DNA from: a virus
Virus record (IMG/VR): IMGVR_UViG_3300002835_000043
Location: 1 to 64,000 of that record
Strand: one strand, 5' to 3'
Length of the DNA: 64,000 nt
Part shown: positions 1 to 64,000 of the stretch, one piece after another
How positions within the stretch are numbered: position 1 is the first letter of the stretch
Layout of the letters: every line of letters starts with the position of its first letter
Translations under genes and position numbers: made by a program
The notes under the pieces: model-generated
Databases searched by the model: none
Told to the model about the DNA's origin: nothing
The model's input: only the letters and a program-made list of their open reading frames with translations

Positions 1-2
1 TC

Positions 3-305
3 CACGCACCGGAGGAGTTCATCGCTTCGATGGAGGACTACCACGGCATCAAGCGTCGTGAGATTCAGTCGATGCTCGTCGGTGCTGGCACCGCCCTGAC
101 CACGGGCGTTCGTGACCTGCACTTCAAGGGTTACTTCGATGAGATGGATGCCATCATGGACACCTTCACGAACACCTCGGAATGGAAGATCGTGAAGATG
201 TCCGTCACCCTCGACGCAGAGGAGTGGATGGATGAAACGAATCTCGCAGACACGCGGGCGTATCGCCGCACCTGCGACCGCATCGCCAAGCGGAGGAACT
301 CCTGA
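3..305 (+). CDS. Hypothetical protein, probably 5'-truncated by the window edge
   Basis: The frame is open to the left edge of the window; the first ATG is at 30, giving a 91-residue product, but in-frame sense codons precede it (reading H-A-P-E-E-F-I-A-S-M), so the true start probably lies outside. A GGAGGAG at 11-17 lies 12 bases from ATG 30, rather far for a ribosome site. The C-terminal part is charged and helical. The stop overlaps the next start as TGATG, so it is co-translated with the small membrane protein that follows. No family recognised. Confidence 0.55.
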   Translation, partial: HAPEEFIASMEDYHGIKRREIQSMLVGAGTALTTGVRDLHFKGYFDEMDAIMDTFTNTSEWKIVKMSVTLDAEEWMDETNLADTRAYRRTCDRIAKRRNS

Positions 306-403
306 TGGAACCGTTCCTGTTCGCAACCGGCATCTTCCTCGGCGCGGGACTCACCGCCGCCATCTCGACACTCGCGTACAACATTCTCTCCAACCTCGAC
401 TGA
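305..403 (+). CDS. Tiny single-pass membrane protein (32 aa)
   Basis: ATG at 305 overlaps the stop of the preceding gene (TGATG). The product is almost entirely one hydrophobic, glycine- and alanine-rich segment (residues 4-27, FATGIFLGAGLTAAISTLAY within it) with an acidic end. It is too short for homology by eye. Coupling to the upstream gene and the codon style shared with its neighbours support translation. Small inner-membrane peptides of this kind are common among phage early genes; function unknown. Confidence 0.5.
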   Translation: MEPFLFATGIFLGAGLTAAISTLAYNILSNLD

Positions 404-417
404 AAGGAAACTTGAAC

Positions 418-849
418 ATGAACACCGACCCGACCAACGAGAACTTCGACTTCCACGCCTACAAGGACGCGACCGGAGACAGCATGAATATCGTCCACTC
501 CAAGACGATCATGGCACTCTCCGCAAGCGTGAACCGTATGCGTATGGCGACTGACCTGCTCAAGACGAAACTGGTAATCGCCCAAAGCACCAACACCTTC
601 CTCGGCACTCGACTCGCTGCTGCTGGCATTCAGATGACCAGGCACGACAAGAGCATCGTGGACACCTACAAGGCGGTGCAGTTGTCCAAGTCCATCGAAG
701 AAGCGGAGACTGTCGTGACTCGTGGCTTGACAGACAATGAGCGTGAGATCGAAACGCTGGAGGCGCACCTGAAGAATCTGTTGGATCAGATCGAAGGCGA
801 ACTCCGCAAGATGGATGAGCAGGACGGCGAGGAGTGGGAGCAGAAGTGA
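418..849 (+). CDS. Hypothetical helical / coiled-coil protein (143 aa)
   Basis: Start chosen at ATG 418 because GAAAGGAAAC sits at a good ribosome-site distance; the frame is open further upstream without a comparable site. The protein looks all-helical. From about residue 95 to the end it is rich in E, L and K with heptad-like spacing (ETLEAHLKNLLDQIEGEL), suggesting a coiled coil and an oligomer. It ends in a strongly acidic tail. No enzyme motif is seen. The stop overlaps the GTG start of the next gene. Confidence 0.7.
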   Translation: MNTDPTNENFDFHAYKDATGDSMNIVHSKTIMALSASVNRMRMATDLLKTKLVIAQSTNTFLGTRLAAAGIQMTRHDKSIVDTYKAVQLSKSIEEAETVVTRGLTDNEREIETLEAHLKNLLDQIEGELRKMDEQDGEEWEQK

Positions 850-1160
850 GTCTCCAACCTGTACCATCCGACCTCGGCATTGCAGAGGCGATTGACCTGC
901 TGACGGCAGCAGGTTACGAGTACCACGGTGCTACCACGCAAGAGGGTAGTACCGTTTTCTCGTTTCGTCCTCCTCGTAATCCGAACATTCCTCCCGAAGT
1001 AGGTGCGTTGCTCGTAGAGATGATGCACCTCACCGTGGGTGCAATGCTTCAGGAAGCGACCATCTACCTTCCACCGACGAGGGAAGCGACCGTCTACCTG
1101 CCGCAAACCCCCCGTGTCGCCGCTGACAACCGCTCGCTTGCAAATGAAACCGGAAAGTGA
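846..1160 (+). CDS. Small protein, possible outlying member of the AITTxE array family
   Basis: GTG 846 overlaps the stop of the previous gene (GTGA), with GGGAG five bases upstream; an in-frame GTG at 834 lacks a spaced ribosome site. The product (104 aa) has the order seen in the array downstream: a short helix A-E-A-I-D-L-L, then G-Y-E-Y-H-G, a strand with F-S-F, and a helix ending in L-Q-E-A-T-I-Y. A second partial copy of that end motif follows (R-E-A-T-V-Y-L-P), an internal duplication of about 12 residues. Function unknown. Confidence 0.6.
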   Translation: MSLQPVPSDLGIAEAIDLLTAAGYEYHGATTQEGSTVFSFRPPRNPNIPPEVGALLVEMMHLTVGAMLQEATIYLPPTREATVYLPQTPRVAADNRSLANETGK

Positions 1161-1164
1161 TAAA

Positions 1165-1419
1165 ATGAAAAGCATGAAAACCACAACTTCTCGCATTTCC
1201 ATCGTGACCGACCCGTGCGCCAAGTGTGGGTGCCAGATTGCACCTGCTCGTCGTGATGCCCTTCCGCATACCACTACTTGCGTCAAGTGCAGCGACGCGA
1301 AGGCGTATGTCGGGTTTATGGATTGGGGGCACAAGACTGCCCCCGAGATCGTCATGGTCAACCCCGACGACCGTGAGAACCTGCGGCGTGCCCAAGCGAT
1401 CAACGAGAGGAGGCGTTGA
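1165..1419 (+). CDS. Zinc-finger protein resembling DksA/TraR C4 fingers
   Basis: ATG 1165 lies five bases after the upstream stop, with GGAAAG ahead of it. The 84-residue product carries C18-x2-C21 (and C23) and C39-x2-C42 in the arrangement C-x2-C-G-x-Q-I-x3-R-R-x-A-L-P-x-C-x2-C, which resembles the C-terminal finger of the DksA/TraR family. Known relatives bind the RNA polymerase secondary channel. Here the long acidic coiled coil with DxxDxA tip of true DksA is absent, so RNA polymerase binding is only a possibility. The basic C terminus (NERRR) abuts the next start. Confidence 0.65.
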   Translation: MKSMKTTTSRISIVTDPCAKCGCQIAPARRDALPHTTTCVKCSDAKAYVGFMDWGHKTAPEIVMVNPDDRENLRRAQAINERRR

Positions 1420-1620
1420 ATGCCGAAGCGTCAACTAGATGCCCTCGACTTGGAAGCAGAACGCGAGGGTGCAGCAGTACGCCGTAGTCATCAGCAAGTC
1501 TGCAAACCGTATGGATACGGTCGCAGCATCACGAAACAACGCCGAATGCAACTCGACGGCGCAGCGAAGATCGAGTGCAGGACAGTCAAGCAATCATTCA
1601 CAAGGTACTCTCACCTATGA
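1420..1620 (+). CDS. Small basic hypothetical protein (66 aa)
   Basis: ATG 1420 follows directly on the stop of the zinc-finger gene and its stop overlaps the next ATG as ATGA at 1617, so it fits a translational relay. The product is basic, with many R, K and Q and no hydrophobic core that I recognise. An overlapping reading frame (1439-1708) also exists, but lacks coupling on both sides. Moderate belief that it is real, based on spacing only. Confidence 0.45.
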   Translation: MPKRQLDALDLEAEREGAAVRRSHQQVCKPYGYGRSITKQRRMQLDGAAKIECRTVKQSFTRYSHL

Positions 1621-1955
1621 GTCAAGTCACCATCAAGCGAAGCAATCTCATCAAGCGGAGTCATGCCACCTACGCCATCACGGAGGTGGACAACCTGCCG
1701 AACCATGAGTGCATCGCCGTCAAGACACTCCAAGCGAACGGATATGTGTTCGCAGACGCAGCGAACGGATACACTCACTTCGGAAACGAGAAAGTGAATC
1801 CGGGCGAAATCATCTTCCGCTTCAGCGACCCATACGGTGACGATTGGGTGTTCATGCGGGCAGATGAACTGCTCACGGAAGCCAATCTCTACAAGCGACC
1901 GACGAGCAATCGTCGCAGCGAGCGTACTCCACTCACGCCCTTCTTCATCAGGTGA
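1617..1955 (+). CDS. AITTxE-array family member (112 aa)
   Basis: ATG 1617 overlaps the previous stop. The product shows the array pattern: T-Y-A-I-T-E-V-D near residue 20, then L-Q-A-N-G-Y-V-F, an aromatic strand E-I-I-F-R-F, the turn D-P-Y-G-D-D-W, and a C-terminal helix A-D-E-L-L-T-E-A-N-L-Y. A basic, serine-rich tail follows. No catalytic residues stand out; the compact alpha-beta-alpha plan suggests a small binding protein. Function unknown. Confidence 0.7.
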   Translation: MSQVTIKRSNLIKRSHATYAITEVDNLPNHECIAVKTLQANGYVFADAANGYTHFGNEKVNPGEIIFRFSDPYGDDWVFMRADELLTEANLYKRPTSNRRSERTPLTPFFIR

Positions 1956-1958
1956 ACC

Positions 1959-2243
1959 ATGACATCTCGCTCCATTGAAGCAACGCATCAGCAGTCCTTC
2001 GACACCATGACCCGTGAATGGAAGATGAAGAATCGAACCACGATGCAGGACGCGATCACCACCGCTGAAGTGTTCACCGAAAGGGAGTTCACCGGCATGG
2101 TGCTGATGAGCCATGTACCCTACTACCGCTTCAAGCGGCGCGTGGGTGAGTCGGAGACACTTGGACCGTATTGGGACATCACGATGGAAGAACTGCTTGC
2201 CTTCGCGTGGGAAGTCAAGAATCGAATGAGGAACCGAACATGA
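1959..2243 (+). CDS. AITTxE-array family member (94 aa)
   Basis: ATG lies three bases after the upstream stop. The diagnostic D-A-I-T-T-A-E is at about residues 28-34, after a longer N-terminal helix (HQQSFDTMTREWKMKN). A strand region Y-Y-R-F-K follows and the C-terminal helix reads I-T-M-E-E-L-L-A-F-A. The stop overlaps ATG 2240 (ATGA). It fits the family by order of elements more than by identity; function unknown. Confidence 0.7.
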   Translation: MTSRSIEATHQQSFDTMTREWKMKNRTTMQDAITTAEVFTEREFTGMVLMSHVPYYRFKRRVGESETLGPYWDITMEELLAFAWEVKNRMRNRT

Positions 2244-2539
2244 AAGTCATCACACACAACCTCGACCATGCCATCATCACGATGGAGCAGACCGCAGGAT
2301 GCAAGTACCTCGGTGAAGATCATGTCCTTCAGCGTCCGGGCAGAACCATCGTCTACCATGTCTTTCAGAATCGCAGCAAGACGAGGACGGTGGCGTTGAA
2401 AACCATCGTGCTGCTGAACCTCGCAGACGCAATCGCTGCATCATGTCGATTGCATTCCGTTCAGGGACATGACAGACTGCCACAGATCATCGACTCGCAG
2501 GTTGAGTACGCTGACGCTGGTGGCTACAAGAGGACTTGA
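2240..2539 (+). CDS. AITTxE-array family member (99 aa)
   Basis: Start set at ATG 2240, which overlaps the previous stop; upstream in-frame codons would lie inside the neighbour. Near its N terminus it has H-A-I-I-T-M-E-Q, followed by C-K-Y-L-G and the strand T-I-V-Y-H-V-F. The C-terminal third differs from its relatives: a helix (LLNLADAIAAS) and a polar tail without the L-Y end motif. Unknown function. Confidence 0.65.
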   Translation: MKVITHNLDHAIITMEQTAGCKYLGEDHVLQRPGRTIVYHVFQNRSKTRTVALKTIVLLNLADAIAASCRLHSVQGHDRLPQIIDSQVEYADAGGYKRT

Positions 2540-2543
2540 GAAA

Positions 2544-2765
2544 ATGACACGCCCATTGACACCCGCTTCCGCCGCTGACAACTTTCACGATACTGACCGT
2601 TCCAAGCGTATCACGAAACTGATTCGCAACGGATATCTGTATTCCGGTTACGACTACCAATCGGGGCACTACATCTTCGTGGTTACTGAACCGAATGGTA
2701 GCACGATGACTGCTTTCCTGACGAAGCAAGGACTGATGAACGAGGCAGACCTGTATGCAGATTGA
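2544..2765 (+). CDS. AITTxE-array family member (73 aa)
   Basis: ATG 2544 begins four bases after the preceding stop. The helix K-R-I-T-K-L-I-R stands where other members have A-I-T-T; it is followed by N-G-Y-L-Y-S-G-Y, the strand H-Y-I-F-V-V-T-E-P, and the closing helix L-M-N-E-A-D-L-Y. The ending is shared almost exactly with the members ending at 1955 and 2952. It overlaps the next gene by 11 bases. Confidence 0.7.
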   Translation: MTRPLTPASAADNFHDTDRSKRITKLIRNGYLYSGYDYQSGHYIFVVTEPNGSTMTAFLTKQGLMNEADLYAD

Positions 2766-2952
2766 CCAAAACGACTGGCGCCTGCTGGCGGAGATCGCCG
2801 CGTTGAAACACGCAGGCTACCGCTTTCAAAGTTGTCATTCGTCTGGCATTACCGAACCCGTGTGGGTGTTCACGGTGATGATCGACGGCGTGGAGCATTC
2901 GATGGCGTTGAGCCGAAAGAAACTGAAAGAGGAGGCATCCCTGTATGTCTGA
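2755..2952 (+). CDS. AITTxE-array family member (65 aa)
   Basis: ATG 2755 lies within the end of the previous gene. This is the most compact member: helix L-A-E-I-A-A-L-K, then H-A-G-Y-R-F-Q-S, strand V-W-V-F-T-V-M-I, and closing helix L-K-E-E-A-S-L-Y. It appears to define the minimal domain of the family. It overlaps the next start by eight bases. Function unknown. Confidence 0.7.
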   Translation: MQIDQNDWRLLAEIAALKHAGYRFQSCHSSGITEPVWVFTVMIDGVEHSMALSRKKLKEEASLYV

Positions 2953-3244
2953 AAATCGTGAATATCCCATCAGCGTTGAGAGCATGGAGTGGGTCATAAA
3001 GTCCACCGCAGGAGTGTGGGGCATGACGATGACGGTAGACCAAGTTCAGGAAATGGCTACCACGCTAGAGGAGTGTGGGCATTGCAAACTGTTGAGTGTC
3101 CACCGCTGCCCCTCCGTCAATGGATTGAAGGAAATGTTCTACTTTCGCTTTCGCTTCGACCGCCACAACGACGAGATGCTTCTGACTGTTGCTACGCTCG
3201 CCGCGTATTCAGACCACGCTCGCAAGGGAAATCTAGGACTTTGA
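2945..3244 (+). CDS. AITTxE-array family member (99 aa)
   Basis: Start ATG 2945 is inside the end of the upstream gene. The element order is recognisable: M-A-T-T-L-E-E-C-G, K-L-L-S-V, and the strand F-Y-F-R-F-R-F. A long N-terminal extension (about 35 residues) precedes it, and the closing helix reads T-L-A-A-Y. Three cysteines or histidines near residues 44-55 could bind metal, though other members lack them. Confidence 0.65.
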   Translation: MSENREYPISVESMEWVIKSTAGVWGMTMTVDQVQEMATTLEECGHCKLLSVHRCPSVNGLKEMFYFRFRFDRHNDEMLLTVATLAAYSDHARKGNLGL

Positions 3245-3245
3245 C

Positions 3246-3488
3246 ATGATTCACTCAATCGAAAAGCAGGAACTCTACAACGCGATCACGACCATCGAGG
3301 AGTTGGATCATGTGCGTCATTCCGGTTGGGAAGTGCGTAATGGAAGGACTAACGCCATCTTCACTACCTTCGACCGTAGCAACGGACTCCCCATAGATCA
3401 GTTCTGTCTCACCGAGCAGGAGATTCTTGAAAGTGCAAAGCAACTCATCATTTACCCAAAGCGCCGAGGTATCCGTGGTCACATCTGA
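3246..3488 (+). CDS. AITTxE-array family member (80 aa)
   Basis: The ATG is two bases past the previous stop. The family motif is clear: N-A-I-T-T-I-E-E-L at residues 12-20, then H-S-G-W-E-V, strand A-I-F-T-T-F, and a closing helix L-T-E-Q-E-I-L-E-S-A. A basic tail (PKRRGIRGH) follows. The next gene starts inside this one, so the two are coupled. Function unknown. Confidence 0.7.
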   Translation: MIHSIEKQELYNAITTIEELDHVRHSGWEVRNGRTNAIFTTFDRSNGLPIDQFCLTEQEILESAKQLIIYPKRRGIRGHI

Positions 3489-3762
3489 TTCCCTGAAACC
3501 CGTCCTGTTCCTGCCCCCTGACGACAAGGTGCTGTCTGCTGCCATGCTCGGTCACGCCATCACCACGGTCGAGAATCAGCAGGGGTTCGGTCACGGCAAC
3601 GAGATCGTCTATGTCGGATACACGCACGACACCGACCTGAACAAGCGTATGTACCACTTCTACGCCAGCCTGCACGGCAAGGTGATGAAACTCACCTTCG
3701 ATGAGAAGGGAATCAGCAAACTCGCACTTGAAGAAATGAGACAGCAAGGACTGCCAAAATGA
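3475..3762 (+). CDS. AITTxE-array family member (95 aa)
   Basis: GTG 3475 is preferred because GAGGT lies six bases upstream and the start falls within the end of the preceding gene, as elsewhere in this array; an earlier TTG at 3427 would give a longer overlap. The product has G-H-A-I-T-T-V-E-N, the segment I-V-Y-V-G-Y, strand Y-H-F-Y-A-S, and a closing helix I-S-K-L-A-L-E-E-M. Function unknown. Confidence 0.65.
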   Translation: MVTSDSLKPVLFLPPDDKVLSAAMLGHAITTVENQQGFGHGNEIVYVGYTHDTDLNKRMYHFYASLHGKVMKLTFDEKGISKLALEEMRQQGLPK

Positions 3763-4016
3763 CAGAAAAACCAATCTACATCGACCCTGACTCTCATGCC
3801 ATGGTTCAGGTGTATGCCAACGCCATCACGAGCATGGAGGAAGCAGAAAACCTCACCTTCTTGCACTACGATCCCGACTTCGCATGGGTGGATCACGCAC
3901 GAAAGAAAGCACGAAAGGGAATGTTCGTGTTTCGGGACAATGGACGACACCGACCGTCGATGGTACACCACCGACTCGAACCGCTCGACTACCTTCTTCA
4001 GAACTACATCACATGA
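3759..4016 (+). CDS. AITTxE-array family member (85 aa)
   Basis: ATG 3759 overlaps the previous stop (ATGA). N-A-I-T-S-M-E-E-A-E lies at residues 21-30, followed by L-T-F-L-H-Y, a basic stretch (HARKKARKG), the strand M-F-V-F-R-D, and a closing helix L-E-P-L-D-Y-L-L. Its stop overlaps the next ATG at 4013. Unknown function. Confidence 0.7.
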   Translation: MTEKPIYIDPDSHAMVQVYANAITSMEEAENLTFLHYDPDFAWVDHARKKARKGMFVFRDNGRHRPSMVHHRLEPLDYLLQNYIT

Positions 4017-4291
4017 CACGAAACCCACCCACACTCGATCCCTACTACCCTCTCTCCCGTAACGAGGAAGCAATCATCACCACGCTGGAGGACACCACCG
4101 GATTGGAATACCGAGGATGCTTCAACCGAGAACATCCTAGCCGTATCGGTGTCGTGACCTACTTCGTCTTTGCTACCGGACTGAACCCCAAGAAAACGGT
4201 ATATCAAGTTCTCACCCATAAGGAAATCAAGAACTTTCTGAAAGTCACACTTTCCATGTACCCCAAGAGTGGGATTCGCTTTCTTCCATAA
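4013..4291 (+). CDS. AITTxE-array family member (92 aa)
   Basis: ATG 4013 overlaps the upstream stop, and is therefore preferred to in-frame starts inside the neighbour. The motif reads E-A-I-I-T-T-L-E-D-T-T-G-L-E-Y-R-G, the strand V-T-Y-F-V-F-A-T-G, and the closing helix begins L-T-H-K-E-I-K-N-F. The product is mildly basic. The gene ends 10 bases before the last member of the array. Confidence 0.7.
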   Translation: MTRNPPTLDPYYPLSRNEEAIITTLEDTTGLEYRGCFNREHPSRIGVVTYFVFATGLNPKKTVYQVLTHKEIKNFLKVTLSMYPKSGIRFLP

Positions 4292-4301
4292 GGAATCACA
4301 T

Positions 4302-4541
4302 ATGAGCCAAGTTCAAATAATGGTAGACGATCTCGCAGCAATGATTATGACCTTTGAGGAGGGAATGAATCGTAGGTGGAATGGTATTACGACCAATGAT
4401 GAACCCCTGCGTCATATCTTTCTTGAAGTCACGCCCGAGGGTAGAATGAACATGAGTTCTGTACCCATGCTGGTCAAGCCAGAGGATCTTCGTGAATACT
4501 ACTACTCGTACTGCCAGATGAAGAAGGGTATTCAACCGTAG
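4302..4541 (+). CDS. Last member of the AITTxE array (79 aa)
   Basis: ATG 4302 follows TAAGGAAT at ribosome-site distance. L-A-A-M-I-M-T-F-E-E occupies the motif position, then W-N-G, a strand I-F-L-E-V, and a closing helix V-K-P-E-D-L-R-E-Y-Y-Y. This is the most divergent copy. The gene is followed by about 790 bases without a convincing coding region. Confidence 0.6.
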   Translation: MSQVQIMVDDLAAMIMTFEEGMNRRWNGITTNDEPLRHIFLEVTPEGRMNMSSVPMLVKPEDLREYYYSYCQMKKGIQP

Positions 4542-4614
4542 TACGGAGGGATCACGAATGGTCACGGAGTGGGGGATTGTGGGGGATTGTGGGAAACTAA
4601 AATAATGCTAATAA

Positions 4615-4667
4615 ATGGGGGTGCTGTGTGATGCTTTGACGGCATCCATGTCTCCGCAGCCCCCCAT
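4615..4667. other. Inverted repeat with nested hairpin
   Basis: ATGGGGG at 4615-4621 pairs with CCCCCAT at 4661-4667, with CTG/CAG just inside. GATGC and GCATC form an inner hairpin around 4630-4646. There is no U tract after it, so it is not an ordinary terminator; it could be a structured leader or a protein-binding site. Confidence 0.4.
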
Positions 4668-4959
4668 CAGACGCGCCTGTGAGCGCATTAGAGACACGCA
4701 GATCCATCCGAAACGCACTCCGAGGGACGCAGATACCCTCTGATGTCCTCTGCGAAGTTCAAAAAACACCCCATTCCATACCCTGCACTGCCGCGCTGGC
4801 AACCTGCTGATTTATATTACCCCTCATAACCGCTATATTACTACCGCCCCTCTGAAACCCCCTGTGTTTCCGCTGCCGATTGGGGTCTGTGAAATCTAAT
4901 CCCATCGAATATTATTTCTCGACTTTCAGAGGTGGGCGAGTCGAAAGTTCAAAAATCCA

Positions 4960-5026
4960 CCATATGCCTACCATATGCCAAGAAATCCTCCATATGCCTA
5001 CCATGTGCAGGGAAATCTACCATATG
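4960..5026. repeat. 30-bp direct repeats of CATATG sites
   Basis: Two full units (4960-4989 and 4990-5019) and the start of a third share CCATATGCCTACCAT followed by an A-rich spacer. CAT(A/G)TG hexamers start at 4961, 4972, 4991, 5002 and 5021: alternating spacings of 11 and 19 bases, so paired sites one helical turn apart on a 30-base period. This looks like an array of dimer-binding sites (operator or replication iterons). Confidence 0.7.
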
Positions 5027-5262
5027 TGAAGATTCCTGTATTCCTGCGTGCGGTGAATGCCCCAGAACCAGGACCACCCAGAACCGGTCCTGTGGTCCAG
5101 GTGAGTCCGGCGATTTGAAAGTTCAAATATTACGCCATGTGCTTGAATACCGAGCATTCGAGCATATGTGAGATTTCCGAATATTTGAAGTTCGATATTT
5201 CAACTTTCACCCATGTGGCAATATGTGAACAAAAAAATCTTATGTAATCTTGAAAAGACCCC

Positions 5263-5290
5263 TTGACTTATTACCGGACCGTGGTATATT
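5263..5290 (+). promoter_or_regulatory. Sigma70-like promoter
   Basis: TTGACT (5263-5268) and TATATT (5285-5290) are separated by 16 bases. The site lies about 45 bases ahead of the ATG at 5335 and just downstream of the CATATG-rich control region. Host-type boxes here suggest early expression. Confidence 0.75.
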
Positions 5291-5334
5291 TATGTCGTGG
5301 TGATGAAAGCCACAGAAACAGAAAGGACACTCAT

Positions 5335-5628
5335 ATGTCGAACACATCGTACACGAAGAACCAAGTGGAGTTTCTTGCAGAGTGCAAGAAGCACTTTCCG
5401 AACAAGACCGTTCTCACCCGTAAGGAACTGCTTACGGTCAAGGACGCTCTCGGTTACAGCGTGATCCCCGTATGGGTCACGGGCGACCCTGCTCGCAAGG
5501 CTGGTCGGGCGCAGTATTCCTTCACGGAACTGTCCTCCGACATCGCCGCCCTGCCCGTGTCCAACGATACGCGAGGTGCGCCGCGTCAGAAGTCGAGGGT
5601 GGCTTCGACGGGTTCAACCACGCCCTAA
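5335..5628 (+). CDS. Small hypothetical protein under a strong early promoter (97 aa)
   Basis: Start ATG 5335 follows GAAAGGAC; an in-frame upstream ATG would lie at the -10 box and is rejected. The N-terminal two-thirds look like a compact winged-helix-like fold (TRKELLTVKDALGYSVIPVW), with K/R residues and a Gly-Arg-Ala-Gln-Tyr turn; the C terminus is disordered, rich in S, T, R and P. DNA binding is possible but not demonstrated by a clear helix-turn-helix. It is the first gene after the control region. Confidence 0.7.
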   Translation: MSNTSYTKNQVEFLAECKKHFPNKTVLTRKELLTVKDALGYSVIPVWVTGDPARKAGRAQYSFTELSSDIAALPVSNDTRGAPRQKSRVASTGSTTP

Positions 5629-5649
5629 TACCCGCCTAGATGGCGGCTG

Positions 5650-5682
5650 GGTTTCGGATGCCTAATCGCATCCCAAACCTTT
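5650..5682 (+). terminator. Hairpin terminator after the 5335 gene
   Basis: GGTTT-c-GGATGC (5650-5661) pairs with GCATCC-c-AAACC (5668-5679), with one C.C mismatch and loop CTAATC, followed by TTT. The U tract is short, so termination may be partial. Confidence 0.55.
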
Positions 5683-5723
5683 CCCAATGGGTTGTCTCGG
5701 TGAACTAACCCACCACCACGCCC

Positions 5724-5740
5724 GCTAGAGCGACTCTAGC
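5724..5740. promoter_or_regulatory. Perfect 7-bp inverted repeat ahead of the 5762 gene
   Basis: GCTAGAG (5724-5730) and CTCTAGC (5734-5740) flank CGA, 21 bases before the ATG at 5762. It could be an operator or a leader hairpin placed just upstream of the ribosome site (TTGGAG). Confidence 0.4.
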
Positions 5741-5761
5741 AGTTACTTTGGAGATTTCACT

Positions 5762-6016
5762 ATGAAGAATCGCAACAAGTTCCGTCCGTCTTTCGTCGCC
5801 ACCGTCACCGTTGATCTGTACGAGAACAGCACGGACAGCAAGTTCGATGCCTTTGCTGCTCGCATCGCCGGTAGCAATGTGCGTCTGATTGAGTCGGACG
5901 GCGGCACCTACACCTACGAGGTGACGGATGCTGGTCTGCCCATCGTGATCGACCGCTGGAACAGCCGCCTCGGCACCGGCATGAGCGACGCGAACATCAG
6001 CGTCAGCCGCGCCTAA
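5762..6016 (+). CDS. Small hypothetical protein (84 aa)
   Basis: ATG 5762 follows TTGGAGATTTCACT, a good ribosome site. The product begins with a basic segment (MKNRNKFRP), then alternating strand-like stretches (SFVATVTVDLY, NVRLIESD, TYTYEVT, LPIVIDRW), suggesting a small beta-rich or alpha/beta fold. No motif recognised. It has its own leader hairpin and strong terminator, so it is a single-gene transcript or the end of one. Confidence 0.7.
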   Translation: MKNRNKFRPSFVATVTVDLYENSTDSKFDAFAARIAGSNVRLIESDGGTYTYEVTDAGLPIVIDRWNSRLGTGMSDANISVSRA

Positions 6017-6041
6017 TCGCACGATGAGGTGAGGAATACGA

Positions 6042-6064
6042 GGGGGGTCGCAAGACCCCCCTTT
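6042..6064 (+). terminator. Rho-independent terminator
   Basis: GGGGGGTC (6042-6049), loop GCAA, GACCCCCC (6054-6061), then TTT. An 8-bp GC-rich stem with a stable GNRA-type loop directly after the 5762 gene. Confidence 0.85.
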
Positions 6065-6075
6065 CCTCGTTTCAA

Positions 6076-6168
6076 ATGGATGAAGCAATCACTCTCGTAC
6101 TTCTTCTGCTGATCGGCATGGTGCTGGCTAGCAGTTCACTTGAAAACCTGTTTCGGAAAGACCGATGA
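6076..6168 (+). CDS. Tiny membrane protein (30 aa)
   Basis: ATG 6076 to TGA 6168. One hydrophobic helix (residues 5-19, with four consecutive leucines) and a basic end (LFRKDR), so probably inserted with the C terminus in the cytoplasm. The stop overlaps the next ATG at 6165. Comparable in size to the membrane peptide at 305. Function unknown. Confidence 0.5.
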   Translation: MDEAITLVLLLLIGMVLASSSLENLFRKDR

Positions 6169-6425
6169 CCACTCCTTCACTCAAGACCCGTACTGAACCG
6201 AAGTTTCGCTCTCTGATCGTTCTCGCAGCCAAGAATCCAGGCGATCCCGCTATTTGGGTCGATCCACGACAGCACAATGTGTCGATGGTCACGATCACCG
6301 ATGAGGACTTCGCCATGCTGGAGCGTGGTGTCGTCACCATCGAAGGCATCATTCCAATGGTCGAAATGTCGATTTCTGATTCGACCATGATCGTCCCCGA
6401 GAACTCCCACGAGGTGATCGAATGA
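6165..6425 (+). CDS. Hypothetical protein (86 aa)
   Basis: ATG overlaps the upstream stop (ATGA), and its own stop overlaps the next start at 6422. The product has strand-like segments (SLIVLAAK, VSMVTITDEDF, GVVTIEGI, VEMSISDSTMIV), so probably a beta-rich domain. No motif recognised. Part of a four-gene coupled run from 6076 to 6863. Confidence 0.65.
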   Translation: MTTPSLKTRTEPKFRSLIVLAAKNPGDPAIWVDPRQHNVSMVTITDEDFAMLERGVVTIEGIIPMVEMSISDSTMIVPENSHEVIE

Positions 6426-6718
6426 GAGCAGAAAAGCGTGTCGTTCCTGATCCGAAGCCCACTTTCACGAATCCCTACACGATTTCCCGTAGGTGTATCG
6501 TGACATCCAAGCATTTCTCCGTGATCGTGGAACGCGATCATTGGGACGCATGGGTGCATGGAAAGGGTAGCAGCAAGACGCTGTTTCCCTACCTGAACGA
6601 CGGGGATCGTGAGTTTCTCGTAAGTTCTTTGTCGCCCGAGGGTTACGAGATTCTGTTCCGTGAGAGCGTTGGAAGCGATCCCGAGGACGATGGTGACGAG
6701 GAAAATCCCGATGTTTGA
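6422..6718 (+). CDS. Hypothetical protein with acidic tail (98 aa)
   Basis: ATG overlaps the previous stop. A basic N terminus (MRAEKRVVPDPKP) leads to strands and aromatic residues (FSVIVERDHWDAWVHG), and the last 15 residues are strongly acidic (DPEDDGDEENPD). The pattern of opposite charges at the ends may reflect DNA mimicry or protein docking, but this is speculative. It overlaps the start of the next gene by eight bases. Confidence 0.65.
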   Translation: MRAEKRVVPDPKPTFTNPYTISRRCIVTSKHFSVIVERDHWDAWVHGKGSSKTLFPYLNDGDREFLVSSLSPEGYEILFRESVGSDPEDDGDEENPDV

Positions 6719-6863
6719 GAAACCCGGTCGAGACAAGCGCCGCAAGCGTCTACAGAACAAGAAGCGTGACCAATGGAAGCGCATGAAGCAGATGGGACGA
6801 AAGGACTACGGTCCTCCGAAGGATGTGAAGCCTTTGGATCGACCTGAAGAACCCCAAATCTGA
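6711..6863 (+). CDS. Small, very basic protein (50 aa)
   Basis: ATG 6711 within the end of the previous gene. The first 30 residues are packed with K and R (RDKRRKRLQNKKRDQWKR), followed by a proline-rich end. Likely RNA- or DNA-binding by charge. A strong terminator follows 22 bases after the stop, marking the end of the GC-rich block. Confidence 0.6.
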   Translation: MFEKPGRDKRRKRLQNKKRDQWKRMKQMGRKDYGPPKDVKPLDRPEEPQI

Positions 6864-6884
6864 AAATCCCGAATCATGGGTCTG

Positions 6885-6919
6885 CCCCACATATGCCTAA
6901 CCGTATATGTGGGGTTTTT
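6885..6919 (+). terminator. Strong terminator closing the GC-rich block
   Basis: CCCCACATAT (6885-6894) pairs with ATATGTGGGG (6905-6914), loop GCCTAACCGT, then TTTTT. The stem also contains a CATATG site (6890-6895), the hexamer repeated in the 4.9-5.3 kb control region. Confidence 0.85.
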
Positions 6920-7433
6920 CTTTATTTGAACTTATGCACTTGTCACAGATCGAGCAGCTCGAGCACGCCCAGGACCAAATCGAGCAGCCATACATTTCAA
7001 ATATTAGAACTCAAATTATTCTATCAAATTGTAAAGGAAAATCAAGCATATTTGAAGCATTTGGTAGCATCAGAGACACCAGAGGAATACCTGGGACATC
7101 TATAGATGGCGGAATGGGTTCAAGTTCACATATTGAATTTCCCTGTATTCGCTCGCTATCTGCTTATATGGGCGAGTCTCAAACTGAAAAAAACAGTGTT
7201 TCGGCGTATGGGTGGGGGGTGAGCCTCTGCCGTATTAAGCACCCATCCTCTCTTTCTCTTTAACCCCTCAATTTTAAAAATACCCCCCTACCCCCAAATC
7301 CTATAAACTTTTCAAATAGGATCCCCCGTATCCAAATTTAAAAAACACACCCCCACCCCCAAAACTGTAAATACTTTCTATTAGGATCCCCCACTCCCTA
7401 ATTTACTAAATACACATAAAAGGAACTATACCC
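6920..7433. other. Composition boundary without convincing genes
   Basis: Open frames of 70 and 118 codons begin at 6893 and 6907, but these starts fall inside the terminator and they have mixed composition and no ribosome site, so I do not call them. Between about 6,990 and 7,260 the base composition falls from GC-rich to AT-rich. The end of the stretch carries tandem C-run repeats (7271-7415) and then the ribosome site AAAGGAACT of the 7434 gene. Confidence 0.55.
7271..7415. repeat. Imperfect tandem repeats with C-runs (about 64-bp period)
   Basis: Unit A (7271-7327) and unit B (7335-7392) both run A/T-rich start, then two C-runs, an A/T stretch and TAGGATCCCCC. A third partial unit starts at 7400 (AATTTACTAAATACAC). 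The 64-65 base spacing and the conserved order argue against chance. They sit just ahead of the first AT-rich gene, so may be control elements or traces of a joining event. Confidence 0.6.
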
Positions 7434-7853
7434 ATGAATATTAACGAATCATCCCTTAGAGAATATGTAAATAATGTCGTAAAGAGCATTTTAGAAGATG
7501 TTTTTGATAGTCCTACATCAGCAGCAGCAAGTAGAGCAAATGTCAAAAAAGCAACAAAGGTATTGGGAGCAAGTTCACCACATACAAAGTCATTAACTAA
7601 ACTTCACAATACTATGAAGAAAAGTCCTTATCACTATGGTATCGCTGATGATGAATTAGAAAGAAGAGAAATTGAAAAGTATGATGATTTGGATTCGCGT
7701 GATGTTCCTGCTTCAAAACCTACACTAACTCCAATGAAAGGAAAGGGATACGATGGATATGATGCTATATTTGGAGGTTCTAAGAAAGGTATAAACCTTG
7801 GAGTTATTAAGAAGGCTGCAGCAGCAATTAGTAAAAAGACTAAAGGTAAATAA
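7434..7853 (+). CDS. Putative structural / head-internal protein (139 aa)
   Basis: ATG 7434 follows AAAGGAACTATACCC. The N terminus has an amphipathic helix (SLREYVNNVVKSILEDVF) resembling the helical module in other small proteins of this region (8956, 11102, 26798). The rest is disordered and becomes basic, with glycine and lysine-rich patches and a K-rich end. By analogy with T4-like internal proteins this could be packaged in the capsid, but no family is recognised. Confidence 0.7.
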   Translation: MNINESSLREYVNNVVKSILEDVFDSPTSAAASRANVKKATKVLGASSPHTKSLTKLHNTMKKSPYHYGIADDELERREIEKYDDLDSRDVPASKPTLTPMKGKGYDGYDAIFGGSKKGINLGVIKKAAAAISKKTKGK

Positions 7854-7874
7854 AGACATTTAAAGAAATAAAAA

Positions 7875-7900
7875 ACCCCGCTTCGGCGGGGTTCTTTTTT
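7875..7900. terminator. Bidirectional terminator
   Basis: ACCCCGC (7875-7881), loop TTCG, GCGGGGT (7886-7892), followed by a T-rich run on the plus strand and preceded by an A-run serving the minus strand. It separates the convergent genes ending at 7853 (+) and 7930 (-). Confidence 0.9.
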
Positions 7901-7929
7901 ATAATTTAAAGAGTATTACTTACTCTCCT

Positions 7930-8322
7930 CTATTTCTTCTTTTTCATTCTTGCTGCTGCTGCTCCAGCACCAGTTACCGCACCGAGTCCAGCACCAGTAC
8001 TCAATCCTGCTGCTGCCGCTGCTGTTGCTTTCTTTGCTGCTTCTACTTTACCTACCATTGTCTTTTCGGGTTCTTTGAATGTGTGCTCTACTGATCCTGC
8101 TGCACTACCGGCTGCACCACCAAGACCTGCACCAAGACCTGCTGCTAAGAGTGCTGCTCCGAGTTTCTTTTTGATATTTTCTGTTAACTCTTCTTCATCT
8201 AGAAGATCTACTAAAATGTTCTCTAGAAGTTCTGAGTACTCTTGTTCTGACTTTAGTTCTTCTGAGAGTCTATGTGACTCGTTTAGGTAGTAATTGTATT
8301 TTTGTGCTAATGGATTGTTCAT
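7930..8322 (-). CDS. Putative head-internal protein with duplicated N-terminal module (130 aa)
   Basis: The start is taken as the ATG read from 8322, which has AAAGGAAAAC upstream; an upstream in-frame start lacks one. Residues 1-45 (MNNPLAQKYNYYLNESHRL onward) nearly duplicate the N terminus of the protein at 11102-11500, also at DNA level. L-N-E followed by S at residues 14-17 fits the L/I-x-E site cut by T4-type prohead proteases. The middle is glycine- and alanine-rich and hydrophobic (residues 60-85), and the end is basic (RMKKKK). Probably packaged in the prohead; inference. Confidence 0.7.
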   Translation of the reverse strand: MNNPLAQKYNYYLNESHRLSEELKSEQEYSELLENILVDLLDEEELTENIKKKLGAALLAAGLGAGLGGAAGSAAGSVEHTFKEPEKTMVGKVEAAKKATAAAAAGLSTGAGLGAVTGAGAAAARMKKKK

Positions 8323-8345
8323 TTGTTTTCCTTTAATCGTATTTA

Positions 8346-8579
8346 TTACTTCCAAAATCTTGTTTGATCTCTCCAGAACTTTGCATTTTCTTTGTTTTTT
8401 TGTGTTGGTTCAACTGCACGATTCAAAATAGCAAGTGCTCTTTCTTTTTTTATATTACCTTGCACATATTCTTTACTTTTTCGTGAACTTTTTAGTTTAT
8501 CACCATGAATATCTGCTGCTTGGAGCACTCTTTCTCTTCCTGGTGTTAAGAAATCTTTAAATTCAAAAAAAGTTTTCAT
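8346..8579 (-). CDS. Putative capsid-targeted small basic protein (77 aa)
   Basis: It begins MKTFFEFKDFL, closely matching the MKT(Y/F)xEF start of T4 internal proteins that directs them into the prohead core. The rest is highly basic and helical. It overlaps the upstream gene by four bases (ATGA), in a four-gene minus-strand operon (9156 to 7930) that ends at the bidirectional terminator. A clear L-x-E cleavage site is not seen here. Confidence 0.7.
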   Translation of the reverse strand: MKTFFEFKDFLTPGRERVLQAADIHGDKLKSSRKSKEYVQGNIKKERALAILNRAVEPTQKNKENAKFWRDQTRFWK

Positions 8580-8959
8580 TGTTGGTTTCTTCTTCTTTCA
8601 GCACTCAATTCTCTTTGAAATCCTTTTTGAGTGTTTCTTCTTACGGGTGTCATTGAAGGATCTGCTACTAATTTATCTTTACCGAAACCGCCTAAGTTTG
8701 AAGGTGATCCACCGCGTTCTGGATGATCAGCCCATGCATCTGGATGAAGACCACCGGGTTGAACATTAACACCATGAGACTTTAATTGGTGCAATGCTCT
8801 TTGTACCTTGGGTGTATTGCCGCTTGACATTGTTTCTCTTCTTGCAATATGTGCAATTTTTTCTAAACGACCAAGTTTATGTTTTGAAACACCAGGTATA
8901 TAAGAACCTACATTGTGGTCGTTTGATGCTTCATCCAAGTACTCTTTAAAATTCTTCAT
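8576..8959 (-). CDS. Putative capsid-targeted protein with L-D-E/A site (127 aa)
   Basis: The N terminus MKNFKEYLDEA matches a capsid-targeting sequence plus the protease consensus L-x-E followed by a small residue (L8-D9-E10, A11). The body is basic, rich in G, H, R and N, with little hydrophobic core (for example GRLEKIAHIARRE), consistent with a DNA-associated internal head protein. Coupled by four-base overlaps on both sides. Confidence 0.7.
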   Translation of the reverse strand: MKNFKEYLDEASNDHNVGSYIPGVSKHKLGRLEKIAHIARRETMSSGNTPKVQRALHQLKSHGVNVQPGGLHPDAWADHPERGGSPSNLGGFGKDKLVADPSMTPVRRNTQKGFQRELSAERRRNQQ

Positions 8960-9156
8960 TTCTTGACTCGTTCCTTGTATTTCTTAGTTTTTGCTTTTGG
9001 GATTTCTAAGTTGTTCTTTGCAGCATCTTCTGCAAGTTCTTCCATTAAATTCTTAAATCCCTCTTCACCGAATGCTTTTTCTAAAATTGCTTCCAGTAAT
9101 TGGGTGTATTCTACTTGTGCCTTGAGTTGTAACTCTAAATTTTCACTTTTGCTCAT
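8956..9156 (-). CDS. Small helical protein with LLExIL module (66 aa)
   Basis: First gene of the minus-strand operon, with AAGGAG well placed before its ATG. The helix V-E-Y-T-Q-L-L-E-A-I-L-E-K-A-F-G-E-E parallels E-Y-S-E-L-L-E-N-I-L-V in the proteins starting at 8322 and 11500. The tail is basic (KTKKYKERVKK). Likely a scaffold-interacting or head-internal protein by association. Confidence 0.65.
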   Translation of the reverse strand: MSKSENLELQLKAQVEYTQLLEAILEKAFGEEGFKNLMEELAEDAAKNNLEIPKAKTKKYKERVKK

Positions 9157-9177
9157 GATAATCTCCTTTTCTTTATG

Positions 9178-9185
9178 TATAAATA
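9178..9185 (+). promoter_or_regulatory. T4-type late promoter box TATAAATA
   Basis: Exact match to the T4 late consensus, 25 bases upstream of the ATG at 9210 in an intergenic gap. gp33, the co-activator needed for such promoters in T4, is encoded at 40260. Confidence 0.75.
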
Positions 9186-9209
9186 CGGTGATGAATGAAA
9201 ATCTAGGTT

Positions 9210-9980
9210 ATGGCTATTCCTTCTTACGGAAAGTCATCAAGCATGGCAGAACATAAGCATAATCATGCATCATGTGAAACCTGTGAAACTTTAAAAAATG
9301 AAGAAAAAGAAAAACTAAAGCAAGATTTAAAAAATTGCGCTGCGGCAAGAGATGCAGCAGAGCGTGAAAAAAAGGCGGAATTAGAAAAAACGGCTTTAGA
9401 AGCAGAAGAAAAAGTTGAAAAAATGAAAAAACAACTAATAGCCTTTCAATTGGCTACAGTTGTGGGTGTTACTATCCTCGGACAAGAAGCATTTGATAAG
9501 ATATTTGCAAAGGTAGAGGAAGTAAAAAGTGTCCAAGACAAGATCACTGGTATCAATTCGAGTGAAGAAAAGTCAGAAAAACCAAAAAAAGTGTCTAAAG
9601 ATGTAAGTTTTACAGAATTTAAACCAACTTCTTTACTAAAATTGACTGATTTTGGTGGTTTTGAGCAAAATATTGTTATAACCGACTCAAGAACTGATAA
9701 TAATTTACCTTGGATACCCTTAGAAAGCACAGTTGTATCATCTTTGATCACTAAACCAACTCAATTGATTGTAGATCCACCAATTTACACTCCACCAAAA
9801 GTTACAAACATCTCAACTTATGATTTTTCAGTGTTTATGATGGATATACCACCAGAGATTCCATCATTACAGTATCAACTTTTACCATTTCAAGATAGTC
9901 CTTTTGTATTTGGACAAAATGAATCAAATATTCCTTCACCTGGTGCATTTATGTTGTTGAGTATCGCAAGTTTTTTATAA
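9210..9980 (+). CDS. Coiled-coil membrane protein with PEP-CTERM-like end (256 aa)
   Basis: ATG 9210 is preferred (AGG upstream, late promoter at 9178); ATG 9243 is an alternative. Residues 20-75 form a charged coiled coil with two C-x2-C-like cysteines at its start. A hydrophobic segment (about residues 75-92, FQLATVVGVTILG) follows. The rest is Pro/Thr/Ile-rich and strand-like, and the protein ends in I-P-S-P-G-A-F-M-L-L-S-I-A-S-F-L, which resembles the P-x-P plus hydrophobic helix of PEP-CTERM sorting signals but lacks the final arginines. Function unknown. Confidence 0.65.
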   Translation: MAIPSYGKSSSMAEHKHNHASCETCETLKNEEKEKLKQDLKNCAAARDAAEREKKAELEKTALEAEEKVEKMKKQLIAFQLATVVGVTILGQEAFDKIFAKVEEVKSVQDKITGINSSEEKSEKPKKVSKDVSFTEFKPTSLLKLTDFGGFEQNIVITDSRTDNNLPWIPLESTVVSSLITKPTQLIVDPPIYTPPKVTNISTYDFSVFMMDIPPEIPSLQYQLLPFQDSPFVFGQNESNIPSPGAFMLLSIASFL

Positions 9981-10041
9981 TAAAAAGAAGAAGATGATGA
10001 ATTTTTAACTCAAAATCACATATTGTAAATATTAAACCCGC

Positions 10042-10070
10042 AAACTCCCACTTGACACGGTGGGAGTTTT
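10042..10070 (+). terminator. Terminator after the 9210 gene
   Basis: AAACTCCCAC (10042-10051) pairs with GTGGGAG (10060-10066) and is followed by TTTT. The loop itself contains the -35 box of the next promoter. Confidence 0.75.
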
Positions 10071-10080
10071 GCTATATACC
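10052..10080 (+). promoter_or_regulatory. Sigma70-like promoter nested in the terminator
   Basis: Perfect TTGACA at 10052-10057, with TATACC at 10075-10080 (17-base spacer) or TATATA at 10073 (15). The -35 box lies in the terminator loop and its descending arm forms the spacer. It drives the outer-membrane protein gene at 10125. Confidence 0.75.
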
Positions 10081-10124
10081 ACTACATCCCTTCGGAGTAG
10101 GGATTTTACAAATAAGGAGATAGA

Positions 10125-10862
10125 ATGAGAAACTTAATCGCTACTTTAGCACTTTCACTTTGCGGTGTTGCAGCAGCACAAAATGCTGCTCCTGCACCTG
10201 CACCAACTCCAGTTGTATCAAACATTTCTGTCGAGGAAGGTCTAACCTTCTGGGGCAAGAAGAATGTAGATACAGTTGTCGAACTAGACTCAACCGTAAA
10301 GGGTAAGTTGTTCGACATGGCAGGTTGGCATGTCACTGTACCAGTTTACTCACAAGATTATACTGGTTACGGTGCAATTGATCTTGGTTTAGATTACGCA
10401 GTTCTAAGCAAGGTCAATTTCCTTGGTTCTGTCACTAATGTCGCTGTTGAGGGTGGTGTTTGGTTACCAACTGGCTCTGCTGGTTATGGTACTGATAATG
10501 TCAACCCACACATCGGTGCAAATTATGACATGACTTGGGGTGCAGTAGTTTACACCCAAACATTTGATTATCGTTTCAACGGTGATGTAGCATATAGCCC
10601 AGTTTTTGGCAATGCTGCTACTTACTTGGTAAACGCAGAATCATTTGTTGCATACAAGTGGAACACACTTTCAGTCGGTGTTGACCTAAATCAATGGTAC
10701 ACCGAAGGTAGTGATGTTGCATTCCTCGGTCCTAAGGCTGTTTGGAATGTGTCCAACAATGTTGATGTCAACGCAGGATTTGGTATTCCTGTTTGGCAAA
10801 ATGTTGCTGCAGGCAACGAAAACAGTTGGAATGTTACTTTAGGTCTTGGAATCAATTTCTAA
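10125..10862 (+). CDS. Predicted outer-membrane beta-barrel protein (245 aa)
   Basis: Good ribosome site (AAGGAGATAGA). A classical signal peptide covers residues 1-19 (MRNLIATLALSLCGVAAAQ), then a short Ala-Pro linker, then alternating polar/aromatic strands, and the protein ends in L-G-L-G-I-N-F, with the terminal phenylalanine used by outer-membrane barrels for assembly. It thus looks like a porin-like barrel of about 8-10 strands. Phage-encoded barrels (Lom, phage PA-2 porin) alter the host surface, often against superinfection. Base composition is higher in GC than most neighbours, perhaps reflecting high expression or transfer from a host. Confidence 0.8.
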   Translation: MRNLIATLALSLCGVAAAQNAAPAPAPTPVVSNISVEEGLTFWGKKNVDTVVELDSTVKGKLFDMAGWHVTVPVYSQDYTGYGAIDLGLDYAVLSKVNFLGSVTNVAVEGGVWLPTGSAGYGTDNVNPHIGANYDMTWGAVVYTQTFDYRFNGDVAYSPVFGNAATYLVNAESFVAYKWNTLSVGVDLNQWYTEGSDVAFLGPKAVWNVSNNVDVNAGFGIPVWQNVAAGNENSWNVTLGLGINF

Positions 10863-10885
10863 TTTTATTTTAAAGGAGATTTACT

Positions 10886-11026
10886 ATGAACAAGAATACT
10901 TGTCCAATCACTGGTTCTTTCTGCTGGAAGAACCCACTTCAACTAGTCGCTTTCCTTGCACTCCTACCATACGCCATGAAGGGCGTTGCTTGGATCACCA
11001 AGGGAGTTGCTGGTTGGTTTAACTGA
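10886..11026 (+). CDS. Small membrane protein (46 aa)
   Basis: ATG 10886 after AAAGGAGATTTACT. The product has two short hydrophobic stretches (LQLVAFLALLPYAM, then WITKGVAGW) and two N-terminal cysteines. It is 24 bases downstream of the barrel gene and ends before a terminator, so the two share a transcript. It may assist or accompany the barrel; function unknown. Confidence 0.7.
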   Translation: MNKNTCPITGSFCWKNPLQLVAFLALLPYAMKGVAWITKGVAGWFN

Positions 11027-11052
11027 GTTTAACTAACAATATACTCCGAAGC

Positions 11053-11078
11053 AAAAACCCCGCTTACGCGGGGTTTTT
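11053..11078. terminator. Bidirectional terminator
   Basis: AAAAACCCCGC (11053-11063), loop TTAC, GCGGGGTTTTT (11068-11078). It closes the plus-strand barrel operon and the convergent minus-strand operon ending at 11102. Confidence 0.9.
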
Positions 11079-11101
11079 CTTTTACAATCTGTTATTGTTT
11101 A

Positions 11102-11500
11102 TTATTTTACAATTTTTCCACCCTTGCCATAAAGTTTCTTGCTGCTTCGTTCCTTACGAATTGTGTTTGCTAATTTAATTTCTTGTGCTGCAATTCTTGC
11201 TGCTTTATTATGTGCGGCATCGGCACTGTCTGCAGAACCCATTTCACCTTCTCTCCAAGCATCTGCTGAAGCTCTCATATACTTATTTCTTAAATTTCTT
11301 TTTTCTTGGTTAGTTTCTGTTGCACGCTCTGGTGTTTGAGCCATATCCTCAAACAATCCGTAGAATGCTTCTTCACCGATTAGTTCTACTAGAATGTTCT
11401 CTAGGAGTTCTGAGTATTCGGTTTCGTTTTGGAGTTCCTCTGAAAGTCTATGTGATTCGTTTAGGTAGTAATTATACTTTTGTGCTAATGGGTTGTTCAT
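11102..11500 (-). CDS. Paralogue of the 7930-8322 protein (132 aa)
   Basis: Residues 1-40 are almost the same as those of the protein starting at 8322 (MNNPLAQKYNYYLNESHRL, then E-Y-S-E-L-L-E-N-I-L-V), after which the two diverge completely: this copy continues with a polar, basic helix and ends KLYGKGGKIVK. The shared part includes the L-N-E/S protease-like site. A module shared by otherwise unrelated tails suggests a targeting signal. Third gene of the minus operon that starts at 12590. Confidence 0.7.
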   Translation of the reverse strand: MNNPLAQKYNYYLNESHRLSEELQNETEYSELLENILVELIGEEAFYGLFEDMAQTPERATETNQEKRNLRNKYMRASADAWREGEMGSADSADAAHNKAARIAAQEIKLANTIRKERSSKKLYGKGGKIVK

Positions 11501-11502
11501 TT

Positions 11503-11718
11503 TTAGTTTCCTTTATTAAGTTTTTCTTGACTTTTTTCCTGATCTCTCATTCTTTTCTGTTGTGCTGCTTCACCTGCTGGTGTAACTCCTTGACCTTCAC
11601 GGTGTGTGTCACGAACACCTAAATCAATACCAGACTTTCTTTGAAGTCTTGCGAGTTCAGCATCATTTGCTCTCTTTGCAGCATTTTCCCACATTTTAAC
11701 ATGTTCGTCTTTATTCAT
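11503..11718 (-). CDS. Small, charged hypothetical protein (71 aa)
   Basis: It lies between two putative head-internal genes, overlapping the upstream one by four bases and leaving two bases to the downstream one. The product is extremely polar, with helix-forming K/E/A/Q stretches (RANDAELARLQRKSG, AQQKRMRDQEKSQEK) and almost no hydrophobic core, so probably disordered or coiled. Likely packaged or scaffold-like given its context; not recognised. Confidence 0.65.
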   Translation of the reverse strand: MNKDEHVKMWENAAKRANDAELARLQRKSGIDLGVRDTHREGQGVTPAGEAAQQKRMRDQEKSQEKLNKGN

Positions 11719-12590
11719 TTTTGGTTTCCTTTTTTCTTCTTGTTCTTTAGTTTACGCTCTCTATATGCATTTGCAATTGCTTGTGCTGCACGAGGATCAT
11801 AAGTATCTTTTGTTTTTTCTTCTGATAGTTTACCTTCACGCTTCATTTGAAGAGCAGCAGCAACTGCTCTCTTTTGAGGATATCCCTTATCCTTTATGAG
11901 ATGACGAATCTCTGAAGAAACCTTCTTGAATTTTTCTAATAATGTTTCTTCTTTTACATTCATTGCTCGCTTGATACCTTTGACAGCATTTGCTTGTTGT
12001 TTGCCTGTGAGCGAAGCGTAGTGCTTTCCAGAACCGTACATCATGGACGATAGTTGTGAACCACGCTTTGCAACATATGCGTCCTTTGTTGCTTTACTGA
12101 TCTCATCAATTTGCTCTACTGATTCTTTTTGATAATCAGATTTTTCCATTCCATCGGATATACCAGATGCTTTTCTAAATCTCTGTGCATCGAAGTTGGG
12201 ATTTGATTTGTAAAAATACATTGCAGCCTTCTTGTGCTCTGCTGGTCTTTCCTCTGGACGAAGATTTGCAATTGCCTTAGCAACTTGAACCATGTGTTTT
12301 CTGGTTGATCTCTTTGGAACTTTGATACCAACTAAAGTTTCAACATCTTCATTTACTTTCTTTTTAGCAATTGCTTTACCGATTGCTTTTCTACGGTTTA
12401 GGAGGTACTTATCAGTATCATCAACTATACCGTTATTATCTACATCTGAATCTTCCTTACCTACTGGATCTAATGCTACTTTCTTTGCTTCATCTAAACG
12501 AGCAACTAATTCTTCAATTACTAAAATTAGTGCTTCATTCTCTGTTTTTAAAGATTCAATCAGTTGATCAATATTATTTGTATTTGACAT
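11715..12590 (-). CDS. Putative head-internal protein with dockerin-like calcium loop (291 aa)
   Basis: First gene after a minus-strand late promoter. An N-terminal coiled coil (residues 8-35) is followed by D-x-D-x-D-N-N-G-x-x-D (DSDVDNNGIVDDTD, about residues 48-61), matching EF-hand/dockerin calcium loops, then Y-L-L-N-R-R-K-A-I. The remainder is basic, helical and repetitive in K/A, with two segments (G-Y-P-Q-K-R-A-V-A-A-A-L and a K-rich end) of the kind seen in phage head-associated proteins. Several L-x-E triplets could be protease sites. Role inside the head is inferred. Confidence 0.7.
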   Translation of the reverse strand: MSNTNNIDQLIESLKTENEALILVIEELVARLDEAKKVALDPVGKEDSDVDNNGIVDDTDKYLLNRRKAIGKAIAKKKVNEDVETLVGIKVPKRSTRKHMVQVAKAIANLRPEERPAEHKKAAMYFYKSNPNFDAQRFRKASGISDGMEKSDYQKESVEQIDEISKATKDAYVAKRGSQLSSMMYGSGKHYASLTGKQQANAVKGIKRAMNVKEETLLEKFKKVSSEIRHLIKDKGYPQKRAVAAALQMKREGKLSEEKTKDTYDPRAAQAIANAYRERKLKNKKKKGNQK

Positions 12591-12611
12591 GGGTATATCT
12601 TCCTTTTAGGT

Positions 12612-12619
12612 TATTTATA
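12612..12619 (-). promoter_or_regulatory. T4-type late promoter box (minus strand)
   Basis: TATTTATA on the plus strand reads TATAAATA on the minus strand, 22 bases from the ATG at 12590, followed by AAAGGAAG as ribosome site. It would drive the three-gene minus operon down to 11102. Confidence 0.75.
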
Positions 12620-12668
12620 AAACCTTTGACTTGTATACATACTGTGCCAAGGATAATAAAGATCTATT

Positions 12669-13778
12669 ATGGATATACTAAAAACCCTAAAAGAAGAGCA
12701 AAAAGAGTACCATTTAACTCTTTTAGAAGACATTCAGGACAGAGATGGTGGTTCTGTAACAATGATCCCAGGGAAAAGCAGTCCTGCTGCTGAAACTCTC
12801 TTTCCAACCTCATATCCAAGAGATGCAAAGAAAATTATTCTAAAAAGAATTCCAACAACAAGTATGGAAGAATTCTTAATGAGATTGCAACTCATTCAAA
12901 ACATGCAAGCACAACAAGAAGCAGAACAACAAGAACAACAACCAGACGAAGAACAAGTTGCTGCAAATGAAGAATTTTTGAATAGTGTTCTTACTTTTTT
13001 AAGTGAAAAAAAAGTTTTTAATATGTTTGGACCTAAAACAATGAATACTCTTGCAGCATTATCGGTTGCAGGTGGTATAGGTCTTGGTGGAAAAGCATTT
13101 GAAAAGAGTATTGATAGTAAAGATAATCCAACATCAAGTAAGGTATCTTTAAGCAAAGCACCAGAAAAACAAACTTTAAAAATAAACGATTTAAAGAAAT
13201 CAACTGAAAAACCAGTAGAAGCAAAAGAAGAAAAACCAACAAATGTAGTTGGTGATTTGCTCGTCCCACATTTAAAAGAAATGGAAGGATGGAGAGCAAG
13301 AAGATATAAGGATAGTAAGGGACTTCCTACAGTTGGTCATGGTGCATTGATTGATGGAAGTTTTGTTGGTACAATGGAAAAAGTCTTCCCACACCAATCC
13401 AAAGAGTGGAGACAAAAAGTAGCAGCAGGAAATATGGAATTAACCGCTGCTCAAGGACACGAACTTCTAACACATCAAGCAAGACAAAAACATGATCAAG
13501 TAAGAGATATTATTGGTCATGAAACATTTGATAGTATGCATCCAAATTTAAGAATGCATATTGCATCTGAGCATTTTAGAGGTATGATAAAGAAATCACC
13601 AAAGGCACTTGCACTAATCCGTAAAGGTGATTTGAAGGGTGCAAGTAAAGAATATTTGAACGCCGATGATTATAGAGAGAATACTGAAAATAGTATTGGA
13701 AAAAGAATGAAAAATCTTTCAGATGCTCTTGCAAAATATTCAGAAGGTGTTAAAATACCACAAACGACCGAAAAATAA
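12669..13778 (+). CDS. GH24 (T4-type) lysozyme with long N-terminal extension (369 aa)
   Basis: The C-terminal domain (about residues 197-360) matches T4 lysozyme: E206, D215 and T221 keep the E-x8-D-x5-T spacing of the catalytic triad, followed by V-G-H-G. It should cleave the beta-1,4 bond between MurNAc and GlcNAc. The N-terminal 195 residues are acidic and Q-rich (residues 78-100), contain E-F-L-N-S-V-L-T-F-L and a glycine-rich hydrophobic stretch (128-141), then a K/E-rich linker. No export signal is present. In T4 the virion lysozyme is a domain of gp5; here the hub protein lacks it, so this enzyme may be virion-borne, or may be the lysis endolysin. Confidence 0.85.
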   Translation: MDILKTLKEEQKEYHLTLLEDIQDRDGGSVTMIPGKSSPAAETLFPTSYPRDAKKIILKRIPTTSMEEFLMRLQLIQNMQAQQEAEQQEQQPDEEQVAANEEFLNSVLTFLSEKKVFNMFGPKTMNTLAALSVAGGIGLGGKAFEKSIDSKDNPTSSKVSLSKAPEKQTLKINDLKKSTEKPVEAKEEKPTNVVGDLLVPHLKEMEGWRARRYKDSKGLPTVGHGALIDGSFVGTMEKVFPHQSKEWRQKVAAGNMELTAAQGHELLTHQARQKHDQVRDIIGHETFDSMHPNLRMHIASEHFRGMIKKSPKALALIRKGDLKGASKEYLNADDYRENTENSIGKRMKNLSDALAKYSEGVKIPQTTEK

Positions 13779-13794
13779 TTAAAGGAGATTGGGT

Positions 13795-14325
13795 ATGAGT
13801 GATCAGATGAATACTATGGACTTTGAAACATTTGTTAAAACTAATCAAGTTTTCCCCAATCAACCAATTAAAGAACAACAAACAAATCAGGAAGATAATA
13901 AAATTTCTACTCCCACTAGTAGAGGAAATGTTGTTATACCAACTAAAATTGAAATAAAGCAATCTTTAATTCACAATCAAGGTGTTTTCGCAAAAGAACA
14001 AATATTAGAAGGTGAACTTATTGAGATTGCTCCTCTTCTTAAATTAGAATGGAGAATGCAATACCAACACGATCCAATAATTAAAAGTTACATTTGGCCA
14101 AATTTAAGTTGTAATTGTAGAGACTGCAAAGTTCATAGTCCTATAGCATACATGCCAATGGGATATGCTCCATTATACAACCATTCAGAAACACCAAATG
14201 TTTCTTTAAAATTTAATTGGGCAGAACAAACAGTATCATTTAAAGCAATGAAAAATATTGAAATTGGAGAAGAACTTTTTATTCATTATTTAATAAAAAG
14301 TTGGAATCAAAATGATAAAAAATAA
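13795..14325 (+). CDS. SET-domain protein, putative protein-lysine methyltransferase (176 aa)
   Basis: ATG 13795 with AAGGAG eight bases upstream. After a 45-residue disordered, Q-rich start come SET elements: G-V-F-A-K-E-Q-I-L-E-G-E (63-74), N-H-S-x2-P-N (129-135), and I-x-I-G-E-E-L-x3-Y (155-165), the SAM-binding and knot motifs with the final tyrosine. C106-N-C-R-D-C111 may bind zinc. SET enzymes methylate lysines; in phages the substrate is unknown and could be a host or virion protein. Coupled to the next gene, which starts 14 bases before its stop. Confidence 0.8.
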   Translation: MSDQMNTMDFETFVKTNQVFPNQPIKEQQTNQEDNKISTPTSRGNVVIPTKIEIKQSLIHNQGVFAKEQILEGELIEIAPLLKLEWRMQYQHDPIIKSYIWPNLSCNCRDCKVHSPIAYMPMGYAPLYNHSETPNVSLKFNWAEQTVSFKAMKNIEIGEELFIHYLIKSWNQNDKK

Positions 14326-14629
14326 ACAATACACAATAGAATACTTGAAGGATGGGATTTATGTTCTTTTGGGTAAAAATCCATTGAACAATTCTAATGT
14401 TGTGCTTGCAAAATCTGATTCTCCGAGTAAACTACTTGAGTATGGTTATTTGGATCTTGGAATAACACAACCCATAGACATGTCGAGCACTGTAACAGCA
14501 ATTATGGATCTTGAAACGATATCGTCTATGGGTGGTATTAAAATGCATGAAGAAATGATGGATGTAATTCAAAAACTTATTGATGGTCTTTTAAACAAGA
14601 AGTTCGATGAGGAAAATTATTATGAATAA
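14312..14629 (+). CDS. Hypothetical protein (105 aa)
   Basis: The start lies within the end of the SET gene, and the stop overlaps the following gene. The product shows strand-like N-terminal residues (QYTIEYLKDGIYVLLG), a middle rich in small polar residues and an amphipathic C-terminal helix. Not recognised. The neighbours make it part of a five-gene run leading into GMP reductase. Confidence 0.65.
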   Translation: MIKNKQYTIEYLKDGIYVLLGKNPLNNSNVVLAKSDSPSKLLEYGYLDLGITQPIDMSSTVTAIMDLETISSMGGIKMHEEMMDVIQKLIDGLLNKKFDEENYYE

Positions 14630-14894
14630 TACTTTTGTAGTTTCTGGCGTTAGAACCATCAATGGTTCCAAACCAATTATTGATCTGATTAGACACCCAG
14701 TAACAGATGCACATATTGCATGTTTTAGAAACTTTAATAACGAAGAATCTATTGATGGTTATGATTATCATGAGATTCTTTCTATTAGAAATATGCTCAC
14801 TCAAATTCTAAATGAGATAGATACTAGAGAAGTGATTGATGAAATTAATAATGCTTCACAGTATGACCCTCATTCAGAAGACGATGGAGCATAA
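14622..14894 (+). CDS. Hypothetical protein (90 aa)
   Basis: ATG 14622 is chosen over an in-frame start 15 bases earlier because GAGGAAAA precedes it. The product begins with strand-like T-F-V-V-S-G-V, has a central helical part, and an acidic end (DPHSEDDGA). Directly followed by the next ATG. Not recognised. Confidence 0.6.
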   Translation: MNNTFVVSGVRTINGSKPIIDLIRHPVTDAHIACFRNFNNEESIDGYDYHEILSIRNMLTQILNEIDTREVIDEINNASQYDPHSEDDGA

Positions 14895-15068
14895 ATGCAA
14901 CATAGAGAAACATGGGTTCAAGATTTAATAGACTCAGCAGAATCCTGTGTGATTGGTTATGAGAAATATCTTAAGGACAAAATTAGTTCAAAAGATTTGG
15001 CTAAATTAATGAAACAACTTCGAAATTTACTCCCAATGGATTTGGAAGATAAAATAGAAGGCAAGTGA
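14895..15068 (+). CDS. Small helical protein (57 aa)
   Basis: ATG 14895 directly follows the upstream TAA. The product is all-helical and amphipathic (WVQDLIDSAESCVIGYEKYL, then DLAKLMKQLRNLLP), charged and without recognised motif. It ends 12 bases before GMP reductase, with the ribosome site AAAGGAAA between. Possibly a small regulator or adaptor; unknown. Confidence 0.55.
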   Translation: MQHRETWVQDLIDSAESCVIGYEKYLKDKISSKDLAKLMKQLRNLLPMDLEDKIEGK

Positions 15069-15080
15069 AAGGAAACTAAA

Positions 15081-16139
15081 GTGAAGATTGAAGATGATGT
15101 AAAACTTGATTTTGCAGATGTTTTGATTCGTCCAAAGCGAAGTAACCTTGATAGTCGTAGCAAGGTTGATGTCGAACGCACATTTAAATTTAAACTACCC
15201 AGTGGTGAATTTGTATGGAGAGGTGTCCCTATTGTAGCCGCTAATATGGATACAGTTGGTACATTTGAAATGGCAAACTCTCTTGCAGATTACGGTGCTA
15301 TGTGTGCTATTCACAAGTATTACTCTGAAGAAGATTGGGGTCGTGAAGCAAGTTCATGGTTGAGAAAACATTCTGGTCTTTGTGGATTGATTTATACAAT
15401 GGGAATGGGAAACGATTCCACAACATTAACAGAAATTCAAAAAGCAGAAAAGATATTAAATGCACATAAGCATGTTCGGTTTATTTGTCTTGATGTTGCA
15501 AATGGATATACTGAAAAGTTTGTAAATTATGTTAAAACCATTCGTGGTTTATTTCCAGATCATGTTATTATTGCAGGTAATGTTGTTACCCGTGAGATGA
15601 CTGAAGCACTGATTCTTTCTGGTGCAAACATCATCAAGGCAGGAATTGGACCAGGATCTGTCTGCACCACTCGTAAGGTTGCTGGTGTGGGTTATCCTCA
15701 ACTCTCCTGCATCATGGAGTGTGCTGATGCAGCACATGGGCTTGGTGGTTATGTGCTATCAGATGGTGGTTGTACTTGTCCGGGTGATGTAGCAAAGGCA
15801 TTTGGTGCTGGTGCAGACTTTATTATGATTGGTGGTATGTTTGCAGGAACTGATGAGTCTGCAGGACAAGAAACAGAGAACGGTAAAGAGTTCTATGGTA
15901 TGTCATCTGCTACAGCAATGGAAAAACATTCCGGTGGTGTTGCTACTTATCGTGCAGCAGAGGGTAAGAAGGTATTTGTTAAAAAGACTGGACCAGTTGC
16001 AAATATTATGCAACAGATTCTTGGTGGTGTCCGTTCTGCTTGCACATATGTTGGTGCAGCAAGACTTAAGGATCTGTCAAAGTGTACAACTTTTATTCGT
16101 GTCAATCGTCAGTTAAATAACATATTTCAAGAAAATTAA
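15081..16139 (+). CDS. guaC: GMP reductase
   Basis: The 352-residue protein has the IMPDH/GMP reductase barrel. The active-site loop [13 protein letters not shown] (186-198, catalytic C195) followed by G-V-G-Y-P-Q is diagnostic of GMP reductase, and S-D-G-G-C (about 227) and I-G-G-M-F-A-G line the phosphate site. There is no CBS insertion, and length fits GuaC. It converts GMP and NADPH to IMP and ammonia. With the PurA-like enzyme at 16942 it forms a route from guanylate to adenylate. The start is GTG or ATG near 15081 with AAAGGAAAC upstream. Confidence 0.92.
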
Positions 16140-16197
16140 AATTTGAATATTTGCATTTGACCCTGAAAAAAAATCTTATAAAACTTTACTTTTTTCC

Positions 16198-16225
16198 TTG
16201 CGGAGTCCGATAAAAGTCGTATACT
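16198..16225 (+). promoter_or_regulatory. Sigma70-like promoter ahead of the tRNA region
   Basis: TTGCGG (16198-16203) and TATACT (16220-16225), 16-base spacer. TATACT lies in the palindrome CGTATACTATACG, which could be an operator. It precedes the structured leader and the first tRNAs. Confidence 0.65.
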
Positions 16226-16516
16226 ATACGAGTCAGAGAAAATAACAAAGGAAACACACTATGAAGCACTTTGATAATAATATTATGTGGTTACATTAAA
16301 ATTACTTTTATTGTTTATAGTATTATATTATTAAATAAGGTTTGTCGGTATGCACCGAGAGCAGATCCGAGCGAGACAGAAATGGTTTACGGAAAACCAC
16401 TGCAGTCTCTCGACTACAAAACCGTTTCACTGGTTGGTTTACGGTTCCTGATACGAAGGTGATGAATGCCCGTAAGGCAGTAGTAGTTACCGGATACAAC
16501 CAAAACCGTCTTTTAT
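16226..16516 (+). ncRNA. Candidate structured RNA leader before the tRNAs
   Basis: Only a 12-codon frame (16261-16299, after AAAGGAAACACACT) is plausible here. From 16345 to about 16505 the sequence is clearly richer in GC than its surroundings and folds: TCGGT/ACCGA (16345-16358); TGGTTT/AAACCA (16383-16399) enclosed by GAGAC/GTCTC; and GCC/GGC near 16469. GGTTTACGG and AAAACCG each occur twice. This may be a small RNA, a processed leader or a tRNA-processing signal. No known family recognised. Confidence 0.35.
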
Positions 16517-16589
16517 GCCCTCTTAGCTCAGTTGGTAGAGCAGTTGACTTTTAATCAATAGGTCGTAGGTTCAATTCCTACAGGGGGCA
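16517..16589 (+). tRNA. tRNA-Lys (UUU)
   Basis: Acceptor stem GCCCTCT/AGGGGGC, D arm TAGCTCAGTTGGTAGAGCA, anticodon loop CTTTTAA (anticodon TTT), T arm GTAGG-TTCAATT-CCTAC, discriminator A. CCA is not encoded (A followed by CTT). It reads AAA/AAG, abundant in the phage genes. Confidence 0.95.
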
Positions 16590-16594
16590 CTTTT

Positions 16595-16667
16595 GGGATG
16601 GTAGACCAACGGCAGAGTCGGGACACTCAAAATGTCCATAGTGTGGGTTCGAATCCCACCCGTCCTA
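16595..16667 (+). tRNA. tRNA-Leu (CAA), short variable loop
   Basis: Acceptor GGGATGG/CCGTCCT, anticodon stem GGACA/TGTCC, loop CTCAAAA (anticodon CAA), T arm GTGGG/CCCAC, discriminator A. The variable region is only about five bases (ATAGT), whereas bacterial leucine tRNAs normally have a long arm. CCA not encoded. Confidence 0.85.
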
Positions 16668-16682
16668 CTCAGGAGAATAATA

Positions 16683-16949
16683 ATGATTGACAATCCGTAT
16701 AATGAACTGAACGATCATACCTTTCTGATATATCTTGCACAGAATGATTACATGATTGATGGTCACTTTCTTCCTGAAGGCAAACGACTGATGGAGATTG
16801 CTAATAAATTACAGGAGAGAGCAATGTTTATTTTTGGTGACGGTAAATCTGAACCAATCATAGACTTCAAAGCAGAAAAATACAAGAAGTCTCAGGAAGC
16901 AATGGATAGACTCGCACAACTTGATGAGGAGTTGGGATTAAATGATTGA
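16683..16949 (+). CDS. Hypothetical helical protein (88 aa)
   Basis: ATG 16683 has AGGAGAATAATA directly upstream; the open frame extends back into the tRNA and is rejected. The product is acidic and mostly helical (FKAEKYKKSQEAMDRLAQLD), with a small N-terminal region rich in N and D. It overlaps the purA start by eight bases, so the two are co-translated; perhaps a small partner of that enzyme, but this is only context. Confidence 0.7.
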   Translation: MIDNPYNELNDHTFLIYLAQNDYMIDGHFLPEGKRLMEIANKLQERAMFIFGDGKSEPIIDFKAEKYKKSQEAMDRLAQLDEELGLND

Positions 16950-17934
16950 TTATGTAGATGTGATATATGGTTTAGCATGGGGCGATGAAGGCAAGGGAAA
17001 GATTTCTAATGCTCTTGCTCCAAAATATGATTATGTTTGTCGTTGGAACGGTGGACCAAATGCTGGTCACACTGTTTATGTAAATGGACAAAAATTTAAA
17101 ACTCATATTATTCCATCCGGTATCTTTGCAGGTAAGAAGTGTGTAATTGGACCGGGATGTGTAATTAACCCAGATAAATTCTTTGAAGAGATCCGTGGAC
17201 TTCGTGCAGCAGGATTTGATACTTCTCTTATCAAAATTCATCCAAATGCACATATTATCACCGAAGAACATATTGAGTGGGACAAGAAGAATCTTGGTCA
17301 CTTAGGAACAACTTCTCAAGGAATTGCTCCTTGCTATTCAGATAAGATGTTGCGTAGAGGTAGGAGAGCAAAGGAATATTTTATTTCGGAGTGGTTGTGG
17401 GATGGTGAACTATCAGGTAGAGTGCTTTGTGAAGGAGCACAAAGTGTTTGGCTTGATATTGATCATGGTGATTATCCATTCGTAACTAGTAGTTCAACAA
17501 TGCCATACTCTGCATGTTCTCTTGGTTTCTCTCCGAAGAAGATTCGCAGATTGATTGGTGTTGCAAAGGCATATGATACAAAGAGTGGTAAAGATCCACT
17601 CTTCCCCGAAACATTATGGAATGATCCCGTACTGAATCGAATTATTGAGGAGGGTCAAGAATTTGGTTCTACTACGGGTCGTAAACGATTGGTGAATTGG
17701 TTGAACCTTGATAAGTTGAAGAAGTCTATCGTCTTATCGGGTTGTACTGAACTCATCATAAATAAGTGTGATGTTCTCAAGAAGGTTGGAGAATTTAAGG
17801 TCATTCATGGAAATGAATACATGAATTGTACAAGTTTTGCTATGATGTCTGCTTATATTCAAGATACTTTAATGTTTAGTAGTGGTTCGGATTTACATGA
17901 AATTACTTTCTCTGGTGATAAGGAAAGTATTTGA
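16942..17934 (+). CDS. purA: Adenylosuccinate synthetase (PurA-like, short form)
   Basis: W-G-D-E-G-K-G-K (13-20) is the GTP-binding loop with catalytic D15, and N-A-G-H-T (40-44) supplies the catalytic His43; G-A-Q-S-V-W-L-D and T-T-G-R-K-R are also conserved. It joins IMP and aspartate using GTP, giving adenylosuccinate. At 330 residues it is about 100 shorter than typical bacterial PurA and is nearer the length of archaeal PurA and phage PurZ. PurZ enzymes, which make the 2-aminoadenine precursor, usually replace the catalytic Asp; here it is kept, favouring a PurA (or a PurZ0-like intermediate) role. Neighbouring guaC supplies IMP. Confidence 0.88.
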   Translation: MIDYVDVIYGLAWGDEGKGKISNALAPKYDYVCRWNGGPNAGHTVYVNGQKFKTHIIPSGIFAGKKCVIGPGCVINPDKFFEEIRGLRAAGFDTSLIKIHPNAHIITEEHIEWDKKNLGHLGTTSQGIAPCYSDKMLRRGRRAKEYFISEWLWDGELSGRVLCEGAQSVWLDIDHGDYPFVTSSSTMPYSACSLGFSPKKIRRLIGVAKAYDTKSGKDPLFPETLWNDPVLNRIIEEGQEFGSTTGRKRLVNWLNLDKLKKSIVLSGCTELIINKCDVLKKVGEFKVIHGNEYMNCTSFAMMSAYIQDTLMFSSGSDLHEITFSGDKESI

Positions 17935-17935
17935 T

Positions 17936-18006
17936 TCCTTTGTGGTGAAACGGTATCACAGGAGACTTTGGATCTCTTTTTCCTAGTTCGAATCTAGGCA
18001 AAGGAA
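17936..18006 (+). tRNA. tRNA-Gln (UUG)
   Basis: Acceptor TCCTTTG/CAAAGGA, D arm TGGTGAAACGGTATCACA, anticodon loop CTTTGGA (anticodon TTG), T arm CCTAG/CTAGG, discriminator A. It starts two bases after the purA stop. CCA not encoded. Confidence 0.95.
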
Positions 18007-18010
18007 TTAT

Positions 18011-18083
18011 TCTTGAATAGCTCAGTTGGTAGAGCAGTGAGCTGTTAACTCACGGGTCACTGGTTCGAGTCCAGTTTCAAGAG
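18011..18083 (+). tRNA. tRNA-Asn (GUU)
   Basis: Acceptor TCTTGAA/TTCAAGA, anticodon stem GTGAG/CTCAC with loop CTGTTAA (anticodon GTT), T arm ACTGG/CCAGT, discriminator G. CCA not encoded. Confidence 0.95.
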
Positions 18084-18086
18084 TTT

Positions 18087-18158
18087 GCCATGTTAGCACA
18101 GTGGTAGTGCAGTGCTTTTGTAAAGCACAGGTCATCGGTTCGAATCCGATACATGGCT
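18087..18158 (+). tRNA. tRNA-Thr (UGU)
   Basis: Acceptor GCCATGT/ACATGGC, anticodon stem GTGCT/AGCAC with loop TTTGTAA (anticodon TGT), T arm ATCGG/CCGAT, discriminator T. It reads ACA, a very common codon in the late genes. Confidence 0.95.
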
Positions 18159-18162
18159 TTGT

Positions 18163-18789
18163 ATGTTAAATATTAATATTCCACATTTTTATTGTTACAT
18201 GAGAAAAGAACAAATGTATCAACATAAAAATCATGTTGGTGAATTTGTAAAAGTTACTGTATTTGGAGCACAATCTAATCCAGATAGAGCATTACTTTTT
18301 CATGTGATGACTGATGATGGGTTAGTTAGAAGTAGAGTTCCAATTCATATGTTATGCCACAAAGAAAATGCTCCTAATATTCAATTAGATTATTTACAAT
18401 TATGGGATTGTTTTTCTATAAATTGCACAAATATTGTTTATGACTATTTAAAAGGTGCAAGAGCAAAAATAATTCTAAAAGATAAAAAAGAACTTTGGGG
18501 TAATTATATGATGACATTTGATTGGTATGATAATTCATATAGTGACGAACCAACACAATACAAATGTTTACATATGGTTGAATTGGATAATGGTTGTTAC
18601 GCTTTACAACCAAATAATAGAATATATTGGAAACATATGTCTTTTGTTACAAAACCATTTCCACAAAATCCTGATTATAAAGTTGATCATAAAAATTTTA
18701 GATGTGAAGGAACAAGTGATAGATGGATTATTGAAGGAGAAGATGACAGTTATTATTATGATTTGAAAGAGGATAAAGATGGGCGGTAA
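18163..18789 (+). CDS. Hypothetical protein, beta-rich (208 aa)
   Basis: ATG 18163 follows the tRNA-Thr almost directly and lacks a clear ribosome site; an internal start near residue 18 is possible. The product is aromatic-rich, with many W, Y and F in strand-like segments (VKVTVFGAQ, KCLHMVELDNGCYAL) and an acidic end. It resembles conserved proteins of unknown function in T4-like phages, but I cannot name a family. It overlaps the next small gene. Confidence 0.65.
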   Translation: MLNINIPHFYCYMRKEQMYQHKNHVGEFVKVTVFGAQSNPDRALLFHVMTDDGLVRSRVPIHMLCHKENAPNIQLDYLQLWDCFSINCTNIVYDYLKGARAKIILKDKKELWGNYMMTFDWYDNSYSDEPTQYKCLHMVELDNGCYALQPNNRIYWKHMSFVTKPFPQNPDYKVDHKNFRCEGTSDRWIIEGEDDSYYYDLKEDKDGR

Positions 18790-18958
18790 ACATTCAGCAG
18801 GTAAAGGTGATACATATAGACCCGTAGATTGGGAACAATATTCAAAAAATTGGGATGATATTTTTGGAAAAAAGAAAGGTAAATTAAAAAATGAGCAATG
18901 TACAACTAATCGGACTGGTAAGCGGAGAACAAATAATCGCAAAGATCGAACTAATTGA
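18779..18958 (+). CDS. Small conserved phage protein of GKGDxYRPV type (59 aa)
   Basis: ATG 18779 lies in the end of the previous gene. The N-terminal 38 residues (H-S-A-G-K-G-D-T-Y-R-P-V then D-W-E-Q-Y and N-W-D-D-I-F-G-K) match a short protein found widely in large phages, function unknown. Relatives usually end shortly after the F-G-K-K; here the frame continues for about 20 basic residues that overlap the next gene by 68 bases, so the true function may lie only in the first 40 residues. Confidence 0.65.
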   Translation: MGGKHSAGKGDTYRPVDWEQYSKNWDDIFGKKKGKLKNEQCTTNRTGKRRTNNRKDRTN

Positions 18959-19202
18959 AAATGTATATTCAATTAAAAATCCAGCAATTATTGTTCCAGT
19001 TGGTAAAGGAGAACTTGCATTAGCCCCTTGGTTGCCGTATACTACGGTAGATCAAACAGGAGTTACGATCAATAAGGAGCGTGTTCTTTTTGTTCTTACT
19101 CCACAACCAGAACTAGCAAATAATTACAATGAAAATTTTGGTAGTGGTCTAATCATTCCAGATAAGACAGTATCAGCACCAAAGTTGTCATTAGTTGAAT
19201 GA
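18891..19202 (+). CDS. Small beta-rich protein, possibly Sm-like (103 aa)
   Basis: Start ATG 18891 with AAATTAAAAA ahead. It shows S-G-E-Q-I-I-A-K-I-E-L-I-E-N-V-Y-S-I-K-N-P-A-I-I-V-P, then L-A-P-W-L-P-Y-T and a strand R-V-L-F-V-L-T. This pattern, early strands with G-E-x-I-x-A, resembles small Sm-like proteins reported from phages of the cyanophage type. Sm-like rings bind U- or A-rich RNA, which would fit a tRNA-rich region. Assignment is from pattern only. Confidence 0.6.
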   Translation: MSNVQLIGLVSGEQIIAKIELIENVYSIKNPAIIVPVGKGELALAPWLPYTTVDQTGVTINKERVLFVLTPQPELANNYNENFGSGLIIPDKTVSAPKLSLVE

Positions 19203-19208
19203 CATCAT

Positions 19209-19282
19209 GCGCTCGTAGCTCAGTTGGATAGAGCAGATGCCTTCTAAGCATCAGGTCGCAGGTTCGAATCTTGCCGAGCGCG
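19209..19282 (+). tRNA. tRNA-Arg (UCU)
   Basis: Acceptor GCGCTCG/CGAGCGC, anticodon stem GATGC/GCATC with loop CTTCTAA (anticodon TCT), T arm GCAGG/CTTGC, discriminator G. It reads AGA, by far the favoured arginine codon in the AT-rich genes. Confidence 0.95.
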
Positions 19283-19297
19283 TTTAAGGAGTTTATT

Positions 19298-19534
19298 ATG
19301 AATAGTATGGATATTGTTGAAAGACTTAAAGTTGATATTGAGATGTTAAGTATGAGTCCTGATGAAAAAGAGAGACTAATTTCAACTACATTAGAGATGG
19401 CTCTGAATGAAATTCAGCATCTTAGAAAGAAAAATTCAGATAGCGATTATCTTTCTTCATATTTTACTGAATGGCATGATAAAAAGAATGTTAAGAAAAA
19501 TACAATCACCAATATTGATGTTGGAGAGATTTGA
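19298..19534 (+). CDS. Hypothetical helical protein (78 aa)
   Basis: ATG 19298 has AAGGAGTTTATT upstream; the frame extends back into the tRNA and the longer form is rejected. Helical and amphipathic (IVERLKVDIEMLSMSPDEK, then LEMALNEIQHLRKK), it may form a dimeric coiled coil. The end is polar. Not recognised. Its stop is followed after two bases by the deaminase-fold gene. Confidence 0.65.
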   Translation: MNSMDIVERLKVDIEMLSMSPDEKERLISTTLEMALNEIQHLRKKNSDSDYLSSYFTEWHDKKNVKKNTITNIDVGEI

Positions 19535-19536
19535 TC

Positions 19537-19908
19537 ATGTCTGTTTTGGATGAATTAATTTCTGATGCATATCCAATTTGCTTGGAAATGAATCGTCAGA
19601 AGAAGCATGTTTCTTTTGTTCTTTATAAGAATCGTGTTGTTTCTGTTGGTAGAAATGTTTTTAAAACACATCCTCTTGCAAAAGAATATGGATATCAGTT
19701 TAATGAAATGCATTCTGAACTTGATGCATTCCGTAAAATTCCATATAATTTTCGTAGTAAGAAGTTGACTCTTGTAAATGTTAGGTATAATAAGTTTGGG
19801 AAACTACGAATGTCAAAACCATGTGAGCATTGTGCTCCTTGGTGTCAGGAAGTTTTTCATGAAATTTATTACACGACCGATGATGGTGTCGTGAGAATGG
19901 AGTACTAA
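19537..19908 (+). CDS. Cytidine/deoxycytidylate-deaminase-fold protein (123 aa)
   Basis: ATG 19537 is preferred to a start at 19531. Residues H59-S-E61 and P95-C96-x2-C99 form the zinc-binding and proton-relay motifs (H-x-E and P-C-x2-C) of the cytidine deaminase superfamily, with the usual 34-residue spacing. Additional C103 lies near. Members deaminate cytidine, dCMP, or adenosine 34 in tRNA (TadA). Its place among tRNA genes, and a tRNA-Ser with A34 at 25004, makes a tRNA role worth testing, but dCMP deaminase is the more usual phage enzyme. Substrate unknown. Confidence 0.8.
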   Translation: MSVLDELISDAYPICLEMNRQKKHVSFVLYKNRVVSVGRNVFKTHPLAKEYGYQFNEMHSELDAFRKIPYNFRSKKLTLVNVRYNKFGKLRMSKPCEHCAPWCQEVFHEIYYTTDDGVVRMEY

Positions 19909-20183
19909 TGTATCGTCTTCATATTGATATTCCAATCAATGCTTCAGAAGAGAAAGCACTTAAGATTTCTCAAGAAATTATTAATTTTGCATTTGATAAT
20001 TTTCAATCTCACGCACTTCTAATGTCTCATGATATTGAAAGTGTAAATTATCGTCTTGGAAATGATTATGATCGTCAGAAGTCTAATTATTTTTCAAAAA
20101 ATGAAAATGGTCATGTAAATAATAAGAAGAGCAAGATTGTTATCAAAACTTCTGAGAATTCTGTTGACTCTGACCAAGAATAA
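19908..20183 (+). CDS. Hypothetical protein (91 aa)
   Basis: The ATG overlaps the deaminase stop (TAATG). The first 55 residues look like a compact alpha/beta unit (RLHIDIPINASEEKALKIS), the remainder is disordered, rich in K, N and S. Proximity suggests co-expression with the deaminase. Not recognised. Confidence 0.6.
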   Translation: MYRLHIDIPINASEEKALKISQEIINFAFDNFQSHALLMSHDIESVNYRLGNDYDRQKSNYFSKNENGHVNNKKSKIVIKTSENSVDSDQE

Positions 20184-20199
20184 GTTATATTACTGATAT

Positions 20200-20271
20200 G
20201 GGATGCATGTGTCGGGTGGCACAGGGTCGCTTATAACGACCTACCGCAGAGTTCGAGTCTCTGGCATCCTA
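20200..20271 (+). tRNA. tRNA-Ile (UAU)
   Basis: Acceptor GGGATGC/GCATCCT (first pair G-U), anticodon stem GGTCG/CGACC with loop CTTATAA (anticodon TAT), T arm CAGAG/CTCTG, discriminator A. A tRNA reading AUA directly through U34 is uncommon in bacteria, which normally use a CAU anticodon with lysidine. CCA not encoded. Confidence 0.92.
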
Positions 20272-20274
20272 CTT

Positions 20275-20835
20275 ATGACAGAAACGCGAAACATTATTGA
20301 TCATTATCATTATTGGAAGCACGAAGCAATTCTTGCGGACCTAGATAAGCGTAGGCATAATTTTACTGTGCTTTGCAGTAATTTGTACAATGATTTTAAT
20401 ATTGCAACGGTGATCAGAAATGCGAATGCCTTTCTTGCAAAGGAGATCATTCTATATGGAAGCAAGCAATATGATAGGCGCGGCACCGTTGGTACTCATA
20501 ATTATAATCGTTTTGTTCATTGTAGGGATGAGCAACAACTCGGATTGAAAATTGAGAACATGATTCGTCAGCACGGTACACTTCGTATCGTTGGTATTGA
20601 TAATGTTCGAAATGCTCGTCCAATTGAAGATTATACTTGGCCAACTAATGAGCATGTCCTTATGGTTTTTGGTCAAGAACAAGTTGGAATTCCACAAGAA
20701 CTTCTTGACAGGTGTGATGATATTTTGTATATTACTCAGTATGGATCTGTTAGAAGTTTGAATGTTGGTTGTGCTTCATCCGTTGCAATGTATGATTATT
20801 GTCGCAAGGTTGAAGCAGGTGTTTTGGCCCCATAG
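20275..20835 (+). CDS. SpoU (TrmH/TrmL) family RNA 2'-O-methyltransferase (186 aa)
   Basis: ATG 20275 lies just after the tRNA-Ile; the open frame extends back into it. SpoU motifs are present: N42-x5-R48-N-A (motif 1), F-G-Q-E-Q-V-G-I-P-Q-E-L-L (132-144, motif 2) and S161-L-N-V-x2-A-S-x-A-M-Y-D-Y (motif 3), forming the trefoil-knot SAM site. The enzyme should methylate a ribose 2'-OH of tRNA or rRNA. TrmL acts on position 34 of tRNA-Leu CAA and UAA, and both of these are encoded by this phage, so a TrmL-like role is plausible. Its 3' end overlaps the tRNA-Glu by ten bases. Confidence 0.88.
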   Translation: MTETRNIIDHYHYWKHEAILADLDKRRHNFTVLCSNLYNDFNIATVIRNANAFLAKEIILYGSKQYDRRGTVGTHNYNRFVHCRDEQQLGLKIENMIRQHGTLRIVGIDNVRNARPIEDYTWPTNEHVLMVFGQEQVGIPQELLDRCDDILYITQYGSVRSLNVGCASSVAMYDYCRKVEAGVLAP

Positions 20836-20898
20836 ATTAACTGGCTAAATTCCCGCCCTTTCAAGGCGGTCATCCGGGTTCGAGTCCCGGTGGGGTCA
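20826..20898 (+). tRNA. tRNA-Glu (UUC)
   Basis: Acceptor GGCCCCA/TGGGGTC, anticodon stem CCGCC/GGCGG with loop CTTTCAA (anticodon TTC), T arm CCGGG/CCCGG, discriminator A. Its first ten bases are also the end of the SpoU coding region, including the stop codon. Confidence 0.95.
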
Positions 20899-20914
20899 CT
20901 TTAGGATTATAATT

Positions 20915-21376
20915 ATGGGATTTACATCTACATTTTTTGGTCAAGGTCAATTTCCATACACTACCTCATATGAAGGATCTACTTATGTCACACAGGCATA
21001 TACAAATCCTCCAGAATATAAATCTTCACTTTCCATGACTACACAGTTTTCAAATGCAATTAATGGGAATACGGTTGCCCTTGCAGAATATAATAGTACT
21101 TTGTTTACTGGAGAAGCAGTTGGTCTTTGGATTTATAGATTATATTTTGATGGTCAATTAGTTGGTATATATCAAATGTGTGATCAACAATTTTCATTCC
21201 CAGTGACATTTGATCGTGTTGAAGGGTTTTGTATGGGTGTGCCACTCACTCCTGCTATCCCATATCGTGGTACTCCTGAACCTGAGCCATCGCCACCGAT
21301 TCCATCACCAGCGTCTATTGCTATTTTGATTTGTTACACATTTTTTTCTCTACGAAAGAACCCTCGCAATGCATAA
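20915..21376 (+). CDS. Hypothetical protein with P-x-P / hydrophobic / basic C terminus (153 aa)
   Basis: Good ribosome spacing (TTAGGATTATAATT before ATG 20915). The body is aromatic, T/S/G-rich and strand-like, as in virion surface proteins. The end reads P-E-P-E-P-S-P-P-I-P-S-P-A-S, a hydrophobic stretch (IAILICYTFF) and L-R-K-N, which resembles a PEP-CTERM sorting signal. There is no N-terminal signal peptide, which PEP-CTERM proteins need, so surface anchoring is uncertain. It overlaps the next gene, which has a similar C terminus. Confidence 0.65.
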   Translation: MGFTSTFFGQGQFPYTTSYEGSTYVTQAYTNPPEYKSSLSMTTQFSNAINGNTVALAEYNSTLFTGEAVGLWIYRLYFDGQLVGIYQMCDQQFSFPVTFDRVEGFCMGVPLTPAIPYRGTPEPEPSPPIPSPASIAILICYTFFSLRKNPRNA

Positions 21377-21902
21377 TTCATTACTAGTCTCTACCGTGCT
21401 TACTCTTGCCGCAACGAATGTTTCACAAGCCGCGTTAGTTTCGATTTCACAAATTGTGACCAACAACACCTTGACCACTCAAACTTATGATTTTTCGGCT
21501 TGGAGTGGAATGGGTTCCTCAACGACCCCTGCCTATATGCGAGGTTCAATTAGTATTACTCTTAGTGATTTTAATCGTGATGGTGCAATGCTTTCCTCGG
21601 ACGGTCTTTACCTTGCACAAGTTAACTCGGTGTTAGTGAAAACTATGCCTAATACTCCGTTTACTCTGACTGCTCCTGCTCGCAGTGGTAATTCATATAC
21701 CAATAGTTTTGGTTGGGAATATCTTACAAGTTCACTCTCATCGTCTGATTCTATTGAATTGCGATTGAATTTCCGTTTAACTCCTGGTGATCAGGTCGCT
21801 ATCGCAGGAACTTTTGAAGTTGCTTCTGTCCCTGCACCTTCATCTTTTATGTTGATTGGATGTGCAGGAATTGCTGCACTGTTTGGAAAAAGAAATAAAT
21901 GA
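21369..21902 (+). CDS. Secreted protein with PEP-CTERM-like sorting signal (177 aa)
   Basis: Residues 1-21 form a signal peptide (LLVSTVLTLAATNVSQA). The body is a Thr/Ser-rich beta domain as in many PEP-CTERM proteins. The C terminus V-P-A-P-S-S-F-M-L-I-G-C-A-G-I-A-A-L-F-G then K-R-N-K has the P-x-P-S-S, glycine-rich hydrophobic helix and basic end of exosortase substrates. In bacteria this is cut and the protein is anchored or released. In a phage it suggests cargo made for the host envelope, or a gene taken from the host. It overlaps the methyltransferase start. Confidence 0.75.
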   Translation: MHNSLLVSTVLTLAATNVSQAALVSISQIVTNNTLTTQTYDFSAWSGMGSSTTPAYMRGSISITLSDFNRDGAMLSSDGLYLAQVNSVLVKTMPNTPFTLTAPARSGNSYTNSFGWEYLTSSLSSSDSIELRLNFRLTPGDQVAIAGTFEVASVPAPSSFMLIGCAGIAALFGKRNK

Positions 21903-22993
21903 AAGTAGGATCACTATTTGCAGGTATTGGTGGTTTTGATCTCGGTTTTGAACGAGCAGGATTTGAACTTGCTTGGTCAGTCGAAATTGATCCACATTGT
22001 AGAAAAGTTCTACAAAAGCATTTTCCAAATGCTAAAATTTATTCAGATATCAAGCAAGTAAAGGTTGAAGAACTTGAAAAGGTTGATATCATCTGTGGTG
22101 GATTTCCTTGTCAGGATTTATCGGTAGCAGGTAAGCGTAAAGGTCTTGCTGGAGAAAGGTCAGGATTATTTTATGAAGCAATGCGACTTGTACGGGGAAT
22201 CAATCCCCAGTTCGTCATACTCGAAAATGTGCCAGGATTGTTGTCGAGCAATAAAGGAAGGGATTTCGCAGTCCTCCTCGCTGAAATGGACAAAGGGTGG
22301 GATTGTCAGGAAATCGCATGGAGAGTTCTTGACAGCCAATTCTTCGGAGTGCCCCAACGACGCAAGCGCATCTTTATTGTCGCAAGTTCTCGAATCGGGG
22401 GTGCCGAGCAAGTATTGGCTCTCTCCGAAAGCATGTCAGGGGATTCTACGAAGAGCAAAGACAAGAGGAAAGAACTTACCTCCAGTATTGGAGGAAACAT
22501 TGAAGAGACAAAGTGGTGGGATGGTGGACAACTCTCAGACACCTTAACATCTTCAAGTTTATTTCGTCAACAAGCAGAACCGGATAAGCGTAGAATGTCT
22601 GCAGTATTGGAGCCTATTCCTTACGATTTATTCCAGATTACAGCACCTATCAATAAGCAAACAAGAGTACCGGGTGATCCGTGTCACACTCTTGCTGCTT
22701 CTAATGCAGTTCATGCTGCTATGGTAATGGCAGTTCGTACAGCACAAACAGGAGCAAATGGTCATGGTGTTGCAGAAGAAGTTTCTCACACATTAGATCT
22801 TGCAAATGGTCAAGCAGTTGCTTATAATCTAACAATTCGAAGATTAACACCTTTGGAATGTGAGAGACTACAGGGATTTCCTGATAATTGGACTGATGGA
22901 CAAGCAGATACTACAAGATATAAGCAACTAGGAAATGCAGTTACCGTGAATGTAATTGAATGGTTAGCAAATAATCTGAAAGGAATAATATGA
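21899..22993 (+). CDS. DNA (cytosine-5) methyltransferase (364 aa)
   Basis: All key C5-MTase motifs appear in order: F-A-G-I-G-G-F-D-L-G-F (7-17, motif I), G-G-F-P-C-Q (67-72, catalytic C71), E109-N-V (motif VI), Q-R-R-K-R-I-F (motif VIII), and G-N-A-V near residue 346 (motif X). It transfers methyl from SAM to C5 of cytosine. The target-recognition region spans about 190-300 and its specificity cannot be read. No restriction endonuclease is beside it, so it probably protects phage DNA from host restriction. ATGA overlap with the previous gene. Confidence 0.93.
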   Translation: MKVGSLFAGIGGFDLGFERAGFELAWSVEIDPHCRKVLQKHFPNAKIYSDIKQVKVEELEKVDIICGGFPCQDLSVAGKRKGLAGERSGLFYEAMRLVRGINPQFVILENVPGLLSSNKGRDFAVLLAEMDKGWDCQEIAWRVLDSQFFGVPQRRKRIFIVASSRIGGAEQVLALSESMSGDSTKSKDKRKELTSSIGGNIEETKWWDGGQLSDTLTSSSLFRQQAEPDKRRMSAVLEPIPYDLFQITAPINKQTRVPGDPCHTLAASNAVHAAMVMAVRTAQTGANGHGVAEEVSHTLDLANGQAVAYNLTIRRLTPLECERLQGFPDNWTDGQADTTRYKQLGNAVTVNVIEWLANNLKGII

Positions 22994-23289
22994 GTGGTAA
23001 AGTAATTTGGAACTATAGAATTATTATGGATGATACTACAGAAGATCCACATGATGCTTGGTATGCTATTCATGAAGTATATTATCTTGATGGGGAACCA
23101 ATTGATCATACCGTAAGTCAGTCAAGTGTTTATGGTGATAGTATTGAAGAGTTGAATAAGTCTCTAGTAAAGATGCGAGAAGCATTCAATCACCCTATCT
23201 TGAAGAAGTCTGATTTTCCACCAATGGATAACTATCGTCGTGAACACTGGATGAAAGCAAGAGAAATGGGAGAATCTTATGAAGGATAA
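22990..23289 (+). CDS. Hypothetical protein (99 aa)
   Basis: ATG overlaps the methyltransferase stop. The first half has W-N-Y-R-I-I-M-D and A-W-Y-A-I-H-E-V-Y-Y-L-D-G, strands of a small alpha/beta fold that occurs in conserved phage proteins of unknown role; the second half is helical with K/E/M residues. Overlaps the next gene by 11 bases. Confidence 0.65.
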   Translation: MSGKVIWNYRIIMDDTTEDPHDAWYAIHEVYYLDGEPIDHTVSQSSVYGDSIEELNKSLVKMREAFNHPILKKSDFPPMDNYRREHWMKAREMGESYEG

Positions 23290-23605
23290 ATTTGAACCAG
23301 ATGCATTTGTTCGTAAGATCATTCTAGATGATCATGAAATTGAAAGTTTGCAAAAAACACTTTATTTTCTAAAGGGTGTCGAACTTGCAACACCAAATTC
23401 ACAATATATGCACAGTGTTATTTCAGAAGTAATTGAGAGTGTTGATTATGTTGTTAGACAGTATTGGAATGCACCAATCGCAACTGAGCAAGATTTTAAA
23501 GATCGAAAAGCACGATATGAAGAACTTGATCTAATTCCAACAGATGAACTTCTGCGTGCTACTCGTCAGTATATGAACAGAATGAAGAAAGGAAAAAACA
23601 AATGA
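23279..23605 (+). CDS. Hypothetical helical protein (108 aa)
   Basis: Start within the end of the previous gene. The product is largely helical (HEIESLQKTLYFLKGVELA, SEVIESVDYVVRQYW) and ends in a basic segment (NRMKKGKNK). The stop overlaps the following ATG (ATGA). Not recognised. Confidence 0.65.
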   Translation: MKDKFEPDAFVRKIILDDHEIESLQKTLYFLKGVELATPNSQYMHSVISEVIESVDYVVRQYWNAPIATEQDFKDRKARYEELDLIPTDELLRATRQYMNRMKKGKNK

Positions 23606-23766
23606 TCGATAAGAAGCATGAACTCCGTCGTAGACGCAAGCGTAAGTATGAATCTCGCCGTCGTAGAAAGCAAGAGCAACTTCTAAATGCAAAGAAGGAA
23701 ACTCTTCGTAAGTTGGATGCTATTGGTCGTTGTCCTGCTTGGATCAAGGCTGAGAAGGGTATTTGA
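23602..23766 (+). CDS. Small, extremely basic protein (54 aa)
   Basis: Starts in the stop of the upstream gene. About 23 of the first 40 residues are K or R (for example LRRRRKRKYESRRRRKQEQ), and the end has C-P-A-W-I-K. The charge implies RNA or DNA binding; in size and composition it recalls ribosomal proteins of the bS21 type, found in some phages, but the match is not firm. It precedes tRNA-Cys by six bases. Confidence 0.6.
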   Translation: MIDKKHELRRRRKRKYESRRRRKQEQLLNAKKETLRKLDAIGRCPAWIKAEKGI

Positions 23767-23772
23767 TTTACT

Positions 23773-23846
23773 GGTCGGGTACTCAAGTGGCTTAAGAGAA
23801 CGGATTGCAAATCCGTGATTCGTGGGTTCAAATCCCACCTCGACCT
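23773..23846 (+). tRNA. tRNA-Cys (GCA)
   Basis: Acceptor GGTCGGG/CTCGACC, anticodon stem ACGGA/TCCGT with loop TTGCAAA (anticodon GCA), T arm GTGGG/CCCAC, discriminator T. CCA not encoded. Confidence 0.93.
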
Positions 23847-23849
23847 TGC

Positions 23850-23920
23850 GCGTGTATGATGTAGTGGTAACATATTAGATTTCCAATCTTATCTCGTGAG
23901 TTCGAATCTCACTACACGCT
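23850..23920 (+). tRNA. tRNA-Gly (UCC)
   Basis: Acceptor GCGTGTA/TACACGC, loop TTTCCAA (anticodon TCC) on a stem with one mismatch, T arm GTGAG/CTCAC, discriminator T. The D arm TGATGTAGTGGTAACATA is typical of glycine tRNAs. Confidence 0.92.
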
Positions 23921-23921
23921 T

Positions 23922-23929
23922 TATAAATA
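23922..23929 (+). promoter_or_regulatory. TATAAATA box between tRNA-Gly and tmRNA
   Basis: Exact T4 late consensus placed one base after tRNA-Gly and directly ahead of the tmRNA acceptor piece. It may give the tmRNA its own late transcription, or be part of the spacer in an AT-rich genome. Confidence 0.5.
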
Positions 23930-24195
23930 ATCTTTGATATCGTTGATCTTCAATGAAAGACAATCAGGACAGGGGTTCGATTCCCCTCGGCTCCACTTGA
24001 CGGGGCTGTACAGGTATTCGACTGGTGTTTAGTAAGGAAAAGGGAGATATTCGGGACAGGCAACGAGTCTCGTTAAAAAATAGTTGTAAACAATAATTGC
24101 TAACGAACTAGCAATGGCTGCTTGAAGCAGTGGGGAATGATTCACCCGCATCTGAACGAATCACGATTTGCAGTCAGAAATGATTGCAAATCATT
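23930..24195 (+). ncRNA. ssrA: Circularly permuted (two-piece) tmRNA
   Basis: The acceptor piece comes first: P2 strand AAAGACAATCAG (23956-23967), T arm AGGGG-TTCGATT-CCCCT (23971-23987), acceptor strand CGGCTCC (23988-23994) and discriminator A. After only six bases the coding piece begins with GGGGCTG (24002-24008), which pairs with that acceptor strand, then the conserved GGTATTCGAC and CTGGTGTTT (24022-24030), which pairs with the P2 strand. A reading frame at 24099-24125 gives A-N-E-L-A-M-A-A and TGA, like a proteolysis tag. A hairpin (24165-24192) probably ends it. tmRNA frees stalled ribosomes with SmpB. Outer ends are approximate. Confidence 0.88.
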
Positions 24196-24207
24196 TTGGA
24201 GGACTTT

Positions 24208-24363
24208 ATGAATAATGAACAATTACTTGCAATGTGTGATGAATTAAAAAATATTAGAGCAAATATTGCTCATCAACTTTCAAGAATTTCTGCAATTGAA
24301 AGAGTAGTAACAGATATTCTTTCTCCAAAGGAAGAAGTAAAAAATGAAGAACCTCAAAATTAA
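24208..24363 (+). CDS. Small coiled-coil protein (51 aa)
   Basis: ATG 24208 follows TTTTGGAGGACTTT, a strong ribosome site just after the tmRNA. The product (residues 4-40) is one amphipathic helix with heptads (LLAMCDELKNIRANIAHQL) and an acidic end. It overlaps the lipoprotein gene by 20 bases. Unknown function. Confidence 0.65.
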   Translation: MNNEQLLAMCDELKNIRANIAHQLSRISAIERVVTDILSPKEEVKNEEPQN

Positions 24364-24640
24364 ATTTTGCATTTTAATGTTTTGTTTACTTTCTGGTTGT
24401 ACTCTAAAGAGAGTTTACTATCCTGCTTATGTTGTTGGTTATGACATGTATGGAAATCCAATTTATTATTATGATTATTATTATGTTAATTTGGATGATC
24501 CTAATAGTGCAAAAAATGCACAGCCATATATTATTCAACAGCCACCAGTTCAACAAATTGTAGTTCAACAAACACCACAACAAACTCAACAGACTGAAAA
24601 GAATAGTGGTAAATCTTGGGATTGTAATTGCAATCATTGA
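24344..24640 (+). CDS. Lipoprotein, tyrosine- and glutamine-rich (98 aa)
   Basis: Residues 1-19 are a type II signal peptide with lipobox L-L-S-G-C (cysteine 19), so the mature protein should be lipid-anchored in the host membrane. Then come a Tyr-rich segment (about residues 24-50), a Q/T-rich low-complexity stretch and a short end with two cysteines. Phage lipoproteins often block superinfection or act in lysis (Rz1). The absence of a companion Rz-like gene on the same stretch weighs against Rz1. Confidence 0.8.
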   Translation: MKNLKIKFCILMFCLLSGCTLKRVYYPAYVVGYDMYGNPIYYYDYYYVNLDDPNSAKNAQPYIIQQPPVQQIVVQQTPQQTQQTEKNSGKSWDCNCNH

Positions 24641-24665
24641 AGTTTATGGTATAGTACTAATACAT

Positions 24666-24739
24666 GGGACGGTAGACCAATCGGCAGAGTCAATAGACTT
24701 AAAATCTGTGTAGTGTGGGTTCGAGTCCCACCCGTCCTA
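24666..24739 (+). tRNA. tRNA-Leu (UAA), short variable loop
   Basis: Acceptor GGGACGG/CCGTCCT, loop CTTAAAA (anticodon TAA), T arm GTGGG/CCCAC, discriminator A. The overall sequence is close to the tRNA-Leu (CAA) at 16595, and again the variable region is short (GTAGT). It reads UUA, the main leucine codon of the late genes. Confidence 0.88.
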
Positions 24740-24763
24740 CTTAACTAAATAGATTACTGTACT

Positions 24764-24836
24764 GGGCAAATAGCTCAATTGGGAGAGCGTCGCCTTTGCA
24801 AGGCGAATGTTGCGGGTTCGAGTCCCACTTTGTCCA
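24764..24836 (+). tRNA. tRNA-Ala (UGC)
   Basis: Acceptor GGGCAAA/TTTGTCC, anticodon stem TCGCC/GGCGA with loop TTTGCAA (anticodon TGC), discriminator A. The T stem has one C-A mismatch (GCGGG/CCCAC). Confidence 0.92.
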
Positions 24837-24841
24837 CTCTT

Positions 24842-24914
24842 GGTCCCTTAACTCAACGGCTAGAGTGTTACCTTTACACGGTAAAAGTTGTAGGTTCGAA
24901 TCCTACAGGGATCA
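24842..24914 (+). tRNA. tRNA-Val (UAC)
   Basis: Acceptor GGTCCCT/AGGGATC, anticodon stem TTACC/GGTAA with loop TTTACAC (anticodon TAC), T arm GTAGG/CCTAC, discriminator A. Confidence 0.95.
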
Positions 24915-24918
24915 CTTC

Positions 24919-25000
24919 GCGTCGATACCAAAGCGGCAACTGGGACAGACTGTAAATCTGTTGTCTTTAGACTCCGTAGGTTCGAGTCCTACTCGGCGCA
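24919..25000 (+). tRNA. tRNA-Tyr (GUA)
   Basis: Acceptor GCGTCGA/TCGGCGC, anticodon stem ACAGA/TCTGT with loop CTGTAAA (anticodon GTA), an enlarged variable arm (TGTCTTTAGACTCC) as expected for tyrosine, T arm GTAGG/CCTAC, discriminator A. Confidence 0.95.
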
Positions 25001-25003
25001 CTT

Positions 25004-25088
25004 GGACAGATGGCAGAGTGGTCTATTGCAGCAGTTTACTAAACTGCAGAGGTGAATGCCTCCGAGGGTTCGAATCCTTCTCTGTCCG
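25004..25088 (+). tRNA. tRNA-Ser, anticodon ACU
   Basis: Acceptor GGACAGA/TCTGTCC, anticodon stem GCAGT/ACTGC with loop TTACTAA, which places A-C-T at 34-36. Long variable arm (GAGG/GCCTC hairpin) and discriminator G fit serine. Bacteria normally use GCU for AGC/AGU; A34 here is unusual. Alignment with the neighbouring tRNA-Ser (UGA) supports the reading. Confidence 0.85.
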
Positions 25089-25094
25089 CATTTT

Positions 25095-25182
25095 GGGTAG
25101 GTGGCAGAGTGGTCTAACGCGGTTGTCTTGAAAACAACAGTAGGTGAATAGCCTACCGGGGGTTCGAATCCCTCTCTACCCT
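25095..25182 (+). tRNA. tRNA-Ser (UGA)
   Basis: Acceptor GGGTAGG/TCTACCC, anticodon stem GTTGT/ACAAC with loop CTTGAAA (anticodon TGA), long variable arm (GTAGG/CCTAC type), discriminator T. Confidence 0.93.
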
Positions 25183-25199
25183 TTCACTAGATACTTCAT

Positions 25200-25273
25200 C
25201 GGGGTGTGGCTCAGCTTGGTAGAGCGTCTGCTTTGGGAGCAGAAAGTCGTAGGTTCAAATCCTATCACCCCGA
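25200..25273 (+). tRNA. tRNA-Pro (UGG)
   Basis: Acceptor CGGGGTG/CACCCCG, anticodon stem TCTGC/GCAGA with loop TTTGGGA (anticodon TGG), T arm GTAGG/CCTAT, discriminator A followed by CTT. Confidence 0.95.
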
Positions 25274-25300
25274 CTTATACATACACAAAACGGAGGAAAT

Positions 25301-25495
25301 ATGGATCTACTACTAATATCACAAATTAGTCTCGCCATAAGTCTTGTGACATTTTTTGTAATTAGTATGGTCAAATTTTACAATTTTGCTTACTCTCGTG
25401 GATATACACATGGTCATCATTCTGGCTTTACACATGGATTGTATAAAGCACAAGAAATAAAAAATAAAAGGAAGGTTGAATATGGATATGCTTGA
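25301..25495 (+). CDS. Small membrane protein with His/Gly-rich tail (64 aa)
   Basis: ATG 25301 after GGAGGAAAT. One transmembrane helix (residues 2-24, SLAISLVTFFVISMV), then Y-S-R-G-Y-T-H-G-H-H-S-G-F-T-H-G, a short histidine-rich repeat, and a basic end. It overlaps the next gene, which has the same plan, so the two are likely partners or duplicates. Function unknown. Confidence 0.7.
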   Translation: MDLLLISQISLAISLVTFFVISMVKFYNFAYSRGYTHGHHSGFTHGLYKAQEIKNKRKVEYGYA

Positions 25496-25637
25496 TTACA
25501 CATTTATTATTTGTATGTCTGCTGCTTTAGTTTGTTCTGTAGCACAAATTTGTTTTACCTTTTATGATAAGGGATACAGAACTGGTTATAATGCAGCATT
25601 GAATACAAAAAAGAAGAAAACTACAAAAAAGAGGTAA
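25482..25637 (+). CDS. Small membrane protein (51 aa)
   Basis: ATG 25482 in the end of the previous gene, with AAGGTTGAAT upstream. One hydrophobic helix (residues 6-27), then Y-D-K-G-Y-R-T-G-Y-N-A-A-L, echoing the Y-x-R-G-Y-T-H-G of its neighbour, and a lysine-rich end (KKKKTTKKR). A likely divergent duplicate. Function unknown. Confidence 0.65.
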   Translation: MDMLDYTFIICMSAALVCSVAQICFTFYDKGYRTGYNAALNTKKKKTTKKR

Positions 25638-25645
25638 TATAAATA
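25638..25645 (+). promoter_or_regulatory. T4-type late promoter box TATAAATA
   Basis: Exact consensus one base after the previous stop and 24 bases ahead of the ATG at 25670, followed by AAAAGGAAC. Confidence 0.8.
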
Positions 25646-25669
25646 CTGTAGTTAATAAAAAGGAACCCC

Positions 25670-26590
25670 ATGAAGACATTTAAAGAATTTAGTCAATTAG
25701 ACGAAGGTATTTTAGATACCGTTAAGGATTTAGTAAAATCCATCGGTAGAGGTATTGGCAAAGGTGTAGTTGGTGCTGCTAAGTATGGAGCACAAGCACT
25801 TGGTGCAATTCCTAGTGGTCTAATTGGTGGATTAAAATCTGGAGTTGGCGGAGGTGGTGGTTATGGTGGTTATGGTATAACTCGTCGTGGTGGTGGTTCA
25901 AGTAAAAAAATTGAACAATTGAAGGCGGAATTAGCAAAAGCAAGAGTAGGAAGTAAACCATCTGGTAAACCAAAAGCACCAAAAGGAACTGGTACAAAAT
26001 TACCACCATCTGGTCTTGGTTCTAAACCAACAACTCCACCATCTGGAGCACCAACAAAGGTTCCATCACCAACAGGGTCTGCTCCAGTACCACCAGCAAC
26101 ACCAACACCAGCAGTTCCTGCTCCAGCAGCACCAGTTCCTGCTCCAGTTAAAACACTAACAAAGGCAGAAAAGAAAGATAGAAGAGATGCTGCAAGAACA
26201 GTTGGTGGTGTAACGAGTAGACTAGGAAAAATTGAATCAAATCCTGATGATGATACATCTTTCCGTGCAGCAAGAACGGATCCAGCAAAAGAAAAACTCG
26301 CAGCAAAAGGTGTTGAATTAGAAACAAAGAGAGCAGCACTACAAACCAAAACTGGCAAATTAAGAAAAGGTGTAGACAAGAAAGATATTAAGTCCTTCAA
26401 TATAGATCAAGAAATGACTAAAGGTAATATTATCAAGAGTGGTAGTATTGCAAGTAATCCTGAATTAGCAAATAAACTTGCTGCAGCAAGAGCAAGAATA
26501 GCAAGAACTAAGGCAAAATCGGGTCAGGTTATGGGTGCTTATGAATCGACAGATTTACTTAATTCGGTAATGAAGTTCTTAAATAAGTAA
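25670..26590 (+). CDS. Putative capsid-targeted internal head protein (306 aa)
   Basis: The N terminus MKTFKEFSQLDEG combines the T4-type capsid-targeting start (MKTxxEF) with an L-x-E/G prohead protease site (L10-D-E12). Next come a Gly/Ala-rich helix, a glycine-tyrosine repeat region (residues 58-74), a long P/A/K-rich stretch (95-165), and a basic helical end with the terminal motif D-L-L-N-S-V-M-K-F-L. High positive charge and low complexity fit a DNA-condensing internal protein. Directly under a late promoter. Inference from signal and composition. Confidence 0.75.
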   Translation: MKTFKEFSQLDEGILDTVKDLVKSIGRGIGKGVVGAAKYGAQALGAIPSGLIGGLKSGVGGGGGYGGYGITRRGGGSSKKIEQLKAELAKARVGSKPSGKPKAPKGTGTKLPPSGLGSKPTTPPSGAPTKVPSPTGSAPVPPATPTPAVPAPAAPVPAPVKTLTKAEKKDRRDAARTVGGVTSRLGKIESNPDDDTSFRAARTDPAKEKLAAKGVELETKRAALQTKTGKLRKGVDKKDIKSFNIDQEMTKGNIIKSGSIASNPELANKLAAARARIARTKAKSGQVMGAYESTDLLNSVMKFLNK

Positions 26591-26617
26591 AAAATAAGAT
26601 CCACAAATATTATTTTA

Positions 26618-26625
26618 TATAAATA
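26618..26625 (+). promoter_or_regulatory. T4-type late promoter box TATAAATA
   Basis: Exact consensus 27 bases after the previous stop. The expected start point is near 26631, where a GC-rich, foldable segment with its own terminator begins. Confidence 0.7.
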
Positions 26626-26629
26626 ATAG

Positions 26630-26755
26630 TGATCGGGCTGAGTTGGTCGTAGACAGTCCTCAAGCGAACTACGCCATTCATGCTAAAAAGGAACTTCGCT
26701 ACCTTTCGATCTTCATAGGGGAAGGGGTTTCGTGAGAAGCCCCTTCCTTTTTTTG
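26630..26755 (+). ncRNA. Candidate late-expressed small RNA with pseudoknot
   Basis: About 125 bases between a late promoter box and a strong terminator, much richer in GC than either side, with no convincing gene (open frames lack ATG and ribosome site). GATCG (26631-26635) pairs with CGATC (26707-26711); inside, CGTAG (26648-26652) pairs with CTACG (26669-26673), and AGCGAA (26663-26668), in the loop of that stem, pairs with TTCGCT (26695-26700), giving an H-type pseudoknot. It may be a trans-acting RNA or a riboswitch-like element. No known family recognised. Confidence 0.55.
26720..26754 (+). terminator. Very strong terminator
   Basis: A 12-bp stem, GGAAGGGGTTTC (26720-26731) with GAAGCCCCTTCC (26736-26747), GNRA-type loop GTGA, then seven T. 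Confidence 0.93.
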
Positions 26756-26797
26756 GGTACATTATATATACTAGGTAATCTCTAATAGGAGCAAAAA

Positions 26798-27301
26798 ATG
26801 GACACAAATAAGGAATGGTTGGATCAATTAATGGCAACATATACAAATATGAACAATCCAGTTTCTGAACCAGTAGCAGAAACCAAAGAAGAAGTTCTCA
26901 ATGAAGAATGCACAGAGTGCAATGAATCAGCAGAACCACAAGTAGAACAAACAGAAGAAGTTGAAGAATTAGAGGAAGAAACCTCAAATGAAGACTTTAT
27001 GGTATCTCTATTAGAAGATGTACAAGCAGCAGTTGGTGAAGATCTAACAGAAGAAGAGATCGAAGCAATTCTCGAAACCGTATCTCTAGTTGTTGAGGGT
27101 ATGGTCAAGAAGATGAAGAATGTAACAGAAGCACACATAGGAAAAAGTGGATTCCCTACTCAAGACGAACGCACATTTGCAGATAGAATAAAACTAGGTG
27201 CAAAACTTGATGCAAAAGGTGAAACTAAAGGTGCAGAAAAACGAGCATGGCACGCACTTGACAAATGGGCACAGAGAAAAGCAGAAAAGAAGAAGTATTG
27301 A
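26798..27301 (+). CDS. Acidic putative scaffold / head-core protein (167 aa)
   Basis: ATG 26798 after AATAGGAGCAAAAA. The first 100 residues are very acidic (E-rich, for example VEQTEEVEELEEE) and include the helical module F-M-V-S-L-L-E-D-V; L-x-E triplets are frequent. The last 60 residues turn basic. Acidic scaffold plus basic end is typical of T4-like prohead core or internal proteins. No firm family match. Confidence 0.65.
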   Translation: MDTNKEWLDQLMATYTNMNNPVSEPVAETKEEVLNEECTECNESAEPQVEQTEEVEELEEETSNEDFMVSLLEDVQAAVGEDLTEEEIEAILETVSLVVEGMVKKMKNVTEAHIGKSGFPTQDERTFADRIKLGAKLDAKGETKGAEKRAWHALDKWAQRKAEKKKY

Positions 27302-27304
27302 TCT

Positions 27305-28231
27305 ATGATTTACGAACTCCTAGTAGAGCAATTAGCACTAGTCATTCTTGAGAACCGTCTTTCCCTAGAGGAAGGCGGTTCTAGAATGAATCTTCCTATC
27401 GAAGATAGTAAGAGAAAATTCTTTCCATCAATTAGATCTTTAAAGAAACTAAATCCAAAAATGGTTTTGGTTTATGATAAAGAAGGAAAGGTAAAGAGAG
27501 TTCCAGAATCAGAAGTAAAGAATTATGCAGGATTAGCAGAAGCATACCTCTCAAAGTATTCTTATAGAACACCAAAAGAGACTATGGCTTCTCGTGTTAC
27601 AGTAGATCCAAAGACAGGTGAAGAAAAATCTGCAAAGACATTTACTGCAAAAATGGATGCAAACGCAGATTTAGAAAAATTACAAACTTTAAAAAATAGA
27701 GTTAAAGAAACAGGTAAACAACATGAAGTATCCTTTATTGGCAAAAAAGGACCACAACTTCAACCACAAAAGCATAGAGAAATTGAACATAAATTAGAAG
27801 TAAGAATGCATATGGGAGAACCACATGTATTTCACAAGGGTGAAAAAGTTCAATTAAGAGCAACAGGAAATGGTGTACATATTGTTGCACCCGGCGAAAA
27901 AAATGATAGAATAGTAGCACACACAGGAATGTTGAGTTCACCACATTTTGGTGGTGCTGCAACAAGAAGAGCAATTCAAACTGGTCGTTCAGTAGAACAA
28001 ACAACACAAAAGCAAGCAGAGAGAAGAAAACGAGTTGCTAAGAAGGTTGCAAAGAAGAGAAGACTTTCAAGTGAAGTTAAAGCAAAGGCAGCAGCAGTTC
28101 AAGGAAAGGCAAAGAAGTTAACTCCTCCACCCGTAGCACCTGCTCCAGCAGCACCCGAAAGCGGTAAGAGTGAAATTGGTGAATTTAGAAGTAGAATTGC
28201 AGATATTATGAAGCGTATGAGAAAAGGATGA
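27305..28231 (+). CDS. Basic structural or head-internal protein (308 aa)
   Basis: It starts three bases after the previous gene. N-terminal hydrophobic helix with I-L-E-N-R-L-S-L-E-E-G-G (an L-x-E-rich segment), a middle with strands, then an A/K/R-rich second half (AERRKRVAKKVAKKRR, about residues 236-251) and a Pro/Ala linker. Strong positive charge suggests DNA contact in the capsid. No recognised family. Confidence 0.65.
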   Translation: MIYELLVEQLALVILENRLSLEEGGSRMNLPIEDSKRKFFPSIRSLKKLNPKMVLVYDKEGKVKRVPESEVKNYAGLAEAYLSKYSYRTPKETMASRVTVDPKTGEEKSAKTFTAKMDANADLEKLQTLKNRVKETGKQHEVSFIGKKGPQLQPQKHREIEHKLEVRMHMGEPHVFHKGEKVQLRATGNGVHIVAPGEKNDRIVAHTGMLSSPHFGGAATRRAIQTGRSVEQTTQKQAERRKRVAKKVAKKRRLSSEVKAKAAAVQGKAKKLTPPPVAPAPAAPESGKSEIGEFRSRIADIMKRMRKG

Positions 28232-28236
28232 AGTAA

Positions 28237-28887
28237 GTGAAAAAATTTAATCATGTACCTGTTGAACTAAAAAATAAACTAACAACTAAAGAAATAGACG
28301 GAAAAAGATACTATGTTACAGAAGATGGTAATTCTTATCCGTCTGTAACTACGGTTACAGGTTGGGAGAAGAGAGAGTTCTTTGCTGAATGGCGAAGAAA
28401 GAATCCAGAAGAATCAAAAAGAGTTCTTCGCCGTGGAAATAAGTTCCACTCAATTATAGAAGCATATTTAAATAATGAAACAATTAATCCTGATGATTAT
28501 TCACCGGGTGAATATTATTTGTTTTCACAATTAAAGTCAGAACTGAATAAGATAGACAACATTAGAGCACTCGAAACCGCACTACAATCCTCTCTGTTGG
28601 GTTTGGCAGGTAGAGTTGACTGTATTGCAGAGTTCGCTGGCAACTTGTCTATAATCGATTTTAAGACCTGTTCTGCTGAAAAGGGCAAGGACAGTATCAA
28701 GGAATATTTTATGCAAGCAACTGCATATGCAATTATGTTCCAAGAACAAACTGGTATACCTGTAAAAAACATTGTTATCCTTATGAGTTGTGAAGATGGT
28801 TCTATAACTGTATTTGAAGAAAATCCTTTGAATTATACAAAACTACTTAAAGAAACCATCGAATCATTCATGATAAATAATTCATGA
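28237..28887 (+). CDS. PD-(D/E)XK nuclease, RecB-like exonuclease (216 aa)
   Basis: The motifs of the RecB/MGME1-type nuclease appear in order: G67-x3-H71, E113, G-R-V-D128, I-I-D141-F-K143 and Q160-x3-Y164. The core reads L-A-G-R-V-D-C-I-A-E-F then S-I-I-D-F-K-T. Such phage enzymes degrade or process DNA ends, single-strand preferring in the MGME1 branch. Start GTG/ATG at 28237 with GAAGTAAGT upstream. It stands between head-internal genes and the glycan cluster. Confidence 0.85.
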   Translation: MKKFNHVPVELKNKLTTKEIDGKRYYVTEDGNSYPSVTTVTGWEKREFFAEWRRKNPEESKRVLRRGNKFHSIIEAYLNNETINPDDYSPGEYYLFSQLKSELNKIDNIRALETALQSSLLGLAGRVDCIAEFAGNLSIIDFKTCSAEKGKDSIKEYFMQATAYAIMFQEQTGIPVKNIVILMSCEDGSITVFEENPLNYTKLLKETIESFMINNS

Positions 28888-28888
28888 G

Positions 28889-29833
28889 ATGTCAGACAAA
28901 TACTTTCCAGCAAATACATGTGTTTTAGCGTGTTCGGGACCATCTCTGAACACAATTGATCCTTTTAGTTTGGGATTACCTGTTGTTGCAGTTAGTACAG
29001 CAATAAGAAAAATAACAAAACCACATTTTTGGATTATTGCTGACTATTTAAATGAGATGCATGGAATAGAAGGATCACATGCTTATTCTGATCCAGATAT
29101 AATAAAAGTTTTACCAGAAGGCAAAGTATCAAGTGGAGCAAATGCTCAAAGTGTTGTTTTGTGTAATTATGACACAAATACTCGTTGGCCAGATGTAGAG
29201 TCTGTTTTATTTAATGGTGCACAACCATTTATAAGAGGACCACATAAATCCGTAACATTTGCCATCCAATGGTTACATTATATTGGTGTAAAAAATGTAA
29301 TTTGGGTTGGTAATGATTTAAAAGCAAATAGTATGAAAGAGAAATATTGTTACGAGGTTCAAGAGTTTGATATGAAGAAGGCTTATAATTATGATAAGAC
29401 TTTGGATCAAACAGCAGATGCACTCAGACAATGGCACCCAATAGCATTAAAAAGAGGATTCAAATGGTTTTCTTGGAATTGTGGTGAAGTTTTTGAATCA
29501 TTTGTTCCAAAATTTGACCTGAATTGGTGGGAAAGCGAGGGGAAAGAGCAACTAAGACAGTATGCTCCAATTACCTTTCCAACAGTAGATATTCCAGCAT
29601 ATCAACCTACTCCCAAAATAGAAAAACCAGTACAAAAAAATGAAATACAAGTTTTAAGAAAACAACACCAACAACCACAACAACCATCACAGAAAAAAGA
29701 ACAACCAAAACCTTTCAATAAAGATGCGTATTTAACATCACCATATACTCCAAACATGACTGGTAATCATTCACGAAGAGAAATTAGAAAAAATGAAATG
29801 AATGTGAAAAAACAATTACGAGCACCAAAATGA
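28889..29833 (+). CDS. Glycan-cluster protein with GPSLN motif (DUF115-like)
   Basis: The N terminus V-L-A-C-S-G-P-S-L-N (11-20) and W-I-I-A-D near residue 50 resemble the nucleotide-binding part of the 6-HMPPK-like/DUF115 (MAF) family, which acts in surface sugar or sialic acid transfer. A second conserved part, V-I-W-V-G-N-D, follows at about 140. The last 80 residues are P/Q/K-rich and disordered. It opens a run of coupled glycan genes; exact activity unknown. Confidence 0.65.
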   Translation: MSDKYFPANTCVLACSGPSLNTIDPFSLGLPVVAVSTAIRKITKPHFWIIADYLNEMHGIEGSHAYSDPDIIKVLPEGKVSSGANAQSVVLCNYDTNTRWPDVESVLFNGAQPFIRGPHKSVTFAIQWLHYIGVKNVIWVGNDLKANSMKEKYCYEVQEFDMKKAYNYDKTLDQTADALRQWHPIALKRGFKWFSWNCGEVFESFVPKFDLNWWESEGKEQLRQYAPITFPTVDIPAYQPTPKIEKPVQKNEIQVLRKQHQQPQQPSQKKEQPKPFNKDAYLTSPYTPNMTGNHSRREIRKNEMNVKKQLRAPK

Positions 29834-30450
29834 ATGAGTTTAAAATTATAAGTTTTTATACAGATAATGGAATCTATGCTGATATGGCAAAAAGATTAAA
29901 AGATTCCTGCAAAAAATTCAGTATAGAATGCGATATAGAAAAGTATAAAGACAGAGGTTCCTGGGTTGATAATTGTAATATAAAACCAGAATTTATATTA
30001 AAAAAATTAAATGAAGATGTCGATTGTGTTATATGGGTGGACTCTGATGCAAAAATAATGAGTTACCCATATTTGTTTTTAGACACGCCTATGGATTTTG
30101 GTGTTCGTGGAGAACCGGGAGCAAGAAAGAAAACTCCTGTTGGAAGAGAAGAAATAGAACTTCCAAAAAATTGGCCAGTTCAAACAGAACTGATGTGGTT
30201 TAATTCTGGTACTATGCTGTTTCGTAAATGTAAAAGTACAATAAGAATGGTTGAGAGATGGTTGGAACTATCTAAATCAATGACAAGATCATGGGATCAA
30301 TGGAGTTTACAGCAAGCGTGGGCAGATGTACAACCAACTACTGAATGGTTTCCACGAACTTATTGTCAGATAGATAGATTACACGGAAGAGACAAAGCAG
30401 TGGTTTTACATGATTTAGCATCAGTAATGCAGAGAGTGGATAGAAAATGA
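29830..30450 (+). CDS. Glycosyltransferase, GT-A type (206 aa)
   Basis: The C-V-I-W-V-D-S-D-A segment (about residues 65-73) carries a D-x-D metal/nucleotide-sugar motif after an N-terminal Rossmann-like half. F-N-S-G-T-M-L-F is typical of the acceptor side of such enzymes. Closest in the window is 31418 (S-W-V-x-N-C, V-I-W-V-D-S-D vs V-L-W-I-D-A-D), so the two are paralogues. It overlaps neighbours by four bases on both sides. Donor and acceptor unknown. Confidence 0.75.
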   Translation: MNEFKIISFYTDNGIYADMAKRLKDSCKKFSIECDIEKYKDRGSWVDNCNIKPEFILKKLNEDVDCVIWVDSDAKIMSYPYLFLDTPMDFGVRGEPGARKKTPVGREEIELPKNWPVQTELMWFNSGTMLFRKCKSTIRMVERWLELSKSMTRSWDQWSLQQAWADVQPTTEWFPRTYCQIDRLHGRDKAVVLHDLASVMQRVDRK

Positions 30451-31421
30451 AAACAGCATTAATAATTGGAGCGAATGGTCAAGACGCATCTTATCTTGCA
30501 GAATTTTTATTAGATAAAAATTATAAAGTTCATGGAACGATTCGTAGAAATTCTGTTCCGGAATCACAAACAACCAGAATACAACACTTACATGATGAAA
30601 ATAAAATAACATTACATTACATGGATTTGATAGATCCTATAAGTGTTGATTCTATAATAAAGCAAACACAACCAGATGAAATATATCATCTTGGTGCTCA
30701 ATCACATGTTCAAGTTTCTTTTGATTTACCAAAATATACACTAGATGTTAATTCTGGTGGAACTTTAGCAGTTTTAGAGGCTGTTAGAAGATTCTCTCCT
30801 CATTCAAAAGTATATCATGCAGGTACATCAGAAATGTTTGGTAATTCTTGTGACTCTGATGGGTTTCAAAGAGAAACAACACCAATGGTTCCAGTGAGTC
30901 CATATGGTTGTGCAAAATTATATGCACATACTCTTTGTAGAAACTATAGACAAGCATATAACATGTTCGTCTGTTCTGGGATATTGTTTAACCATGAGTC
31001 CCCAAGAAGAGGAATAAATTTCGTAACTAATAAAACCGTATTAGAAGCCGTTAAAATAAAATTAGGATTATCGGATAAACTTGTTCTTGGTAATCTAGAA
31101 GCAAAAAGAGATTGGGGTCATGCAAAAGATTATGTAGAAGCAATGTGGTTGATGCTTCAACAAGAAACACCAAAAGATTTTGTTGTTGCAACTGGTGAAA
31201 CTAGATCAGTTAAAGAAATGATCGAATATGTTTTTTCAAAATTAGAATTGGATCCTTGGAAATATATTAAAACTGATAAAAAGTATTTAAGACCAGAGGA
31301 ATTAAATTATCTAAGAGGTGATTCTACAAACATAAGACAAGTTTTAAATTGGAAACCAAAATATACTTTTGAACAAATGATGGATGAAATGATTAATTAT
31401 TGGCTGAATGAATTACAATGA
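30447..31421 (+). CDS. gmd: GDP-mannose 4,6-dehydratase
   Basis: Short-chain dehydrogenase fold with G-A-N-G-Q-D-A (8-14) for NADP, catalytic T127/S128/E129 and Y153-x3-K157 (S-P-Y-G-C-A-K), and R-R-G at 185-188 as in Gmd. Length 324 is slightly under the bacterial 345-370. It makes GDP-4-keto-6-deoxymannose, the precursor of GDP-fucose, GDP-rhamnose and GDP-perosamine. The second enzyme (GDP-fucose synthase) is not found in this window, but two fucosyltransferase-like genes are. Confidence 0.93.
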   Translation: MKTALIIGANGQDASYLAEFLLDKNYKVHGTIRRNSVPESQTTRIQHLHDENKITLHYMDLIDPISVDSIIKQTQPDEIYHLGAQSHVQVSFDLPKYTLDVNSGGTLAVLEAVRRFSPHSKVYHAGTSEMFGNSCDSDGFQRETTPMVPVSPYGCAKLYAHTLCRNYRQAYNMFVCSGILFNHESPRRGINFVTNKTVLEAVKIKLGLSDKLVLGNLEAKRDWGHAKDYVEAMWLMLQQETPKDFVVATGETRSVKEMIEYVFSKLELDPWKYIKTDKKYLRPEELNYLRGDSTNIRQVLNWKPKYTFEQMMDEMINYWLNELQ

Positions 31422-32044
31422 AATATCCTATAACTATAACATTTTATACACCTGAATATAAAGAAGAAGCAAGAAAATTAGAAGAAACTTGTAAATTATT
31501 TAATTTACCTTTTTATTCATATGAAAAACCAAGTAAAGGTTCTTGGGTTCATAATTGTACAATGAAAGCAGAAGTAATTCAGGATGCTTTGTATTTACAC
31601 AAGCACCCTGTTTTGTGGATAGATGCTGATGGCAGATATAAATCACATCCAAATATATTTGATTCAAATGAATTGTATGAATGTGATTTTGGTGCTTATT
31701 TTATTCCTGATGTTTGGAATCAACCAAGAAATGTACATTTAAGACCTTGGGGATTTGATAGAGGTAACGAAGCATTAGCAGGCGGCACTATGTTTTTTAA
31801 TTATACAGATAAGTGTTTTAATTTAATAGATGATTGGAAAAAAGAAAGTCAAGCAAATCCAACAAGATGGGAACAACAAAGTCTTCAAAAAGTTTGGGAT
31901 AAATACGATAGAGATGGTTTAAAAACATACTTCTTCAATCAAGCGTATTGCAAAGTATTTGATTGTAAATGGTTTGAAGAACCGAAAGAAATAGTTGTAG
32001 AACATACACAAGCAAGTAGACGGTTAAAAGGAAATATAAGATGA
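31418..32044 (+). CDS. Glycosyltransferase, paralogue of 29830 (208 aa)
   Basis: It has G-S-W-V-H-N-C and V-L-W-I-D-A-D-G (about residues 68-75), the latter a D-x-D motif, followed by A-G-G-T-M-F-F-N. The arrangement copies that of the gene at 29830. Overlaps the gmd stop (ATGA) and the next start. Substrate unknown; likely part of the same glycan pathway. Confidence 0.75.
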   Translation: MKYPITITFYTPEYKEEARKLEETCKLFNLPFYSYEKPSKGSWVHNCTMKAEVIQDALYLHKHPVLWIDADGRYKSHPNIFDSNELYECDFGAYFIPDVWNQPRNVHLRPWGFDRGNEALAGGTMFFNYTDKCFNLIDDWKKESQANPTRWEQQSLQKVWDKYDRDGLKTYFFNQAYCKVFDCKWFEEPKEIVVEHTQASRRLKGNIR

Positions 32045-32721
32045 TAATAGATTTAAAGAGTATAAAAAAAGTTTATATAAATCTTGATCGTGATGTTGAT
32101 AGAAAAAATAAATTTGAAAATATAATTAAAGAATTACAGTATACAAATATTGATAGGTTTTCAGCAAGACTATTGCCCAAAATAAGAGATTTTAATCATG
32201 GTTGTAGTCAAAGTCATCATGATTTGATGAATCAATATAAAAATGAATTACCATTATTTTTGATGGAAGATGATGCAAAACCAACTAAATGGTATGATGA
32301 ATATGTAAATGATGGTAAAATAGAAGTACCAGATGGTGCAGATGTGATCTATATTGGATTTTCAACTGCAGGTTGTTGGAAAAATTTAGGAGTAGATTTT
32401 TGTGCAAAACCATATAATGAAAAATGGGTAAGATTAAAACATTGTTTGGGAACTCATGCTATGATTTTTTTAAATAATAACATACAAAAATTTATAGAAA
32501 ATTCTGGAAGTACGATACAAAGAAAAGTACCTCTGGATATTGGTTATGCTAAAGAAGTTTTACCAAATTTAAAAATTTATGCACCAAAAAAATCATTATT
32601 CTATCAATGGGATAAATGTTGGATAACTACTAATACCACTGTTGATGTGGATAATAATAAATGGACTTCCCATAATGAGGACGGAACAATAAATTTTATT
32701 AGGGATTATATAAATGCTTGA
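32041..32721 (+). CDS. GT25-family glycosyltransferase (LPS galactosyltransferase-like)
   Basis: Typical start V-Y-I-N-L-D-R-D-V-D-R-K (11-22), then G-C-S-Q-S-H (54-59) and L-F-L-M-E-D-D-A (73-80), the three hallmarks of glycosyltransferase family 25 found in lipooligosaccharide synthesis. C-L-G-T-H-A-M-I-F follows further on. Length 226 fits. It transfers a hexose, often galactose, to a glycan or protein; acceptor unknown. Confidence 0.85.
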   Translation: MIIDLKSIKKVYINLDRDVDRKNKFENIIKELQYTNIDRFSARLLPKIRDFNHGCSQSHHDLMNQYKNELPLFLMEDDAKPTKWYDEYVNDGKIEVPDGADVIYIGFSTAGCWKNLGVDFCAKPYNEKWVRLKHCLGTHAMIFLNNNIQKFIENSGSTIQRKVPLDIGYAKEVLPNLKIYAPKKSLFYQWDKCWITTNTTVDVDNNKWTSHNEDGTINFIRDYINA

Positions 32722-33556
32722 TTTTACAGATTGTACATTTTTAATACCATATAAAAATAGTAATAAAGATAGAGAAAATAATTTACTACATGTATTGCGT
32801 TATTTAAATACTTTTTTAAAAACAAATGTTGTAGTTATTGAACAAAAAAATAATATATTAACCAATACTTTAAATATAATAAATTCTAAACATTTTAATA
32901 ATATTTCTTTAATTTATAAAGAATATGATAGTGGTCATAATTTTAATTTTCATAAAACTAAATTATATAATTTAGGAATGCAAGAAATAAAAAATGAAAT
33001 AGTTATACCATATGATGCTGATGTTTTAATACCATTAAGTCAGTTAGTAGAAGCAAGAAATAGCATAAAACAAGGATTTGATTATTGTTTTCCTTTTAAT
33101 ATGAATTATATTGAAATTTCAAAATTATTACCGGATGATAGAGAAACTCTATTAACTGATTATAATTTTGAAAATTATAAAATTAAAGCATCTTGTAAAC
33201 ATGAAGAAAATTCAAAAAAAATTTACAGTAAAATTCCAGGTATAGTTAGAGGATGTCCTCCAGGCGGTTGTCTTTTTATAAAAAAACAAGTTTATATAGA
33301 TTTTGGATTAGAGAATGAAGATTTTTATGGATATGCTCCAGAAGATATAGAAAGAAAAGATAGATTAAAAAAACTTGGTTATAGTGGAACTTCGATAGAT
33401 GGTGATATCTATCATATAGAACATCACACAGAAGATAGAAGAATAGCATCTACAGATTCTAAAAATTTGTATGCTGATATTTCCAGAATGGATGCTAATA
33501 CTATAAAAGATTATTATAGTAAAAAAAATTATAAAAATATATATGGATTAAAATAA
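32714..33556 (+). CDS. Glycosyltransferase, GT2/GT7-like (280 aa)
   Basis: GT-A fold with T-F-L-I-P-Y-K-N-S at the start and P-Y-D-A-D-V (about residues 97-102) as D-x-D motif. G-Y-A-P-E-D-I-E-R-K-D-R-L-K-K-L-G-Y (about 216-233) resembles the G-x-E-D-x-(E/D)-x2-R-L signature of GT7 galactosyltransferases and chondroitin-type polymerases. P-G-G-C-L-F-I supplies the preceding loop. Substrate unknown. Confidence 0.8.
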   Translation: MLDFTDCTFLIPYKNSNKDRENNLLHVLRYLNTFLKTNVVVIEQKNNILTNTLNIINSKHFNNISLIYKEYDSGHNFNFHKTKLYNLGMQEIKNEIVIPYDADVLIPLSQLVEARNSIKQGFDYCFPFNMNYIEISKLLPDDRETLLTDYNFENYKIKASCKHEENSKKIYSKIPGIVRGCPPGGCLFIKKQVYIDFGLENEDFYGYAPEDIERKDRLKKLGYSGTSIDGDIYHIEHHTEDRRIASTDSKNLYADISRMDANTIKDYYSKKNYKNIYGLK

Positions 33557-33557
33557 T

Positions 33558-34307
33558 ATGAAAGTTTATATAGATTGGCATTATGATATAGATCCATCAC
33601 CAATAAACACATGGTCTAGAACAAAAAATATTCATGAGTGTGATATAGTTGTATCCGTTAATAAAAACAAATTTTATGATAAAAAAACTATTAATTGGTT
33701 ATACGAACCAGAATCTATAATATCAAGTGTATATAAAAATTGTTTAAATTCAAACAATTATATTGCTACTCACAGAGTAGATTCATCATTTAATAAAAAA
33801 ATTACTATACCACCTTGTTTTCCATCTTGGATCGATGAGTGTGATAGAAAAATTTATAATAAAACAAAATTAGTAAGCATGGTAGCATCTAAGAAAAATA
33901 TATGTTCAGGTCATTCAATAAGACAACAAGTAGCAGATGCTAATGAAAATAATTTGGATTTATATGGATTTGGTAGAAAAAATCAATTAGATAAAAAAAT
34001 AGAAGGACTAAAAGATTATATGTTTTCTGTTGCTATGGAAAATAGTGTGGCTGATATTTATTATACAGAAAAACTATTAGATTGTTTTTTAACAGGAACA
34101 ATTCCAATATATTGGGGATCAAAAAAAATAAATGATGTTTTTGATAAAAATGGTATTATATTTTTAAATGATGATTTCACAATACCTGAAATAAGTGAAG
34201 AAATTTATATATCAAAATTAAACTCAATTAAAAATAATTTTGAATTAGCCCATAAATATAATTATAAAGCCTCAGATGGTATACAGTTTATAACGGAACA
34301 ACTATGA
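33558..34307 (+). CDS. GT10-family (alpha-1,3/4-fucosyltransferase-like) enzyme
   Basis: Its second half holds the GT10 signature: F-S-V-A-M-E-N-S (about 155-162), then Y-Y-T-E-K-L-L-D-C-F-L-T-G-T-I-P-I-Y-W-G (167-186), which binds the GDP-fucose donor in the family. The N-terminal half is shorter than in bacterial enzymes from Helicobacter (249 against 400 or more). Together with gmd and a GT11 homologue it suggests fucose-like decoration. Donor could also be a related GDP-deoxysugar. Confidence 0.87.
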   Translation: MKVYIDWHYDIDPSPINTWSRTKNIHECDIVVSVNKNKFYDKKTINWLYEPESIISSVYKNCLNSNNYIATHRVDSSFNKKITIPPCFPSWIDECDRKIYNKTKLVSMVASKKNICSGHSIRQQVADANENNLDLYGFGRKNQLDKKIEGLKDYMFSVAMENSVADIYYTEKLLDCFLTGTIPIYWGSKKINDVFDKNGIIFLNDDFTIPEISEEIYISKLNSIKNNFELAHKYNYKASDGIQFITEQL

Positions 34308-35050
34308 AAAAAATACACATAAATTATGCGGCACTAGGAACTAATCACAATTACAACCACCCAAATGGTGGTTATTTTAATGCTCAGATGTTGAATAGTT
34401 CAACAGCAAAAACTGTTGCAGGATTCGATGAAAGTATTAATTATAAAATAGAAAGTTTACCAGAAGATTTTAAAACAAAACATTATCAACATTTTTCACA
34501 TACCAGAGGGGCTGGTTATTGGATTTGGAAACCTTATATAATTTTAAATCATTTAAAAAATAAAATGAATGATGATGATTTATTGATGTATACTGATTCT
34601 GGTTGTCACTTTATTAATAATTTAAATCCTTTATTTAACCGTTTAAATGATACACAAGAAAAAGTTTTAGTATTTAATCTCGCTCAAATAGAAAAAGATT
34701 GGACAAAAAGAGATTGTTTTATAAAATTAAATTGTGATACCCCAGAATTTACCGATAGCAAACAGATAATGAGTACATTTTTTCTTTGTAGAAAAAATGA
34801 TTTTGCAATAAATGTCGTGGAACAATGGTATAATGAAATTAGTGATTTTCATATGGTTTCTGATGAATATATTTCTCCATCAAAAACACCAAATTATCCA
34901 AGTTTTAAAGAACATAGACATGATCAATCTATTTTAAGTCTTGTTTGTAAAAAAAATAATGTAGAATTTATGGAAGATATAAGTCAATGGGGAGATCCTA
35001 TTAAGAGAAATATGCCACAACTTGTTGCACATACAAGAAAAAGAGATTAA
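34304..35050 (+). CDS. Glycosyltransferase-like protein (248 aa)
   Basis: R-G-A-G-Y-W-I-W-K-P-Y-I-I (about 68-80) followed by L-L-M-Y-T-D-S-G-C matches a family of poorly studied capsule/LPS glycosyltransferases with W-(I/L)-W-K-P and D-x-G motifs. H-D-Q-S-I-L-S-L near residue 205 is the typical late motif of GT-A enzymes. Overlaps GT10 by four bases. Activity unknown. Confidence 0.7.
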   Translation: MKKIHINYAALGTNHNYNHPNGGYFNAQMLNSSTAKTVAGFDESINYKIESLPEDFKTKHYQHFSHTRGAGYWIWKPYIILNHLKNKMNDDDLLMYTDSGCHFINNLNPLFNRLNDTQEKVLVFNLAQIEKDWTKRDCFIKLNCDTPEFTDSKQIMSTFFLCRKNDFAINVVEQWYNEISDFHMVSDEYISPSKTPNYPSFKEHRHDQSILSLVCKKNNVEFMEDISQWGDPIKRNMPQLVAHTRKRD

Positions 35051-35058
35051 GGATATTT

Positions 35059-35823
35059 ATGAAAATACAAAAAGTAATACATGCATGTGATGATAAGGAA
35101 TTTTATTATGATTTTTGGCCAATTGTATCTAAAATTTGGAAATTAAAATTTAATATAGAACCAGTTTTATTATATTTTGGTACAAAAAATCCATCTACAG
35201 AATATGGTACTGTTGTTCATATGGAAATATTACCAGATATTCCGGTAAATACTCAATGTCAATTATCTCGATATTGGATACCAGTTACGGAACCAGATAC
35301 TATCTGGATGACATCTGATATTGATATGTTACCTATCTCTAGACAATATTTTATTGATAATATAAATCACATATCTGATGATAAATTTGTTGCGTTAAAT
35401 TCAGATCCAAGAGAAAAATATCCAAATTTGTTATATTCTTGTTGTTATAATGTTGCACAAGGGAAAACATTTACAGATCTATTAGGCATTTTACCATCAT
35501 GGAAAGATTTTATGTCATCTGGATTTTGGAAAGAAAATACACATAATTATAAACCTGATGGTCTATCTGATGCTTTACCTCATTGGGGGGCAGATGAAAT
35601 GTGGTCTAGTAAAAAAATAAACCAATATCATGATCAAAATAGAATAATTCGATTACATAGAGATTGTGGTAGACACAGATGCCATAGAATAGATAGATTA
35701 GAATGGAACTGGTCTGATGATAAAGTTAAAAATGAATATTATTATGATTGTCATAGTATAAGACCATATAAAATACATAAAGAATCTATTGATAAATTAG
35801 TAAATTTAATAATAAATAAATGA
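35059..35823 (+). CDS. Probable glycosyltransferase (254 aa)
   Basis: Starts eight bases after the previous stop with AAGGATATTT. The motif T-S-D-I-D-M-L-P (about 86-93) looks like the D-x-D of GT-A folds, and H-W-G-A-D-E-M-W (about 174-181) like the late acidic motif. The N-terminal part is a Rossmann-like sheet. Coupled with the following gene. Donor and acceptor unknown. Confidence 0.65.
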   Translation: MKIQKVIHACDDKEFYYDFWPIVSKIWKLKFNIEPVLLYFGTKNPSTEYGTVVHMEILPDIPVNTQCQLSRYWIPVTEPDTIWMTSDIDMLPISRQYFIDNINHISDDKFVALNSDPREKYPNLLYSCCYNVAQGKTFTDLLGILPSWKDFMSSGFWKENTHNYKPDGLSDALPHWGADEMWSSKKINQYHDQNRIIRLHRDCGRHRCHRIDRLEWNWSDDKVKNEYYYDCHSIRPYKIHKESIDKLVNLIINK

Positions 35824-36560
35824 ACATGATAAATTACGACGAATATATTTGGGGAGACAAATTTAAAAATTTATCTTCTTGTAATTTTGTAAAAATTGAT
35901 GATGCTAGGAGTTTTTTAAATAGAACATCAAAAATAAATAAAATTGTAACACACAATGGAGATTTACCAGTAGATGCATCATATCTCTCCCTTAAAGATA
36001 AATTTAATTTTTGGTTTGGACAAAATATAATTATTGATGATGAAAAAATTATACCTATACCAATAGGACTGGAAAATGATTATGTTCCAAATTCAATACA
36101 AAAAAAACATATGCTACATGACTATAGTAATAAAAACATAATTATTAAAAAATTGTTATATATTAATCACAATATTGGTACTAATCATGCCGAAAGAATA
36201 ATTCCTTATAATTTGTTTCAAACTAATAATTTTATTACTATACACAGTTGTGATGGATTTGGTGGTCAAAATTCATATTATACAAATATTAAAGAACATG
36301 AATTTATTCTAAGTCCACCCGGAAACGGGTTAGATTGTCATAGAACATGGGAAATATTATATCTTGGAAGAATTCCTATTTTAAAAAATATTGGTTCTCT
36401 TAAAAAATTATACAGCAATCTTCCTGTTATTTTTATTGATAAATACGAAGAAATCACAGAAGATTTTTTATTAAATAAAAAAAATGAATTAAAAAATAAA
36501 TCATTTAATTATAATAAATTAAAATTTAGTTATTGGAAAAATTTAATAGAACAGGAATGA
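35820..36560 (+). CDS. Exostosin-like (GT47-type) glycosyltransferase (246 aa)
   Basis: The C-terminal half has F-I-L-S-P-P-G-N-G-L-D-C-H-R-T-W-E (about 164-180), then L-G-R-I-P-I-L, the donor-binding signature of exostosin-like GT-B enzymes (S-P-x-G-x-G-x-D-x2-R-x-W-E). ATG at 35820 or 35826; the first overlaps the preceding stop. Known members transfer GlcA, GlcNAc, galactose or xylose in polysaccharides. Confidence 0.78.
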   Translation: MNMINYDEYIWGDKFKNLSSCNFVKIDDARSFLNRTSKINKIVTHNGDLPVDASYLSLKDKFNFWFGQNIIIDDEKIIPIPIGLENDYVPNSIQKKHMLHDYSNKNIIIKKLLYINHNIGTNHAERIIPYNLFQTNNFITIHSCDGFGGQNSYYTNIKEHEFILSPPGNGLDCHRTWEILYLGRIPILKNIGSLKKLYSNLPVIFIDKYEEITEDFLLNKKNELKNKSFNYNKLKFSYWKNLIEQE

Positions 36561-36567
36561 AAAAATT

Positions 36568-37347
36568 ATGATAACAGTAAATTTAATGGGAAGACTTGGT
36601 AATAATTTATTTCAATTAGCAACATGTTTATCACTAGCAAATAAAAATAATACAAAAGCTTACTATTGTAAAAATGAATCAAATATAAATGTATTAGAAT
36701 TACCGGATATTCAATACACTTCTTCAAATGCTCCAAATGTATTTTCAGAAAAAAAATTTAATTACAATGAAGAATTTGAAAATTTAACAGATAATACACA
36801 TTTACATGGTTACTTTCAATCGGAAAAATATTTTAAAAATTGTAAAGATTTAATACTAAAAAATTTTTCATTTAAAGAATATGTAAAACAAAATGTAAAG
36901 ACTAATGGTTATTCTGATATTGAAAATATAACAAATCAATATACAGCAATTCATATAAGAAGAACAGATTATCTAACAATACAACATGCTCACCCAATTT
37001 GTTCAAGAGAATATTATATAAATTGTTTAAATGAAATTTCACCATCCGGAAAAATTTTAATTTTTTCTGATGATTTAAATTGGTGTAAAGAAAATTTTAT
37101 AGGAGATCAATATGTTCATGTAAATTTAGATCATCATTGTTGCTTATACATGATGACTAAAGTTAAAAACATAGTAATAGCAAATAGTTCATTTAGTTGG
37201 TGGGGTGCATGGCTAAATAATAGACAAGACAAAAAGGTATATGCTCCAAAACAGTGGTTTGGGGACACTTTGCCATATAGATCTGCTGATATTAATCTGA
37301 CTAATTGTTTGAAGGATCTTTATTGTGAAGGGTGGAATGTAAGATGA
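36568..37347 (+). CDS. GT11-family alpha-1,2-fucosyltransferase-like enzyme
   Basis: G-R-L-G-N-N-L-F-Q at residues 8-16, A-I-H-I-R-R-T-D-Y (about 129-137) and N-S-S-F-S-W-W-G-A-W-L (about 208-218) are the three hallmark motifs of GT11, the H-R-R segment binding GDP-fucose. Length (259) is close to bacterial members (about 290). This is the second fucosyltransferase-type gene in the cluster, supporting a branched fucosylated or related 6-deoxy-sugar glycan. Confidence 0.9.
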   Translation: MITVNLMGRLGNNLFQLATCLSLANKNNTKAYYCKNESNINVLELPDIQYTSSNAPNVFSEKKFNYNEEFENLTDNTHLHGYFQSEKYFKNCKDLILKNFSFKEYVKQNVKTNGYSDIENITNQYTAIHIRRTDYLTIQHAHPICSREYYINCLNEISPSGKILIFSDDLNWCKENFIGDQYVHVNLDHHCCLYMMTKVKNIVIANSSFSWWGAWLNNRQDKKVYAPKQWFGDTLPYRSADINLTNCLKDLYCEGWNVR

Positions 37348-38084
37348 AAATTGCAATAATAGTTCTAAGTGGTGGTAAAGATATTGCTCATTCAAATGGT
37401 AAAACATATGATGAATTGGTTGATACTATAAAGGAAACATGGGCAAAAAGATTACCAGATAATGTCAATATTTTTTTTAATTACGGGTTTATACCAAATT
37501 ATGATAATAATCCAAAATTAGGTGAAACAAAAATTTATAAAGACATGTTATTACATGGTATAGAAGAATCATATGAAAATATGAATAAAAAAGTTTTAAA
37601 TTCATTATCCTATTTTGAAAAAGAAACCGATTATGATTTTATTTTTAGATGTTGTTGTGGTAGTTATATTAATGTTGAAAATTTAGTTAATTTTTTATCC
37701 AATAAACCAAAACAAAATTTTTATTGTGGTGTACCAACATCCTATAACCATAAAGGTGAACATTTTAATTTTGCATCTGGCTCTGGATTCTTTTTCAGTA
37801 AAGATGTATTAAAAATTATATCTAAAAATTTAAATAAAATGATAGATGAAGAAATAAAATTAGATGATGTTACTATAGGATATCATTTTAAAAAACTTGG
37901 AATAAATATTCATCCAGGGGCAAAAAGAAAAGATATAGGAGATTTACCGGAAAATAGACACCATCTTATTGATCTAAATTGTATAACAAAAGAAGATTTA
38001 TCACACTATCATTTTCATATGAGACACAATTCCCTTGGTATGAAAAAATTACATAATTTAATTGAAAATAAAATTTATTGTTAA
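37344..38084 (+). CDS. Fringe/GT31-like glycosyltransferase (246 aa)
   Basis: ATG 37344 overlaps the GT11 stop; a start 12 bases earlier is less likely. F-I-F-R-C-C-C-G-S-Y stands where D-D-D/T-D is found in GT31, then A-S-G-S-G-F-F-F-S (about 150-158) and D-D-V-T-I-G-Y (about 177-183), as in Fringe-like beta-3-glycosyltransferases. The usual D-x-D is altered here, which may mean changed metal use or low activity. Confidence 0.7.
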   Translation: MKIAIIVLSGGKDIAHSNGKTYDELVDTIKETWAKRLPDNVNIFFNYGFIPNYDNNPKLGETKIYKDMLLHGIEESYENMNKKVLNSLSYFEKETDYDFIFRCCCGSYINVENLVNFLSNKPKQNFYCGVPTSYNHKGEHFNFASGSGFFFSKDVLKIISKNLNKMIDEEIKLDDVTIGYHFKKLGINIHPGAKRKDIGDLPENRHHLIDLNCITKEDLSHYHFHMRHNSLGMKKLHNLIENKIYC

Positions 38085-38093
38085 AGGATTAAA

Positions 38094-38855
38094 ATGAAAA
38101 GTAGTATTTCTGATTACGAAAAATATAAAAATGTTTGTATCAAAGCAGTTGAAGATGATTTATTTTTTAAATCATTTCGTTCAAATAATGAATATATGGG
38201 AATATTGGAACATGTTTCATATGAATCTGGATTGGAATATTATAAACATTGTGTAGAAAAAAATAAAGTAGAATTTACAAATGATTTAATAAAAAAATTA
38301 AAAAAAACAGATTATTACGGGCTTCCTAACAGATATAAATTTGAAAAAATAGATGAGTTATCACCAACAATTTTAAGATATATTTCTGTTGCATCTGATA
38401 TTCATAGATTATATGGACCTTTAGATGGCAAAACGGTTGTTGAAATAGGAGCAGGATATGGTGGTCAATCTATGTTAATAAATTTATTATATAATATAAA
38501 AAAATATATCATAATAGATTTACCAGAAGTTATAGAACTTATAAAAAAGTTTTTAACAGTAAATAATATGGATATAGAAAAATATGAATTTTATTCATAT
38601 CCAAATATACCAACTATTAAAACAGATTTTTTAATATCAAATTATGCTTTTTCTGAATGTTATAAGAGTGTACAAGACATTTATATTAAAAATTTAATCA
38701 ATAACAGTAAAAATTTTTATATGGTTGTTAATTTTATATCAAATGATGTTTATAATAAAGAAGAATTATTACAAATGTTAAATGGAAATATAGTAGTAAC
38801 AAAAGAAGAACCAATAACAACAGATACAAATCTTTTATTTTATAAAAAGGATTAA
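38094..38855 (+). CDS. Putative sugar O-methyltransferase (253 aa)
   Basis: V-V-E-I-G-A-G-Y-G-G-Q-S (about 113-124) is the SAM-binding glycine loop. The region before, including Y-G-L-P-N-R-Y and S-P-T-I-L-R-Y, matches putative sugar O-methyltransferases from polysaccharide gene clusters. It likely caps a hydroxyl of a sugar in the glycan made by the neighbours. AAAGGATTAAA precedes the start. Confidence 0.8.
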   Translation: MKSSISDYEKYKNVCIKAVEDDLFFKSFRSNNEYMGILEHVSYESGLEYYKHCVEKNKVEFTNDLIKKLKKTDYYGLPNRYKFEKIDELSPTILRYISVASDIHRLYGPLDGKTVVEIGAGYGGQSMLINLLYNIKKYIIIDLPEVIELIKKFLTVNNMDIEKYEFYSYPNIPTIKTDFLISNYAFSECYKSVQDIYIKNLINNSKNFYMVVNFISNDVYNKEELLQMLNGNIVVTKEEPITTDTNLLFYKKD

Positions 38856-38858
38856 CAA

Positions 38859-39362
38859 ATGAAATCATATTCTCAATGCAAACAAGATTTATATGTTTTA
38901 GAAAAATTAAATAATAAAAAAGATGGCTATTATATTGAGATAGGTGCATATCACCCTACAGATATAAGTAACACAAAATTATTGGAAGAATTGGGTTGGT
39001 GTGGATTAAGCTTTGATGCCAATAATATTTCTTCCATATGGACATCTTTTAGAAAAAATGAATTTATATGGGCTGATGCTTTAAATTTTAATTTTAAAAA
39101 GTGTTTTGAGGAAAAAAATGTTCCATCGGAAATAGATTATTTATCATTAGATATAGATGAAGCAACATTAGGATGTTTAAAAATATTACCATTAAAAGAA
39201 TATAAATTTAAAGTTATTACACTTGAGCATGATGAATATTCACAAGGTTCTGCAAAAAAGAATGCTATGAGAGAAATTTTATTTTCTTATGGTTATAAAT
39301 TAGATAAACCAGATGTTAAAAATGATGGTCATATATATGAAGATTGGTGGTTAAGTTCATGA
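38859..39362 (+). CDS. FkbM-like methyltransferase (167 aa)
   Basis: S-Q-C-K-Q-D (5-10) and G-Y-Y-I-E-I-G-A-Y-H-P (23-33) are the entry to a SAM-binding domain, then D-Y-L-S-L-D-I-D-E and I-T-L-E-H-D-E, as in the FkbM family, which methylates sugar or polyketide hydroxyls. It is short but complete for this subgroup. It overlaps the epimerase start by four bases. Confidence 0.8.
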   Translation: MKSYSQCKQDLYVLEKLNNKKDGYYIEIGAYHPTDISNTKLLEELGWCGLSFDANNISSIWTSFRKNEFIWADALNFNFKKCFEEKNVPSEIDYLSLDIDEATLGCLKILPLKEYKFKVITLEHDEYSQGSAKKNAMREILFSYGYKLDKPDVKNDGHIYEDWWLSS

Positions 39363-40270
39363 ACATGTTAGTTACAGGTGGTTGTGGATTTATTGGTTCT
39401 AATATTGTTGATAGACTTTGCATATCAGAAAATTATAATGTAACAGTTATTGACAATCTTTCATCTGATGCCCATGATAAATTTTATTATAATAAAAATG
39501 TTGTTTATTATAAAGATGATATTAATAATAAACATATAGTAAATGGTATATTTGAAAGACATAGACCAGACTATGTTTTTCATTTAGCAGCAGAAGCAAG
39601 AATACAAAATTGTATAAATGAACCAACAAAAGCATTTAATACAAATACTGTTGGAACTCAAAACATACTAGAAGCATGTAGATTGTTTAATGTAAAAAAA
39701 GTAATGTTTTCAAGCACATCTGCAATTTATGGATTAAATGATACACTACCACAAACAGAAGTATTAAGTCCTAGTTGTCTGAACATGTATTCATATTCAA
39801 AATTGTTTTCTGAAGGATTATTTAAATTATATTCTGAAATGTATGGTATTGATAGCATATGTTTCCGTTATTTCAATGTTTATGGACCAAGACAACCTAT
39901 TCGTGGATCATATGCACCAGTAATTGGTGTATTTTCTAGACAAAAGAAAAACAATGAAAAAATGACTATTGTTGGGGATGGTTTACAAACAAGAGATTAT
40001 ATCCATGTTTCTGATATTGTTTCTGCAAATATAGCAGCAATGAATTGTGAACATAAATTAAATGGAAATATAATAAACATTGGAACTGGTAAATCTTTTT
40101 CAGTTTTAGATATTGCAAAGATGATGAATGGAGAGTATATTCATGTACCTGCAAGAAACGGAGAAGCACGACATACTCTTGCAGACATAACAAAAGCAAA
40201 AGAACTATTAAATTGGGAACCAAAATATAGTTTAGAAAAATACATGGAGAATAAAGAATATGATAATTGA
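39359..40270 (+). CDS. NAD-dependent sugar epimerase/dehydratase (GalE-like)
   Basis: ATG 39359 overlaps the preceding stop. V-T-G-G-C-G-F-I-G-S-N (5-15) binds NAD; S-S-T-S-A-I-Y-G then Y-S-Y-S-K (about 120 and 144-148) give the catalytic Ser and Y-x3-K. R-Y-F-N-V-Y-G-P-R-Q marks the UDP-sugar epimerase branch. It likely converts UDP-glucose-type sugars, supplying galactose or similar donor for the GT25/GT7-like enzymes. It is not the GDP-fucose synthase type. Confidence 0.88.
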   Translation: MNMLVTGGCGFIGSNIVDRLCISENYNVTVIDNLSSDAHDKFYYNKNVVYYKDDINNKHIVNGIFERHRPDYVFHLAAEARIQNCINEPTKAFNTNTVGTQNILEACRLFNVKKVMFSSTSAIYGLNDTLPQTEVLSPSCLNMYSYSKLFSEGLFKLYSEMYGIDSICFRYFNVYGPRQPIRGSYAPVIGVFSRQKKNNEKMTIVGDGLQTRDYIHVSDIVSANIAAMNCEHKLNGNIINIGTGKSFSVLDIAKMMNGEYIHVPARNGEARHTLADITKAKELLNWEPKYSLEKYMENKEYDN

Positions 40271-40481
40271 AAATAGTGAATTAAATCTTCAGCAAGAAAT
40301 TGAAAAAAGAGTTCTTAGGACTGGAGATTCTTATATTGATGCAATTCTTTTTGTATGTGAAAATTATTCTTTAGATCCAGAATATATTGCAAAACATCTA
40401 CCAAAACCAATTGTAGAAAAATTAAGAGAAGAGGGTGAATCATTAAATCTACTCCCAAAATCTTCTCGTCTACCCATATAA
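40260..40481 (+). CDS. 33: gp33-like late transcription co-activator (73 aa)
   Basis: The protein matches the compact gp33 family of T4-like phages: helix E-I-E-K-R-V-L, Y-I-D-A-I-L-F-V-C-E, Y-I-A-K-H-L, I-V-E-K-L-R-E-E-G, and L-N-L-L-P-K-S-S-R-L-P at the end. In T4, gp33 binds the beta flap of host RNA polymerase and links it with the sliding clamp (gp45) for gp55-driven transcription of TATAAATA promoters. It is just ahead of gp32, as in T4 relatives. Overlaps the epimerase end by 11 bases. Confidence 0.82.
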   Translation: MIIENSELNLQQEIEKRVLRTGDSYIDAILFVCENYSLDPEYIAKHLPKPIVEKLREEGESLNLLPKSSRLPI

Positions 40482-40515
40482 ATACCCTTGACTACTCCAG
40501 TATCTGTAGTATACT
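40477..40515 (+). promoter_or_regulatory. Overlapping late and sigma70-like promoters for gp32
   Basis: TATAAATA at 40477-40484 (overlapping the gp33 stop) is followed by TTGACT (40488-40493) and TATACT (40510-40515) with a 16-base spacer. So gp32 can be transcribed both early and late. A ribosome site (AAGGAGATATCGTAT) precedes the ATG. Confidence 0.8.
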
Positions 40516-40571
40516 ACTGGTGTAAGTCGTACATGTCGTACACTTAAAACATACAAAAGGAGATATCGTAT

Positions 40572-41492
40572 ATGTCGTTCAAGGATCTAAAGAAGCGTTC
40601 TCAGGAAAACATTTCGCGTCTGACTGAAGAACTAGAGAAGATGAATAAGGGCGCAGAGTCTTACAAGGATGATCGTTTCTGGAAGCCTACGCTTGATCAA
40701 GCAAGCAATGGTTTCGCTGTCATCCGTTTCCTTCCCCCTGTTGAGGGTGAGGATGTTCCTTGGGTTCGTGTGTTCTCACACGGTTTCCAAGGCAAGGGTG
40801 GTTGGTTCATTGAGAACTGCCCGACCACTATCGGTGGTAAGTGCCCTGTTTGTGAAGCAAACAGTGAACTTTGGAATTCCGGTATTGAGGACGACAAGAC
40901 CGTAGCCCGTGATCGCAAGCGTAAGTTGTCTTACATTGCCAACATCATGGTCGTTTCAGATCCAAAGAATCCTTCAAATGATGGAAAGGTGTTCCTTTTC
41001 AAGTTTGGTAAGAAGATCTTTGACAAGATCATGGAGAAGTTGCAGCCTGAGTTTGCTGATGAGACTCCAACCAATGTCTTTGACTTCTGGAAGGGTGCAG
41101 ACTTCAAGTTGAAGATTCGTAAGGTTGCTGGTTATGTTAACTACGACAAGAGCGAGTTCGATGATTCTACTCCGCTTCTTGGTGGTGATGATAAGCAACT
41201 GGAAGGTGTCTGGGCTAAGCAGCACAAGTTGCAGGAGTTCCTCAAGCCAGAGAACTTCAAGTCTTATGATGAACTGTCCAAGAAGTTGGATAGTGTCCTC
41301 AAGTCTGCTCCAGAGGGTAAGCGTAAGGCTGAGGAGATGTCAGATGATGACTTCGAACCAGAGACTGAACTGAAGTATTCGACTCCCAAGACTGCAAAGC
41401 CAGCAAAGATGGCTGAGAAGAAGATTGAAGAGGATGTCGAGGAAGAGGATGCAATGTCCTACTTCGAGAAGCTTACTAGTGATGACGAGTGA
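40572..41492 (+). CDS. 32: Single-stranded DNA-binding protein gp32
   Basis: The order is as in T4 gp32: a basic N-terminal cooperativity region (K-K-R-S around 7-10), an OB-like core with zinc ligands H70, C83, C91 and C94 (C-P-T-T-I-G-G-K-C-P-V-C), aromatic DNA-binding residues, and an acidic C-terminal tail (from about 270) that contacts other replication proteins. It coats ssDNA in replication, recombination and repair. Its codon use is visibly richer in G and C than surrounding genes, as for a highly expressed protein. It has its own promoters and terminator. Confidence 0.95.
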   Translation: MSFKDLKKRSQENISRLTEELEKMNKGAESYKDDRFWKPTLDQASNGFAVIRFLPPVEGEDVPWVRVFSHGFQGKGGWFIENCPTTIGGKCPVCEANSELWNSGIEDDKTVARDRKRKLSYIANIMVVSDPKNPSNDGKVFLFKFGKKIFDKIMEKLQPEFADETPTNVFDFWKGADFKLKIRKVAGYVNYDKSEFDDSTPLLGGDDKQLEGVWAKQHKLQEFLKPENFKSYDELSKKLDSVLKSAPEGKRKAEEMSDDDFEPETELKYSTPKTAKPAKMAEKKIEEDVEEEDAMSYFEKLTSDDE

Positions 41493-41516
41493 GTTAATGT
41501 GAAGATGGTGTGGAAG

Positions 41517-41547
41517 AGAGCCAGAGAAATCTGGCTCTTTTCTTTTT
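41517..41547. terminator. Terminator after gp32
   Basis: AGAGCCAGA (41517-41525), loop GAAA, TCTGGCTCT (41530-41538), then TTTCTTTTT. It also lies at the end of the convergent minus-strand gene at 41546. Confidence 0.88.
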
Positions 41548-43567
41548 ATAACATAGCTGCTTTATAATAGTCCATATAAACTTTTTCAAGTACACTTTCA
41601 TGTTTATCTGGTATAGTTCCAGCAGAATTGAAGTGTCCATTTGTTTCTAATAGTCTACCACTATTCATACCACCAATCATGTTATTGACTATGATTGGAT
41701 TTGATGAACTGGATGAACCAGATAATAAAGGTGCTATCTTATATGCATCATTATATTCTTGAACAGTATTTGCTAACACTGTACCCAAAACCATAGTTTG
41801 TCTTTGGGTTGCTGTTATATCATTTAACGCATTTTCTTTTATTATCTTGTAGATGTTATTACCAATACTTTCTGTTACTGCATTTGGTTTAGTTGATACA
41901 ACTGCTTCTGATGTTCTATTTTCACCAGCAACTATAAATGAACCAAATCTACTTCCTTCAATGATTCCTTCATTTGCCATCATACCAGCATACTGACCAT
42001 ATGCTTCGTTAACAGCTTCTCTGTGTTTTCTTTCTTGTTCTTCTCTTTGTGCAGCACTAATTAATTCTGAACCATATTTGTTAAAATATTCCTTTGGTCT
42101 TGCCCAAAGATTTGTATTATAATCTTTTAGTATTTCTGGTGCTTCTTTTAATAGCATAAAAACATTATCAAAACCAATTCTATTCAAAACAGAATTTATT
42201 TTTTTATCCGCACCTTTTTTGAGGTAATATTTATAGAGATCATCGGAATTATTAATATTTCTTGCATCTTTAAATGTTTCTAAAATTGTATTAACATCTT
42301 GTATTGAATATTTTTCTCCTTTACCCCAAGCGAGATCCATATCTACTACATTATTTAATTTTTCATGTGTTTTTACAATATTATGTAAAGCAAAAAAATT
42401 CTTTTGAGCATTTTCTACCATCTTTACTGCTCGTTCTTCTACGATCTTTGCTTCATTTATTTTTCCTTCATTTGCCAATTTCAATGCTTCTTGACCCATA
42501 ATTTCTACTTGCTTATTAGTATTTTCTAAATCCATTCTTCCCTGATCTAACATTTCACTTTCCGCAATGCCTCTAGACCAATCACTTGCTGTGTATGCTC
42601 TATATAATGCCTCACTAGCACCATACATTAATCCAACAATAGGAACAGCTCTTGCTAAAGATGGTAAACCAGCTGCAGAAAAAGCATTTGCTGTGGTTGA
42701 GATACCAAGATCTACTAAACCAGCAGATAACGAGCCTTTACCAAAAGCAACACCTGCTTGTTTTAATCTATCTGCAAATGGTACATTTTGTAAATTTGGA
42801 TCAAAAAGAGTGGAAACACCAAGAGCAGTTCCTCCTAAAAATGCAGATCTACCAGCAGAAACTGCACTCATAGTTGCAGCACCTGTCGCTCTGCCTACTG
42901 CACTTGTTCCTGCTTTTACTCTCTCAAATGGAGTTGCTTTTTGTTGTGGTCCAATTCCACTTATTGGTTTTTTACCTGTAATAGCAGTTTTTGCCTTTTC
43001 TCCTGCAATTCTAGAAAATTCTCTTTCAGGTAAAGGTGAAAATAAAGGTTTTCCTTGTATTAAATTTTTTAAAGTTTTTGTTGAAACCGTTTTTGCAGTT
43101 GCTCTAGTTGCAGCACCAGATGCACCAATATCTGCTGCTGATGATGTTCCTGCAGCCATTCCTGGCTTATTAATTACTGGTGTTTCTTTACCATCAAACC
43201 AATTTTTTAATTCATTTATTGCAGCAGTTAACCCAATTAATGATCCTGCCAATCCGGCAATACCCAATCCACCCAATAAATCAGTAATTCCACTAATCAA
43301 AGAACCCAAACCAGACTCCGTTGAAACATTTATTTCTTTATCTCTTATTTCCTCTAATAACTTAGTTGTTTTAATTCTATATTTTTTATCTTCATTTAAT
43401 AATACTTTTGATTCTGACTCAGTTTCTTCTTGTTTTGCAACTTGATCTGATGTTACTTCATTTTGTTTTTTAGTAATATCATATAGAGATTCCATAACTT
43501 TAGAAATCCCGTCAACTTTTTTACTTACACTTTCTAAAATTTTATCTCTATCTTCTTTTAATGGCAT
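41546..43567 (-). CDS. Large structural protein, possible tape-measure analogue (673 aa)
   Basis: N-terminal coiled coil with K/E/D (residues 1-80), then a long hydrophobic, glycine- and leucine-rich stretch (about 86-115, including LLGGLGIAGLAGSLIGLTAA), a middle of Ala/Thr/Gly-rich helices, and a helical C terminus ending V-Y-M-D-Y-Y-K-A-A-M-L. In T4 the tape measure gp29 lies with the hub genes 26, 51, 27, 28 and 48; this gene sits beside gp51 and gp26 homologues, so gp29 or gp28 roles are possible. Assignment by position and composition only. Confidence 0.6.
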   Translation of the reverse strand: MPLKEDRDKILESVSKKVDGISKVMESLYDITKKQNEVTSDQVAKQEETESESKVLLNEDKKYRIKTTKLLEEIRDKEINVSTESGLGSLISGITDLLGGLGIAGLAGSLIGLTAAINELKNWFDGKETPVINKPGMAAGTSSAADIGASGAATRATAKTVSTKTLKNLIQGKPLFSPLPEREFSRIAGEKAKTAITGKKPISGIGPQQKATPFERVKAGTSAVGRATGAATMSAVSAGRSAFLGGTALGVSTLFDPNLQNVPFADRLKQAGVAFGKGSLSAGLVDLGISTTANAFSAAGLPSLARAVPIVGLMYGASEALYRAYTASDWSRGIAESEMLDQGRMDLENTNKQVEIMGQEALKLANEGKINEAKIVEERAVKMVENAQKNFFALHNIVKTHEKLNNVVDMDLAWGKGEKYSIQDVNTILETFKDARNINNSDDLYKYYLKKGADKKINSVLNRIGFDNVFMLLKEAPEILKDYNTNLWARPKEYFNKYGSELISAAQREEQERKHREAVNEAYGQYAGMMANEGIIEGSRFGSFIVAGENRTSEAVVSTKPNAVTESIGNNIYKIIKENALNDITATQRQTMVLGTVLANTVQEYNDAYKIAPLLSGSSSSSNPIIVNNMIGGMNSGRLLETNGHFNSAGTIPDKHESVLEKVYMDYYKAAML

Positions 43568-43571
43568 CTAG

Positions 43572-43742
43572 TTATCCTTTGATTTTATTTTTTCTTCTAA
43601 CTTGTTCCATTCTTTCTTTTTGTTCTTGTATATTCTTTATATGCAATCCAATGTATACTCTTCTTTCCCAAGGCAACATATTTTCTATTTCTTCTAAATT
43701 AAACTTTTCGCTCTCGATTAATGCATAATTTGTTTCGTACAT
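43572..43742 (-). CDS. 51: gp51-like baseplate hub assembly protein (56 aa)
   Basis: Read from ATG 43742 on the minus strand to TAA at 43572. The product has I-E-N-M-L-P-W-E-R-R-V-Y-I-G-L-H-I-K, the (P-W/Y)-E-R-x2-Y pattern of T4 gp51 homologues, then a basic helix. It is placed between gp26-like and the large structural gene, where gp51 stands in T4 relatives. In T4, gp51 helps hub assembly without being in the virion. Confidence 0.68.
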   Translation of the reverse strand: MYETNYALIESEKFNLEEIENMLPWERRVYIGLHIKNIQEQKERMEQVRRKNKIKG

Positions 43743-43768
43743 TATTTTCAAACTTTCAACCGAGAGCG

Positions 43769-44485
43769 TTATTCGAAAAAAGATTTAAAATCATTTATAA
43801 TTATGGGTATTTTATTTCCTTTTGTTGGAGTTACAAATTCTTCTTCATATGTCACTCTTGGTAATTTATCAAAAAAATGTGTAATTTTTAAAAACATTTC
43901 TTTTGGTAGATTTTCTAAAAAATCTATAACTTCTTGTTTACTTTTTTCTTTTGTACTTATTACTTGATCTTTTGTAAAAATTTTATCTATACAAGACACT
44001 ATCAAATTAAACATGGTTTCTGTTCTTGATTTTTCATTTTTTTCTATCTCTATAAATTCACTTATAGATGGATATTTCATAATAACACCCATATTATCAT
44101 TCAACTTTATAGTAGTTGATGTTTTTTCTGGAAGATTTTTAACTATTACATTTTCAAGTTTCATTTCTGTTTCAAATTTTTCATTAGTTTCTGAATCTTT
44201 AACAATTATTTCTACAACTTCGCCCATCGATTTCATTCTTAATTGGATAAAGAGATATTCAACATCAAAATATGGCATTTCTTCAATATTTAATTTTTCA
44301 GAAAAGCATGTATTGAATATACTTTTCATTGCTCCCATAATTTGTTCATCATCCTTTGATTCCAAAGCAATCAATAATATTTTTTCTTCCTTTACAACAA
44401 AGGGTCTAAATGAAACCTTTTTACCAGTTGATGGTACTGTTGTTGTGTATGTTGGAAGTGATACTAAATTTTTCAAATCAATCAT
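43769..44485 (-). CDS. 26: gp26 baseplate hub subunit
   Basis: L-P-T-Y-T-T-T-V-P-S-T-G-K-K-V-S-F-R-P-F (about 10-29) and V-V-K-E-E-K-I-L-L-I-A-L-E-S are the family start of T4 gp26 (and its gp26-like relatives), which typically reads tyrosine-thr-x-P then x-F-R-P-F. F-L-E-N-L-P-K-E-M-F-L-K-I and F-F-D-K-L-P-R mark its C-terminal helix. In T4 it joins the central hub. Located between gp51 and the tube cap gene, the same neighbours as in T4 relatives. Confidence 0.85.
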   Translation of the reverse strand: MIDLKNLVSLPTYTTTVPSTGKKVSFRPFVVKEEKILLIALESKDDEQIMGAMKSIFNTCFSEKLNIEEMPYFDVEYLFIQLRMKSMGEVVEIIVKDSETNEKFETEMKLENVIVKNLPEKTSTTIKLNDNMGVIMKYPSISEFIEIEKNEKSRTETMFNLIVSCIDKIFTKDQVISTKEKSKQEVIDFLENLPKEMFLKITHFFDKLPRVTYEEEFVTPTKGNKIPIIINDFKSFFE

Positions 44486-44495
44486 AATCTACTCC

Positions 44496-45791
44496 TTAAT
44501 CGGGTTTACCAAATGCATTTTCCAAATCGTTTCTATCAAGTAGTCTTGTTTCTGCTATATCTAGAGTCAATGTAATTACAACTGGATTACCGTCTTTAAA
44601 GTGTGCATAAAATCCTTGTTGTGTATAATCTAATTGTACACTTTTTAAGAAACATTTTTGGAGACTTTTTGGTAGAACTTTAGATTCTTCTCCATTTATT
44701 CTAAAATAAAAGTCTACAGTACCTGGGAAAGTATATAAAATACCACCTAGATCTTGTGTTGGGTATGAGTGTTGTTTTAACATTTCTACTATTTTTAAGA
44801 ACTGATCTGCTTCTTCTTTGCTTGTTGGCTGGAATTCGATATTCCATTGCCAATTTCTTAAATTTGGACTTCTATAAAGAGTTTCTGTAGCGGGATTAAT
44901 TGTTTTCCTTGTTGCTAATTGAGCATTATTAGCAAGAAATTCAGCAACATTAGTAGAAGCTTTACCAATACCTGCTCTGGAATTAGGTGTTCCTGATAGT
45001 GGTCCAGTAATTAAATTTAAAAGACCGGATACTACACCTCCTATTGGTATTATCGGATTGTTTGAAAACCCATCAACATTGTGACTGTGTATATCGTTTA
45101 TTTGTTTTGGCAATGGTAAAAATATTGTTTTCTTTTTATTTGGTGAATCGGTATCACCTTCAGTATAAAAATTTTTATTTAATGATTCAATATTATTACT
45201 TGTAAATTCTTTTGTTTTATTAAAATTTTCAACAGCTTGTTTACCACCCTTTAAAAGACCTGTTGTTAATACTCCTAATTTATCAAGTGCAGTAGATTCA
45301 TTTGTTATTTTTTGTTCTGGTATTGCATCAATATAACCACCAATTTTTTCTATTCCAACTGTTGCAAATTCCGCACCCTTTCTGTTTAATTCTTGTGGCG
45401 AATTGCTTAAATTTGGATTTTCATTGCTTGATGGTGAATAGAGAACTATTACCATGCAATCTCTTAATTTGCTAGTATCACCACTAAATGATAATTGTTT
45501 TATGATATCTGAATCTACAGTTGGTAATTTTTGTTCTAGTGCTTTGGCTCTATTTTCAATAAAATTTAATGCTTCTTTATTTGATAGAGTTTTTTCTCTA
45601 CCGGCAGCATCCAAAGTATCTCCTATCAGAGATTCATAATTTGCTGGTACTGAGTTCAAATCTGGTATTGAAACTGGTGGATTAGGATCTGAAACTTCTT
45701 CAGGAGTCCAAGAACCTAGTTTTGAGTAGTTTGCTATGTTTTCTTTTTTAATTAACATTTTTTTAGATAAATAGGAAAGAATTCTGTTCAT
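44496..45791 (-). CDS. Baseplate tail-tube cap protein (gp48/gp54-like, 431 aa)
   Basis: The C-terminal 150 residues show the tail-tube-like fold: Y-R-S-P-N-L-R-N-W-Q-W-N-I-E-F-Q-P (about 298-314), E-A-D-Q-F-L-K-I-V-E-M-L-K, and the end V-I-T-L-T-L-D-I-A-E-T-R-L-L-D-R-N-D-L, typical of gp48 and gp54, which start tube polymerisation on the hub. The N-terminal half is G/S/N/P-rich and disordered. The ATG at 45791 lacks a clear ribosome site; an internal ATG at 45758 is an alternative, because a late promoter box lies only four bases upstream. Confidence 0.78.
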   Translation of the reverse strand: MNRILSYLSKKMLIKKENIANYSKLGSWTPEEVSDPNPPVSIPDLNSVPANYESLIGDTLDAAGREKTLSNKEALNFIENRAKALEQKLPTVDSDIIKQLSFSGDTSKLRDCMVIVLYSPSSNENPNLSNSPQELNRKGAEFATVGIEKIGGYIDAIPEQKITNESTALDKLGVLTTGLLKGGKQAVENFNKTKEFTSNNIESLNKNFYTEGDTDSPNKKKTIFLPLPKQINDIHSHNVDGFSNNPIIPIGGVVSGLLNLITGPLSGTPNSRAGIGKASTNVAEFLANNAQLATRKTINPATETLYRSPNLRNWQWNIEFQPTSKEEADQFLKIVEMLKQHSYPTQDLGGILYTFPGTVDFYFRINGEESKVLPKSLQKCFLKSVQLDYTQQGFYAHFKDGNPVVITLTLDIAETRLLDRNDLENAFGKPD

Positions 45792-45794
45792 TTT

Positions 45795-45802
45795 TATTTA
45801 TA
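45795..45802 (-). promoter_or_regulatory. Possible late promoter box on the minus strand
   Basis: TATTTATA here reads TATAAATA on the minus strand. It is in the 10-base gap between the divergent gp48/54-like and gp4 genes. It lies too close to ATG 45791 for that start, so either the start is 45758 or the box is chance. Confidence 0.4.
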
Positions 45803-46242
45803 TGCCATACAAAGGTAAATATCACCCAGAAAACCCAGAAAAGTATGTTGGTAACTCAAACAACATCATTTATCGCTCTCTATTAGAGAGAAGATTTATG
45901 GTTTTTTGTGATAGAAACGATAATGTTTTGAAATGGTCATCAGAAGAACTTGCTATACCATATATTTCGCCCATAGATAACAGAGTTCATAGGTATTTTG
46001 TTGATTTTGTCATAGAAGTGCAAGAAAAAACAGGGGAAAAGAAGGTTTACCTTGTAGAAATCAAGCCATCTAGACAATGTATTCAACCTAAACAGTCAGA
46101 TAACAAGAAGCAAAGAACATTTATAAAAGAAAGTAAAACTTGGTTAATAAATAATTCTAAGTGGAATGCTGCTTCGGAATTTGCTAAAAAACAAAATTGG
46201 GAATTTAAAATAATAACAGAAAAAACACTAGGAACAAACTAA
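45802..46242 (+). CDS. 4: Head completion nuclease gp4
   Basis: The start M-P-Y-K-G-K-Y-H-P-E-N-P-E-K-Y-V-G matches T4 gp4 relatives closely. I-I-Y-R-S-L-L-E-R-R-F-M (about 22-33) with E29, V-D-F-V-I-E-V (D49), and V-E-I-K-P-S (E73, K75) give a TnsA/PD-(D/E)XK-like site. In T4, gp50/gp4 finish the packaged head, perhaps by trimming DNA, so tails can join. Length 146 is typical. No ribosome site is visible before its ATG. Confidence 0.92.
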   Translation: MPYKGKYHPENPEKYVGNSNNIIYRSLLERRFMVFCDRNDNVLKWSSEELAIPYISPIDNRVHRYFVDFVIEVQEKTGEKKVYLVEIKPSRQCIQPKQSDNKKQRTFIKESKTWLINNSKWNAASEFAKKQNWEFKIITEKTLGTN

Positions 46243-47052
46243 ATGAGCACATTTGGACCATTTGGACCATTAAACGGCGCAAACAGCATAAAATCATTTC
46301 AGGGACTAACGGATAGAATCTCCGCAGGGTCATTTAAACCATATGACTCTGTTGGTTCTTTTTCCCCAGTTACTGGTGATTCAGCAACAGAACTTGCTAA
46401 CTTTTTGTTTACTTCTGGAATCTTATACAGAACCAATAGGTTTTTTGCAACAGTATTCCCACCAAGACTAACAAATAACACACTTTCAGCATTATCTGAT
46501 AGGAATGGATTAAGATTTGTTTGTGAAAATGCCAGTATACCAAATCAATCATTGTTTACATCAGATTATAAGTTGAACAATTTGCCAGTATTGAGATTAC
46601 CATACACCATAGATTACGGTAATGAATTGACTTTAAGTTTTAGAATGACAGACAATTATAAAGAAAGAAAGTTCTTTTTAAATTGGCAAGAATATATCTT
46701 CGATACGGTTAATGGAGTGGAATATTATAACAATTATACAGATTCGTCATTAATTGTTTTAACTCAACTGGATACACAAAATAATAAAGTGTACAATACA
46801 CAATTTATTGGTGCATATCCAACAAATATAGGTTCTATAGAATATTCGTGGGAACCAGATTCAAACTATGTAAAACAATCTGTATCATTCTCATATTATA
46901 GAATGGTTTCTGAAGGTGTGGTTTATGCTAAACCAACAGTTCGTTATGATCCAGATCCACCTCCATTATTAAACAGTACACCACCAGATGTACCTTATTA
47001 CTTAGAACAACCAACTGTTTCCAAACCACCAGACAATTTTGTAGAGATGTAA
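46243..47052 (+). CDS. Tail-tube-fold baseplate protein (gp54/gp19-like, 269 aa)
   Basis: C-E-N-A-S-I-P-N-Q-S-L-F (about 89-100), then L-R-L-P-Y-T-I-D-Y-G-N-E-L-T-L-S-F-R-M and R-K-F-F-L-N-W-Q-E-Y-I (about 142-152) are the tube-protein motifs shared by gp19, gp48 and gp54. Its length and place next to gp53 favour gp54, the tube-initiating cap. The N-terminal 50 residues are Ser/Gly/Phe-rich. Starts directly after the gp4 stop. Confidence 0.78.
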   Translation: MSTFGPFGPLNGANSIKSFQGLTDRISAGSFKPYDSVGSFSPVTGDSATELANFLFTSGILYRTNRFFATVFPPRLTNNTLSALSDRNGLRFVCENASIPNQSLFTSDYKLNNLPVLRLPYTIDYGNELTLSFRMTDNYKERKFFLNWQEYIFDTVNGVEYYNNYTDSSLIVLTQLDTQNNKVYNTQFIGAYPTNIGSIEYSWEPDSNYVKQSVSFSYYRMVSEGVVYAKPTVRYDPDPPPLLNSTPPDVPYYLEQPTVSKPPDNFVEM

Positions 47053-47053
47053 A

Positions 47054-47794
47054 ATGTTTTTTACAAAGCACCCATATACAACACAATTAGATAAAAACGG
47101 CAACCAAATCACCGTAACAGATATAACTTCAACCATAAAGACATATGAAGTTTTTCGTAATACACAATATTCAATTCCATATTATGTAAGAGAAGGTGAC
47201 ACTGCAGAATCAATTGCTAAACAAATATACAATAAACAATCATATTCTTGGATAATTTTATTAGTAAACAATATGAAAGGGATTTATACTGATTGGCCAC
47301 TTTCATCTACAGCATTTGATGCTTATGTAAAAAATAAGTACGGTGGTCTTTCTTCAATTTTCTTTTACCTTGATAGTATCAATAATTACAATATTAAAAA
47401 AGGTGATGTAATTAGATCAACAACTAGTTCCAGTAAAACAGCAGAAGTGGTTGATTGGAATCCATCGTTGAGTAAATTAACTATAAGACAATTGAATGGC
47501 ACTTTTACAAAAAATGAATTTGTCAGATTTTTAGACACAACTCCAACAATTGCAAAAATTGGTAGAGTAAACCTGTATGAACAAGATTCTTTGCATCATT
47601 TTGAGGCAAATGGAATTTATCTAGATCCATTACTTGGTTATTTACAAGGATACATAAATGGTGTAAGTAATGAAGTGATAACCAACTATCAATATGAGAT
47701 GACAGAAAACGATAAAAAGCGTTATATTTACATTCCACTACCAGAGGTAGCAACAAGAATAGAACAAGAATATTCAAATTCTATGGCTGTTTAA
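47054..47794 (+). CDS. 53: gp53 baseplate wedge protein
   Basis: A LysM-like N-terminal domain is clear: F-R-N-T-Q-Y-S-I-P-Y-Y-V-R-E-G-D-T-A-E-S-I-A (about 34-55), then Y-S-W-I-I-L-L-V-N-N-M, the typical gp53 pattern, where this domain joins neighbouring wedges. The rest is beta-rich, with D-P-L-L-G-Y and a conserved K-R-Y-I-Y-I-P end. Length 246 is somewhat longer than T4 (196). Starts one base after the previous stop. Confidence 0.9.
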   Translation: MFFTKHPYTTQLDKNGNQITVTDITSTIKTYEVFRNTQYSIPYYVREGDTAESIAKQIYNKQSYSWIILLVNNMKGIYTDWPLSSTAFDAYVKNKYGGLSSIFFYLDSINNYNIKKGDVIRSTTSSSKTAEVVDWNPSLSKLTIRQLNGTFTKNEFVRFLDTTPTIAKIGRVNLYEQDSLHHFEANGIYLDPLLGYLQGYINGVSNEVITNYQYEMTENDKKRYIYIPLPEVATRIEQEYSNSMAV

Positions 47795-47795
47795 T

Positions 47796-49316
47796 ATGAT
47801 TAATTTAGAAACACTAGGAAGTATAATAATAAAATCTGAAGATGTTTCTGTTGATGTTACAACAGTAGTCACTTCTATAAACTTATATCAAAGTCTATAT
47901 GATCCATTTGTAACTGGAGATATAACAATTGTTGATGTTCCTAGTAGCAGAGTAACTAAAGAATTTAGAGGCGGTATTGTTGGTAAGGGAGAAGAGGTTT
48001 TGTTTTCATTTTCAACAAAAACAAAACCAGTATCAAGAGATAAAAAATTAAAAGCAGAAAAATATTACATCTATAAGGTATCAATGATACCATTAGAATC
48101 TGCTGGTGAACAAGCAATATTTAAACAGGCAACAACATTTCATTTTTGTTCAAAAGGAATGTTTACTAATGAATTTAAAAAAGTAAGAAAAGCATATAAT
48201 AATAAAATTAGCAGTATTGTTTCTAGTATAGCAAAAAATTATCTTTCTATAGATGTATCGGTTGAAGAAGAAACAAATTCAAAACAAAAAGTTGTAATTC
48301 CAAATTTCTCTCCAATGAAAGCAATAATGTGGCTTACTAGTAGAGCATACAGTGGATCAACAGATAAACAAAATCATAACTTTATTTTTTATGAAGATAT
48401 AGATCATATCCACCATTTTACTAGTATTGGTAGATTGATGAAAAATGAACCAGTAATTGGCACAAAAGAAGATGATGGTATAACAATACGAATCATGCCA
48501 GATAATAATGTTGTTTCTGGTGAAATAACAAAAAGAACTTCATTTGAGGCATTACAGCATGTTGCTAAAGATTTTTCTCCTTTAAACAATGTAAAGGACG
48601 GAATGTATGCATCAACATGTTTAACATTTGATATAACCAGAAAAAAGTTTGCAAAAACAACCATGCGTTATGATGAATTATTTAAGAAACAGGATCACTT
48701 ATACGACAGACAACTTGTGGATAAAAACTTTTCAGATGATGCAAGTATAATTAATCAGGCGTATAAAAATCCTGAAACAGTAATAAAATACTATCCAAAG
48801 GCTACAAAATTATACGATAAAAATGAAAAGCCAGGAAATCCAGATAATCCAGCAAACAATGTAGAGAAGTGGTTGTTACAAAGAATTGCTTCTATGGAAG
48901 CAATGGATCAGTTTGGCGTTGATGTTGAAATAAAAGGAAATGTTGGTTTGAATCTTGGAGATGTTGTATTTTTTGGTAGACCACAAGTTGATAGTACTGG
49001 TTCAAAAGATAGAAGAGATCCATTTTTTGTTGGTAAGTTCCTAATAACAAAAATTAAACATTCTCTAGTCAATAGAGGAGATACACTAGGATTTGATTTG
49101 AAAACAACATTATCACTAAGAAGAGATTCTGAATATTCTGATTCAGCAGATACAGCAGCAGATCAATTAGATAATCTATTAAAAGGAACAACTACAGTTG
49201 AAGAATTGGGTGGTTTGGGTAAAGTTGAACAACTTTGTACGGACGCACAGTGCTATCCAAATTTAACTACGAGTGTAAGAAATACTTTTAATTTGCCTAG
49301 GAGTGTAGGACGATGA
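47796..49316 (+). CDS. 27: gp27-like baseplate hub protein (506 aa)
   Basis: The early part (Y-D-P-F-V-T-G-D-I-T-I-V-D at about 38-50) and the later domain (G-N-V-G-L-N-L-G-D-V-V-F-F, about 384-396; L-I-T-K-I-K-H) match hub proteins that build the trimeric ring below the tail tube. A helical insertion and an acidic, Q-rich end follow. In T4, gp27 holds the gp5 spike; here the next gene is the OB-fold gp5. A gene overlap of four bases supports their pairing. Confidence 0.8.
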   Translation: MINLETLGSIIIKSEDVSVDVTTVVTSINLYQSLYDPFVTGDITIVDVPSSRVTKEFRGGIVGKGEEVLFSFSTKTKPVSRDKKLKAEKYYIYKVSMIPLESAGEQAIFKQATTFHFCSKGMFTNEFKKVRKAYNNKISSIVSSIAKNYLSIDVSVEEETNSKQKVVIPNFSPMKAIMWLTSRAYSGSTDKQNHNFIFYEDIDHIHHFTSIGRLMKNEPVIGTKEDDGITIRIMPDNNVVSGEITKRTSFEALQHVAKDFSPLNNVKDGMYASTCLTFDITRKKFAKTTMRYDELFKKQDHLYDRQLVDKNFSDDASIINQAYKNPETVIKYYPKATKLYDKNEKPGNPDNPANNVEKWLLQRIASMEAMDQFGVDVEIKGNVGLNLGDVVFFGRPQVDSTGSKDRRDPFFVGKFLITKIKHSLVNRGDTLGFDLKTTLSLRRDSEYSDSADTAADQLDNLLKGTTTVEELGGLGKVEQLCTDAQCYPNLTTSVRNTFNLPRSVGR

Positions 49317-50698
49317 GTGGATTTTTAGGTAAAGATGGCTTTGCATGGTTCTTCGGCGTAGTTGAAGATAGAAAAGATCCATTAAAAATTGGAAGAGTTA
49401 AAGTACGAATACTGGGTTATCATGATGATGATAAAAATGTTCTACCTACAACAAAATTACCTTGGGCAACACCAATACAAGGAGTAACTTCTGCAGCAGT
49501 TAGTGGTAAGGGTTGGACTCCTCTTGGTCTTGTGGAAGGAACTTGGGTATTTGGGTTTTTTGCAGATCCCGGTTCATATCAAATACCAATGATTCTCGGA
49601 TCAATTGCAGGATTAAATTCCAAGAGTATCAATACACTTGGTGAATATTTTGGAAATGCATTTGCTGATCTAAGAACTGAATCAGAAAGAAGCAAAGCAC
49701 CAAATGATAGATTTGAAAAAAGAGAATATCCAAATGGCAAGGGTAAAGATGGTGATAAACATGGTGCTCAATTAGAAACTTCAAGTAAAAATTCATCATA
49801 CCCAAAATCAAATTATTCACCAACTGCAACCAATAATCCAGATGGAACACCAGACACAAATATATTAGGTATTAATGATAATGATAGATTAGATCAAACA
49901 TCTGTTGGTGTAAAAAATTCAGATAGAAATTCTGGAGGAACTAGAGATACAGCAGTTCCCGTTGCAGATGTAAATTTTGAACCATTTGAAACTGGAGTTA
50001 TAAACAATAGTGGAGCAAATAAAGGAACAAATAAATCATTAGCAACTGGTTATAATGGATTGAAATCTTCATCAAAACCGTCATTAAAACAAAATTATAA
50101 ACAATTCAAAGATCAACCAACAAATGCAAATGGTAAAACTGTATATTCTTCCGGTGCTGGTGGGGTAGGAGTTGATAATTTCTTACCAGTATCAATTTCT
50201 GCTGCTGCAGGTTGCTATAAGAGTAACATGGATAATATCAGAAATGGAACTCAACAGATTAAAAATGATGTAGAGCAAAAAGCAAGAACAACATTGAGCA
50301 CAACAGCATCTGGTGGTAGACAAACAACATCAACCGGATTTGTTAATAGATCTAGAGATTTTGGTTCATATGTACCAACAACAACAGGTTCAAGTACTTC
50401 ACCAAATGATGTACAAGATGCAAATAATAACAAACTTGGAGATCAAAAGCAAACCACTACGACACCAGTAGAACAAGTTGGTTCTAATGATCTTAGTGGT
50501 GGATTTGGAAATCAAACAAGCATAAACGGAATGGCTATAACCAGAGATAATTTTGGAAATATTCTCTTAAATGGTGTTAAAGTTCCAGTAGTAGATGCTA
50601 CCAAGAAGATAACAAATCAATCAGATGCAAATAATCCAGATAGAGATAATGAATGTGGTGATTGTGGTTGTAATGATTGTGATAAACTTAATAAATAA
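49313..50698 (+). CDS. 5: gp5-like hub OB-fold protein without lysozyme domain (461 aa)
   Basis: Residues 1-110 give the OB domain: F-A-W-F-F-G-V-V-E-D-R-K-D-P-L-K-I-G-R-V-K-V (10-31), then L-P-W-A-T-P-I-Q (about 49-56) and G-T-W-V-F-G-F-F-A-D-P-G. The remaining 340 residues are N/S/T/G-rich and disordered, with no lysozyme motif (T4 gp5 has one at this place). The C terminus is cysteine-rich: C-G-D-C-G-C-N-D-C (last 20 residues), perhaps for metal binding or cross-linking. The beta-helix is on the next gene. Confidence 0.87.
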   Translation: MSGFLGKDGFAWFFGVVEDRKDPLKIGRVKVRILGYHDDDKNVLPTTKLPWATPIQGVTSAAVSGKGWTPLGLVEGTWVFGFFADPGSYQIPMILGSIAGLNSKSINTLGEYFGNAFADLRTESERSKAPNDRFEKREYPNGKGKDGDKHGAQLETSSKNSSYPKSNYSPTATNNPDGTPDTNILGINDNDRLDQTSVGVKNSDRNSGGTRDTAVPVADVNFEPFETGVINNSGANKGTNKSLATGYNGLKSSSKPSLKQNYKQFKDQPTNANGKTVYSSGAGGVGVDNFLPVSISAAAGCYKSNMDNIRNGTQQIKNDVEQKARTTLSTTASGGRQTTSTGFVNRSRDFGSYVPTTTGSSTSPNDVQDANNNKLGDQKQTTTTPVEQVGSNDLSGGFGNQTSINGMAITRDNFGNILLNGVKVPVVDATKKITNQSDANNPDRDNECGDCGCNDCDKLNK

Positions 50699-50714
50699 AT
50701 TAGAGAAATAAACA

Positions 50715-52736
50715 ATGTCAGTAACAGAAACACAAGGTAATTGGAACGAACCAGAGACACCATACGGTAAGGTAAAGGGAGAACCCGTAGAGGAGATGTA
50801 TCCTTATAATAAGGTGTATGAATCTGAATCTGGGCATGTTATAGAAGTTGATGATACTCCTGGTTCTGAAAGACTGAACATATTTCACCGTTCCGGTACT
50901 TTTGAAGAATTCCATCCAAATGGTGACAAAAATGTTAAGGTAGTTCGAGACAGATATACAAGTATTTTAAGAGATGATTATGTTCATATTGATGGCTTCT
51001 GTAATGTTACTATAGATAAAGCTTTAAAAATTGTAGTTAATGCCGAAAACACAGAGAGTACCCCCTCAAAGAATGTAAATTTTGATATTGAAGTTGGTGA
51101 AAATTCAAATGTCAATTTAATTCTAAAAAAGGGAAATTGCAACCTAAAACTAGAAAGTGGCGATGCAAATATTCTTTTACAAGATGGTGATATCAATCTA
51201 ACCCAAAAGGATGGCAACTTCAATCACAATGTAAATGGTGATTATAATTTAGAAGTAACAGGTCATATGCATGTGGTTGTTGGAAAAGATTTAGTGAATG
51301 AAATAGGAGGCAGTCGAGACACCAGAATAGATGGTAAATTTGATAATTTACATGTTACTGATGGTTATTCAGAAACTCTAATAGAAAATGGAGATAGAAG
51401 AGTAGAAGTTGGTCTGAATGATCATAAATTAGTTCATGGAGAATCACATCTAAAGGTTGAAAAGGGCAGAAGAGAATTTATAACAGAACATGATGAACTA
51501 TCCGTAGATGGTGATAAAAAAATAAAAGTAGCACCTGGTAACTTTGATATTTTTACAGATGGTAATATATCAGTTTCAACTAGTGGTACATTTGATGGTT
51601 CTTTCGGAAACGCATTAAGATTAACAACTGATTCATCTATGGATGTGGTTGTAGGTACATCTGGAAAAATTACAACTAGTGCGGGTATGGATATATTTTC
51701 TGCATCTCAATTAAAGATTAACAGCAATTCAACAGTAGATATATTAAGTAGCGGTGTTATGAAGTTATCATCTGGTGCTGTAATGGGGCTTAATGCTTCT
51801 GGTGCTTTACTACAAACAGGCAGTGTAATACATTTAAACGGTCCAAAAGCACCAAAAGCAACTGCAGCAACAAGAGCAAGAAGTGCACAATCTGCAACTT
51901 TACCAACAAACCAATTTCTTTATAAACCGGGTGAAATGGGTAAATGGAATAAAACAGAAAATGGAAAATCGCCAGCGTCAATTTTAAATGAATCTACTTC
52001 AAAATTGAATAACCAATTAAACACGCTGAATATATCAAAAGAACAATTAGGTCAATCTACAAATCAACTCAGTGGACTTAGAGAGCAATTAAATACCGCA
52101 GGAACAGATCCTAGTAAATTAAGTTCTGTTGCTAGTTCCACTGCATCATTAACAAATAATGTATCAGGAACTGCGGGAAATGTAAACGGTGTTCTTGGTG
52201 GAATGGGTGGAGTTGTTGATGATGTTTCTAATGTTTCAGGTTCATTAGTTCCGGGATCTGCTGATAGTTTAAGTAAATTTGGAAGTGGTGGTGATTTCTT
52301 GACAGGACTAAAAGAGGGTCTTGGTGGTGTTGTAGGATTTGTTGGTGATATTTTTAGCACCATAACAGATATTGCATGTGGTATCATTGACGCTATTGGC
52401 GGTGCTTTAGACTTTGTTGGGAAAATAGTGTCAGATGCTATTGGTGCAGTAATGGACGCTATAGGATCGGTTATGGACGCTATAGGAACGATTATAGACG
52501 CTGCAACAAAAGCAATAACAGAAGTATTATCGACAATAGCAGATGTAATTGGTCAAGTATTTGACGCTGCTGGTAACTTCATAGGTGGAATAGTTGATGG
52601 TATCGGTAGCGTAATAGACGCAATAGCAAGTATATTCAATGGTCTTGGTGGTAGACCAAGCAACTGTGGTATATCTCTTGCACTGTGTACGGAAGACTTC
52701 TCTATAGGTGTTGCTAACGCACCAGGAGGTGGTTAA
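50715..52736 (+). CDS. Beta-helical baseplate spike protein (gp5 C-terminal-like, 673 aa)
   Basis: Y-E-S-E-S-G-H-V-I-E-V-D-D-T-P-G-S-E-R (about 35-53) and I-F-H-R-S-G-T-F-E-E-F are the start of the gp5-type spike; then short repeats around G-D/N-x-(N/D)-(L/I)-x (about 120-330) form the triple-stranded beta-helix. From 420 on come helical segments and a striking repeat of I-G-x-(V/I)-(M/I)-D-A (about 560-650), an amphipathic, alanine/isoleucine-rich stretch. It should form the membrane-piercing needle below the hub, tipped by the PAAR protein. The C-terminal hydrophobic repeat is unusual for a spike. Confidence 0.85.
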   Translation: MSVTETQGNWNEPETPYGKVKGEPVEEMYPYNKVYESESGHVIEVDDTPGSERLNIFHRSGTFEEFHPNGDKNVKVVRDRYTSILRDDYVHIDGFCNVTIDKALKIVVNAENTESTPSKNVNFDIEVGENSNVNLILKKGNCNLKLESGDANILLQDGDINLTQKDGNFNHNVNGDYNLEVTGHMHVVVGKDLVNEIGGSRDTRIDGKFDNLHVTDGYSETLIENGDRRVEVGLNDHKLVHGESHLKVEKGRREFITEHDELSVDGDKKIKVAPGNFDIFTDGNISVSTSGTFDGSFGNALRLTTDSSMDVVVGTSGKITTSAGMDIFSASQLKINSNSTVDILSSGVMKLSSGAVMGLNASGALLQTGSVIHLNGPKAPKATAATRARSAQSATLPTNQFLYKPGEMGKWNKTENGKSPASILNESTSKLNNQLNTLNISKEQLGQSTNQLSGLREQLNTAGTDPSKLSSVASSTASLTNNVSGTAGNVNGVLGGMGGVVDDVSNVSGSLVPGSADSLSKFGSGGDFLTGLKEGLGGVVGFVGDIFSTITDIACGIIDAIGGALDFVGKIVSDAIGAVMDAIGSVMDAIGTIIDAATKAITEVLSTIADVIGQVFDAAGNFIGGIVDGIGSVIDAIASIFNGLGGRPSNCGISLALCTEDFSIGVANAPGGG

Positions 52737-53023
52737 TGCCGGGTGCTGCTAGAAAATTCGTAGATAGAGTTGGTGGTGGGATAGCATTGGGTTCTAGTAA
52801 TGTTTTTGTTAATAATATTATGATAGCACAAAGAGGCGATAGGGTTACACCACATCCCCCCTGCTGTTGTGGTGTTGGTTGTGGCTGTCAAGAGCACTGT
52901 AGTGCTAGTTTAATAGTGGCTTCTCCAAATGTTTTTGCAAATAATAAAAATGCAGTAAGACAAGGAGATCCAGCAACTTGCTTACACCCAATATCCGGTT
53001 CATCAAATGTTTTTATAAATTAA
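52736..53023 (+). CDS. PAAR-type spike tip protein (95 aa)
   Basis: Starts on the last base of the spike stop. I-A-Q-R-G-D-R-V-T-P-H-P-P (31-43) and V-R-Q-G-D-P-A-T-C-L-H-P (about 74-85) are the two PAAR half-motifs with G-D and metal-binding His/Cys, and S-S/P-N-V-F repeats give the three-sided cone. The middle, C-C-C-G-V-G-C-G-C-Q-E-H-C (44-56), is exceptionally rich in cysteine. The tip caps the beta-helix and sharpens it. Confidence 0.9.
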   Translation: MPGAARKFVDRVGGGIALGSSNVFVNNIMIAQRGDRVTPHPPCCCGVGCGCQEHCSASLIVASPNVFANNKNAVRQGDPATCLHPISGSSNVFIN

Positions 53024-53047
53024 TAAAAAGAAATATACATATTTAAA

Positions 53048-53422
53048 ATGATAGCAAAAGACATAGATTTAAACTTTAATATAAATCCAATAACTGGGGA
53101 TTTAAATAAAAAAACCGATGGAGATGCTCTTAAGCAATCTCTAAGAACTCTTCTTTTGTTAAGTTTATATGAAAAACCATTTAATACGGATTTAAATGCA
53201 AATATTAGAGGATTTTTATTTGAAAATTACCTAATAGATGGAGACATTGAATTAAAAAATAATATCATGAGAATTATAAAAAAATATGAACCAAGAGTAT
53301 CTTTAAAAAGTGTATTAGTTGCTGCTACTCCTGATCAAAATTCAATAGATATTACAGTAGAATATTATTTTACGGGAAATAAAGAAGAAACTTTAAGTTT
53401 CTCAATAGAGAGAACAAGATAA
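53048..53422 (+). CDS. 25: gp25 baseplate wedge protein
   Basis: A-K-D-I-D-L-N-F-N-I-N-P-I-T-G-D (3-18), A-L-K-Q-S-L-R-T-L-L-L (about 27-37), E-K-P-F-N-T-D-L-N-A-N-I-R-G-F-L-F-E (about 42-59) are the full gp25 pattern (E-K-P-F-x-P-x-x-G-x3-R), with the EPR-like E-P-R-V-S-L at about 91. gp25 is the sheath-initiating wedge protein, structurally related to lysozyme but not an enzyme. 124 residues, normal length. Followed directly by gp6. Confidence 0.93.
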   Translation: MIAKDIDLNFNINPITGDLNKKTDGDALKQSLRTLLLLSLYEKPFNTDLNANIRGFLFENYLIDGDIELKNNIMRIIKKYEPRVSLKSVLVAATPDQNSIDITVEYYFTGNKEETLSFSIERTR

Positions 53423-53423
53423 A

Positions 53424-55325
53424 ATGGAACAAAAAAGAGGCGATATTTCTAATTTAGATTTCGTATCAATCAAATCAAATTTGATTGACTTTTTAAACAA
53501 ACAATCAGAATTTTCTGGTTATTCGTTTGAAGGTTCTGCCTTTAATGTTCTCATGGATTTACTAGCATATAACACATATTATAATGCATTTTATAATAAT
53601 ATGGTTGTAAATGAAACATTTATTGATACAGCAGGAAAAAGATCATCTGTTGTTTCACTAGCAAAAAATTTAGGTTATGTTCCAAAATCAACAAAGGCAG
53701 CAACAGCAGTAATCAACATAAAATTGAGTCCAGAAAATTATACAAATGATATAATTACGAGAAATACTCAACTAACCGCAACAGACTCCAACAATAATAC
53801 CTTTACATTCGTAACAACAAAATCATATTCATTTGATCCAATAGAATTTGATGACACAACAGGCGAAACAACCAAATACGGAATAGTCGATGTTCCATTA
53901 ATTCAAGGTACATATACAACATTCACATCCATAATAGCAGATCCAAATCAAAAAATTTCGATACCATATGATGGTGTAGATCTCTCCACAATAAGAGCAT
54001 TTGTTTTGCAATCATTTACAAATCAAGAAGGTATCGAACAAGAATGGAAATTGGCTACAGATATAACAATGGTGAATAAAGATTCTAGAGTTTTCTTTAT
54101 TGAAGAATCTCCATCTGGAACATATGAAGCAACATTTGGTGATGGTGTATTTGGTAAGAAGTTAGAACAAGGAAATTTAGTAATCTTTGAATTTTTAGTT
54201 TCTTCCGGAAGTGCTGGAAATAATATAGGTTCTTCAGATTCAGTGAGTTTTTCATCGTTTAGTTTATCTGGATATGAAATAGAAACAGTTCAACCATCCA
54301 GTGGCGGTTCTGATAAAGAAGATATTGAAAGCATAAGAAGAAATGCTCTAAAAAACTATTCAAATGAAGAAAGAGCAGTTACTGCAAGTGATTACGAGAG
54401 TTTGATTCTTAAAAATTACAACAATATTGAATCTATTCGATGTTGGGGTGGTGAACAAAATAATCCACCACAATATGGAAAAGTTTTTGCCTCAATAAAA
54501 CCATATAATAGTTCCGTACTATCAATACAAGAAAAGAAGCAAATAGTAGATTCTATCCTAAGAAATAGATCTATGGCTGGTATTACTTTAGAAATTTTAG
54601 ATCCAGATATCCTGTACTTAAATCTTTTAGTTAATGCAAAATATGATCCAACATCAACAAGAGATTCTGAAACAAAAATCAAAGAAGTTATTAATACTAA
54701 GATAAGAGAATACGCTGTACAGAATTTTAAAGGATTTGATGATGATTATTATTCATCTGATTTAATTCCAGAACTATTAAAATTTCATCCAAGCATAGTT
54801 GGTGCTTCTACAAGCGTAACTATGGAAAAAAGAATATACCCAGAATTAACAAAGAAAATTACACATACAATTGATTTTGGAAATGAATTATATCACCCAA
54901 GAGCATGTTATGATGTTCCAGTTGTCGAAAGTTCATACTTTAAGATGTATGTAATACAAAATTCAGCATTAGTGGAAAAAATATGTTATTTTGATGATGA
55001 TGGTGATGGAAACATGAGAATTTATACAACAGATAATAAAAACAACAAAATTTACATAAACAATAAAGCAGGAAAAGTTGATTACAAAACTGGAATAATA
55101 ACACTAACAGATTTAACAGTTTCATCATTCGTTAACGCACAAAACTATATTTACTTCATTGCAACACCAAATGATGCAGATGTATTTACCGATTATGACA
55201 CGATATTATCTTTTGATACATCCATTAATAGAAATGTTTCAATAACCTTACTGCCAGTTTACAAAAACTCATTAAACAACGCATCTTATTCTACTAGAAA
55301 TAGTTCTAATTACACATCTGGTTAA
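53424..55325 (+). CDS. 6: gp6 baseplate wedge protein
   Basis: The first 100 residues (F-S-G-Y-S-F-E-G-S-A-F-N-V-L-M-D-L-L-A-Y-N-T-Y-Y at about 31-54) and R-S-S-V-V-S-L-A-K-N-L-G-Y match gp6/J-like baseplate proteins, as do E-R-A-V-T-A-S-D-Y-E (about 312-321) and the Y-G-K-V-F-A-S-I-K-P core. Length 633 is near T4 gp6 (660). It forms the ring of the wedges with gp25, gp53 and gp7. Confidence 0.93.
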   Translation: MEQKRGDISNLDFVSIKSNLIDFLNKQSEFSGYSFEGSAFNVLMDLLAYNTYYNAFYNNMVVNETFIDTAGKRSSVVSLAKNLGYVPKSTKAATAVINIKLSPENYTNDIITRNTQLTATDSNNNTFTFVTTKSYSFDPIEFDDTTGETTKYGIVDVPLIQGTYTTFTSIIADPNQKISIPYDGVDLSTIRAFVLQSFTNQEGIEQEWKLATDITMVNKDSRVFFIEESPSGTYEATFGDGVFGKKLEQGNLVIFEFLVSSGSAGNNIGSSDSVSFSSFSLSGYEIETVQPSSGGSDKEDIESIRRNALKNYSNEERAVTASDYESLILKNYNNIESIRCWGGEQNNPPQYGKVFASIKPYNSSVLSIQEKKQIVDSILRNRSMAGITLEILDPDILYLNLLVNAKYDPTSTRDSETKIKEVINTKIREYAVQNFKGFDDDYYSSDLIPELLKFHPSIVGASTSVTMEKRIYPELTKKITHTIDFGNELYHPRACYDVPVVESSYFKMYVIQNSALVEKICYFDDDGDGNMRIYTTDNKNNKIYINNKAGKVDYKTGIITLTDLTVSSFVNAQNYIYFIATPNDADVFTDYDTILSFDTSINRNVSITLLPVYKNSLNNASYSTRNSSNYTSG

Positions 55326-55327
55326 AC

Positions 55328-57172
55328 ATGTTACAAGTAGAAATCATATATCCTCAACAAGATTCAACTGTTTATAGTGACGAATTAAAATTTCGTTATA
55401 AAGTTTTAAACAATTTAGAAAAATATAAACTCAGTAAAATTGTTTTCATAGTAAATGATACCGAAGAAATAACAACTACTGTAAGCAATGAATACACTTT
55501 TGATTCTCTCAAATCTGGTACATATGAAATAAAAGGATATCTATTAAATAAAAATAACATAAAAATAGATGAAACGGATTTCTCTGTAAAATTTAATGTA
55601 GTTACTGAAAAATTTGAATCAAAAAATCCAACATGGTCATTTGCTAAAACAAAACTACCACAATTTATACAAGAAGATTATAAAACATTTTCAAGATTTA
55701 TAGAAGCATATTACGAATGGCTACACAAATCTAATAATCCAATTTTTGCACCATTCACATCTGAACAATTTGCTGATGTAGATACCACTCCAGAAGTTTT
55801 CTTATCAAATTTTAGAATACAATATTTAAACGATTTTCCAGATAATATATTGACATCTGGTGATAAAAATATAAAAACAATAATTAAAAATATAAAACAA
55901 TTTTACAGATCTAAAGGTTCTGAAAAGTCCTTTAGATTTTTATTTAGATTACTGTATAACACTTATGTTGATTTTTATTATCCACGAACCGATTTGATAA
56001 AGGGTTCGGGTAATTTGTGGGTAGAGAATGTTGGTATGAAAGTAAAAAATATAGAATTAAAGACTGCATTTTTACTAAAAAACTCTTTAATATATCAATT
56101 AGATGCCAGCGGAAATATAACTGCTTCCGCAAGAGTTGTAGAAGTTAGTGTACAAAGAGTAACAAATATGGATTTAATTGAACTTTTTGTAGCAAATGTT
56201 GTTGGTGAATTTGATGGAGATAAACAAGTTTATAGTGATATGCTAATTGATGGTAAGAGAAAACAAGTATCAATGGATCTTTTACCAGTTGTTACTAGTG
56301 TTGATATAACAAGTAAAGCTTTACGAGTTGGTGATCCTGTTTATTTGCTCGACTCCACAGATTCTATAAGTGGAACTGGTTTTTATGCAGTAATACAAGA
56401 AGTAGATTTTAAAGGTAAAGTAAAAAGATTACAAATAATTGATTCTGGTTATAATTATTCAGGTACACATTTACTTCACAAAAAAAATCAAAATGGCTCT
56501 TACACACCAATATCAGGAACTTATGAAATAGGAGTCATGACAAGATATCCTGGATATTATAAGACAATATCATCTTCTCCCTCCTCTAGAGGCAAATTAC
56601 ACGATAATAGAAAGTACCAAGAACTTTCTTATGTGTTAAAGGTTGAAGAAAATATAATAAATTATGCCGATATAGTCAAGAGGTTGGTACATCCAGCAGG
56701 TGTTGGGTTATTTGGTAGTTACCTTGTTAAAAGAGATGAACAGATCGATGTAAGTAGTTCAACAACTACAAATTTATATTATCAAGGATTTATAGGTAAT
56801 TACCTACCATATACATTCAATACTATAAAAAATTTAAGAAATGATTCTTATCCGAATGCCGATCCTATTCTTTATCCATCGGGTATGACAGATTTGTATC
56901 CTTCTGGATTTAATCCAAATCAAACCATTCCTGATGAGGATGAAGCAACACAAGAACATTTAGCAGGGATTGAAAGAAAAAATTCCGGTGTTAATGATTT
57001 GGTTTTTATTTATAAACCAGATGTATCAGATAAAAATCAAATAAATGAGTATTGGATTGTTTTTCCAAATCCAAATACACTACTAAATAATTCTGATAAC
57101 GCAGTTGGAGAAATAGTAATAAGAGATTTCTTAAAAATACCAATAACAGATTTAACACAAAGTACTAACTAA
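55328..57172 (+). CDS. Baseplate wedge protein, gp7-like (614 aa)
   Basis: An immunoglobulin-like N-terminal domain (about 1-95, with T-Y-E-I-K-G-Y-L-L) precedes F-A-K-T-K-L-P-Q-F-I-Q-E-D-Y (about 103-116), Y-E-W-L, and N-I-K-Q-F-Y-R-S-K-G-S-E-K-S-F-R-F-L-F-R (split here by eye at 188-207), which is a conserved core of T4-like wedge proteins in phages of the cyanophage type. Its place between gp6 and gp8 fits gp7. T4 gp7 is much longer (about 1,030), so homology is partial at most. Confidence 0.75.
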   Translation: MLQVEIIYPQQDSTVYSDELKFRYKVLNNLEKYKLSKIVFIVNDTEEITTTVSNEYTFDSLKSGTYEIKGYLLNKNNIKIDETDFSVKFNVVTEKFESKNPTWSFAKTKLPQFIQEDYKTFSRFIEAYYEWLHKSNNPIFAPFTSEQFADVDTTPEVFLSNFRIQYLNDFPDNILTSGDKNIKTIIKNIKQFYRSKGSEKSFRFLFRLLYNTYVDFYYPRTDLIKGSGNLWVENVGMKVKNIELKTAFLLKNSLIYQLDASGNITASARVVEVSVQRVTNMDLIELFVANVVGEFDGDKQVYSDMLIDGKRKQVSMDLLPVVTSVDITSKALRVGDPVYLLDSTDSISGTGFYAVIQEVDFKGKVKRLQIIDSGYNYSGTHLLHKKNQNGSYTPISGTYEIGVMTRYPGYYKTISSSPSSRGKLHDNRKYQELSYVLKVEENIINYADIVKRLVHPAGVGLFGSYLVKRDEQIDVSSSTTTNLYYQGFIGNYLPYTFNTIKNLRNDSYPNADPILYPSGMTDLYPSGFNPNQTIPDEDEATQEHLAGIERKNSGVNDLVFIYKPDVSDKNQINEYWIVFPNPNTLLNNSDNAVGEIVIRDFLKIPITDLTQSTN

Positions 57173-57173
57173 A

Positions 57174-59459
57174 ATGCTAAAAACCAACTTAAAAAATTCA
57201 TTAATACAGTCTTTTTATGACAAATTTTCCGCATTTTCAAATATAAAAAATTATCTCTTTATTGGTAAAGTTACTGAATGGGATAACGAAACTCTTCCCC
57301 CAACAGCAGACGATTCTCTCAATGAAGAACTAGAGGCATGGAGAAACATGCTACTTTGCAAGTCATTGAATTCTGATGATGTTGCATTTGTAATAAGAAG
57401 AATTAATTGGGAATATAATAAAGTTTTTTCACAATATGATGATGTGATTGAATTGTATTCCGAAACAAATAATTATGATTTTTATGTTTATACTTCTGGT
57501 AAAAATGTTTATAAATGTATTTCAAATAATAATGGTTCGTTCTCTCAATATGAACCATCAGGAACTAGTACTGATGACATAATAACCCAAGATGGTTATA
57601 TTTGGAAATATATGTATTCTGTTAGACCAGAATTAGAAGATTTTATAACGGAGGAATATATTCCTGTAGAATTGCTAGACGAACTATTTTACACCGATCA
57701 ACGATCTCTGCAATTAACAGTTCAACAAGATGCAAAACAAAATAAAAATGGTGCAATCACTTCGATACAAGTAACTCAAACTGGTGCATCATATCCATTC
57801 GCTATTGACTATGTAACAAATCCCGAAGCTCAAATTTTTCATGTTGTACAAGAAACTGTTAATGTTGGTAGTTTTACTATAAAACTAAACCCATTGTCCG
57901 ATATAAGTAGAATTAATGATATTTATAAAAATGATTATGTTGTTTATATTTATTCTGGAACTGGTTCAGGTCAAGTTAGAAAAATAACAGCATATAATGG
58001 TGAATCTTGTATTGCAACTGTTAGTGAAGCATTTACTGAACAAATAACAACTGATTCATATTATAAAATTTTACCAAGAATAGAAATAATAGGTGACGGT
58101 AGAAATGCAGTTGCAATTCCAATTTTAAATCCTTTGACAAAAATGATAGAAAGTGTAACCATCTTAAATGGTGGTGAAAATTATCGAAAAGCAATTGTAG
58201 AAATAAAATCAAAACGAACTAATGATATTGATTTAACAAAAGCAAGAGCAATATTAGCACCAGTTAATGGTCATGGTTATTCTTCTATTATTGAATTAGG
58301 TTGTAAAGATTTAATGATAAAATCATATTTTGATAAAGAAGAAATTCAAGACAATAATTTTTACAATGATTATAGACAAGTTGGTTTGATACAAGATATA
58401 GAATTATTAAATGAAATCACCCCAAAACAAAAATATACTCTTGATATTGAAAATTTAAATGCAACAACAGCATTGACATTGGGTGGAAATTATTCAACAT
58501 TTGTAAGTGTTTTACAGAGCAATCCCAACTTAATAGTAAAACAAGGATCCGATGACAACATCAGTCAAGCACAAGGAACTTATTTAAGTTTTGATTCTAC
58601 AACCGAAACATTAATACTAAAAACTGTAAATGGTAAATTTATGAATTATCCATCATCTACAGTATATCCACTAGTAATAGAGGATTATCCAACAACAGGA
58701 ACCGACACATATTATACATCAGTGAATGTTTTAAATTGTGCTCCTTTAAATTATTATAGTGATTTAACATTCAAATTGGATGATACTATTTTAGGAGAAG
58801 ATTCAAAAACAACAGGTACTGTAGTTGATTGGAAACCTACTTTCTTTGGCACTGACGGTAAATTAGTTGTAACAGATGTAAATGGTTCTTTTGATGAATC
58901 ATATTATAATGATTCTGGAGATTTAATAAATGGAGAAAGAATAATAGCATTCTCTGCTGTGAATATGACATCTGGTATTTCAGGATTTAATGAGAATAAA
59001 GTTGGTATTATTAAGAATATTTCAAAAGCAGGATTAACAGAGGGTAAAACCAGTTATAGAACCACAACTGCTTTAACATTAAGATCTGTAAACAATCCAA
59101 TAACAGATACTTTTTCAGAAACAGATTTTTCAGAAGATGATATTATAAAACAAGAGACATCTGGTGCTACTGGTATTGTAGTTTCATGGAAACTTTCAGA
59201 TGATAAAACCACTGGTACTTTGTTACTGACTGGAGTTGATGGTGCTTTTGATCCAACCCCAACATCAGGACAAAGAATATTGAAATTGGTAGGTGGTTCA
59301 TATACATCAACTTATAAAGATTTTAATGTTGGAATTTACGATATCAAGTTACCAGAAGTTTCTAGGTATTCTGGTAAAATGTTATACATAGAAAATATAA
59401 GACCAGTTGTTCGTGGTGATGATCAAATGGAAGAATTTAAAATAATAATAGGACTCTGA
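57174..59459 (+). CDS. 8: gp8-like baseplate wedge protein (761 aa)
   Basis: N-I-K-N-Y-L-F-I-G-K-V-T-E-W (about 24-37), L-C-K-S-L-N-S-D-D-V-A-F-V-I-R-R-I-N-W (about 63-81), and G-Y-I-W-K-Y-M-Y-S-V (about 141-150) are the conserved N-terminal motifs of gp8 in T4-like phages. The protein is over twice as long as T4 gp8 (334); the second half is beta-rich with repeated domains (G-T-V-V-D-W-K near 548 and G-I-V-V-S-W-K near 675), a duplication likely used for fibre or neighbour attachment. Confidence 0.87.
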   Translation: MLKTNLKNSLIQSFYDKFSAFSNIKNYLFIGKVTEWDNETLPPTADDSLNEELEAWRNMLLCKSLNSDDVAFVIRRINWEYNKVFSQYDDVIELYSETNNYDFYVYTSGKNVYKCISNNNGSFSQYEPSGTSTDDIITQDGYIWKYMYSVRPELEDFITEEYIPVELLDELFYTDQRSLQLTVQQDAKQNKNGAITSIQVTQTGASYPFAIDYVTNPEAQIFHVVQETVNVGSFTIKLNPLSDISRINDIYKNDYVVYIYSGTGSGQVRKITAYNGESCIATVSEAFTEQITTDSYYKILPRIEIIGDGRNAVAIPILNPLTKMIESVTILNGGENYRKAIVEIKSKRTNDIDLTKARAILAPVNGHGYSSIIELGCKDLMIKSYFDKEEIQDNNFYNDYRQVGLIQDIELLNEITPKQKYTLDIENLNATTALTLGGNYSTFVSVLQSNPNLIVKQGSDDNISQAQGTYLSFDSTTETLILKTVNGKFMNYPSSTVYPLVIEDYPTTGTDTYYTSVNVLNCAPLNYYSDLTFKLDDTILGEDSKTTGTVVDWKPTFFGTDGKLVVTDVNGSFDESYYNDSGDLINGERIIAFSAVNMTSGISGFNENKVGIIKNISKAGLTEGKTSYRTTTALTLRSVNNPITDTFSETDFSEDDIIKQETSGATGIVVSWKLSDDKTTGTLLLTGVDGAFDPTPTSGQRILKLVGGSYTSTYKDFNVGIYDIKLPEVSRYSGKMLYIENIRPVVRGDDQMEEFKIIIGL

Positions 59460-59468
59460 GGTAATTAA

Positions 59469-62400
59469 ATGGCATATAAACACACAGATATACTTTCCGG
59501 TTCGCCTTATTACGACGATTTTGCCGATACAAAGAATTTTTTAAGAATTCTTTTTAAACCGGGCTATTCTGTTCAAGCAAGAGAACTAACTCAATTACAA
59601 ACACTATTACAAAATCAAGTATCAAAACTTGGTAGCCATGTATTTAAAAATGGTAGTCTTGTATATGGTGGTGTTTCTACACTTACTGAGTGTAAGTTCC
59701 TCAGAGTAAAACAAACTGATATAAATCATGAGGATCTAAGAGGTAAGGTCATATCAGACACCAGCAGCACAGATGTTCTTGGATCCACAACAGCAAGTAA
59801 AGCAAAAATTGTTTATACTCTACCAGAAGTTATAGGAACAGACGAATATACAATTTTATTCTTACAGTATCTAACTGGAAATGAATTGAACAATGCACAA
59901 AGATTGTTCATAGGTTCTACTGTCCAATCCATAACAGTAAAATCAACAACAGTTGATACTTCAATTCCTGTTTCTGGTTCAGCAAGTCTTGTTTCTGTTG
60001 AAGAAGGTATATTTTATGTTGATGGTTTCTTCGTAAACAATACAAAACAAACAACTTCACTTTATAAATTAGATTCAACATCTGGATTTAGAGATTTTTC
60101 AACACCAACAAACAGAGTTGGATTCTCATTAAATAGAATAACTGTAGACGCAACCGAAGACGAAACATTAAAAGATCCTGCAAATGGTTCATATAATTTT
60201 AATGCACCCGGAGCAGATAGATATGTTATAGAGTTGAATTTGACATCATATGTTTTTGATGATAAAGAAACAAAACCAGAAGAATATTCAACAGAAGATT
60301 TTATTGAACTTGCAAGAACAGTAAATGGTAAATTGGATTTCGTAAGAAGAACTCCAACATATTCCGATTTGCTTGAAATATTTGCTAGAAGAACTTATGA
60401 TGAATCTGGTTCTTATACAGTTAAACCATTTGGTCTAGAACTCAAAAATCATATTCGTTCTGATAAATTTAAGTTTGTAGTTTCACGATATCTTGGTGAT
60501 ATCACAAAACCAATATCATCATCAGTTCAAGATACATTTAGTTATTCCTCAGAAACTGGCAATTTACCACCATTTCCAAATGATATATTAAAGGTTTATG
60601 ATGAAACTACTGCAAAAACATCTCTTTTGGATATTGTAAATGTTAGCGCAAGTTCAGATAGTCCATACGCAACAATTACAGCAAAATATCAAGAAACAGA
60701 CATAAATGATGTATTGACGATAGGATTGAACACAAAGTTTTATCTTTTTAGAAAAGGTAATGCAGTTCCTGAAGGTGGCGTTTTCTATGCAGTAGTCAAT
60801 GTACAAGATACTCCAATAGTAACAATTGATCAAGATGAAACAGGAACATATACATTAACAGATACACCAAAAGGATCAGAAGATAAGTTTGTTTTATCAG
60901 TACAACCAGGCAAAGCATATGTTTATGGTTATGAGTTTGAAAATATTAACAATACAAATATATCAATAGATAAACCAAGAGATACTGTATTTTTAAATAA
61001 TTATGAAGTAAACGCAAATGTTGGAAATTATTTCGTCGCAACAACAACTCTTGGTGCAGATGGTTTGTATAAATTTAATGATTATTCTTCTTCATTGAAC
61101 ATAAATGAATTCCCACCAGTAAAGTTGAAGGGTCAATTTGTTGAAATCAATTTACCAAAGGTAGAAGAACAAGAAGCATCATTACCTGTAAAATATTGGT
61201 CACCTTTGTTTGCTTCAGAACATACAAATTACTCAAGTATATTGTTCTTGGAACCAAATTCCGAAGCAGGTGGTCTTGCATTATTAAAGGAATTGCCAAC
61301 AGGTTCAACTACATATGGTCTTATTAGACCAGAAGAAACAACAGATACTAGAAAGAAAACTATAGGACAAAAAGTATCTGCAACAAATAGTATTTACTAC
61401 AATATAAACAAATCATCATTTGCAACTGAAAATAATATAAGCAGATTGGTATTCACTGAGCCATATCACGGTAATTTTAGAACAGCATATGGTCAAGATG
61501 GTAATGCTGATCTTGATGATCAATTTGGCACTGATGAATATAGAGATACTACAAAAAATTATGTCTATCAAGTTGACTATAAGAATATAAAAAATGCAAT
61601 TCCAGATGAACCAACATCTGCAGAAATTTTAAATTATATTACTGTAAAGAAAGCAGAAACTAGAAGATGGGTTCCTGCTGGTTCTTCAGGCGTAACTAGT
61701 GGAAGTGCATTATATATCAAACAAGGAACAGGAAATATAGTATTCGGTTCAGGTGCAACAAGAGGATTCTCATTACCAGGATCAAATATTACAGATGGTG
61801 TAGGAGAAGAATCTGGTGTAGTATTTAATCCAGAAGTTGGTAGTGATATTTCCTATGGAAGTAGTATTGAAACTGTTCAAATACAAAATAATATTGTTCA
61901 AATAACACTAACAAAGGCAACAGGAGTTGAGGATTGTTCACAAACAAATCCACCAACTGCAACTGATGGTTTTGGTAAATATCGTATTGGTGATCTCATA
62001 ACTCAAGTTTATGATACGGTTGGTGGAAGCACAAGAGAAGCAACAGGTATAGTTTTAGCAGTTAGTGAAAGTCCAGATGCTGGTAATTATAAAATTTATG
62101 TTGAAATGAAAGGTAGTGATGATTTTGTTACAAATGTAAATCCAAATCCAGCACTCTATTCTAATGTTGGCTTGTTATATGCACCATGTGCTTGCTATGC
62201 TATCAAGGGAGTAGTAGTTTTAGACAACTCAACTTGTGGTGAATTTACAACAATTAAATTTACCGAATCTGCAATTTATGGTGAATATACTGCTGGTAAC
62301 AGAGTATTCCAATTTGATGTAAACAGTTTACCAATTGATAGTTTAACACCACCAACAAATTTTGTTTCATCGAAGTGTGTAGCAAAAGGAACTGTTGTAT

Positions 62401-64000
62401 CATGGGATGCAAATACAAGAACACTAATTATTCTACAAGAGAAAAATAAATTTAATAAAGAATCTGGTTGGGTTTTTGAAATAGGAACAGGTATTCATTA
62501 TGGTGGTAGAGGTTGGGATTTGGCAAAACACAATGAAAACACAGTATCATCATTCGAAGAAATAGAAAAAGCATCTGGTGTATTTGTTCATGTTTCTGAT
62601 TCATATGTTAGTGGAAAAGATTTCGATGAAGATAATGCATTTGGTTCTGCTAAACAAATTATAATTTCAGCAGAACAAAACTTTAAGAAAGGCAAGGAAG
62701 CCAGAATTGGTGATATTATAACACAAAGAAATAGCGGTATCACTAGTGAAGGAAAGGTTGTATTCTTTAAGGCTGGTGATGTTGATAATCCTGCAGCAAC
62801 CGAAGATGAAAGCACAACAACATTTGTCTTAACACCAAACACACTAAATGGTGTTTCATTGCCATTCTCGTTCAATATCGGAGCACCATCATCTAGTCCA
62901 TTATCAATTAAAGGAAGATCTCCATCAGTAACATATGCTGTTGATAGTACAAAGGTTCCAACAGGTGGTTTGGTATCCACAACTGTAACAGGAAATGCAA
63001 AATTAAGACAATTACATAGAATTTCAGAGGAAAGATATAGTGTACACTTATTCGACATTGCAATGTTGAATATTGGTTCTACAACATCAAAATATCCATT
63101 AAATTCTACAACACACATTGCAGATACAAATGAAAATGATTTATTTGCTATAGAAACTGCAAATGGTGTTTCAACAATATATTCACCACAACAAAACACA
63201 CTATTGTTTGATTTACCAGTTGGTGACATTGTTCAAAATGTTAGTGATTTTAAATATAGAATTCAAAGAGACATTAATGTAACAATAAACACTACAAGTA
63301 CAACAAAACTAATAGAGCCAGGTTTACCAGCAAATATAAGATTTATAGGTGGTGCTTCTGGAACAGGTGAAGAAACTGGTAAAGTTGATATGGCAGATCT
63401 TCTAGAGCACTATATCTTCTTAAATACCGATAATGGTAAAGTTTATAACCTATCAGATACAAGATATTTTGATAAGATTATTACAAACAATACAAGTGAA
63501 GGAGCTTCTTCAACCTTAACACTTTATATGAAGCAATCTGGTGGTAATAGAATTTTGCCAGATGGTGATTATAAATTAATCGCAACCATGTCTGTTGGTG
63601 GTTCAACACAAACAGGTGTTGGTATTAGAAGCAAAGTAAAGAAGAGAGCAACAAAGGTACTAACATTCAATTCAAGTGGTGTTCTAACAATACCACAATC
63701 AGATATAATTTCTGTTGATTATATGACAACAACAACTGGTGCAATTTATGATTTAACATATTTTACACTAAATAATGGTCAAACAGATAATATCTATGAT
63801 TATGCAACATTCAAATTGAAACCAGAAAATAATGGTGTATTTATTCTGTCAAATGAACAGGTATTGATAACATACACATATTTCGAACATCAAGGTAATG
63901 GACCAATTGTTGTTAACTCTTATGAATCACACAATGATATTCCGGAATATATAAGTCCCTCTACTAATGAAAAATATAAACTTGATACAGTGATTGATTT
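59469..64000 (+). CDS. Large structural protein with DUF4815-like N terminus, open at the window edge
   Basis: ATG 59469, GAGGTAATTAA upstream; still open at 64000 (over 1,510 codons). The start is I-L-S-G-S-P-Y-Y-D-D-F (8-18), L-R-I-L-F-K-P-G-Y-S-V-Q-A-R-E-L-T-Q-L-Q, then L-L-Q-N-Q-V, H-V-F-K-N-G-S-L-V-Y-G-G, the pattern of DUF4815 proteins in large phages. The rest is Ser/Thr/Asn-rich and beta-stranded, as in tail fibre or wedge-attached proteins. It directly follows gp8, where T4 has gp9-gp12. Likely a baseplate-anchored fibre network protein. Confidence 0.85.
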   Translation, partial: MAYKHTDILSGSPYYDDFADTKNFLRILFKPGYSVQARELTQLQTLLQNQVSKLGSHVFKNGSLVYGGVSTLTECKFLRVKQTDINHEDLRGKVISDTSSTDVLGSTTASKAKIVYTLPEVIGTDEYTILFLQYLTGNELNNAQRLFIGSTVQSITVKSTTVDTSIPVSGSASLVSVEEGIFYVDGFFVNNTKQTTSLYKLDSTSGFRDFSTPTNRVGFSLNRITVDATEDETLKDPANGSYNFNAPGADRYVIELNLTSYVFDDKETKPEEYSTEDFIELARTVNGKLDFVRRTPTYSDLLEIFARRTYDESGSYTVKPFGLELKNHIRSDKFKFVVSRYLGDITKPISSSVQDTFSYSSETGNLPPFPNDILKVYDETTAKTSLLDIVNVSASSDSPYATITAKYQETDINDVLTIGLNTKFYLFRKGNAVPEGGVFYAVVNVQDTPIVTIDQDETGTYTLTDTPKGSEDKFVLSVQPGKAYVYGYEFENINNTNISIDKPRDTVFLNNYEVNANVGNYFVATTTLGADGLYKFNDYSSSLNINEFPPVKLKGQFVEINLPKVEEQEASLPVKYWSPLFASEHTNYSSILFLEPNSEAGGLALLKELPTGSTTYGLIRPEETTDTRKKTIGQKVSATNSIYYNINKSSFATENNISRLVFTEPYHGNFRTAYGQDGNADLDDQFGTDEYRDTTKNYVYQVDYKNIKNAIPDEPTSAEILNYITVKKAETRRWVPAGSSGVTSGSALYIKQGTGNIVFGSGATRGFSLPGSNITDGVGEESGVVFNPEVGSDISYGSSIETVQIQNNIVQITLTKATGVEDCSQTNPPTATDGFGKYRIGDLITQVYDTVGGSTREATGIVLAVSESPDAGNYKIYVEMKGSDDFVTNVNPNPALYSNVGLLYAPCACYAIKGVVVLDNSTCGEFTTIKFTESAIYGEYTAGNRVFQFDVNSLPIDSLTPPTNFVSSKCVAKGTVVSWDANTRTLIILQEKNKFNKESGWVFEIGTGIHYGGRGWDLAKHNENTVSSFEEIEKASGVFVHVSDSYVSGKDFDEDNAFGSAKQIIISAEQNFKKGKEARIGDIITQRNSGITSEGKVVFFKAGDVDNPAATEDESTTTFVLTPNTLNGVSLPFSFNIGAPSSSPLSIKGRSPSVTYAVDSTKVPTGGLVSTTVTGNAKLRQLHRISEERYSVHLFDIAMLNIGSTTSKYPLNSTTHIADTNENDLFAIETANGVSTIYSPQQNTLLFDLPVGDIVQNVSDFKYRIQRDINVTINTTSTTKLIEPGLPANIRFIGGASGTGEETGKVDMADLLEHYIFLNTDNGKVYNLSDTRYFDKIITNNTSEGASSTLTLYMKQSGGNRILPDGDYKLIATMSVGGSTQTGVGIRSKVKKRATKVLTFNSSGVLTIPQSDIISVDYMTTTTGAIYDLTYFTLNNGQTDNIYDYATFKLKPENNGVFILSNEQVLITYTYFEHQGNGPIVVNSYESHNDIPEYISPSTNEKYKLDTVID

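Follow-up and report, generated by a model that had tools for sequence, protein, structure and literature searches.

Several small proteins encoded between positions 7,434 and 13,778 of an uncultured virus genome begin like the internal head proteins of phage T4, which raises the question of whether they enter the head through a capsid-targeting sequence (CTS), are cut there and are injected with the DNA. The window (the whole stretch of DNA analyzed, 64,000 bases) comprises bases 1 to 64000 of a 118,301-base virus record, the remainder of which was read as stretches L002 to L004. The record is that of an uncultured T4-type myovirus and encodes terminase, portal, tail sheath, tube, and neck proteins, as well as a major head protein. 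The prohead protease gp21, which the earlier note had proposed to look for elsewhere in the genome, was indeed found: a gp21-type gene at 99998-100654 of the record gives a PF03420 match (E = 1.8e-32) at 100028-100501 and a match to the PHROG head maturation protease (3.5e-75, PHROG profiles). A gp22-type scaffold gene and a gene for a small prohead core protein are also in the record (profile matches: PHROG 237, head scaffolding protein, 5.5e-55; PHROG 1064, prohead, 2.3e-6), and an LREA site is present in the phage's own gp23. We consider it likely (probability about 0.8) that 8576 and 25670, and probably also 7930 and 11102, encode internal head proteins of the T4 type and that 8346 is loaded without being processed (Table 1); this reading is drawn from the sequence and developed below.

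Table 1. Genes and late promoter motifs discussed in the text (positions in the window; genes are named by their lower coordinate; a slash marks the proposed cut).
Feature	Position	Strand	Description
7434	7434..7853	+	139-aa basic protein, no leader; orthologues in L129 and L138
7930	7930..8322	-	130 aa; N-terminus MNNPLAQKYNYYLNE/S, offset CTS core; glycine/alanine-rich body
8346	8346..8579	-	77-aa basic protein; start MKTFFEFKDFLTPG (MKTFFEF); N-terminus MKTFFEFKDFLTPGRER
8576	8576..8959	-	127 aa; strict CTS leader MKNFKEYLDE/A; sequence MKNFKEYLDEASNDHN
8956	8956..9156	-	66 aa; first gene of the 9156-7930 operon, no leader
11102	11102..11500	-	132-aa paralogue of 7930; N-terminus in common, body unrelated
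11503	11503..11718	-	71-aa basic protein, no leader; kept in L129 and L138
11715	11715..12590	-	291 aa; DSDVDNNGIVDDTDKYL segment, no leader
12669	12669..13778	+	369 aa; T4-type lysozyme domain at the C-terminus, preceded by a hydrophobic, glycine-rich stretch
25670	25670..26590	+	306 aa; CTS leader MKTFKEFSQLDE/G; sequence MKTFKEFSQLDEGILD
Late promoter motif TATAAATA	12612..12619	-	T4-type, 29 nt ahead of operon 12590-11102
Late promoter motif TATAAATA	25638..25645	+	T4-type, 32 nt upstream of 25670

The N-terminal sequences quoted in the earlier note are all present in the window, and its assignment of a T4 internal-protein leader followed by an L-x-E site was borne out for 8576 and 25670, both of which start with MKxFKE[FY]. 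The leader of 8576 matches the T4 CTS position for position, with LDE/A at residues 8 to 10 (the T4 spacing) and agreement with T4 IPIII at residues 4, 7, 8, and 10; the predicted mature form has 117 aa and a pI of 10.7. In 25670, LDE/G occupies residues 10 to 12, two residues being added relative to the T4 CTS, and the predicted mature form (294 aa, pI 10.4) has a glycine-rich N-terminal segment. A 316-aa orthologue in L147 keeps both the leader and LDEG, and the same leader-with-insert form is found in L158/L176. Residues 13 to 37 of 25670 match a model of frog antimicrobial peptides below the Pfam cutoff, the match starting exactly at the predicted cut. The leader nearest to that of 8576 is the near-identical MKNFKEYLAESSRDHN, which precedes a different body near a terminase gene in L005/L006. 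Searches of both proteins with tblastn against annotated phages yielded no match. Both are very probably T4-type internal proteins, which would be loaded through the CTS, cut by a gp21-type protease, and injected with the DNA.

The paralogous pair 7930 and 11102 calls for more caution. For 7930, the ATG at 8322 is preferable to the listed TTG start, and both proteins then share the N-terminus MNNPLAQKYNYYLNESHRLSEEL. The L-N-E/S reported for them in the earlier note stands (LNE/S, LNE at residues 13 to 15); the core YxxYLNE/S (residues 9 to 16) has the CTS-core spacing and is shifted five residues further in than in T4, so that targeting is plausible only. The first 23 codons of the two genes differ by 7 synonymous and 0 nonsynonymous changes, and throughout the family the first 23 residues remain constant while the body changes. 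Conservation nevertheless extends to about residue 50, well beyond the proposed cut, and a folded or core-forming segment fits this as well as a leader does. It may be, although we find it less probable, that only 8576 and 25670 are packaged and that 7930, 11102, 8956, and others are prohead core or assembly proteins sharing a core-forming helix, with LNE being one incidental L-x-E site among many. The conserved segment is partly common to the leaderless 8956, in which the stretch EYTQLLEAIL resembles residues 22 to 73 of 11102 (8956 orthologues are 38% to 40% identical to 11102); the predicted mature forms of 7930 and 11102 are not basic (pI about 6), unlike T4 internal proteins; and in L138, A stands in place of the core residue Y9. 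Set against these points, YxxYLNE/S is N-terminal in both copies and occurs nowhere else in the cluster, and the bodies vary like cargo behind a start that tolerates synonymous change only. On balance, we lean slightly toward 7930 and 11102 being T4-type internal proteins that would be loaded by the CTS, cut, and injected.

For 8346, the earlier note had claimed the leader followed by L-x-E, and only the first part held: aromatic residues occupy positions 4 and 7 of this basic protein (pI 10.2), and L-x-E is absent after the leader, as it is in the orthologues MKSFKDFLTPG (L129) and MKDFKGFLTPG (L138). In T4 IPIII, targeting depends mainly on residues 4 and 7, whereas residues 8 and 10 matter for processing; with aspartate at position 10, the protein is still targeted but no longer processed (PMC9026906). 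By this residue rule, 8346 retains the targeting residues without the processing ones; it and its orthologues, lacking L-x-E, therefore look targeted but uncleaved. That the protein enters the head and stays uncut is a tentative proposal, to which we give somewhat less than even odds.

Among the remaining genes of the cluster, 11715, 11503, 8956, and 7434 carry no leader, and these four and 12669 are candidates for packaging only by virtue of their neighborhood. A megablast search of window positions 7000 to 14000 against annotated phages returned no match, and among the cluster bodies, PHROGs and Pfam gave matches below 0.001 for 11715 and 12669 only. The former matches PHROG 4359 (6.3e-15) and PHROG 38880 (6.1e-13); its ends are constant and its middle is variable, being deleted in L128 and L136 and, in L138, exchanged for a segment with 50% identity to window positions 26798-27301. 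The lysozyme domain of 12669 matches PF00959 (4.2e-6, residues 203 to 285), and orthologues of the protein are 74% to 89% identical. Between the two minus-strand operons lies a plus-strand gene (10125-10862) for a protein of 245 aa that starts like a signal peptide, contains beta-barrel-like repeats, is 87% to 94% identical in relatives and has no match in Pfam or NCBIfam. A SET-domain gene (13795-14325, plus strand; PF00856, 1.4e-12) adjoins the cluster and is kept in relatives. Further along the same strand, the tRNA region contains genes for a GMP reductase (15081-16139) and, beside it, an adenylosuccinate synthetase (16942-17934) of the PurA type, the PurZ model scoring far under its cutoff; a permuted tmRNA gene (23936-24125, plus strand; RF04321, 87.6 bits; predicted tag ANELAMAA) lies within the phage tRNA array.

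Contigs L127 to L129 and L134 to L138 have gene order in common with the window. In L129 and L138, no homologue of 8576 was found among the called genes, and the genes that flank it in the window (where 8576 overlaps each by four bases) are adjacent. Instead, L129 carries a gene starting MKSFKEYLQEE between the orthologues of 7930 and 7434; L120/L128, a single contig, carries one starting MKNFKEFLLEK at the lysozyme gene, and in L130, which is more distant, three leader-like genes lie near one another. As read from these sequences, close relatives thus carry differing leader genes in differing places of one syntenic locus. Elsewhere in L129, a leader protein (10642-11355, minus strand) contains the stretch LDGTHRVAKAL, ParB-like by eye and without Pfam support, and matches PHROG 17560 (unknown function, 8.8e-13). 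At about 7000 to 7400 of the window, GC content falls to 0.37 from a level of about 0.53, and the contigs of close relatives stop nearby, which may mark either another module or a junction made in assembly.

The T4-type late motif TATAAATA precedes 25670 and the 12590-11102 operon (Table 1) and also lies near the neck, tube, and scaffold genes. Six of its 20 occurrences in the record fall 15 to 65 nt upstream of a start, versus 0.7 expected, with the gene number (165) being an estimate and the six motifs having been assigned by hand. The 9156-7930 operon, which holds 8576, has no TATAAATA and only the variant TATACATA, and leader genes of other viruses showed no significant enrichment of the late promoter ahead of them.

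We also scanned viral contigs with the strict leader, which recovered at least 120 stretches, and with MKTFKE[FY], leaving the downstream sequence free, which likewise recovered at least 120. The matches listed for the latter were grouped by body into 55 clusters on shared three-residue words, some of which may be distant relatives of one another. Among the matches listed, 47% of the 55 clusters have [LI]xE ending at residues 10 to 15, versus 4% to 12% (about 6%) in five subsequent intervals of the same clusters, and the P1' residue is A, S, or G in 15 of 25. Leaders differ in length, with the cut site remaining beside the body, as in MKTFKEF-LDE-SSLSR and MKTFKEF-CSQ-LDE-SSLSR of one family. 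At the sequence level, the leader thus behaves as a portable module coupled to L-x-E across many viruses.

Each of the nine records of at least 100 kb that bear a leader matches the protease family (G015 below the curated cutoff), a count made among leader-bearing records. The leader set includes ipIII of phage JS98 (the protein of L118), and other leader proteins match the ART-PolyVal, S-AdoMet lyase, NT5C, DnaJ, ExoX-like, and cytidyltransferase families. The most numerous family among the matches listed shows a weak resemblance to a PHROG of virion structural proteins, and Pseudomonas phage PA5oct encodes a homologue of it, EST35_0202, marked in its record as found by ESI-MS/MS; this protein begins MKSFRDYYDAS, without L-x-E, although PA5oct has the protease. 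Three 50-kb stretches of PA5oct encode two proteins that begin M[KR]x[FY]xx[FY], and both were detected by mass spectrometry, although 2/2 versus 62/163 is not significant (P = 0.15). In L028, four leader-bearing genes stand in tandem (2357-3910), one with a weak HAD-phosphatase-like match. A leader protein of L120 that we had read by eye as a lytic transglycosylase (ESRFD...GPAQLT) found no support in Pfam or a PDB sequence search, nor in its AlphaFold model (mean pLDDT 35).

Strict leaders number 1 in G000, 4 in G004, 4 in G005, 6 in G013, 6 in G017, and 0 to 3 in the others, some records being fragments. Given these counts, the set in this phage is not unusually large, contrary to the possibility raised in the earlier note: the record has 1 strict leader and 4 variants, versus 4 to 6 strict leaders in enteric T4-type phages.

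One of the T4 internal proteins is an injected factor acting against restriction, and membrane-active and wall-cutting proteins of the T7 gp14/15/16 type are also packaged in heads. In the mechanism that we envisage, the internal head proteins would be made late, and the N-terminal leader would dock each protein in the gp22-based prohead core via the aromatic positions 4 and 7. A gp21-type protease would then cleave after L-D-E or L-N-E, leaving the mature body in the head beside the DNA, along with which it would be injected; 8346, with targeting positions and no cut site, would be loaded unprocessed. Docking, cleavage, packaging, and injection in this phage are what we infer. The bodies may serve host take-over or anti-defence, as the examples of T4 IPI and Alt would suggest. 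The glycine-rich segments of 7930 and 25670, together with the lysozyme domain of 12669, invite the speculation that they assist passage through the envelope. A fuller version appears unlikely to hold as a whole: that the leader is a portable tag attached by uncultured T4-type phages to many unrelated proteins, making injected effectors recognizable from their sequence, with natural uncleavable (8346, EST35_0202) and offset (7930/11102) forms, and here loads an envelope-passage set of glycine-rich proteins plus a muramidase.

T4 gp22 is mostly left behind or degraded rather than injected. Were the leader only a T4-type assembly signal for core binding, its bearers could share that fate; docking and injection are separate steps, and the core proteins of T4 are likewise cut by gp21 (PMC9026906). 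We nonetheless judge this improbable, since an ADP-ribosyltransferase, a SAM lyase, and a DnaJ protein bear leaders and would make little sense as scaffold, and one homologue was found in PA5oct virions. The leader families moreover include ipIII, a known mature-head protein.

The core pattern [FY]xx[FYHW][LIVM]xE occurs five times in the 79 called window proteins (beyond 6.9 kb), and three occurrences (8576, 7930, and 11102) are N-terminal, versus 0.23 expected from the internal rate; 7930 and 11102 being paralogues, the fair count is two independent events, and with the pair counted once, P = 0.02. Written as codons, the pattern MKx[FY]xx[FY][LIVMF]xE matched 33 times in 16 virus records, versus 0 for the backward pattern. 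That short helical N-termini merely resemble each other by chance is therefore extremely improbable, and already disfavored for 8576 and 25670: L-x-E away from a leader carries little weight, given how often it occurs in proteins as rich in E and L as these, and the site claimed for 8346 is absent, but the backward pattern, the N-terminal enrichment, the strong coupling of leader and [LI]xE over unrelated bodies (among the matches listed), and the LDEG kept in L147 all argue against it.

Because the leader is legible in sequence and coupled to a protease site, the injected cargo of uncultured T4-type viruses may become listable; among the leader proteins sampled here there are already nucleotide enzymes as well as an ADP-ribosyltransferase, a SAM lyase, and a DnaJ protein. 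The CTS has been suggested as an evolutionary route by which T4-like phages bring various proteins into the capsid (PMC9026906); the general idea being already published, the gain lies in breadth and in uncleaved variants, not in a new principle.

Compared with known systems, the likeness to ejected core proteins of the T7 gp14/15/16 type is one of segment type only, no homology being seen. With T4 gp22, gp67, and gp68, 7930, 11102, and 8956 share helical E-rich N-terminal segments, and L-x-E sites are also common to both; unlike in that system, the record has separate gp22-type and small core proteins, and the cluster proteins match none of these families. The set departs from the T4 internal proteins in that 25670 has two extra leader residues, 8346 has no cut site, the 7930/11102 core lies five residues further in on nonbasic proteins, and the bodies, as far as these searches reached, are unrelated to the T4 internal proteins. 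As with IPI, IPII, and IPIII, however, the phage has the leader MK-x-aromatic-x-x-aromatic-[LI]-x-E/[A/G/S]; unrelated bodies follow a common leader, 8576 and 25670 are basic after the predicted cut, and a gp21-type protease and a gp22-type core are encoded in the same genome.

Follow-up and report, generated by a model that had tools for sequence, protein, structure and literature searches.

A predicted GMP reductase gene (guaC) and a gene for a predicted short PurA-type adenylosuccinate synthetase lie close together in an environmental phage contig (IMG/VR record IMGVR_UViG_3300002835_000043, of which positions 1 to 64,000 constitute the window analyzed here), and their products probably form a phage purine-interconversion module that supplies adenine nucleotides in infection. 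This reading is based on gene identity, catalytic residues, fold, purifying selection, recurrence of the pair in other viral contigs, replacement of one partner, and the setting of the pair among replication and precursor genes in two other lineages; from these we infer catalysis itself, the direction of flux in the infected cell and the benefit to the phage. GuaC would convert GMP to IMP with consumption of NADPH and release of NH3, the short PurA would join IMP to aspartate at the expense of GTP, yielding adenylosuccinate, and the host PurB would release AMP, which kinases and ribonucleotide reductase could bring to dATP. Since each turn would convert one GMP and spend one GTP for energy, guanine nucleotides would decrease and adenine nucleotides increase. 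The route from GMP through IMP to adenylosuccinate, with PurB provided by the host, had been put forward in the original prediction and is well supported by the residues, the fold and the conserved pairing; a PurB-type lyase (PF00206) was found in none of the 19 records searched.

Source contig and gene layout

The source contig comprises 118,301 bases with a GC content of 34.4%, has no end repeats and may be a fragment. For the major capsid protein, the closest matches (52-54%) come from T4-like cyanophages, Methylophilales phages and a Pelagibacter phage. Scans of genome contigs with PurA and with GuaC in search of a host found no relative. Both genes were located where they had been predicted, with Pfam matches to PF00478 and PF00709, respectively (Table 1), and their description as almost neighbours holds, as 802 bases separate them, a spacing that accommodates two tRNA genes and most of an 88-aa open reading frame, for which Pfam and PHROG searches returned no match at E 0.01. 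Comparison with relatives 85-99.9% identical gave dN/dS values of 0.057-0.098 for guaC (six contigs computed, with dS of 0 in one further contig) and 0.034-0.155 for purA (10 contigs); both genes are thus under purifying selection.

Table 1. Features of the guaC-purA region (positions in the window)
Feature	Position	Strand	Remarks
GMP reductase (GuaC type I), predicted, 352 aa	15081..16139	+	GTG start, AAAGGAAA upstream
tRNA-Lys (TTT)	16517-16590	+	ARAGORN, Rfam tRNA
tRNA-Leu (CAA)	16595-16668	+	ARAGORN, Rfam tRNA
88-aa ORF, no assigned function	16683..16949	+	8-base overlap with PurA start
Short PurA-type adenylosuccinate synthetase, predicted, 330 aa	16942..17934	+	PF00709, AlphaFold model
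Cytidine-deaminase-fold protein, predicted, 123 aa	19537..19908	+	HSE...PCxxC; model fold match

The predicted GMP reductase

As judged from its sequence, the first gene encodes a predicted GMP reductase of canonical appearance. The protein consists of a single IMPDH/GMPR domain and no other (PF00478, E 2.9e-73), is 58.6% identical to E. coli GuaC, and scores 514.5 bits against the NCBIfam GMP reductase model PRK05096 (cut-off 397) and 487.1, slightly below the cut-off of 492.15, against TIGR01305. It retains Cys186, Thr188 and Glu289, the catalytic residues of GuaC, of which the Cys and Glu occur in IMPDH as well. The same three residues were present in 62/62 close, 6/6 intermediate and 8/8 divergent GuaC rows, counted after the removal of rows lacking coverage of positions 12-325 and including several loci from the same contigs. 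The possibility that the protein is an IMP dehydrogenase was rejected, given its score of 210.9 against the IMPDH model (cut-off 481.5) and its PDB matches, headed by GMP reductases 1 and 2 (E 1e-123 to 1e-128), with IMPDH at about 1e-54.

The predicted short PurA and its substrate

The second gene, by sequence and by structural modeling, encodes a predicted PurA-type adenylosuccinate synthetase. Its product matches PF00709 with E 1.5e-87 (294.5 bits, cut-off 27), and the best fold match of its AlphaFold model (pLDDT 86.8, pTM 0.88) is E. coli PurA (Z 37.5 over 318 residues, rmsd 2.2). All 12 active-site positions considered are kept (D13, K16, N38, H41, T129, R143, Q224, T239, R303, R305, K331 and D333). 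The shortened protein remains under all NCBIfam PurA cut-offs (283.8/402, 253.8/395.55, 220.5/445, 190.7/700 and 166.6/368), and for this reason we file it as a divergent short PurA-type subfamily and not under a named equivalog. Among the phage relatives, rows without coverage of query residues 8-320 were left out and, as the remaining 102 rows included several loci per contig, counts were made on 68 unique rows; the catalytic Asp13, His41 and Arg303 are present in 68/68 of them, as are Lys331 and Asp333 of the GTP-binding (T/N)KxD motif, so that the use of GTP by the phage enzymes is likely.

Resemblance to PurZ, which would produce the 2-aminoadenine precursor of Z-DNA from dGMP, is suggested by the PurZ-type label of PHROG 1211, by a length close to that of PurZ and by a weak match to the PurZ model. 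The score of this match (101.7 bits), however, is far short of the cut-off of 300, and Asp13 occupies in all 68 phage rows the position where PurZ or PurZ0 would have Ser or Gly, the Ser being given as invariant among 147 phage PurZ (100%) in PMC12884076. The PurZ sequences of phiVC8 and TurboVicky carry Ser13 and Lys303 in our alignment and branch separately from the phage PurA in the tree, while the window protein retains Arg303 and the GTP motif; complete PurZ structures match its model with Z of 28.6-29.9, well below full-length PurA. A gene of the DatZ type (PF12917) was found in 0/18 records, although these are possibly incomplete and PurZ0 phages rely on different genes; GuaC, moreover, would use up guanine nucleotides rather than spare them. 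Considering the residues, the model score, the tree and the absence of PF12917 from the 18 records, we reject the PurZ identity as extremely improbable. Action on dGMP, one outcome named beforehand as speaking against the proposed route, is disfavoured by the catalytic Asp and the IMP-contacting Arg303 in 68/68 rows, as opposed to Ser and Lys in the PurZ rows. Transferred to PurA-type phage proteins, the PHROG label '2-aminooxy adenylosuccinate synthetase' would wrongly imply a Z genome.

Two substitutions in the otherwise conserved substrate region, V273S and L227W, are common to all close relatives of the window PurA, and V273S, corresponding to Ser215 of the window PurA, occurs in 67/68 unique rows; substrate or rate may therefore differ, and this signature of the branch may tune ribose selectivity. 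Residue 273 is the one nearest to the ribose 2' position, as described in PMC8342488, and its replacement could mean that both enzymes act on deoxynucleotides, GuaC turning dGMP of degraded host DNA into dIMP and PurA forming dAMP-succinate, in a direct recycling of host DNA. The dNMP kinase and dCMP deaminase genes found near the pair in other lineages would suit such recycling. A Ser beside the 2' position could, however, favour the ribonucleotide just as well, GuaC appears canonical, and Arg303, which balances the 2'-hydroxyl of IMP according to the same paper, is kept in 68/68 rows, so we regard recycling at the deoxy level as improbable.

Recurrence of the pair and replacement of a partner

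Among 93 viral contigs with either gene, blastp of open frames detected both in 60, PurA only in 26 and GuaC only in 7, and tblastn used instead raised the number with both to 61. A GuaC-family gene was present in 37/62 stretches selected by PurA, and PurA in 47/54 of those selected by GuaC. When whole records were searched, PF00478 turned up in 1/21 PurA-only records, about 100 kb off, and PF00709 in 0/7 GuaC-only records, of which three measure 86-146 kb. The isolates Cr30, XacN1 and RAS14 possess a GuaC-family gene but no PurA, and the huge phage LR756501 shows the opposite, with PurA but no GuaC. The pairing recurs in distantly related phages and is not obligatory.

The location of the window genes within a tRNA cluster, the variable guaC-purA gap of A-type contigs (184-5371 bases) and the existence of phages with a single gene might all be expected of unrelated passengers of a tRNA/metabolic-gene island brought close by chance. 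In lineage B (18 contigs), however, the gene order is reversed and the stop and start codons overlap, by 4 bases (ATGA) in 17/18 contigs and by 11 bases in one, and in clades C and D one partner has been swapped with the pairing retained. Chance proximity is already disfavoured by these facts and in our estimation very unlikely: the pairing is not by chance.

Joint action of the two enzymes is supported best by the replacement of a partner. Clades C and D nest within the A-type PurA lineage (SH-aLRT 94 and 97 for the enclosing branches), the partner being a GuaC of 43% identity in clade C and an IMPDH/GMPR-family protein of 25% identity in clade D. For the partners of clade D and of record L065, IMP dehydrogenase models score highest, yet below cut-off, and no curated cut-off is reached; in the alignments shown, both lack the Arg-Tyr flap motif, a feature of IMPDH, owing to which they lean to GMP reductase. 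If dehydrogenases, they would run the opposite way. Recurrence of the pair even with the first enzyme swapped suggests a selected step in the supply of DNA building blocks.

GuaC takes GMP as substrate and PurA spends GTP, and the GTP-type motif (NKxD, K331 and D333) is universal among the 68 unique rows; by this chemistry the route might chiefly drain guanine nucleotides and so blunt GTP- or (p)ppGpp-based host responses, with adenine as a by-product. Such a role seems doubtful to us, as lineages B and D place the pair among DNA-replication and DNA-precursor genes, a better fit to supply than to signalling. In lineage B it sits between primase-helicase (17/18) and DNA polymerase A (18/18), with dNMP kinase in 14/18 and ThyX in 12/18 contigs, several of these stretches being short; clade D surroundings contain dCMP deaminase in 7/8 and dNMP kinase in 6/8 contigs.

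Deaminase-like protein and base composition

The supply of adenine nucleotides could be part of a wider adjustment. Downstream of purA the window encodes a deaminase-like protein, homologues of which occur on 53/93 (blastp) or 54/93 (tblastn) of the PurA/GuaC contigs, in both phage lineages. Its model (pLDDT 85.3) best matches a plant cytidine deaminase (Z 10.6 over 105 residues, rmsd 2.8), many deaminase types tying at Z 8-10. A Pfam search gave no match, PHROG gave dCMP deaminase with E 0.0057, and a profile search of solved structures returned nothing at E 1; because of the latter result and the tied deaminase types we claim no substrate for the protein, which is a possible third member of the module by association only. 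As for other nucleotide genes, ThyX was found in 12/18 records, and ribonucleotide reductase (PF02867) matched in 9/18, six above the cut-off and only one strongly, with none in record G000.

It is tempting to combine these genes into a GC-to-AT module, in which PurA with an interchangeable GMP reductase would turn G into A nucleotides and the deaminase-fold protein with ThyX would turn C into T nucleotides, the phages thereby rewriting host-derived nucleotides to their own composition. Partial support comes from the frequency of the deaminase-like gene and of ThyX, from dCMP deaminase beside the replacement GMP reductase in 7/8 D contigs, and from the co-occurrence of GuaC and the deaminase-like gene in Cr30; we nevertheless hold this extension to be tentative and on the whole unlikely. 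The original prediction also proposed a purpose, a shift of purine pools toward adenine in an AT-rich phage whose host may be richer in GC, which is conjectural at present: the stretches that bear the pair range from 27 to 49% GC, and AT-rich phages are therefore not its only carriers.

Purine genes in phages have mostly been taken either to boost de novo synthesis or to serve the making of 2-aminoadenine DNA. The contigs described here add a large set of environmental phages with a predicted GMP-to-AMP route, with gene overlap in one lineage and partner replacement elsewhere, and the idea that phages adjust the purine balance, perhaps base composition, is now directly testable.

Comparison with known systems

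A search of the open-licence literature in PubMed Central found no description of the GuaC and PurA pair in phages; two reports mention, respectively, a deep-ecotype pelagimyophage that carries a GMP reductase gene (PMC7029224) and a Lake Baikal viral-fraction transcript resembling the Pithovirus adenylosuccinate synthetase (PMC9611531). With bacterial GuaC the window protein, known here from sequence, shares 58.6% identity (E. coli), Cys186/Thr188/Glu289 and the IMPDH/GMPR domain alone, but it is phage-borne and linked to purA. Caulobacter phage Cr30, likewise low in GC (37.8% for the stretch considered), possesses a GuaC-family gene (36.8%) and a deaminase-like homologue (26%) and differs in being devoid of PurA.

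The window PurA has the fold of its E. coli counterpart and all 12 active-site positions examined, whereas it is shorter (330 vs 432 aa) and bears V273S and L227W; it mainly lacks E. coli residues ~155-205, other gaps lying toward the C terminus with uncertain placement. Phage PurZ and PurZ0 are also phage-borne PurA homologues of similar length and fold (complete chains, Z 28.6-29.9); unlike the window protein, the two aligned PurZ rows have Ser13 and Lys303, and PurZ uses dGMP (PMC12884076, PMC8342488). The short archaeal PurA of Pyrococcus horikoshii (5k7x) is comparable in length (337-340 aa) and superimposes with Z 33.1 over 303 residues, but the window protein is nearer to bacterial PurA in both sequence and fold.

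Distribution and Arrangement of the Gene Pair

Separate searches of IMG/VR with the PurA (adenylosuccinate synthetase) and GuaC (GMP reductase) proteins of the window revealed a GuaC-family gene in 37 of 62 PurA-selected stretches and PurA in 47 of 54 GuaC-selected ones. Counted by contig (n = 93, many of them short), both genes were present in 60, PurA only in 26 and GuaC only in 7. Searches of whole records recovered the partner in one of 21 PurA-only records, about 100 kb away, and in none of the seven GuaC-only records. The two genes are thus strongly but not invariably paired, and phages with just one of them do exist: the isolates Cr30, XacN1 and RAS14 carry a GuaC-family gene without PurA, and the huge phage LR756501 carries PurA without GuaC. 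Both genes are under purifying selection (dN/dS 0.034-0.155), and the conserved, mechanistically coherent pair is real. The literature searches made, which covered open-licence PubMed Central papers, found none that describes a GuaC and PurA pair in phages.

By gene arrangement, the pair-bearing contigs formed four groups. GuaC precedes PurA on the same strand in group A (31 contigs, the window's own type), with a gap of 184-5371 bases, and follows it in group B (18 contigs), where the genes overlap by four bases (ATGA) in 17 contigs and by 11 bases in one. The two genes lie on opposite strands in group C (3 contigs), and in group D (8 contigs) a divergent GMPR/IMPDH-family gene precedes PurA. 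The group B pair has a T7-type primase-helicase on one side and DNA polymerase A on the other, in a vicinity also holding ThyX, dNMP kinase and 5'-3' exonuclease, and group D pairs are accompanied by dCMP deaminase (7/8) and dNMP kinase (6/8). These replication and precursor gene neighbours place the pair in DNA-precursor supply.

The Locus in the Source Phage

The source record comprises 118,301 bases (34.4% GC overall), the window being a part of it, and its major capsid protein is nearest to those of T4-like cyanophages, Methylophilales phages and Pelagibacter phage Mosig (52-54% identity). GuaC and PurA are separated by a pair of tRNA genes and an ORF of 88 residues. Other features of the window are listed in the table; the PEP-CTERM-like C-termini are unusual for a phage, and the GC-rich initial segment may be a recent acquisition or an assembly artefact. 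The PHROG 1211 label '2-aminooxy adenylosuccinate synthetase' falls on the PurA-type protein, so automatic annotation may wrongly point to Z-DNA phages.

Features of the window
Feature	Position	Size	Remarks
GC-high segment	1-8000		Few long ORFs; GC 54.5% (1-4000), 48% (4001-8000) vs 24-40% elsewhere
SET-domain protein	13789-14325		PF00856, E 1.5e-12
GMP reductase (GuaC)	15081-16139 (+)	352 residues	
tRNA cluster	16517-25274	17 genes	Around GuaC/PurA
Adenylosuccinate synthetase (PurA)	16942-17934 (+)	330 residues	
Deaminase-like protein	19537-19908	123 residues	HSE...PCxxC zinc-deaminase motif
ORF	20915-21376		C-terminus PEP-CTERM-like by eye; no PHROG match
ORF	21369-21902		C-terminus PEP-CTERM-like by eye; no PHROG or Pfam match
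tmRNA	23902-24216		Tag ANELAMAA (ARAGORN); Rfam permuted tmRNA family, 23936-24125
AT-rich segment	28000-40000		GC down to 24%; ORFs resemble sugar-nucleotide and glycosyltransferase genes by eye

Replacement of the GuaC Partner

In trees built by a quick method, which may misplace long-branch joins (D with C), the PurA proteins of groups C and D each formed a single clade inside the A-type lineage (SH-aLRT of the enclosing branches 94 and 97), and their partners fell outside the A/B GuaC clade. The C partner (43% identity to the window GuaC) scored 387.3 bits against a GMP reductase cut-off of 397 and is plainly a protein of the GMP reductase type. No curated cut-off was reached by the D partner (25% identity) or by that of the L065 record, and both had their highest scores with IMP dehydrogenase models. 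Cys-x-Thr and Glu are in place in the D partner. In the alignments, both proteins lack the Arg-Tyr flap motif of IMPDH; on this ground GMP reductase is the likelier, though unproven, assignment for both.

Remaining Steps and Base Composition

The final step would be supplied by PurB of the host, since a PurB-type lyase (PF00206) occurred in none of 19 records, an absence that is weak evidence as the records may be fragments. ThyX was present in 12 of 18 records, and PF02867 reductase matches, mostly weak, in nine of 18. The deaminase-like protein has a cytidine deaminase-like fold (Z 10.6) and no Pfam match. Its homologues occur on 53 of the 93 contigs (54 by tblastn): 27/32 of the group A contigs in a separate tblastn count, 13/18 in B and 2/3 in C, and none in D, whose contigs carry a conventional dCMP deaminase. 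The protein accompanies PurA/GuaC in two lineages of phages, and known phages contain only distant relatives, among them Cr30, which also carries GuaC. The protein is a possible third member of the module; together with ThyX and the pair it hints at a GC-to-AT nucleotide module but does not demonstrate one.

Among stretches with both genes, GC content runs from 27% (group D) to 49% (some of group A). Fetched stretches of Cr30, XacN1 and RAS14 have 37.8, 50.0 and 43.3% GC, against about 65-67% in their hosts. For the proposed rationale of an AT-rich phage in a GC-richer host this gap is suggestive only, because these isolates lack PurA and the comparison was made without a control set.

Catalytic Features and Comparison with PurZ

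The window GuaC shares 58.6% identity with its E. coli counterpart, retains the catalytic Cys186, Thr188 and Glu289, and has GMP reductases 1 and 2 as its nearest solved proteins; it scores above one curated GMP reductase cut-off and slightly below another.

The window PurA is shortened, lacking approximately E. coli residues 155-205 and further residues nearer the C terminus (the latter placement being uncertain). Twelve active-site positions (D13, K16, N38, H41, T129, R143, Q224, T239, R303, R305, K331, D333; E. coli numbering, with numbering and roles partly from PMC8342488) are identical in all 68 unique phage PurA rows. In contrast to D13 and R303 of this family, the PurZ rows (phiVC8 and TurboVicky) have Ser and Lys at these two positions, the Ser being reported for 147 of 147 phage PurZ in PMC12884076. 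The kept residues argue strongly against the window enzyme being PurZ, which makes the 2-aminoadenine precursor from dGMP; they indicate the chemistry of PurA, probably driven by GTP. The family is marked by V273S and L227W, each present in 67 of the 68 rows, LR756501 being the sole row without V273S. Since V273 adjoins the ribose 2' position, according to PMC8342488, V273S could shift ribose selectivity in either direction.

Taken together, the kept catalytic residues, the fold and the conserved pairing make the original prediction, conversion of GMP to IMP and further to adenylosuccinate, likely right. The AlphaFold model of the window PurA (pLDDT 86.8, pTM 0.88) matched E. coli PurA at Z 37.5 (318 residues, rmsd 2.2) and Pyrococcus PurA at Z 33.1, whereas complete PurZ structures gave Z 28.6-29.9.

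Follow-up and report, generated by a model that had tools for sequence, protein, structure and literature searches.

Two overlapping genes of an uncultured phage encode proteins with C-terminal tails that are probably of the PEP-CTERM type, lacking the usual glutamate. Judged from the sequence, one of the two proteins would be exported, cut by an exosortase of the host, and sent to the cell surface. The case for a tail exploiting a host exosortase is good for this protein, which starts at position 21369 and carries a signal peptide (gene B), and open for the protein starting at 20915 (gene A). The analyzed DNA, referred to as the window, comprises the first 64,000 bases of the IMG/VR record IMGVR_UViG_3300002835_000043, which has 118,301 bases in total. 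Positions are those of the window unless another record is named, and the coordinates of the genes A, B, and 9210, of their parts, and of the neighboring methyltransferase gene refer to the + strand.

Phage and locus

The baseplate wedge protein of the phage was 32–35% identical to its counterparts in Pelagibacter, Methylophilales, and cyanobacterial phages, and the phage was on these grounds assigned as an uncultured T4-like tailed phage. Genes A and B sit within a tRNA-rich region, with a tRNA-Glu gene (ending at 20899) directly upstream. In total, 17 tRNA genes and a tmRNA gene (tag ANELAMAA) were clustered at 16517–25274. A gene for a DNA cytosine-5 methyltransferase (21899–22993; PF00145, 254 bits) adjoins gene B, and such a methyltransferase also adjoins the locus in L003 as well as in three single-gene records (L006, L007, and L008).

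Architecture of the tails

Gene B (21369–21902, 177 aa) encodes a signal peptide, a body, and a PEP-CTERM-like tail. The Sec-type signal peptide covers residues 1–21 (21369–21431) and is kept in L009; it reads MHNSLLVSTVLTLAATNVSQA, with the predicted cleavage before A (best 12-mer hydropathy 2.02, residue 5). The tail (21828–21899) is composed of the motif VPAPSS (21828–21845), the hydrophobic stretch FMLIGCAGIAALF (21846–21884), and the basic end GKRNK (21885–21899), followed by the stop codon. Gene A (20915–21376, 153 aa) encodes a body of ~120 residues, a Pro/Glu-rich linker, and a tail (21299–21373) with the same order of parts: IPSPAS (21299–21316), IAILICYTFFSL (21317–21352), and RKNPRNA (21353–21373), again followed by the stop codon. 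The end of A and the start of B overlap by 8 nt (21369–21376), likewise in L009. The elements that the original prediction had assigned to these two proteins, including their overlap, were thus all present in the sequence. Signal peptides were judged by hydropathy and a cleavage-site rule, and by these neither gene A nor its relatives checked had a signal peptide or a hydrophobic N-terminus.

The layout common to the tails of A and B is V/I-P-x-P-A/S-S, 12–13 hydrophobic residues, and a basic end. The near-invariant Glu of Pro-Glu-Pro is missing, the motif being PSP in A and PAP in B and most relatives. The hydrophobic stretch and the basic cluster at the protein end were present in A, B, and every complete relative. 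A strict tripartite rule (PxP, 11–18 uncharged hydrophobic residues, basic end) picked exactly A and B among the 290 ORFs (≥60 aa) of the 118-kb record; shuffling the last 36 residues of the ORFs gave an expectation of ~0.01, a value to be read as a guide because the rule was composed with the tails in view.

A third protein (9210–9980, 256 aa), to which the same kind of end had been ascribed, was a weak candidate and an incomplete case. It has an internal hydrophobic segment near residues 76–90, and its C-terminus, IPSPGAFMLLSIASFL and stop, is without a basic end. An in-frame T_TTT_TTA heptamer (9971–9977) lies just before the stop codon, and the −1 reading from it (9971–9997) ends in LIIKRRR and a stop. 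Across 748 ORFs from four phages, no other had such a heptamer with a basic end in the −1 frame. Either a one-base error in the six-T run or frameshifting would complete the tail of the 9210 protein. As no relatives of this protein were found to decide on its end, it was not counted as a case. The proposed layout therefore holds for the 21369 and 20915 tails, but not for the 9210 end.

Profile scores

Profile searches gave a divided answer. The B protein of the window, matching in its tail, scored 14.8 bits with PF07589 (cut-off 20.7) and 13 bits with TIGR02595 (cut-off 16), and the A protein of the window gave no match to either of these PEP-CTERM models. A orthologues in four contigs (G406, G407, G409, and G410), however, scored 18.5–20 bits with TIGR02595, above its cut-off of 16, and the whole proteins of L023, L024, and L025 scored 16.3–17.8 bits. 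We consider the sub-threshold scores in the window to be outweighed, because the orthologues exceed the TIGR02595 cut-off. No A orthologue attained the PF07589 cut-off, though most A relatives matched at the C-end. When PF07589 was run against whole phage records, this C-end was the sole match in six records (E 9e-4 to 3e-5), and two records gave no match. In hhalign comparisons with cellular FxDxF PEP-CTERM proteins, the B family aligned over residues 141–176 only, that is, over the tail (E 1.2e-5, 81%), whereas the B body alone gave 0.6% and no homology.

Relatives and selection

The A family was found in IMG/VR at 12 viral loci, 55–100% identical, and all complete members keep the tail; a wider scan with an 11-member alignment recovered these 12 contigs and no others. 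The tail columns P130, P132, A133, and S134 were invariant across 11 A relatives. The tail VPAPASLTLIVAAGIAALFRKRKK occurs in L024 and L026 (slight variants in L023 and L025), VPAPASVVVLLCAALVGLRRKR in L022, and VPAPASFMLIACAGIAALFGKRNK and close forms in L006, L007, L008, and L021. The most distant tails were 19–27% identical and still shared P-x-P-A-S, which argues that the motif itself, and not hydrophobicity alone, is held. Between the L007/L008 and L024 tails, pS was 0.82–0.93 and pN 0.14–0.18; dN/dS of the A body was mostly 0.04–0.21. The A-family tail is under purifying selection.

In L004, the A/B locus has been lost by deletion, both genes being reduced to a fragment, so the two genes are dispensable. 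In the remnant (L004 5040–5151), the first A codons run out of frame into the last part of the tail DNA, and the same methyltransferase gene follows.

Relatives of the B body were found in phage contigs alone among the collections searched: B gave two weak fragments against 398 Pseudomonadota genomes, no credible relative in the plasmid search, and no match in a B-family scan of the genome collection. Named phages had no relative of A or B, and a PDB sequence search gave nothing credible for the two families. Structure prediction returned poor models for both (pLDDT 45 and 37).

Exchange of tails at the motif codons

Four records (L006, L007, L008, and L021) have a single gene, in which the A body is fused directly to what is the B tail in the window. 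Relative to L007, a block of ~550 bp in the window (21277–21827, left edge approximate) is missing from the single-gene relatives; it contains the present tail of A as well as the signal peptide and body of B. The right edge of the block falls exactly at the V-P-A-P codons (GTN-CCT-GCA-CCT, window vs. L007), and the DNA of the B tail is 93% identical to the gene A tail in L007. The comparison of L009 (two genes) with L022 (one gene) gave the same right edge at the motif, with other tails. Either an insertion into single-gene ancestors or a deletion from two-gene ancestors could account for the ~550 bp change, and with both the edge is at the motif. The alignments show that tails have moved between the A body, which has no signal peptide, and the B body, which has one. 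Whichever the change was, the ORFs that it left all end in a complete tail, in keeping with a modular signal.

Over the two-gene block, the window phage and the phage of L009 (contig G001) share 73% identity, the blastn match covering 20909–21844. In G001, the block is at a different genome position, and the flanking genes are without detectable DNA similarity. The retention and exchange of the tag among related phages suggest that the phage borrows the sorting enzyme of its host.

Exosortase genomes and host

Seven of these phage records were searched for an exosortase, and none was found. A profile built solely from ten phage tails was searched against 398 Pseudomonadota genomes, a sample drawn around E. 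coli and confined to this phylum; 81 of these genomes had an exosortase match (20% background). Fifty matches were inspected, 30 being the loci returned and 20 hand-picked for long coverage. Six matches ended an ORF of 80 aa or more, and all five genomes carrying them had an exosortase (binomial p 3.5e-4), a result to be read with the few matches overall, with hand-picking that ignored exosortase status though the list of exosortase genomes was already in hand, and with a C-end rule whose limits on ORF length and columns were altered between the first and second pass. The remaining matches tracked the background (10/44 in exosortase genomes). The best cellular match (L043) was PVPAPASFVLLALGLVGLRFIKK, ending a signal-peptide protein in an exosortase genome, and VPLPAS tails were also seen on cellular proteins in exosortase genomes (L067 and L081); Glu-less tails therefore do occur in exosortase bacteria. 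If the tails are recognized as proposed, the hosts of these phages should carry an exosortase.

The window phage encodes a GMP reductase, scoring above the NF003470 cut-off, near a relative of adenylosuccinate synthetase (15081–17934). The latter has 330 aa and is nearer to PurA, scoring 284 bits against 102 bits for PurZ; L024 likewise carries the two genes. As a host marker, the GMP reductase was rejected: it was 50–63% identical to proteins of 29 genomes, and since just two of these (G242 and G393) are in the exosortase list, it is uninformative on the host. A genome-collection scan with the phage GMP reductase gave no match.

Proposed function and alternative explanations

In the favored explanation, B would leave the cytoplasm by Sec, and its tail would hold it in the inner membrane so that the P-x-P motif faces the periplasm. 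The host exosortase would then recognize the motif and cut B, which would end up on the surface of the infected cell or in its exopolysaccharide layer. At this site, B would probably change adsorption, for example by excluding a second phage, or the aggregation of the infected cell. Sec export, membrane arrest, recognition by exosortase, and outward transfer follow the route proposed earlier for PEP-CTERM proteins (PMC1569441). For A, the body might cross the membrane by N-tail insertion or another route; alternatively, A would stay cytoplasmic, anchored by its tail, the tail being used differently. The wider proposal is that lytic phages carry exosortase substrates of their own, a signal-less family included, shuffle the tail module at the motif codons in such a way that a new body always retains or acquires a full tag, and use the sorting enzyme of the host to decorate the infected cell at its surface or matrix; we advance it tentatively, rating its chances as slightly below even.

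The original prediction that these proteins are exosortase substrates is favored by the orthologue scores, the tail-only hhalign match, conservation, and the genome test, but A has no signal peptide and the 9210 case is incomplete. The absent signal peptide of A is a real problem for the PEP-CTERM explanation and the main reason why our confidence goes no further than probable. The explanation is also weakened by the sub-cut-off scores in the window, the missing Glu, the absence of a phage exosortase, and the loss in L004. The main rival explanation posits plain C-terminal membrane anchors without exosortase processing, with A being a cytoplasmic tail-anchored protein and B a periplasmic one held at the inner membrane. 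In its favor, bacteria have tail-anchored proteins with a basic end (ElaB/YqjD type), A lacks a signal peptide, and the window scores are below the PEP-CTERM cut-offs. A plain anchor, however, needs no fixed P-x-P-A-S, yet this motif stays in tails that have diverged to 19–27% identity; moreover, the C-ends resembling phage tails fall in exosortase genomes, and four orthologous records exceed the TIGR02595 cut-off. We therefore regard plain anchoring as rather unlikely.

Processing by another sorting system, such as MYXO-CTERM, GlyGly-CTERM/rhombosortase, or an unnamed one, was suggested by the isolated L024-type tail, which reached 16.2 bits with TIGR03382 (cut-off 15.85). Whole proteins scored 12.2–12.4 bits with this model, below 15.85, and TIGR02595 scored higher on the same tails, both isolated (20.9) and in whole proteins (16.3–17.8). 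No GlyGly-CTERM model was among the matches, and the phage tails lack the cysteine that is invariant in the MYXO-CTERM motif (PMC11980579), which makes such processing very improbable. That the hydrophobic, basic C-ends are functionless products of chance is scarcely credible: each window profile match is weak alone, but the shuffling expectation is 0.01 (as a guide), and the tail is conserved in 12 loci and under purifying selection.

Relation to known systems

Exosortase sorting has been described in cellular genomes and is linked to exopolysaccharide and floc formation. The phage tails resemble PEP-CTERM signals (TIGR02595, PF07589; exosortase EpsH/XrtA, PF09721) in the succession of parts and their lengths (a motif, 12–14 hydrophobic residues, and a basic end at the extreme C-terminus), in the signal peptide on B, and in the passing of TIGR02595 by A orthologues. 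They differ in having P-A-P or P-S-P instead of P-E-P, in being phage-encoded with one or two per genome rather than many, in the A family without a signal peptide, and in the lack of an exosortase in the same genome. In PEP-CTERM proteins, Pro-Glu-Pro is near-invariant and a signal peptide is present in ~97% of members (PMC1569441). The L009 B protein gave a weak long match to the FxDxF PEP-CTERM model (NF038126, E 0.03); the likeness to this group is in the hhalign tail match, whereas the B body is without homology to it.

Phage-encoded envelope proteins for superinfection exclusion include T5 Llp and T4 Imm and Sp. P22 SieA is another of this kind (PMC10883804). Like these, A and B are proposed to be phage proteins sent to the host envelope; unlike them, with their lipoprotein signals or membrane segments, A and B have a sortase-type tail.

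In a literature search covering few subscription journals, no report of PEP-CTERM tails on phage proteins was found. The tail type is known; what is new, as far as seen, is that a lytic phage uses it, that one family carries it without a signal peptide, and that tails are exchanged at the motif. If true, this would be the first case, within the literature searched, of a lytic phage reaching the host surface via the exosortase route. It would also provide a natural set of exchangeable Glu-less tails for the study of exosortase recognition, and it would help to narrow down which hosts these uncultured phages infect.

Other genes of the phage record

Besides B, two proteins with envelope-type features were noted. 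One (10125–10862) has a signal peptide, ends in LGLGINF, and by eye resembles an outer-membrane beta-barrel; it has a DNA relative in G001 (70%) and none in named phages. The other (24344–24640) is a short, Tyr-rich, lipoprotein-like protein with the lipobox LSGC (by eye), which is also found in L006 and L008. Several envelope-directed products thus seem to be present. A metallophosphoesterase resembling LpxH is encoded a little upstream of gene A in L006 (7058–7831), L007 (7058–7831), and L021 (4929–5702), and is absent from the corresponding place in the window phage.

G+C content was 53% at positions 1–7000 and 33% in the remaining record; since the short ORFs of this region have relatives in G001 and G406, a foreign contig end is improbable. 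At 28889–40270, a long run of genes resembling glycosyltransferases and sugar-nucleotide enzymes was seen by eye, with G+C down to 24%.
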